This document shows, in pieces, positions 1 to 21,772 of a stretch of DNA of 21,772 nt. A program made the translations under genes and the position numbers. Every line of letters begins with the position of its first letter. Positions within the stretch are counted from its first letter, which is position 1. The notes beneath the pieces were generated by a model. It saw only the letters and a list, made by a program, of their open reading frames with translations, was not told the DNA's origin and searched no databases. Origin of the DNA: a virus; IMG/VR virus record IMGVR_UViG_3300042731_005433, positions 1 through 21,772 of that record. The stretch is one strand, 5' to 3'.

Positions 1-487
1 TAAATATATCATTTTGCAACTTCAGCCTGAAGTGAGCAAAGTAATAATCCCTAACAAAACTAATACAATCCTGAAAGAAAGGTATAAAAATTCTATTTTC
101 TAGAGATTGCGGCTTAAAAGATTTAGGATAATACAGAAAACTTTCATTAGTTAATAAAGAAAAAATATAAGAAGGCAAACCTAGGGATTCTGAAATCTCA
201 ATATCTAAATCACTTGGCTGTTCATCATAATCTATGTGTGTATGAAATAGAGATATTATATTACCTTTAATAAAATGCTCAGAAAATAAATTATTATTAA
301 TTGAAAAATAATCTTTATAAACTTTGTTTTCGTTCGTTAAGCTTAAAAATTCATAATCAGTTTTGTAATCCTTATATACAAATAAACCACAAGACTCTCT
401 ATCGATATGAGTCTTAGCAAACTTTAAGCATTTGAGTATAGGTTTAGTGCTTCCAAGTACCCGGAAATCCTCCAAATGGTAATCCAT
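1..487 (-). CDS. K: Lambda gpK-like tail-tip peptidase (JAMM + NlpC/P60), 3' end outside window
   Basis: My translation gives at least 162 residues, open to the window edge. The N-terminal part carries a JAMM/MPN metallopeptidase signature: Glu31 in ESCGL, then H82-T-H84, then S92-D-L-D95, which fits E...HxH...SxxD. After it, FQDCISFVRDYY (Cys141) fits the start of an NlpC/P60 cysteine peptidase domain, whose His would lie off-window. Lambda gpK has the same two-domain plan and is thought to act at the tail tip, probably cutting peptidoglycan during entry. I chose the ATG at 487-485 because AAGGAGG sits 6 nt upstream; it overlaps the L-type gene by 44 nt. No other good start lies between it and the conserved Glu. 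Position directly after L supports the call. The partial NlpC/P60 domain is the less certain part. Confidence 0.88.
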   Translation of the reverse strand, partial: MDYHLEDFRVLGSTKPILKCLKFAKTHIDRESCGLFVYKDYKTDYEFLSLTNENKVYKDYFSINNNLFSEHFIKGNIISLFHTHIDYDEQPSDLDIEISESLGLPSYIFSLLTNESFLYYPKSFKPQSLENRIFIPFFQDCISFVRDYYFAHFRLKLQNDIF

Positions 488-1319
488 TAATAGCCTCCTT
501 GTCACCAAATCTAAGCCTGCATCCTTTCACGTCCTTACTGCAAGAATCCTCTACCCATTTGGTTTTATCACTTTCAGGATTAGCTCCTACAGTTCCATTA
601 ACCAAGCAAACAAAAAATTTTGCAGGCAAGGATGGATTCGCTTTATTGCTTATTTTTACATATTGCCCTCGATTATAAGTTGCTGTTGAGCTATACTCTA
701 ATGGTGACCCAGCTCCAGTAACAAAAAGTTCGTTGTTTTTAGAGTCGGCAACAGGAGCTTTGCCAGCATAACCACAACCGACACCACTACGATAAGCCCA
801 CTGACAAACATTAAATACAATTTTTCTATTTGGAACTAATGCATGCTCTTTTTCTAAAGGGGAACTCAATTCCCACTGTATGATTTTTGCATTTTCAGTA
901 GTTTTTCTGTTGATCATATATTTTTCTACAGGAAAAGAGTCTTCTGTAGGGCTACCATATGGATTTGTGTTATTGGGAAAATTGTTTCCATGAAGAAATT
1001 TTACAAATGTCCTAATTCTTCTAACTTCGTAGCCAACAAAATCTTTAAAATATCTACTCTTTAAACTAAAAAAGGAATCTGTATTGTCTGCAGTAATTGA
1101 AGGCCTAGGTAAAGAATCTTCAGCAAAATCAAAGCCATCAGCTTGTATTGGATGGAATAAATAATTTTTACCTTTATAGTAAATGTCATTAAGGTAGCCA
1201 TTTTCGCCAGCGTGAAAATAATATTTTTTCCCTCCGTCATCCTTTAGTATGATCTCAAACAAAACAACAAGAGCGGATGGCTCAAGAGACATAATCTCTT
1301 TGTGTATATTTAATTCCAT
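444..1319 (-). CDS. L: Lambda gpL-like minor tail protein with an inserted module
   Basis: This 291-aa protein matches the lambda gpL plan: N-terminal PSALVVLFEI, a mid-region PIQADGF...RPSITADN, then VGYEVRRIRTFVKFL, then CQWAYRSGVGCGYAG. Four cysteines (C172, C182, C260, C267) correspond to the set that binds an iron-sulfur cluster in lambda gpL (known for the family; here inferred). The C-terminus ends LPFGGFPGTWKH, a Gly-rich ending I associate with the family. Gene L products sit at the tail tip beneath the central fibre. Oddity: about 65 residues (193-258) separate the two Cys pairs and read like a small carbohydrate-binding (CBM5/12-type) module, with YNRGQYV and a closing W255-V-E-D; it adds a fifth Cys (C238). 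The ATG has no Shine-Dalgarno, so translation is probably coupled to the upstream gene 14 nt away. Confidence 0.92.
   Translation of the reverse strand: MELNIHKEIMSLEPSALVVLFEIILKDDGGKKYYFHAGENGYLNDIYYKGKNYLFHPIQADGFDFAEDSLPRPSITADNTDSFFSLKSRYFKDFVGYEVRRIRTFVKFLHGNNFPNNTNPYGSPTEDSFPVEKYMINRKTTENAKIIQWELSSPLEKEHALVPNRKIVFNVCQWAYRSGVGCGYAGKAPVADSKNNELFVTGAGSPLEYSSTATYNRGQYVKISNKANPSLPAKFFVCLVNGTVGANPESDKTKWVEDSCSKDVKGCRLRFGDKEAINGLPFGGFPGTWKH
494..500 (-). promoter_or_regulatory. Strong Shine-Dalgarno that sets the K-like start
   Basis: The minus strand reads AAGGAGG here, 6 nt before the ATG at 487. It lies inside the coding sequence of the upstream L-type gene, so K-like translation can start independently while L is still being read. 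It is one of only two near-perfect ribosome binding sites in the minus-strand operon. Confidence 0.8.
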
Positions 1320-1333
1320 ATATTTATATTAAA

Positions 1334-2503
1334 TTAATGATCTACTGTTTCAATAAATGTAGCAGTAATAGTGTGGTTGTTTCTGTAGTCCATCCTGTGG
1401 GTCCAATTAGGACACACAAAAGTTGACACCTTTTGTCTGTTAGGAGTATATTGGTTAGAGTTATCTGAAGTTAAATTGATATAATTATCTAACACATGGA
1501 ATCCAAATCTTTTATAACCTAGATGGCTCTCCAAGAAAAATAAAATTCTTTTAGCTTCTCTATCCGATCTACCCGCAAAAGTTAAACTTAAATTATTTAA
1601 ATTTGGATTAAATCCATATTTGTTAAATTTATTATATAGATCAGTACTATTGAGGCTTTTATATTTTGGAGACTTCTGTATAGATATAGAGTCGGTAGGT
1701 CTAAAATCAAACATTCTATATTCTAAATTTTCTCCATTTGCATAAATAGGTTTATAGGGATAGTAGTCGCAGTCATTAACATCATCAATAAACATTGAAT
1801 GCCTTTTATCACTATGTTGAGTTATTACATGAGACGCAGAATTAAATCCTTGCTTGGCTATTCCGTAGATATCTATATTAGAATCAGCGCTAGCAGATAA
1901 ATCTCTAGTTAGCTTAATCGTGCGATAATCATTAAAATGATATAACCTCTGACCCGCTTTCATTTCGAGATCATTATGAAACACTTTAGGGAAACCTATA
2001 TTCTGCTCATTTGGATTAGACGATATAGAATTTAATGTTCCTAATTTAATTCCTATGTTTTCATTAAGCTCTAAGCTCTGTTCGACGTTATCTAAAATAC
2101 TGGGAGACGCTAAAGATAGGCTTGCATTGACACTATATATATTATGACCTTGTTTTACATGAGTAAAGTCAAAGCAATAAAAATCATTTGTTTTATACGG
2201 AAAGAATGGAGTGAAGGAAAAAGCCTCAATTCTGGAATTAGTAAACTTGCCGGCATTACTATAACTTGGTAGCTCACCATAAAAGTGAGATTCTAGAAAA
2301 TTAATTATTTGATTAGATTCTACAGAAGTTAATTGATCAAAAGTTAGGTCTAACTCCATAGATAGCCCATTGAAATTTTTAATAACTCTTTGTGAATGAC
2401 TGTCACCAAACTCTAATACATCAACATTTGAAGAAAAAGAAGCTTGAGCGCCGAAAGAAGGTCGCTCAGTTAGTGTTGATTGACTGACATCCTTAATATC
2501 CAT
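1334..2503 (-). CDS. M: Double-domain lambda gpM-like minor tail protein
   Basis: Lambda gpM is about 109 aa; this protein is 389 aa and appears to contain the fold twice. Copy 1 (about residues 29-134) has VLEFGDSHSQR, matching the FGDGYSQR type of gpM, then a strand LSMELDLTF, a helix ending in INFLESHF, and a closing strand NIYSVNASLSLA. Copy 2 (about 296-389) has LNNLSLTFAG, ILFFLESHLGYKRFGF and HTITATFIETV in the same order. The FLESH helix end is identical in both. Residues 135-295 are a spacer I do not recognise. M, L and K follow one another as in lambda, and gpM acts in the tail-tip initiator. The start codon overlaps the previous stop (TAATG), so translation is likely coupled. The family call is firm for copy 1 and good for copy 2. 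Confidence 0.82.
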   Translation of the reverse strand: MDIKDVSQSTLTERPSFGAQASFSSNVDVLEFGDSHSQRVIKNFNGLSMELDLTFDQLTSVESNQIINFLESHFYGELPSYSNAGKFTNSRIEAFSFTPFFPYKTNDFYCFDFTHVKQGHNIYSVNASLSLASPSILDNVEQSLELNENIGIKLGTLNSISSNPNEQNIGFPKVFHNDLEMKAGQRLYHFNDYRTIKLTRDLSASADSNIDIYGIAKQGFNSASHVITQHSDKRHSMFIDDVNDCDYYPYKPIYANGENLEYRMFDFRPTDSISIQKSPKYKSLNSTDLYNKFNKYGFNPNLNNLSLTFAGRSDREAKRILFFLESHLGYKRFGFHVLDNYINLTSDNSNQYTPNRQKVSTFVCPNWTHRMDYRNNHTITATFIETVDH

Positions 2504-3675
2504 TATTCTAAATTTTGTACTACCTCAATGCTTCCATTTAAATAACCAGCAGACTGTACACTTAAACTCTGTTTTGTTATTGGTCCATGGCATTTAAATT
2601 CGTGCAAGAATCCATTTGAATTATCATCAAAGCTTGAGTAATTTAAATCTTTTAATTTCACTTTCAGCTCTGCAGTATCGCCATGAAAGTCTGAAGTTAA
2701 CAGTTCTGTATCCATAGTGTCAGCAGTTAAAGACATTGTGATTATTGTGTTTCTTTTTGTAACCCTTTCTGGTTGGAGTCCTACGTTTGTATCGTTTGTA
2801 TTTATATCTGGACACACGAACTTAGGAGTTCGCTCTACCTGTATAGAATAACTAAATGTAGACACATTTTCCTGACCAAAAGCATCAGCACCTAAAACTA
2901 AACTATTTTGACCATGAGGAACAGACTGTTGGTCATACAAAGAAGAGCTATAATAACCGTCAACAACTTCTGGCACTTTACGAATCTCTCCATATAAGTC
3001 GAAAGAAGCTGTTGCTTGAGAAATAGAGTTAGGAGCCAAAGAAAACTTAAAACTTTTTAAATAGGCATGATCAAAACAAAACTCACCCAGAAAACCGGTA
3101 ATTCTTTCTTCGTCCAGAGGTGGAAAAACAGTTGGATCAGAGAGTCCAGTTATATTGAAAAAGTGAGGCAGATTACCTTCATTAACATAGAAATTAACAT
3201 CTAGAGATCCAACGATAGGGGAGTTGGTTATATATTTGTAATGAGGTTGAATATAACCTTGTTGAGCTTCTTCTTCTGTGAGTGACCAAGGCCCATCTTT
3301 TGAGTAAACTGTGATTACATAATCTCCACCATCTGGGTAATAGTCATCATGAAAATACAGAGTTTTACCATTCGGGAATTTTATCGGACTGTCTTTCGGT
3401 ATGTGTCTGATTGATGTAGCCAAAGGTGTTGCTGGGCCTTTAGTTGGTCCTAGCGTTGCATGATGAATTTGATTTTTAGTAAATGTTGGCGAAGAGTATT
3501 CCAAAGAACTAGAAAAACCAAAAGCACATATTCGGATAATATTATCTTCTCTTTGTCTTGCAACCCCAAGAGGGTGATTAACATTTAAGCTAGCGTTTTC
3601 TGCAAAAATATATTCACCTGCCGACCCATTGACAGCAAGGTATAGCGGTACATCTTCATATGGTAAAAAGCTCAT
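2503..3675 (-). CDS. Tail-tube-like structural protein, paralogue B (390 aa)
   Basis: I do not recognise this from a named family, but it is related to the 269-aa neighbour encoded just before it. Shared landmarks: PIVGSLDVNFYV (B) with PLVGNFSVSRYF (A); SQATASFDLYGEI with SDASFIVYGNI; VSTFSYSIQVER with VTQFSYTMRVDR; and SVQSAGYLNGSI with LRYAGYINTKS near the C-termini. The protein looks all-beta with few helices. About 95 residues (roughly 55-150) have no counterpart in A and include a Tyr/Asp-rich stretch, so B probably carries a surface insertion. Beta-rich proteins between the tape measure and M-type genes would fit distal tail or tube-adaptor roles. The start overlaps the previous stop as ATGA. 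Confidence covers the gene; function is inferred from position and paralogy. Confidence 0.75.
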   Translation of the reverse strand: MSFLPYEDVPLYLAVNGSAGEYIFAENASLNVNHPLGVARQREDNIIRICAFGFSSSLEYSSPTFTKNQIHHATLGPTKGPATPLATSIRHIPKDSPIKFPNGKTLYFHDDYYPDGGDYVITVYSKDGPWSLTEEEAQQGYIQPHYKYITNSPIVGSLDVNFYVNEGNLPHFFNITGLSDPTVFPPLDEERITGFLGEFCFDHAYLKSFKFSLAPNSISQATASFDLYGEIRKVPEVVDGYYSSSLYDQQSVPHGQNSLVLGADAFGQENVSTFSYSIQVERTPKFVCPDINTNDTNVGLQPERVTKRNTIITMSLTADTMDTELLTSDFHGDTAELKVKLKDLNYSSFDDNSNGFLHEFKCHGPITKQSLSVQSAGYLNGSIEVVQNLE

Positions 3676-4481
3676 GATTTAGTATTTATGTATCCAGCAT
3701 ACCTTAAGTTTATTGTAATTAAATCATCAGATGAGGTAGCAATGTTTTGATCCAAAAGTCGTGCATTATTTATAGTAAAAGTTTCTATACTATTTTGATT
3801 AATAGGATTTTTAAAACTTAAATTCAAAGAAGATTGCATTCTTGGTTTGACTAAATACTCTCTAATCTTGTCAATTTCAAAGTCATTGCATTCTATCTCA
3901 AAAGATGCCTCTTGATAGACTGGGCATTTTCTGTCAACTTGTATAGGGTAAGGAGAGCCTATTTTGTAAAGAGCTTCTCTGTCTACTCTCATTGTATAAG
4001 AAAATTGGGTCACTCGATTGGTTTGATAACCAGCGCAATCAACTGTTATTGATCCTTGGTTGGGTATTTGTATGGCTGGGTGCTCTTTCGTGTCGGTAGC
4101 ATCAATGCCATCTCCTATGTTGCCATAAACTATAAAGCTAGCATCAGACTTTGGTATACTTCCAACACCAGCAGACACACTGTACTGAGTTAAGTATCCA
4201 CTAGTAAAGCCAAATTTTTGATCGTCGTTAAAATTAATACTACCACTAATTGGATTATCTCCAGTGAAATTTAAAAAATAATCTTCACCAATAAAATACC
4301 TAGATACAGAGAAGTTGCCAACTAAAGGCCCTTGCCTTACCGGATAGACATATCCTTGACCAATTATATTAATTGGCTCTTCTTGTACAGAATAACCTCC
4401 ATCTATACTAGTAACACCTGACAGTAAAACTCCGTCTAGATAAAATTGTTGTTCGTAATTTAATACCGCATTTTTAGCCAC
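3672..4481 (-). CDS. Tail-tube-like structural protein, paralogue A (269 aa)
   Basis: A beta-rich 269-aa protein that appears to consist of two similar halves. In half 1 (about 22-122) the elements are SVQEEPINIIG, PVRQGPLVGNFSVS and GYLTQYSVSAG...ASFIVYGNI. In half 2 (about 156-266) they are TMRVDREALYKIG, VDRKCPVYQEASFEI and ARLLDQ...DLITINLRYAGYI. A two-fold repeat of a tube-like domain is a known way for phages to build trimeric, pseudo-hexameric tail components; that it applies here is inference. It could be the main tail tube protein displaced to this side of the tape measure, since no other candidate is visible, or a distal tail protein. The start is GTG at 4481-4479, chosen because AGGAGG lies 8 nt upstream; it overlaps the tape measure stop by 8 nt. 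Confidence 0.75.
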   Translation of the reverse strand: MAKNAVLNYEQQFYLDGVLLSGVTSIDGGYSVQEEPINIIGQGYVYPVRQGPLVGNFSVSRYFIGEDYFLNFTGDNPISGSINFNDDQKFGFTSGYLTQYSVSAGVGSIPKSDASFIVYGNIGDGIDATDTKEHPAIQIPNQGSITVDCAGYQTNRVTQFSYTMRVDREALYKIGSPYPIQVDRKCPVYQEASFEIECNDFEIDKIREYLVKPRMQSSLNLSFKNPINQNSIETFTINNARLLDQNIATSSDDLITINLRYAGYINTKS

Positions 4482-7400
4482 TCAACATACCTCCTACCCT
4501 TTTTTCTTGTGCGATGATTCCAACTACCGCGTCCTTGATCCTTGATGCAAATGCTTGTTGCTCTCCGTCTCCACCTTGAGCTTCTGCTTTTCCTGAGCCA
4601 GAAACATTAATATTAACAGTCACATTGCTTGAGCTTTTTTGGTTATTATTTGTTGTACTAGAATTGTCTACACTACTAGAACCTCCAGCTATATCAACTG
4701 GTCCACCTTGGTTCATTTTCATTGTGTTTAATTTATCAAAAAATCCGGGATACTGTTTCTCTACATTAGAAACGCTGGAAGCTTTAATTACATATTCGCC
4801 TCTATCCAGCATCACTGGACCAACTTGATCTATTCCTCCCGGCCCAATAACTTTACCATTTCTAGTTAAACCTCCGTCTTTCATTTTGGTAATATTATTA
4901 CCTATGCTAGTAAAACTATGAACAGATCCACCTCTATTAAAATTTTGAATCAACCCACCTTTATTCTTCTTGTCTAAATCAACTGTGTATTTTAATCTTT
5001 CTAAAGCCATAATTGCATCGGCTTGAGCATTTTGATTTAATTCGTGAGTAGTTGGGCCTGATTTTAATCCCGGAATAGCAGGTGCAGAATCAGCAGAACC
5101 AAAAGACATCACACTATCTCCAGATGTGCCCGTGGAATAAGTGCCTTTATCAATAGTAATGCCAGCACTTTGAGCCCTTGCGGCACCTATTTCAAGTAAG
5201 CTACCCCCTCCCAATCTTGGGCCTAAAGCTCTTCCTCCAGCTGGTTCGCCAGAAGTTTGAGCCTGTTGAGCATCAAGTGTTGCGTCCACCTTGAACTCGT
5301 TTAACATTTTATTTTCTTGGCGATTTGCCATACCGGTTTGAATCTTATCTCCAACATAATTACCTATTGCTGTGCCAGCAGCCATACCAACAACATTAGC
5401 TACAGCCTGCCAAGTTTGTTGTTTTTCTAAGGCTTTTTGATTGTTTTGTTGAACATCGTATTCATACTTATCTAAAAGGTATTGACCGTAATCCTGAGAG
5501 TACTGATCGTTTTTCCTAAACCTAGCACTCATCTGTTTTCCAGTTGGATTAACATTTAATCTGGAAGATGTGTTCAATTGACCCGGTTTCTTTGGTGCAG
5601 TAGGACCCTGATATTCTTGGTCTTTTTTGTCTCTGGCAGCTAATGTACCAAGCATTCCTCCTAGACCGCTGGCCATATTTGAATAACCTTGGCGTCGTTG
5701 GGCTTGTTTGTTAGTTAAGCCACCTTTCTGCATGTATACTATTCCACCTTGATTAAAACCAACTAATCTTTCTCTTTCTTTTTCTCTCTCAGTAGTTTTT
5801 TGAATAATTTTATCTCGATTATTTTTATTTTCTAAATACCACCTATTACCTAATTTACCATACATATCTTGGGTAAGCTTGGTTTTAACTAAAAATCCAT
5901 CTACTGAGCCCCCTTCTTCAAACATGGGAAGAGTGTTTTGCATCAAAGATTTCATTCTGTTTTGATTTCCCATATTTTGCCCAAGCTTGGGTTTCTTATG
6001 GTTTGCGAAATTGTTAGTTAGTTCGTCTTGCAAGGTTGCTTCTCTTCTATTTTTGTTAGATAAATACCAACGATTACCAAGAGATCCGTAATTATCTACA
6101 GTAGCTTCCATTGCACTAAAAGAATCTTTCTCGTAAGGATTTTTTTTACGTGAACCTATGTTATCATAATAACCATCAGCTAAGCCTCCCGTTGCAAAGC
6201 GTCTAAGCCCTTCATTTAAATTGATTGATTGATTAGAGAATACAGAAGATCTATCATTTTGTGAAGCTGTATCACCCTCATCTCTCTGTGAGGTACCTAT
6301 ACCATTAGAGAATACAGATTCTCTATCGTTTTTAGAATTAGTATCTCCAGCTTTGCCGCCATTTGCAAGATGTACAAGCCCACCATTAAACCTACTTAAT
6401 ATATTGGAAAACTCATTAACTTCATCAGAAAAAACAGAAGATCTATCATTTTGAGAATTTGTATCACCTTCGTCTTTTTTATTCATAAGCATTCTATCAA
6501 TGCTGCCACCATCTTGAAATTTGACTATTGGGGGAGCCGCTATACCGCCCTCGTTAAATAGTGAAAATTGATCTTCGTTTGGCTTGTTGTATAAATCTTC
6601 CAAAGAGCCTTCTTCGTTTAACTTATCCATAGTTCTAAGACCTAACTTATCTACAACTTTCTTCCTTACAACATATTCACCAGAGGTTAACATAGCTGGG
6701 ACATCTTTAGCGGTTCCTCCACGAGAATATTTTTCAACAAAACCTCCAGTGTGATATTGCTGTAATCCCATCATACCGAAAAGACCACTGGTCATTTGGT
6801 CTGCAAACCTATCAAACATTTTGTCTTGCATTTTCTTAGCAATTCCACCAATGAATCCCATCATCATTTCACTAGTACTCTTAGTGCCGTCAGAAATATC
6901 TTGAAGTAAGCCCTTAAATCCATCCTTTACTGCATCAAAGCTAGTTTCACCTAAATCCGCAGAGAAGTTAACCAGTCTTTCATTGGCTTCAGCCAATTTC
7001 ACTCTCCACGTATCAAGCAATAAAGATCCTTGACCCATTTCTTTATTATACTCTAACTGTCTTTTTTGAACATCGGTGTTCGCTTCGGCTGCTTTGTATG
7101 CATTTCCAGTAGATTGATAAAAATTTCTTTGAGCTCCAGCTTCTTGTAGACCTTGCTGCATTCCTTCTCTTTGGCTCTCAATACCTTCAACGGCTCTTCT
7201 GGCGTAAAAACCACCTTGCATCTTTTGCTGATGAGTTTCTGCTTCACGACCCCTTGCATTTTTGGCTTGCTGTTCTTCGTTTACAATTTGATCTGCAATT
7301 ACAGCTCTCAACTTAGCTTTGTCCTGAACCAGCGCAGTTTCTTGAGCGAGGACTTCTTGCTGTTGTGAGATAATTAATTGCTCAACACCCAATTGAGTTT

Positions 7401-10400
7401 TAGCGGCTTCAGATTGACCTTCAACAGAGTTTAAGTATTCTACTCTGACCTGAGACTCTTCTATGAGTTGTTGATTTTTGCTTGCAGTTTCTTGTAGGGA
7501 GAATTTAATTTCTTCCCTAACTACTGCAGCTAATTTTGCTTTATCAGCAGTAATCGCTTTCTCTTGTGTCAATTGTTTTTTAGATTCTGCTAAAATTGCT
7601 TCACGATCTGCTAGAGCGGCCTCGTTAGATAGAGTTAAACCTTCTTGAGAACTTAAAAACTGTTCTGCGAGTTTAGCTTCCTGTATTCTACGTTTAGCTT
7701 TATCTTTGGTTCCTGTGAGGGAATTTTTGACTTCGCCACTAACAATTTGACCTAGCTTTTCTGTATCCCCAGTGAGGGCTGCATCCATAGCTATTTGTTT
7801 GCGTTGTTGATCTATAGCTAAAAGCCTATTGCTATACTCTTCTTCGCCAACACTTTGTAAATTAGATCTATTAGCTAACCATTCCATTTGAGCCGCAAGT
7901 TCTGTTCTGTCGTTCGCATTTTTTTGGATCGTAGTGGCAATATTTTCTTTTAACACATCACCCACCTGTTGGCTATACTGAGAATTTTGTTGATTAGTTC
8001 TAGCTACTTCTTGGTAGTACTCAAGACTACCAGCAGTTATATTTGCAGCTTTCTTTTCTGATTCTACTTTTTTATTCTTAATATCTAATGTTGTTGATTC
8101 AGCTTTTACGCTAGCATCAAGAGTGTCATTAAATGCTTCAAGTTTAGCATTAGAAAAATCTACTTGAGTTAATCCAAGTTCTTGGAGAGTTTTATAAAAA
8201 TCAGCCAATTGACCTACTGTCTCAAGAGTATTAGCGTAAGCTTCTAAGTGGTCAAGTATTTGATTTGGAGCTTTACTTGCAGAAATGTCATTAACTAATG
8301 ACTGCTCTTTGGTTGCTTTGCCTCCGGGTCTAACATCAATTTTACCTTGTTGCAAAAAGGATCCTTTTAGTTTATCTGCAAATTTTTCTTTACTTCCTTG
8401 AAATACACTTTTGCCGCTGGCATCTACTTTTTTGCCAGTTTCAGGATCTTCAACTTTTAAAACGCTATCTTGAATAATTCCTTTCTCGAAAGCTTGCTTA
8501 GTAAAAGCTCTACCTTTTTGTAAATATTCATCATTTAAACTTTGCACATTTGCTGAATAGTCTAGCTGATTCTGTGTTATTTTTTCCTCTGCATCAGCTC
8601 GTATCTGTTGAGCTTTAGTCATAGTACCTAATGATTGCATGAATTGGTTTCTGGTGCTCAATTCAGTCATAGCTAGATCGTGAGCACTTTGTTGGAGTTG
8701 CATACTAATCTGAGCCATTTGGGCTTGCCTTTCTAGACTTGCAAACATTTCAGCACGCTTCGCTCTAATTTGATTGATTAATGTGGTGTCGCCTTCAATA
8801 ATCTCAGTACCTTTGTCTACCTCACCAACTTGCAAATTCAAAGCTTCAACCATGCGATTTATGGCTTCAGAAATTTCATCTGTATGAATACCTTTACCAG
8901 CCAAACCTTGAATTGTTTCACCAAGTACACCTAGTCCTTCTGTACCGCCCTTGGCGGCCATTTTCTTGTAAGCTGCTCCGACACCACCTCGACCCCTGCC
9001 CTCTTTGTTTATTGCTTGACCGGTTCGTTTTAGCTTGTCCCTTGCTTCAGTGATTGCAATATTGATTTCTTCTTGACTAGACCCTTTCATGTCTTTATTG
9101 ACATTTTTGACAAAATGTTCTACCAGTTGAAGAGTCGCTGACGCTTGAGCATTATCATTTTTATCTTTTTCGTCAGTTTTTTTACCTCCAAAGAATTTTA
9201 CTCCACTAGCATTTTCTAAAATTGTCTTCTTGAGACTATCTCCAAAATTAACATTTTCCAGTTCAAGAAGTTTTTCTTGAATGGCAGCTATGCCCTCTGC
9301 AGTGCCGGAACCCATGAGTTTCATTTGCTCTGCTGTAAGATTGGTTTCTTTTGATAAATGAGCTAATGTATTAGCTAGAGCTGTTTCTGCAGATTGCTTT
9401 TGCCTCAAAAGAGTTAATTCTTCCATCCTCCCTTTAAATGTACCTTTGAGTGTAGAGTTTTCTAAATCTTTTAGTTTGGCATTTGTTTTTTGGACTGAAT
9501 TACCTGCATCCAGAGCACTTGTAAATCCTTCTATTTGTTTAGAATTTTTCTCCATCTTATCATTCAGGAGATCAAGATTATCTTTGAACATATTAGTCTC
9601 ATCATTCAGATACTGAAAAACTGGTATTGCTGCGCCAACTACAGCACCTAAGGGACCAAGATATCCAGCGAATTTTCCGACTTTACCTACAAGACCACCC
9701 TTATTGCCAAGTTTTTCTGCAAGACCTTTGCCAACTTCACCCAAGCCTTCTTTAAATAACATTGCTTGAGTACCAGCTTCAGCTAATGTAGTTAAACCTC
9801 TAACCGCAGTACCAACTTCTCCTTCAACTTCTGAGAATGCTCCCTGTAGTCCATAAGCAACACTGGTTAACATAAAATATCTTCCAGTTAAATCTGAAGA
9901 TACAGCAGCTTGCTCTCCTAGCTCTTGAGCAGTCTTGCCAGCTTGGTTAGCAACATCATTTAATCCCTTTTCAAGGTTCTTAGTGTTAAGTTTAGCAGCT
10001 GGGCCAGCTTGGCCTGATTTAGCGCCGGCTATCCCCCAACTAAAGTTAGGAACTAGGCCTCTAGCGGCTCCATGAGTTTGTGGGTCAATGCCTTGCTCTT
10101 TAGATCTATTGATACCCTCTTGTACTCCTCCGGGTTCGTCTATTTTATTGGTTACAGCTAAACCCATTGGGTTCATGGGATTTTTTAGCTGGCTTGATTG
10201 TTCAACTTTAATTAAAGATTTTGGTATACCTGCATCAGACTCTCTCTGTATGGCTTGCTCTAATGCATTCTTTGTGAAGTTCGGAACCAATCCCTTAGCA
10301 TAGTCATTACTATTCTGACTACCCAGTTCATCAGCTTTCATTTTGTCTTCCATTAACTCTTTTCGCTCTTTAAAGTTTGGTATCAAGCCAAGACTTGCAG

Positions 10401-13400
10401 CGATTCTTCCCATAAAGCTATCATCACTGTGCTGTAACCAAGGTCTAGTAACATCAGGCAAGTTGAGTGAGGCAGATTGAGATCGAAGACTTTTCTTTAC
10501 TTTGTTTTGAACTGCTGCGCTGAGACCTCTGAATTCTTTACTATTTAAAAATTGCCTAATCTTCTCATAGTTTCTGGCGGTTAATCTTATACCTTTAGCT
10601 CCAGATATTGCAGTTTTTGCGTACAGTGCATTGCTGGTATTGAAGCTTGCGATTGCGGTACTAGTTGAGTTAAAGTCATCTTTACCCATTTTTTCGGCCT
10701 TGGTTTTCTTTTTGTTTTTATATTTTTCAATTTTAGAACCAAGACTAAAGTTAGGCAGTAAGCTACTTTTGTCGCCAATATTAGAAAAGTTAGGGACGTG
10801 ACCTTCGGCGTCAAAATCTGATTTCCTTGATCTGCCGACATAAAGAAATTTTCTCATTTCCTTGACTTGAGTTTTTGAACCTCTGCCATACTTTTTCATA
10901 TAGCCATCAGGGCCAAGTTCTTCGTAGTCTTTTAATTGTTGTTTGCTGAAACTGGATTTGCCAAAATGATATTTCGTATCTTCATCTTTATCACCTAAAG
11001 TTCTGCTGGACTTTTGACCAGTTAAAGACTTCATTTGACTTTCTATTGCAAGTCTTTTAGGGTGGGCTTTTTGGTCCTCAGCCCATATTCCTCTTTTTCT
11101 AGATTTAGCTGACTCTAAGTTGGATCTGTATGTAGAAAGACCAGTGTATCTTAAGTCTGGGATTCCTAGGCCAGTATTAACTAACTCTTTAGCTAAAACA
11201 TTATCTTTAAATAAACCCCTATTATAACTACCATCACCTTGTTCAACAATATTTTTTTCAAGCCGCTTCGATCCCTTTTGTCCAGAATAATATTTCTGAG
11301 CTAACTTAGTAGCATCATTACCTAAAGGCTCCCAAGATTCAATAGCATCAACTTCATTGAGGCGGTGATCGACAGGAACAGCCTTCGCTGTCTGAACCAT
11401 ACCAACAATACTATCTCCGTCTTTTACTTGTTGAATAGATTCAACTTTTACATTTTTAGCGAAGTTAGGCACAAATCCACCAGCTTTTAGTTGTGTGATT
11501 TGACTCCATATTTTATTGGCCTCCCCATTTAATTTACTTATCAATGGGTCAACTTCAGCTCTAGGCCTCCCAGATGTAGCCAGCTGTTTAGCTTGATCAA
11601 GTTTTGCTTGCCATTGCCTTAAGAGCTTTTTTCTGTCTGCGTCTTTGTTAATGAGTTTTATAAAATTGGGCACATAACCAGAAGAGTAGTTTGTATGATT
11701 TCTACTACCCATATCGGCAAACCTAGACTTTCCTTCAGTACCTTCCTTGGTCTCATCTTTCATTTTTTCACTAAAAGAAGGAATTAAGCCAGAACCAAAG
11801 AAACTAGAACTACTTGATTTACGCCACTCATTAACCAAGCCTTGCATCTTGTCATTGGAAACAAAAGATCGTAAACGGCTAGTCTCTTCGCCGGGAAGCG
11901 GAGAAACTGTATTGTGGGCTTTCTTCTCATAAAAACCAGCATTACCTGATTTTACTTTTTTATCTGTGTCCCAATAGTTATCGTAATAAGATTTAGATTG
12001 CTTGGATAATTCTTTTTGTAAAGAGTTAACTTGTCTGGGTGGCAATTTATTGTTTGTGCGAACCCAAGACAGAAACGAAGTAAGTTCATTAGTTTTACCT
12101 TTTAATTGGTTGTACCATTCCTTTTGCCAACTACCAGAATCATCCTCTTTAAACTTTTGGTAAGTTTTTCTTTTTGGGTCCCAAGTAGAAATTTTACCTT
12201 TAGGATCAGGAACTCCCTTGAAATACCTAGAGGCTCTATTAGCTTTTACAAAATTAGGAACCATTCCACTACCAAAAATTCTGTAACTATCTGGATTTTT
12301 AGCTAAAGATTCTAAGTCTTTTTTATCGTAACCTTTTTTGATCAAATAATCTTTTAAGCTTCCACCTAAATAACTTTGCTTAGGGTTCGCTTTAAACTCC
12401 CTTAACATCTCTTGGTCCCACATGCTTTTTGCCTTGAAATGTTTTGGTTTAGGCATTCTAAATTTTATACCTTTATTTGCTGGATCAGACAAGACATCTC
12501 TGATTTTTTGTGCCCTGCTTCGAGGGTCAATAAAATTAGGTATTAAACCGCTAGACATATTGTATGCATTTACGGTATCAATATCGCCATCTAGACCCAT
12601 TCTATTAAGAGTATCTTTTTGTCTGTCAAGTTTGGTTTTGTCATACTGGTCAGCAATAGATTCTCTTCCGCTATCTTTTAAGAAGTTGTTCAGGCTCTTG
12701 TCTGAATATTGATATAAACTTTTAGCGATTAAATTCGCATCAGAAAAACTATTAGCTTTTGCCTCAAGAGGGAACCTACCTTTTCTAACAAAATCAAAAG
12801 ACGCAGAAACATCACCTTTGCCTTTTTTATCTTTAACAAATTCATTAGCAGGCTTCATTCTCTTCCTGCTCTTGCCAGCATATTTAACTGTGCCTGTATG
12901 AGTGCGAATAAAATTCTTTTTCTTTAATCCCCCTTTATCTAATTCTTGCTCGTACACATTGCCGAGTAAGTCATTATACTTGTTACCTTTGCCTCTGGGC
13001 GTAAGTATAGAGTTTACTCTAGCTCCAGCAGAAGTTTTCCCTTTTTGATCTTGATCGGAAAAATAAAAAGGTCTGGATATCTTACTGATTCCCATGTCTT
13101 GTAGCTCTTGAAGAGCTGGAGAAAGATTTGCTCCACCTCTAGTCATGATGTCGCTAATTTTAGCTTCAAGATCTTTCCAGCCTTTAATGCCTTTTATATA
13201 CAAACCTTTACCTTCTGTAGCTGATGTCTGAACAAACATTCTCGCTTTAGGTAGTTTTAATGTGGTTCCCATTCTGTGCGCCATTGCCATGTTTGGTATG
13301 AAGCCCTTCGCATAGCTTTCGCTATTCATGCTTCCGCCATCTTCATCTTTATGTTGTTTTTTGTCTTCTTCTTTTTTTAGAACAGAAGATTCAGGAATAA

Positions 13401-15333
13401 AGCCTTCAGAGAAGCTTTTCTTTTCTTTCTCTTTTTTATATGGATCAAATCCATGTTTACCCTTAAAGTCGTCTAAATATTTTCTGCCAGCCTTACTTTT
13501 TTCTGGCGGCATGATTGCTGGTTGCCTTAAACCCTGAAAGGTAGTAACGGTTTCCGCGTTATTATATACAACATCACCCAAGCCCTTGACATTCATCTTC
13601 ATAACTTTTCCGGGCATATATCCAGATTTTACAGCCAAAGCTTTTTCTTTTTGTTGTTCAATTGGAGTTGGATCACCAGCTGAATAGTTAGGGATAAAAC
13701 CAGCAGCGCTACTCTTACCTCCCCTTCCGGTCGGTAAAGTTAATTGACTTGTTACACCCATTTTGGCAAGCTTTGGAGCTAGACTACTAGCAATTCTTTC
13801 TTGATCTGCTAATGCTTTTGTTTGTAATTCAATTTGTTTTAAAATTATTTGTTCTTGCTTTACCTTATCTCCAGCATATTTATGTAGCTCTAGTGCAAGA
13901 TTTTTATTGTTCTCCATAGCTAAGACTATAGATTCTTGAATATTTTTTTCCTTATCTTTTGCTGACACAATACCCAAAACATCCTTAAGGGAAGCTTTCG
14001 CAAATGACAATGCATTTGTAAAAAGTTTAGCAAAAACACCGAAAGCTAAAACAACACCCGGACCAGTAAGGACACTACCTATTCCCTTGACTATACCTCT
14101 GGCAAAACTTGAACCACTTTCTTCACCATCACCTAAAAGATCGTTTAATCCTCCCGCAAAAGAATTGATGGCTTCAAGAAGCTTTGATATTCCCGGAGAC
14201 AATGCAAGCTCACCAATGTTTGCAGAAAGCTCTTGAATAGTTAGTGATGTTTGAGCGGCAAGAGAGCTTATTGTTTTCTGAAGCATCTCATTTTTCTTTT
14301 GAGCTTGATCTGTAGCTTGATTGGAAATTTTAGTTGCTTGAGCATAGAGAGAGTTTTCTCTACCCAAGTCTTTCAAGGCGGCCTTCAGTACGTTGATTTG
14401 GAAAACGCCACCAACCTGCTCCGCTATAGCAGCACTTGTAGCATCACCCATATCTTTATATGCATCTGCTAGATTTTTGAGTACGGAAATAGCGGGCAGG
14501 GTACTGCCTTCTATATCTCTTACAGCTACCCCAAGTTTTTCTAAATTATTTAAAGTGCTACTTCTTTGTATACGAGTAAAAATTGTTTTAAAACTATTTC
14601 CAATAACCGCACCACCACGAGCTGTGATTTGTTGGGCAGCAGTAACAGCACCAACAAGCTGGTCAAAATTAACACCAGCATCTTGAGCTACTGCCCCTGC
14701 ACGAGCCAAAGCATCAATAAGATCGTCAGCACTAACGGCAAACTTAACGTCAACAGCTGCAAGTTTATTAATGATTGCAGTGGTAGAAAGCCCAGCATCA
14801 GCAAAACCATTCGTAGCAGCAGTTAAGCCTGAAACAGCATCCGCAGCTTTAATGCCAGTCAGCCTAGTTAATATCAAAGCATCGTTCGTTCTTCTTAAGG
14901 TTTCTTCCATCGATAAACCTTGACGTGAAAATTCAAGAGCAGCTTCAGCCGCAACATCTAATGCTTGAGATGTGTTTCTAGCTACATCAAATAAATCTCT
15001 ACCAAATTTTTGTAAATTTGAACTAGAAGTGCCAAGAACAACATTGATATCTGTCAATATTTTTTCTACATTAACTGCCTGTACTACAAGCTCTCTGAAT
15101 GCAGTAGTGACTCCACCAATAATAGCAGCAGATGCACCAAACGCAATAACACGAGCATTAGAAGCTTCTAGAGATTTACTAAATTCATCAGCTTTCTGCG
15201 TGATGCGACCAAGAGGCTGAGTGAAATCAGAAGCTCTGACCTTTACATTAATACCCCTCCTATTAATACGATTGACTACATCGTTAACGGACTCTTCAAG
15301 TCCAATCTGTTCTGTTCTTATTCTAAGTGACAT
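4474..15333 (-). CDS. Giant tail tape measure protein with embedded nuclease-like modules (3619 aa)
   Basis: The tape measure sets tail length, fills the tube and is ejected ahead of the DNA. Residues about 85-335 are a TP901-type core (LQKFGRDLFDVARNTS, LEFSRQGLSMEET, ARGGAVIGNSFKTIFTRIQ). A hydrophobic stretch follows at about 415-440. Residues 545-1764 hold 13 short G-x-x-P-N-F-type motifs separating lysine-rich, unlike modules, including an SNase-like domain (about 1295-1417) and a possible PD-(D/E)XK domain (about 785-885). A second membrane-like segment lies at about 1887-1908, a long helical region with 74-residue repeats at 2453-2705, and Gly-rich F-x-x-G-G repeats at 2863-3544. Two GEYV blocks (2885, 3512) are of a type common near tape measure C-termini. 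Typical tape measures are 700-2000 aa. The frame is open throughout with no visible frameshift. The ATG follows GGAATAAGG. Confidence 0.96.
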   Translation of the reverse strand: MSLRIRTEQIGLEESVNDVVNRINRRGINVKVRASDFTQPLGRITQKADEFSKSLEASNARVIAFGASAAIIGGVTTAFRELVVQAVNVEKILTDINVVLGTSSSNLQKFGRDLFDVARNTSQALDVAAEAALEFSRQGLSMEETLRRTNDALILTRLTGIKAADAVSGLTAATNGFADAGLSTTAIINKLAAVDVKFAVSADDLIDALARAGAVAQDAGVNFDQLVGAVTAAQQITARGGAVIGNSFKTIFTRIQRSSTLNNLEKLGVAVRDIEGSTLPAISVLKNLADAYKDMGDATSAAIAEQVGGVFQINVLKAALKDLGRENSLYAQATKISNQATDQAQKKNEMLQKTISSLAAQTSLTIQELSANIGELALSPGISKLLEAINSFAGGLNDLLGDGEESGSSFARGIVKGIGSVLTGPGVVLAFGVFAKLFTNALSFAKASLKDVLGIVSAKDKEKNIQESIVLAMENNKNLALELHKYAGDKVKQEQIILKQIELQTKALADQERIASSLAPKLAKMGVTSQLTLPTGRGGKSSAAGFIPNYSAGDPTPIEQQKEKALAVKSGYMPGKVMKMNVKGLGDVVYNNAETVTTFQGLRQPAIMPPEKSKAGRKYLDDFKGKHGFDPYKKEKEKKSFSEGFIPESSVLKKEEDKKQHKDEDGGSMNSESYAKGFIPNMAMAHRMGTTLKLPKARMFVQTSATEGKGLYIKGIKGWKDLEAKISDIMTRGGANLSPALQELQDMGISKISRPFYFSDQDQKGKTSAGARVNSILTPRGKGNKYNDLLGNVYEQELDKGGLKKKNFIRTHTGTVKYAGKSRKRMKPANEFVKDKKGKGDVSASFDFVRKGRFPLEAKANSFSDANLIAKSLYQYSDKSLNNFLKDSGRESIADQYDKTKLDRQKDTLNRMGLDGDIDTVNAYNMSSGLIPNFIDPRSRAQKIRDVLSDPANKGIKFRMPKPKHFKAKSMWDQEMLREFKANPKQSYLGGSLKDYLIKKGYDKKDLESLAKNPDSYRIFGSGMVPNFVKANRASRYFKGVPDPKGKISTWDPKRKTYQKFKEDDSGSWQKEWYNQLKGKTNELTSFLSWVRTNNKLPPRQVNSLQKELSKQSKSYYDNYWDTDKKVKSGNAGFYEKKAHNTVSPLPGEETSRLRSFVSNDKMQGLVNEWRKSSSSSFFGSGLIPSFSEKMKDETKEGTEGKSRFADMGSRNHTNYSSGYVPNFIKLINKDADRKKLLRQWQAKLDQAKQLATSGRPRAEVDPLISKLNGEANKIWSQITQLKAGGFVPNFAKNVKVESIQQVKDGDSIVGMVQTAKAVPVDHRLNEVDAIESWEPLGNDATKLAQKYYSGQKGSKRLEKNIVEQGDGSYNRGLFKDNVLAKELVNTGLGIPDLRYTGLSTYRSNLESAKSRKRGIWAEDQKAHPKRLAIESQMKSLTGQKSSRTLGDKDEDTKYHFGKSSFSKQQLKDYEELGPDGYMKKYGRGSKTQVKEMRKFLYVGRSRKSDFDAEGHVPNFSNIGDKSSLLPNFSLGSKIEKYKNKKKTKAEKMGKDDFNSTSTAIASFNTSNALYAKTAISGAKGIRLTARNYEKIRQFLNSKEFRGLSAAVQNKVKKSLRSQSASLNLPDVTRPWLQHSDDSFMGRIAASLGLIPNFKERKELMEDKMKADELGSQNSNDYAKGLVPNFTKNALEQAIQRESDAGIPKSLIKVEQSSQLKNPMNPMGLAVTNKIDEPGGVQEGINRSKEQGIDPQTHGAARGLVPNFSWGIAGAKSGQAGPAAKLNTKNLEKGLNDVANQAGKTAQELGEQAAVSSDLTGRYFMLTSVAYGLQGAFSEVEGEVGTAVRGLTTLAEAGTQAMLFKEGLGEVGKGLAEKLGNKGGLVGKVGKFAGYLGPLGAVVGAAIPVFQYLNDETNMFKDNLDLLNDKMEKNSKQIEGFTSALDAGNSVQKTNAKLKDLENSTLKGTFKGRMEELTLLRQKQSAETALANTLAHLSKETNLTAEQMKLMGSGTAEGIAAIQEKLLELENVNFGDSLKKTILENASGVKFFGGKKTDEKDKNDNAQASATLQLVEHFVKNVNKDMKGSSQEEINIAITEARDKLKRTGQAINKEGRGRGGVGAAYKKMAAKGGTEGLGVLGETIQGLAGKGIHTDEISEAINRMVEALNLQVGEVDKGTEIIEGDTTLINQIRAKRAEMFASLERQAQMAQISMQLQQSAHDLAMTELSTRNQFMQSLGTMTKAQQIRADAEEKITQNQLDYSANVQSLNDEYLQKGRAFTKQAFEKGIIQDSVLKVEDPETGKKVDASGKSVFQGSKEKFADKLKGSFLQQGKIDVRPGGKATKEQSLVNDISASKAPNQILDHLEAYANTLETVGQLADFYKTLQELGLTQVDFSNAKLEAFNDTLDASVKAESTTLDIKNKKVESEKKAANITAGSLEYYQEVARTNQQNSQYSQQVGDVLKENIATTIQKNANDRTELAAQMEWLANRSNLQSVGEEEYSNRLLAIDQQRKQIAMDAALTGDTEKLGQIVSGEVKNSLTGTKDKAKRRIQEAKLAEQFLSSQEGLTLSNEAALADREAILAESKKQLTQEKAITADKAKLAAVVREEIKFSLQETASKNQQLIEESQVRVEYLNSVEGQSEAAKTQLGVEQLIISQQQEVLAQETALVQDKAKLRAVIADQIVNEEQQAKNARGREAETHQQKMQGGFYARRAVEGIESQREGMQQGLQEAGAQRNFYQSTGNAYKAAEANTDVQKRQLEYNKEMGQGSLLLDTWRVKLAEANERLVNFSADLGETSFDAVKDGFKGLLQDISDGTKSTSEMMMGFIGGIAKKMQDKMFDRFADQMTSGLFGMMGLQQYHTGGFVEKYSRGGTAKDVPAMLTSGEYVVRKKVVDKLGLRTMDKLNEEGSLEDLYNKPNEDQFSLFNEGGIAAPPIVKFQDGGSIDRMLMNKKDEGDTNSQNDRSSVFSDEVNEFSNILSRFNGGLVHLANGGKAGDTNSKNDRESVFSNGIGTSQRDEGDTASQNDRSSVFSNQSINLNEGLRRFATGGLADGYYDNIGSRKKNPYEKDSFSAMEATVDNYGSLGNRWYLSNKNRREATLQDELTNNFANHKKPKLGQNMGNQNRMKSLMQNTLPMFEEGGSVDGFLVKTKLTQDMYGKLGNRWYLENKNNRDKIIQKTTEREKERERLVGFNQGGIVYMQKGGLTNKQAQRRQGYSNMASGLGGMLGTLAARDKKDQEYQGPTAPKKPGQLNTSSRLNVNPTGKQMSARFRKNDQYSQDYGQYLLDKYEYDVQQNNQKALEKQQTWQAVANVVGMAAGTAIGNYVGDKIQTGMANRQENKMLNEFKVDATLDAQQAQTSGEPAGGRALGPRLGGGSLLEIGAARAQSAGITIDKGTYSTGTSGDSVMSFGSADSAPAIPGLKSGPTTHELNQNAQADAIMALERLKYTVDLDKKNKGGLIQNFNRGGSVHSFTSIGNNITKMKDGGLTRNGKVIGPGGIDQVGPVMLDRGEYVIKASSVSNVEKQYPGFFDKLNTMKMNQGGPVDIAGGSSSVDNSSTTNNNQKSSSNVTVNINVSGSGKAEAQGGDGEQQAFASRIKDAVVGIIAQEKRVGGMLSG
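4490..4495 (-). promoter_or_regulatory. Shine-Dalgarno for the GTG start of the 269-aa gene
   Basis: The minus strand reads AGGAGG 8 nt before GTG at 4481. It lies within the last codons of the tape measure gene and decides the non-ATG start. The strength fits a need for many more copies of this protein than of the tape measure. Confidence 0.75.
5812..6090 (-). repeat. Two copies of a YGxLGNRWYLxNKN peptide in the tape measure
   Basis: Copies start at Tyr3082 (YGSLGNRWYLSNKNRRE) and Tyr3158 (YGKLGNRWYLENKNNRD), 76 residues apart. Each comes shortly before a Gly-Gly motif, which suggests that a larger cassette, including the F-x-x-G-G element, was duplicated. Confidence 0.85.
6235..6468 (-). 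repeat. Three copies of a GDTxSxNDRxSVFS peptide in the tape measure
   Basis: Copies start at Gly2956 (GDTNSQNDRSSVFS), Gly2996 (GDTNSKNDRESVFS) and Gly3020 (GDTASQNDRSSVFS). The first and third share a run of about 18 identical bases (ACAGAAGATCTATCATTT on the plus strand), so this duplication looks recent compared with the 74-residue repeats. They lie between F-x-x-G-G motifs. Confidence 0.85.
7219..7977 (-). repeat. 74-residue tandem helical repeat in the tape measure (residues about 2453-2705)
   Basis: Repeat units begin at Asp2523 (DTEKLGQIVSGEVKNSL), Asp2597 (DKAKLAAVVREEIKFSL) and Asp2671 (DKAKLRAVIADQI), exactly 74 residues apart. A more diverged unit precedes them from about 2453 (YSQQVGDVLKENIATTI). 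The last copy is cut short at about 2705. Units are helical and rich in Gln, Glu, Ala and Lys. DNA copies are diverged, so the duplications are old. Confidence 0.75.
11074..11451 (-). other. SNase/thermonuclease-like domain inside the tape measure (residues about 1295-1420)
   Basis: The segment follows the staphylococcal nuclease pattern in order: VKDGDSI (D1305, D1307); H-R1324-L-N-E-V-D1329-A-I-E1332, matching R-L-x-x-x-D-x-x-E with the same R-to-D (5) and R-to-E (8) spacing as nuclease Arg35, Asp40 and Glu43; D1367-G-S-Y-N-R1372-G-L, matching D-x-Y-G-R with Arg87; LAKELVNTGLG, matching the N-E-A-L-V-R-Q-G-L-A helix; and a closing GIWAED (W1417), like NIWSED. All catalytic positions are kept, so activity is plausible. 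It is bounded by a PNF motif just before (G1286) and the next at G1511. The family match is by eye from remembered SNase residues. Confidence 0.85.
12679..12981 (-). other. Possible PD-(D/E)XK nuclease-like domain inside the tape measure (residues about 785-885)
   Basis: The order of elements fits a restriction-endonuclease-like core: a helix with N792-V-Y-E795-Q-E, a basic stretch, then SFD847F, a short gap, and PLE857-A-K859-A. That gives D-x9-E-x-K, followed by a helix SDANLIAKSLYQY. PNF-type motifs flank the larger module (G677 and G929). PD-(D/E)XK folds diverge strongly and the motif is short, so this is a moderate call; another alpha/beta fold with a chance E-x-K cannot be excluded. 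Confidence 0.45.
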
Positions 15334-15354
15334 CCTTATTCCTTTCAGAATAAG
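15334..15354 (-). promoter_or_regulatory. Inverted repeat overlapping the tape measure ribosome binding site
   Basis: On the minus strand CTTATTC, a 6-nt loop (TGAAAG) and GAATAAG form a perfect 7-bp inverted repeat ending 1 nt before the ATG. The right arm is part of the AGGAATAAGG motif also found before the 282- and 95-aa genes, where no left arm exists. A hairpin could hold back translation of the tape measure, which is needed in few copies. The stem is AT-rich and weak. Confidence 0.4.
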
Positions 15355-15359
15355 TACAC

Positions 15360-16367
15360 TTAATTAGATCTAGGTATTCCGCTTAATTCCATTAAATCTT
15401 GCATACTTAAACTGCCACCTTTTTTCTCTGCGGCTTTTTGTAGAGATATACCAGCTTTGTCACTTGGCTTCTCTAAGCCAGCATACTCAAAATCTTCGTC
15501 AGAAGCATTAAATAGAGTTGAGCCGTCAGAAGATTGATCGAATTGCTCTCTAACTTTCTCTTTGGCTTCCGAAGATATATTACCATAATCTAATAATGCT
15601 TGCGGATCTTTTTTAATTTTTTCTGGTATATGCATATTATTTTCAAATATATTTTTAAATATTTTTGTATATACAATTAGCTTCAACTGATTATAAGTAA
15701 GTTCTACAACTGGCCTGCCAAAAAAACCTACCGTGTCATCACTAAAAGGAAAATAAATATAATAAAAATCTTCTAAAATCATTTTTTGAATATTTAATTC
15801 ATCAAAAGCTTTAAATGTTTCATTATATACTGTTACATATTTTACAACATCTTCGGCATACAATTCATTATAAGCATTTTCATCTGCAAACATAGGAGAC
15901 AAGCATTCTTTATCTCTAAAGAAACTTTTTATTATATAGTAATCATTTGATCTTTTTTCAGCATAATCTTCTGCATTAATACCAAGAAGTTCGCTTTTTC
16001 TGAGATGCATTTTATTAAGTTCTTCATTGGCTTCATCTATTAATTTATTTTGATTATCCAATTGAGATTTTAAAACAAGTTGACTTTTACCTCTGACTAA
16101 TTGTTGAATAAAAGACTCTTGCCTTTTAATCTTACCTTCGTCTTCGTCGGTCCAAGTGCCGTCTTTTTTTAAATTTTTTAAAAGTTCTTCTTGCTTTGGG
16201 ATGCCACGACCTATGGCTTTTTGTAAATAGTTATCCTTGATATCGTCGATATCAACTTGATCCAAAGAGCTTAAATGCTTTATATAAATAGTTTTGCCTT
16301 CGAGTTTAACCTCAGAAGACCCTTGAACTACATCTCTAAAAACTTTTCTGTAATGGGCTTGATCCAC
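15360..16367 (-). CDS. Putative tail assembly chaperone-position protein (335 aa)
   Basis: I do not recognise the family. The gene lies directly before the tape measure, where lambda has the T part of the G/GT chaperones and other phages have their second chaperone. The protein is mostly helical and charged, with a basic-acidic helical region at about residues 50-130 and an aromatic-rich middle (FYYIYFPFSDDTVGFFGRPV, then LTYNQLKLIVYTKIFKNIF). It ends in a Ser/Lys/Gly-rich tail with SLSMQDLMELSGIP. The start is GTG at 16367-16365, one base after the previous TGA; an ATG overlapping that TGA is in another frame. No strong Shine-Dalgarno is seen, so translational coupling is likely. A direct virion role is also possible. 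Confidence 0.72.
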   Translation of the reverse strand: MDQAHYRKVFRDVVQGSSEVKLEGKTIYIKHLSSLDQVDIDDIKDNYLQKAIGRGIPKQEELLKNLKKDGTWTDEDEGKIKRQESFIQQLVRGKSQLVLKSQLDNQNKLIDEANEELNKMHLRKSELLGINAEDYAEKRSNDYYIIKSFFRDKECLSPMFADENAYNELYAEDVVKYVTVYNETFKAFDELNIQKMILEDFYYIYFPFSDDTVGFFGRPVVELTYNQLKLIVYTKIFKNIFENNMHIPEKIKKDPQALLDYGNISSEAKEKVREQFDQSSDGSTLFNASDEDFEYAGLEKPSDKAGISLQKAAEKKGGSLSMQDLMELSGIPRSN

Positions 16368-16368
16368 A

Positions 16369-17217
16369 TCACAAATTACCCTCTTCTACATCTGCCTCTA
16401 GCTGCTTAAAATCTTCCTCGGTAGCAGCAGTACTAAAGTACCAAAAACTAATAAATGCAGTTAACTTATCGTAAACTATAGCCAGAAGCTCATCTTCATC
16501 TTCTTCCTTTTGATAAAAATCATTTTTCTTTTCTTCGAAAGTCTCACCTTCAAAAAATGAAACCAATTTACCCCCCACCTCAATATAACTTAAACTCAGG
16601 AGATACCAAGTAATGACTTTATTCTGAGCTCTAGTATCTGCAGTATGATTTAGTAAAGCGCTAAAATTAGTTTCAGCAGTAGCTATAGATCTGCGCAAAA
16701 TAGACATCTCTCCAGAAACTTCTTTGATTCTTTCTTCGTTTTTTTCGTTATTAGCTGCCATGTTAAGCTTAGTGAACTCCGTTTGTAGTTGTCCAAGCTC
16801 AGCATATAATGCACCTAGTTTTTTAGCATCGGCCTCACTAAGCATACCTCCTGTGTCTGTATACTTATTCATCAACATGGCTTTCGTTAAGACTCCCTGC
16901 TTGACACATTTACTCATTTCAATGCTGTATTCCATGTCAGCCTCCTCCATCTGCCTGCGAGTAGGTTGCCGAAGAACAAACTGATGCTCTTTTTTTACGA
17001 CTTCCTTTCGGACCTCCTTAACGATTTGTTTTTCTTTAACTTTTCGTTTTTCTTTTTCTTTGTACTTTTCTTCAGTACCATCTTCTTTAGTGCGAGTCTT
17101 TTCGACTTCCACATCCTTCTCAACCTCAACTTCTTTTTCGACATCTACTTCTTTTTCCTCTTCGACATCTTGAAAGATCTTGAAACGATAAATTTCTTTG
17201 TTATTTTTTGTATACAT
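16369..17217 (-). CDS. Putative tail assembly chaperone-position protein with a Val-Glu-Lys repeat (282 aa)
   Basis: Residues about 17-78 are an extraordinary low-complexity segment of alternating Val, Glu, Lys and Asp (KEVDVEKEV, EVEKDVEVEK, then KYKEKEKRKVKEKQIVKEV). It starts acidic and turns basic, so it may fold as a hairpin or coiled structure on itself. From FVLRQPTRRQMEEADMEYS (about 80) onward the protein is helical, with GVLTKAMLMNKYTDTGGML and a long coiled-coil-like region to about 185, then an aromatic segment and an acidic end. Its place two genes before the tape measure is where lambda gpG lies. No sequence link to gpG is visible to me. The ATG is preceded by AAGGAATAAGGT. Confidence 0.75.
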   Translation of the reverse strand: MYTKNNKEIYRFKIFQDVEEEKEVDVEKEVEVEKDVEVEKTRTKEDGTEEKYKEKEKRKVKEKQIVKEVRKEVVKKEHQFVLRQPTRRQMEEADMEYSIEMSKCVKQGVLTKAMLMNKYTDTGGMLSEADAKKLGALYAELGQLQTEFTKLNMAANNEKNEERIKEVSGEMSILRRSIATAETNFSALLNHTADTRAQNKVITWYLLSLSYIEVGGKLVSFFEGETFEEKKNDFYQKEEDEDELLAIVYDKLTAFISFWYFSTAATEEDFKQLEADVEEGNL

Positions 17218-17218
17218 A

Positions 17219-17228
17219 CCTTATTCCT
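17219..17228 (-). promoter_or_regulatory. AGGAATAAGG leader motif before the 282-aa gene
   Basis: The minus strand carries AGGAATAAGG 1 nt before the ATG. The same ten bases occur before the 95-aa gene (17537-17546) and the tape measure (15334-15343). AGGA or AAGG inside it can serve as Shine-Dalgarno, but ten identical bases are more than a ribosome site needs. Confidence 0.6.
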
Positions 17229-17245
17229 TTTTTGTATAAATTATA

Positions 17246-17533
17246 TTATGTTTTAAAATTAAATTTTACAGTAAATTTTTCTAAATCATTTTGTGATCCA
17301 CGTATTGACTCATTGCCCATATCTAATATTTTTTTTCTGAGGTATTGCATTTTGTCCTCATCAAAGTAATTAGCTTGATCAATTAAGTCTGCGTGTTCAG
17401 GCAGATTGCGTTTTAGTTTTGCAAATGAGATTTGGTTGTCTTCATGCAAATCCTCAATGAGCACCAAAAAGCTTTTAAACAAACTCTTAGTGCTTCCGTT
17501 AAACCTATCCGAAAGAAAATCTTTAGCTTCCAT
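17246..17533 (-). CDS. Small helical protein, first gene of the tail operon (95 aa)
   Basis: A 95-aa, probably all-helical protein of unknown function. Visible features are a charged N-terminus (MEAKDFLSDRFNG), a helix LFKSFLVLIEDLHED, a central KLKRNLPEHADLIDQANYFD, and a C-terminal MQYLRKKILDMGNESIR followed by a strand-like FTVKFNF. The pattern looks conserved rather than random. It is the promoter-proximal gene of the minus-strand operon, 28 nt before the 282-aa gene. It could be a small chaperone or head-tail connector subunit, but nothing in the sequence decides this. The start has the AGGAATAAGG leader 3 nt upstream. Confidence 0.75.
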   Translation of the reverse strand: MEAKDFLSDRFNGSTKSLFKSFLVLIEDLHEDNQISFAKLKRNLPEHADLIDQANYFDEDKMQYLRKKILDMGNESIRGSQNDLEKFTVKFNFKT

Positions 17534-17590
17534 ATACCTTATTCCTAATTTAATGATACACTATATTCTATATTAAGTGTAAAAAAAAGT
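17534..17590. promoter_or_regulatory. Divergent intergenic region, probable promoters for both operons
   Basis: These 57 bp separate two gene groups that run apart and must contain or adjoin their start signals. The region is strongly AT-rich. It holds a near-perfect tandem pair TATATTC/TATATTA (17562-17575), either of which could act as a -10 element, and an A8 run before the plus-strand start. The minus-strand side carries AGGAATAAGG at 17537-17546. No convincing -35 box and no operator palindrome are visible. Confidence 0.4.
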
Positions 17591-18049
17591 ATGACTTCTT
17601 TTCTAGACAATATAGACAAGGATGGACTTGAGTCCGTTTTCGATGATTTACATGACACTTTTGCAAGAGACATTAAATTTATTAAAGATTCTCAAAAAAT
17701 AATTTTAAGCACAAATCCTAACTATAATTATTTATATAAAAACGCAAGAGGACAAATGTCTAGTGTTAAAAATAAAATTATACAAACAACCATGAAGGCT
17801 AGAATACTTTATGTTGGAAGACAAAATGAAGATGTTTTTGATGGTGAAGCCGGAGCTCAAATTAAAGTAGATAAACATGTTGGTGAGGTTAGGGTAAAAG
17901 TCAATAAGGACGGTTATGATTTTCTGAAAGAAGCAAAGCGTTGTGAATTAGATGGCAGAAAATTTACAATTAGTAGTGACGAGAGACCTCATGGACTATT
18001 CTCTCCAAGATACTATACCTTTTATTTAAAACCTGTAGACGAAGGATAA
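17591..18049 (+). CDS. Putative neck / head-tail joining protein (152 aa)
   Basis: I do not recognise a named family. The N-terminal third is helical (MTSFLDNIDKDGLESVFDDL, then a helix ending in SQKIIL). The remainder is beta-rich: MKARILYVGRQN, GAQIKVDKHVGEVRVKV, a short helix YDFLKEAKRCEL, and YYTFYLKPV. A helix followed by a small beta barrel is the plan of several head-closure and stopper proteins, and the gene heads a plus-strand group next to the tail operon, so a junction role is reasonable. That is inference. The start lacks a clear Shine-Dalgarno and follows an A-rich run. The next gene begins one base after its stop. Confidence 0.8.
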   Translation: MTSFLDNIDKDGLESVFDDLHDTFARDIKFIKDSQKIILSTNPNYNYLYKNARGQMSSVKNKIIQTTMKARILYVGRQNEDVFDGEAGAQIKVDKHVGEVRVKVNKDGYDFLKEAKRCELDGRKFTISSDERPHGLFSPRYYTFYLKPVDEG

Positions 18050-18050
18050 T

Positions 18051-18656
18051 ATGTACATACCTAGAGATCAAAAGAAAGCTGTATCAAAGTTAGTTGACCT
18101 AAGGAAGTCAATGGAATATGTCAAAGAGGTAAAGTCTTTGGTTAGATCGGAATTTCAGATTGCTAAAAAAAAGTTAATTAACGACTTCGAAAATCACCCA
18201 GTAACTAGAGAAATAGACGGAGGCGTTGGTGCATCTAATTACTCTGGAACTCTGGGAGGTAACGGTAATCTTTTTTCTTTTATAGGCTTTAAATCTGGAG
18301 ATTCTCCAACCACACCAATTAGAGTTGCATTTGATAATATAGTGATGACATCCACAATAATAAGAAGAGACGGAAGTTCGGAAAGTTATGTGATGTATCC
18401 AACTCCTGAAGAAATATTTAGAATTACGCCACTACCATGGGCAGACGGAAGAAGTTGGGCAGAGGGAATTGAGAAAGGCATTTCTAATTTGGGCCAGTAC
18501 TTAAACAAACCTTCGTCTTACAGTAGGTCAGGAGGAGGCATTCAATCCGAAAACACAGTTTCAGGTTCTGAGTTTAGGTCCACTCCATACATAACAGGAT
18601 TAATTAAAGATTTCGAAAAAGAAATACAAAAACTAGGAGTTAAAATAATTCTATAA
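18051..18656 (+). CDS. Putative neck or tail-completion protein (201 aa)
   Basis: The N-terminal helix (about 1-45, charged, with VRSEFQIAKKKLINDFENHP) leads into HPVTREIDGGVGASNYSGTL, then LFSFIGFKSGD and a beta pair IVMTSTIIRRDGSSESYVMY. A Trp-containing segment LPWADGRSWAEGIEKGISNL and a Ser/Gly-rich loop come before a C-terminal helix. A long N-terminal helix plus a small alpha/beta domain, in this position between a possible stopper and a large structural protein, fits HK97 gp10 / lambda gpZ-like neck proteins, but no diagnostic motif is seen. AAGG lies before the ATG. The stop overlaps the next start (TAATG), so the three genes are likely co-translated. Confidence 0.8.
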   Translation: MYIPRDQKKAVSKLVDLRKSMEYVKEVKSLVRSEFQIAKKKLINDFENHPVTREIDGGVGASNYSGTLGGNGNLFSFIGFKSGDSPTTPIRVAFDNIVMTSTIIRRDGSSESYVMYPTPEEIFRITPLPWADGRSWAEGIEKGISNLGQYLNKPSSYSRSGGGIQSENTVSGSEFRSTPYITGLIKDFEKEIQKLGVKIIL

Positions 18657-20938
18657 TGAAACCCCAGTTTCAGCATCAAGTTATCACAAGCTTTGCTCTA
18701 TGGTTAGACAACGCTATTTGTTGCAGGGGAGAAGCTTTTCAAAATATAGAGTCCACTTTATATTATCAAGATGACGAAAGGCTTGACCCTAATTATATAT
18801 CTTTTGCGTCTCCGCACAAGCAATGGCTGTATGACTCTTCTGTTAATGGAGCTCAAATTATAGACGGCATAACGCTAGATAAGTATTACATAAAGAAGAA
18901 CTCTCAAGGAATTCAATACGATTTTGAGAACGGTAGAGTTTTAATCCCCAGAACACTGGCTAATAAAAGTTCTTATGTCGAGGCTTTATATGCTGTAAAA
19001 GATTTTAACATTTACATAACCGATCAAACAGAAGAAGAATTACTAATTGAAAGTAAGTTTGATAAAAACAGTAGATATGATCAAGACTTATTCGAAGGTA
19101 TCAAGCCATACGACCAAGTTGTTCCAGCTATATTCCTTTCTTATGAATATGGAAGAAATATGCCATTTGCATTTGGTGGTGAAGATATAACTCAATCAAA
19201 TATTAGATGTGTTGTTTTTGCTGAAAATTCTTATCAACTAGATGGTATCTTTTCTATTTTAAATGACTTGAATACAACCAGTATTTCTAATATTGGATAT
19301 AATGAATTCCCATTAAATGAATTTGGTGGCTTAAAATTTGGGTATTACGATTACAAAGATTTAGCTGAAAGATACTATAATTTATATAACACTCAGAGCC
19401 TACTTCATATAGATAAGGTTACAGTCTCTAAATTAAATGACAGAGTGGCAAAAAAATCTCATCCGGGTTTATATATTGGTTTTGTTGATTTTGAAATTAG
19501 AGCTCATAGATTCCCAAGACAACCTCTGGTTGAACCAATTGCATCAAGAGAGCCGGCATTTCAATATATCCCATTAGCTCCATATGAATTAACTTTAATA
19601 ACTGTTCAAGAACCATATGCACCATATGATCTTACTATTGATACAGGATTGCCGTTTGCTCCGTATGGGTTGTTCTTAACTAAGACGAGGCATGAAAGAT
19701 TACAGCCGGGTGAAGTTGCTTCTATATCCATACTTAAGGGAGGAAAACTTATTATTAGATTGGATGGATATGCTGGGCAAGTAGCTTATTTAAATATATT
19801 AGGTCAATCGATTAAAATAGGATCAGATAAGCAAAACAATTTAATATGGGATGGCCATACATTTAAATCTAAAAATGAGACAATTAATGTAAATATAGCT
19901 GGAGCTAATTTTGATATTAAATGGCTTGGAACGGGTAGTCAAATAATAGAGTTAACAAGGCTTTCTAATGATTCTTGGAATGACTTTGAAGTTGATATAT
20001 ATGTTCCGTGTTCAGCAATTGAAGTTAACACCAGTGGACTACAAACACCTTATCTAGAGTCTACTGAGCCAGAAGAAAACACAACAAACAGAGCTCCAAC
20101 ATGGTCGTGGACTGAGATAGAGGGAGCTTCTTACTATGAAATTGTTGACCAAAAAGAACAATCCACACAGATAGAGGGCACATCCTATACCCCAGAAACA
20201 GTATTAAAAGATGGAACATACTCATTGAAGGTTAGAGCTGTTGCTCATGATGGATTGAAATCAGAATGGTCTAATGTGGTTACTAAGGTCGTTGATTCAA
20301 CACCACCAAGTCCAGCACCCGTAATGAGGGTTCATAGTCAGCCTTATCAAGATTATATAGAAATATCTTGGGAAGGTAAAGCAAGAGACAGTAATAAATT
20401 TTTAGTTGAATTAATTGATGAAGTTGAAATAGGAAAGCAAATTTTTGAAGAAATTGAAACTACAGAAACAACATTTAGAAAAGAATTAAAATCTGGTAGA
20501 TATACAATCAATGTATACAGTTTGGACCTAGTTAAAAATCGATCAAAGCCAGCAAGTTATACGTTTAGAATAGGTATGAGACTTGATATAATTAGAAATC
20601 AAATTTCATCCGATCCACTGATCACTTTAGCGGCAATACCGAAACCCGGAGCTCAAGAAGTGAGAAACGAAAAACAGCAAACTAAAAATTATGCAATGCC
20701 TAACGGAGAGCTTTTGATACTAAGACCATCAAAACATGATTTATTTTTACAAGAAATTATAGATTCATCAAAAGACATTACTGTGTACACAAATAAAAAT
20801 AAAGAATATTCTTTAGCATTTGTTCAGTTTAATACAGCCACACCTTATTATCACACAGGAAAATATGGAATATACAAACTTGAAGGTTCTTTGGAGGCTG
20901 GCGAAAGAATTGAGAGATTAAAATTGTTTATGCTATAA
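18656..20938 (+). CDS. Large virion structural protein with APY repeats and two FN3-like domains (760 aa)
   Basis: Residues 1-295 form a mixed domain I do not recognise, ending VDFEIRAHRFPR. Residues about 304-345 hold three close copies of APY-[EDG]-L-[TF]-[LI] (APYELTL, APYDLTI, APYGLFL). A beta-rich domain spans about 350-470. Residues about 479-548 look like a fibronectin type III domain (PTWSWTEIEGASYYEIV, then YSLKVRAVAHDGLKSEW), and 550-637 like a second one (IEISWEGKARDSNKFLVEL, then GRYTINVYSLD). Residues 638-760 are a further beta-rich end. FN3 domains are common on exposed phage proteins and are linked to surface contacts. The gene might encode a tail-terminator-like base with decoration, or a fibre or collar protein. 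The gene is certain and the role is not. Confidence 0.85.
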   Translation: MKPQFQHQVITSFALWLDNAICCRGEAFQNIESTLYYQDDERLDPNYISFASPHKQWLYDSSVNGAQIIDGITLDKYYIKKNSQGIQYDFENGRVLIPRTLANKSSYVEALYAVKDFNIYITDQTEEELLIESKFDKNSRYDQDLFEGIKPYDQVVPAIFLSYEYGRNMPFAFGGEDITQSNIRCVVFAENSYQLDGIFSILNDLNTTSISNIGYNEFPLNEFGGLKFGYYDYKDLAERYYNLYNTQSLLHIDKVTVSKLNDRVAKKSHPGLYIGFVDFEIRAHRFPRQPLVEPIASREPAFQYIPLAPYELTLITVQEPYAPYDLTIDTGLPFAPYGLFLTKTRHERLQPGEVASISILKGGKLIIRLDGYAGQVAYLNILGQSIKIGSDKQNNLIWDGHTFKSKNETINVNIAGANFDIKWLGTGSQIIELTRLSNDSWNDFEVDIYVPCSAIEVNTSGLQTPYLESTEPEENTTNRAPTWSWTEIEGASYYEIVDQKEQSTQIEGTSYTPETVLKDGTYSLKVRAVAHDGLKSEWSNVVTKVVDSTPPSPAPVMRVHSQPYQDYIEISWEGKARDSNKFLVELIDEVEIGKQIFEEIETTETTFRKELKSGRYTINVYSLDLVKNRSKPASYTFRIGMRLDIIRNQISSDPLITLAAIPKPGAQEVRNEKQQTKNYAMPNGELLILRPSKHDLFLQEIIDSSKDITVYTNKNKEYSLAFVQFNTATPYYHTGKYGIYKLEGSLEAGERIERLKLFML

Positions 20939-20961
20939 TAATATGTGTATTAATACTTGAG

Positions 20962-21772
20962 ATGGCCACAAATCACTTTAATGTTTACTATAGTTTTCTG
21001 CATAGAAATGAATCTCCATATCTAGCGGATGTATATAGAGTCTTCAGGCAAGAAGACGGAGGAGCATGGGATGCTATTGCTGAGCATCCCGCTGGAAAAA
21101 TGGGAGACCCTGTGTTGGTTACAGGTATGGATGTTGTAAGAGATTGCAATATTCAATACAACTACAAGGTTTCTGCCTACAATAATCAAGGAGAGGTGTA
21201 TTGTATTAATCCTTTAGTTTCAGGAGTTAATTTTCCATGTCCTACTCCATCAAGAACTCAAACTTCTACACCTACTACACCAACAGCAACCCCAACCAAG
21301 ACGCAAACAGGCACTCCCACACAGACCCCAACAAATACGAGCACACAAACTCCCACGCAAACACCCACACCCACACAAACTGTAACAAAAACCCCAACCC
21401 TTACACAGACACAGAGTCAAACCCCAACTAATACACAAACACAAACTCAAACACAGACTCAGACTCAAACACAGACTCAAACACAGACTCAGACTCAGAC
21501 GCAAACACAAAGTCAAACAGTTACCCAAACACCAAGTCAGACCGTTACTAAAACACAAACACAAACGCAGACACAAACTTTAACACAAACACCAACAGTT
21601 ACTGCAACACAAACCGTTACGCCGACCCATACAGAAACTCAAACCGTAACACCTTCTGCTACAATAACTCAAACTCCAACAATCACACAAACACCTTCGG
21701 AGACACAAACACAAACAGTTACCCCATCTCACACCGAAACTCAAACTGTTACTCCATCGGTATCACAAACAC
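20962..21772 (+). CDS. FN3-like head with a Thr/Gln/Pro repeat tail, 3' end outside window
   Basis: My translation gives at least 270 residues, open to the window edge. The first 90 or so (MATNHFNVYYSFLHRNESPY, then ADVYRVFRQEDGGAWDAIAE, then IQYNYKVSAYNNQGEVYCI) read like a fibronectin type III domain. From P94 the chain is almost only Thr, Gln, Pro, Ser and Val, with T-x alternation (TPTQTPT, TQTQTQ, QTVTPSHTETQTVT). Such segments are extended, mucin-like and, in theory, open to O-glycosylation. A capsid or tail decoration, or a fibre stalk, is likely. The protein may continue into a C-terminal domain off-window. It lies 23 bp after the 760-aa gene; GAG just before the ATG is a weak ribosome site. 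Confidence 0.85.
   Translation, partial: MATNHFNVYYSFLHRNESPYLADVYRVFRQEDGGAWDAIAEHPAGKMGDPVLVTGMDVVRDCNIQYNYKVSAYNNQGEVYCINPLVSGVNFPCPTPSRTQTSTPTTPTATPTKTQTGTPTQTPTNTSTQTPTQTPTPTQTVTKTPTLTQTQSQTPTNTQTQTQTQTQTQTQTQTQTQTQTQTQSQTVTQTPSQTVTKTQTQTQTQTLTQTPTVTATQTVTPTHTETQTVTPSATITQTPTITQTPSETQTQTVTPSHTETQTVTPSVSQT
21241..21772 (+). repeat. Thr/Gln/Pro-coding low-complexity repeat
   Basis: The DNA is an imperfect array of short units such as ACACAGACTCAG and ACACAAACTCAA, densest at about 21430-21520, within the reading frame above. A longer unit, roughly CACACCGAAACTCAAACTGT, recurs at about 21629-21650 and 21731-21751. The unit sizes are multiples of 3 in the dense part, so slippage would keep the frame. 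The plus strand is nearly free of G, which produces Cys/Leu-rich open frames on the other strand by chance. Confidence 0.9.

What the first reader, a model, noticed from the sequence alone, without database searches (positions are those of the whole stretch)
10042..13701. Tape measure punctuated by 13 PNF motifs that separate unlike modules
Residues 545-1764 of the tape measure contain 13 copies of G-x-x-P-N-F or a close variant. Between them lie modules of 13 to about 250 residues that do not resemble one another, at least one clearly enzymatic. Codons vary between copies while the peptide is kept. The layout suggests a cargo cassette: the motif could mark protease cleavage, dock each module to the tube wall, or mark insertion points. 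I know of no established function for this motif. This is my best candidate for an undescribed system: a tape measure that delivers several effector domains.
Basis: partly seen in the sequence, partly recalled or inferred. Interest (0 to 1): 0.88.

Follow-up and report, generated by a model that had tools for sequence, protein, structure and literature searches.

The report
Tape measure carrying swappable effector cassettes
In this uncultured phage and at least 200 relatives, the protein that sets tail length carries a string of unrelated, mostly enzyme-like domains separated by the short peptide GFIPNF, and phages swap, add or lose whole domains exactly at that peptide, which suggests that the tail is a loadable syringe of host-targeting effectors.

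Summary
In detail: residues 545-1764 of a 3619-aa tape measure protein (TMP) carry 13 G-x-x-P-N-F copies (9 strict, 0.02 expected) around unlike modules. The feature is widespread. In L009/L011 nearly every neighbouring module is 99.5-100% identical while module 6 is replaced; across five pairs, 11 of 12 DNA junction ends fall at a motif. Modules form 119 sequence families, including thermonuclease (all catalytic residues kept), GNAT, GHKL ATPase and P-loop, and by signature only PD-(D/E)XK, ADP-ribosyltransferase, HAD and kinase-like. Cargo is always soluble. Cargo length scales with the C-terminal part (phylogenetically corrected r = 0.64) but not with the N-part. No INPHARED phage and no paper I could search describes it. 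Best reading: a polymorphic cassette array delivered through the tail, with the motif as junction signal (processing site likelier than dock). Architecture and exchange are shown; delivery and motif function are inferred.

The parts
4474..15333 (-). tape measure protein, 3619 aa
   Evidence: PhageMin_Tail Pfam 1.4e-23 and PHROG tape measure 5.9e-44
13702..15333 (-). N-terminal conserved TMP part (residues 1-544) with PhageMin_Tail; near-constant length (about 530-650 aa) in nearly all complete relatives
13684..13701 (-). motif 1 GFIPNY (545-550)
13405..13701 (-). constant module A (545-643): AGY..G.V..GLG.V.YN..E....F....QPAIMPP..S.AG..Y...F...HGFDPY
   Evidence: profile found in 64 of 124 TMPs; family of 39
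13306..13404 (-). motif variant GFIPES (644) and short linker
12550..13305 (-). cargo 677-928, probable PD-(D/E)XK-type nuclease (invariant D171 and E181-x-K183)
   Evidence: alignment A5 of 11 members; fold search inconclusive
12268..12549 (-). cargo 929-1022, family found at other ordinal positions in L004, L005, L007, L017, L021 and L024
11791..12267 (-). cargo 1023-1181, related to module 5 of L005 (40% over 116 aa)
11680..11790 (-). motif variant GLIPSF (1182) and linker
11479..11679 (-). short module 1219-1285
10804..11478 (-). cargo 1286-1510, staphylococcal-nuclease-like domain with all catalytic residues
   Evidence: profile A4 against PDB thermonuclease E 3.7e-10; active-site residues invariant in 7 members
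10765..10803 (-). motif GHVPNF (1511) and 13-aa empty interval
10390..10764 (-). motif SLLPNF (1524) and cargo to 1648, family shared with L007, L008, L009, L011 and L017
10294..10389 (-). motif GLIPNF (1649) and linker
10060..10293 (-). constant module Z (1681-1758): AI.RE..AGIP.S.I.I....L...NP.GL.V.N..DEP.G...GI
   Evidence: profile found in 94 of 124 TMPs; family of 74 in 74 TMPs
10042..10059 (-). last motif GLVPNF (1759-1764)
4477..10041 (-). C-terminal part (1765-3619): probable coiled-coil ruler and Gly-rich tail; its length scales with cargo length across the family
2..508 (-). JAB/JAMM-like peptidase (E..HTHx7SxxD), lambda gpK-like position; possible but not conserved TMP protease candidate
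   Evidence: Prok-JAB E 0.0027; JAMM ORF downstream of 1 of 29 TMPs

Best explanation
The TMP is a loadable cargo carrier. Between its N-terminal domain and its C-terminal ruler lies an array of independent soluble domains, each bracketed by the hexapeptide G-[FYLH]-[IV]-P-N-[FY]. Constant modules A and Z usually flank variable cargo. SHOWN by sequence: the array, its specificity to TMPs, gain, loss, duplication and swapping of whole modules with seams at the motif, intact enzyme signatures, and longer C-terminal parts with more cargo. INFERRED: the array is stored in the tail tube and enters the host with the DNA, where the domains act as early effectors. Several modules would use ATP, NAD+ or acetyl-CoA, which points to the cytoplasm. 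The motif is a junction signal read by a phage-specified partner. Most likely (about 0.4) it is a processing site that frees cargo from the two hydrophobic ends; next (about 0.3) it is a dock that holds modules on the tube wall or a chaperone.
For: Motif 9 strict versus 0.02 expected. TMP-specific: 545 motif matches in TMP ORFs, 1 in 230,560 aa of other ORFs; 66/66 motif ORFs with a 5' end have the TMP N-domain; a second pattern scan gave 92 further multi-motif ORFs, 79 with module Z and 71 with the TMP N-profile. Swaps in near-identical TMPs; 11 of 12 DNA junction ends within 5 nt of a motif against 4-7% by chance, including L009/L011 base by base. 119 module families, 68 singletons. Enzymes: SNase PDB E 3.7e-10 with catalytic residues intact, GNAT 6.7e-8, GHKL 3.8e-5, P-loop PDB E 3.7e-6, R-S-E ART signature, HAD signature. 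Cargo soluble in 33/33, N-part hydrophobic in 30/33. Cargo~C-part length PIC r 0.64, p 0.0016; cargo~N -0.05. Within-TMP motif subtypes are more alike than shuffled, 0/2000. Sister clade keeps xPNF at both ends of single cargo. TMP N-end sits at the neck and C-end at the tip in 80alpha, and TMPs are thought to be ejected (PMC11661146).
Against: No virion, proteomic or infection data. No conserved protease found. Fold searches for the PD-(D/E)XK-like module and for A-cargo-Z were inconclusive, with modest model confidence. Many modules have no assignable function. The window's own motif 2 (GFIPES) and GLIPSF depart from the core. The correlation of cargo with C-part length has other possible causes.
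Confidence: 0.68

Rival explanations
1. The motif is a docking peptide, not a cleavage site: each copy binds a groove on the tail-tube lumen, a tail assembly chaperone or the TMP bundle, holding cargo in place and letting it slide out intact on ejection.
For: Short strict hydrophobic/aromatic motif in low-confidence linkers of the AlphaFold model; motif subtypes are lineage-specific, as with a phage-encoded partner; spacing is free (8 to several hundred aa).
Against: A motif closes the array after module Z as well as opening each module, and 13-16-aa empty motif pairs occur, which cleavage or scars explain more simply. No partner identified.
Confidence: 0.3
2. The motif is only a recombination seam or neutral linker: a shared stretch that lets cassettes be exchanged, with no role in the particle.
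For: Swap junctions fall at motifs at DNA level; mild codon bias for G, I and P.
Against: All synonymous codons are used and N and F codons match background, so selection acts on the peptide. The core is kept across TMPs whose N-domains are about 31% identical, and the sister clade with a single cargo still keeps xPNF.
Confidence: 0.12
3. Modules act in the envelope during DNA entry (cell-wall or periplasmic enzymes), as in TM4-type TMPs, rather than as cytoplasmic effectors.
For: Known TMP enzyme domains are peptidoglycan hydrolases (PMC1796659).
Against: No peptidoglycan hydrolase family among 114 module representatives; the recognised families are nucleases and ATP-, NAD- or acetyl-CoA-dependent enzymes.
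Confidence: 0.1
4. Cargo modules protect the entry complex or genome (for example against membrane nucleases such as SNIPE that bind TMPs) instead of attacking the host; diversity reflects escape from TMP recognition.
For: SNIPE binds TMPs and cuts entering DNA (PMC13190303), so variable TMP regions could be under such selection; PADLOC match of one module to an SNc+LTD model (2e-5).
Against: Escape alone does not explain intact catalytic sites or shared enzyme families.
Confidence: 0.12

Closest known systems
Polyvalent proteins of phages and conjugative elements (Iyer et al. 2017, PMC5512222)
   Same: Many unrelated enzyme domains (ART, GNAT, peptidase, ParB-like and nuclease types) in one polypeptide predicted to be injected with DNA.
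   Different: The paper's text does not contain 'tape measure'; there the proteins are packaged in the head or carried by conjugation. No punctuating peptide is described in the passages I read. Here the carrier is the tail ruler.
Mycobacteriophage TMPs with enzymatic motifs (TM4 mt3, PMC1796659)
   Same: An enzymatic domain inside a TMP; deleting it left a viable phage with tails about 20 nm shorter.
   Different: Single peptidoglycan hydrolase motif; no array, no GFIPNF, no nuclease or cofactor-dependent cargo.
Sle1-type effectors of actinobacterial contractile injection systems (PMC13277306)
   Same: TMP-related protein with a diverse, exchangeable functional domain, loaded in a tail-like tube.
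   Different: From bacterial contractile particles; the abstract describes one functional domain per effector, not an array; no motif seams reported in the parts read.
Polymorphic toxins (Rhs, CDI; PMC3482391)
   Same: Conserved carrier with domains exchanged by recombination.
   Different: There one C-terminal toxin is swapped; here many internal domains between a conserved N-part and a conserved ruler, in a phage structural protein.

Membership tests
Tape measure protein (siphophage, PhageMin_Tail type) | PhageMin_Tail N-domain, very long protein, tail-gene neighbourhood | tested here: met
   Pfam 1.4e-23, PHROG 5.9e-44; minor tail protein genes downstream
Tape measure protein (siphophage, PhageMin_Tail type) | length sets tail length | not testable with these tools
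   no virion available
Staphylococcal nuclease family (module 1286-1510) | sequence profile and catalytic D21, R35, D40, E43, R87 equivalents | tested here: met
   PDB thermonuclease E 3.7e-10; all five equivalents invariant in 7 members
PD-(D/E)XK nuclease (module 677-928 and the largest cargo superfamily) | E...D...(D/E)xK signature | tested here: met
   invariant D171, E181-x-K183; G..FE...D...DxK in other families
PD-(D/E)XK nuclease (module 677-928 and the largest cargo superfamily) | fold match | tested here: inconclusive
   Foldseek best E 0.64; VIA-align 2 best Z 2.9; no PDB profile hit
Polyvalent protein | several disparate enzymatic domains in one polypeptide | tested here: met
   (across the family; two nuclease-type modules in the window itself)
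Polyvalent protein | packaged and injected | not testable with these tools
   no virion or infection data
Polymorphic toxin | variable toxin domain at the C-terminus | tested here: not met
   variable modules are internal, followed by a C-part of about 900-2700 aa
Polymorphic toxin | adjacent immunity gene | not tested
   not examined systematically
TM4-type TMP enzyme motif | peptidoglycan hydrolase domain | tested here: not met
   none of 114 module representatives matched such a family

The most novel reading that the evidence does not exclude
A widespread, undescribed class of phages uses the tape measure protein as a modular multi-effector magazine: host-targeting enzymes are strung in the tail lumen between hexapeptide seams, freed or docked at GFIPNF, injected ahead of or with the genome, and exchanged cassette by cassette between phages, while the ruler lengthens to fit the load.
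Probability: 0.55. Interest if true: 0.95.

Novelty: new variant of a known kind. Interest (0 to 1): 0.87.

Why it matters
It would make the siphophage tail a modular protein-delivery device and give phages a tail-borne counterpart of head-packaged polyvalent proteins. The module set is a ready-made catalogue of candidate early host-takeover or anti-defence domains, most of them without any annotated family. The exact peptide seams suggest how domains are joined so that a tail tube accepts them. It also makes the old question of what else travels with phage DNA testable by one mass-spectrometry experiment on a natural isolate.

Tried and rejected
Whole cargo region against INPHARED phages at E up to 10: no match; A and Z consensus: no match. 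Module-by-module Pfam on the window gave only weak hits (SNase 0.073), so family alignments were needed. Fold searches with both AlphaFold models gave nothing usable. Profile searches of the kinase-like (A9), HAD-like (A10) and PD-(D/E)XK-like (A12) families against PDB sequences gave no support, so those labels rest on signatures read by eye. ART, metallopeptidase-like and HAD modules have no meaningful Pfam hit even at E 0.5. An S78 protease was sought in 14 records and not found. The adjacent JAMM peptidase was considered as a TMP protease but is not conserved beside relatives. Literature searches for the motif strings and for TMP plus effectors found no prior description. I did not test A or Z alone for a known fold.

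Full report
OBSERVATION. ORF 4474-15333 (-) encodes a 3619-aa tape measure protein (Pfam PhageMin_Tail 1.4e-23, PHROG tape measure 5.9e-44). G-x-x-P-N-[FY] occurs 9 times, all in residues 545-1764, against 0.019 expected from shuffles. GFIPES, GFIPNM, GLIPSF and SLLPNF bring the total to 13. Intervals run from 13 to 252 aa; the shortest look like linkers or empty motif pairs.

DISTRIBUTION. A search by the TMP N-domain, blind to the motif, found 19 viral loci at 52-100% identity. Most carry 4-12 strict copies at different spacings, and three of the four members of a sister clade carry none. That sister clade (L015, L016, L018, L020) still has a degenerate xPNF at both ends of a single cargo. 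All 66 motif ORFs whose 5' end is inside the locus have the TMP N-domain. A second scan with GYVPNFA gave 92 further multi-motif ORFs, 79 with module Z and 71 with the TMP N-profile, the others mostly cut. In non-TMP ORFs of the first set the motif was seen once in 230,560 aa. The logo is [AKS][AS]x-G-[F>Y>L>H]-[I>V]-P-N-[F>Y]-A, with PNF seen 548 times against 19 expected (the pattern-chosen loci bias this count upward). Relatives with the motif occur on marine MAG contigs assigned to Halobacteriovorax, Neomarinimicrobiota, Flavobacteriales and Verrucomicrobiales; such bins may be misassigned. No INPHARED phage matches the cargo or modules A and Z.

ANATOMY. The usual layout is N-domain, motif, module A (about 83 aa), one or more cargo modules, module Z (about 76 aa), last motif, C-terminal part. 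In all but one of 34 complete motif-bearing TMPs the N-part is about 530-650 aa, while cargo runs from about 300 to 2016 aa (the exception, L114, has its motifs late in the protein). No cargo region of 33 has a transmembrane-like stretch, although 30 of 33 N-parts do, as do many C-parts just after the last motif. In the AlphaFold model of A-cargo-Z the motifs lie in low-confidence linkers.

EXCHANGE. Near-identical TMPs differ by whole modules. In L009 and L011 every neighbouring module is 99.5-100% identical (the 16-aa one 94%), yet module 6 is 348 aa in one and an unrelated 278 aa in the other. At DNA level identity ends inside the left motif and resumes at the right one. L013/L014, L105/L119, L034/L130 and L131/L136 show further gains and replacements; 11 of 12 block ends lie within 5 nt of a motif, where 4-7% would be expected. 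A caveat: local alignments run through a conserved motif by themselves, so the true breakpoint may lie a few bases inside it. L009 and L011 carry a tandem duplicate of one module, and L038 has two adjacent modules of one family. Modules of 45 aa or more fall in 119 families, 68 of them singletons; cargo sharing falls from 0.56 (Jaccard) above 90% N-domain identity to 0.03 at 30-50%, and some families occur in TMPs with N-domains only 31-34% identical.

MODULE FUNCTIONS. The window's 1286-1510 is a thermonuclease domain: profile against PDB E 3.7e-10, with D19/D21, R35, D40, E43 and R87 equivalents invariant in seven members. 677-928 has an invariant D...ExK, as do the commonest cargo families G..FE...D...(D/E)xK, the signature of PD-(D/E)XK nucleases; the fold search was inconclusive. 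Elsewhere: GNAT 6.7e-8, HATPase_c 3.8e-5, ParB_N 0.007, P-loop protein E 3.7e-6. By signature only: ADP-ribosyltransferase (YRG...SFSTS...EAE), HAD (DWDGT...T.R...VDD) and kinase-like (no profile support).

LENGTH COUPLING. Across 30 complete TMPs, cargo length and C-part length correlate (raw r 0.83; independent contrasts r 0.64, sign-flip p 0.0016), whereas cargo and N-part do not (-0.05). One reading is that a larger load needs a longer tube. In TM4 a 114-aa enzymatic insert itself counts as ruler (PMC1796659). Cause is not shown.

MECHANISM. In 80alpha the TMP N-end sits at the neck and the C-end at the tip, and TMPs are thought to be ejected with the DNA (PMC11661146); lambda TMP reaches the inner membrane during injection (PMC13190303). 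By analogy the cargo would lie in the head-proximal tail and leave last. ATP-, NAD- and acetyl-CoA-dependent modules would work only in cytoplasm (inference from family knowledge). Because a motif also closes the array, and both ends of the TMP are hydrophobic, a processing role (release of soluble cargo from membrane-held ends) is slightly favoured over docking. Motif subtypes are more alike within a TMP than between TMPs, which fits a phage-specified partner, though shared descent of modules could do the same. No protease conserved with the system was found.

NOVELTY. The nearest systems are polyvalent proteins, enzyme-bearing TMPs, TMP-related effectors of contractile particles, and polymorphic toxins. 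None of the passages I read describes an internal, peptide-punctuated array in a tape measure. Because each ingredient has a precedent, I rate it a new variant of a known kind, with a strong chance that direct experiments would make it a class of its own.

Noticed in passing
window 2-508 (-): JAB/JAMM-like ORF with an intact E..HTHx7SxxD signature in a lambda gpK-like position; Prok-JAB E 0.0027, cut by the window end.
   Followed up: partly
window 16369-17217 (-): 282-aa ORF just upstream of the TMP region with a K/E/V repeat (KEVDVEKEVEVEKDVEVEK), possible tail assembly chaperone; no Pfam hit.
   Followed up: no
window 20962-21771 (+): Putative fibre protein ending in a long Thr-Pro-Gln (TQTQTPT) low-complexity stretch.
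   Followed up: no
L156-L160 (89-kb contig holding a copy of the window TMP): Phage genome rich in sugar genes: several glycosyltransferases, three GDP-mannose dehydratase/epimerase family genes, FkbM methyltransferases, a sulfotransferase, plus ribonucleotide reductase and Hsp20.
   Followed up: partly
L042, L091, L135: TMPs in which motifs recur beyond long helical stretches of 740-914 aa, suggesting a second cargo block inside the ruler part.
   Followed up: no
L009 and L011, modules 2 and 3: Tandem duplicate of one 169-aa cassette; L038 modules 2 and 3 are also one family.
   Followed up: partly
L059:5309-7036 (+): 576-aa cargo with a GHKL (HSP90/MORC-like) ATPase domain inside a tape measure.
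   Followed up: partly
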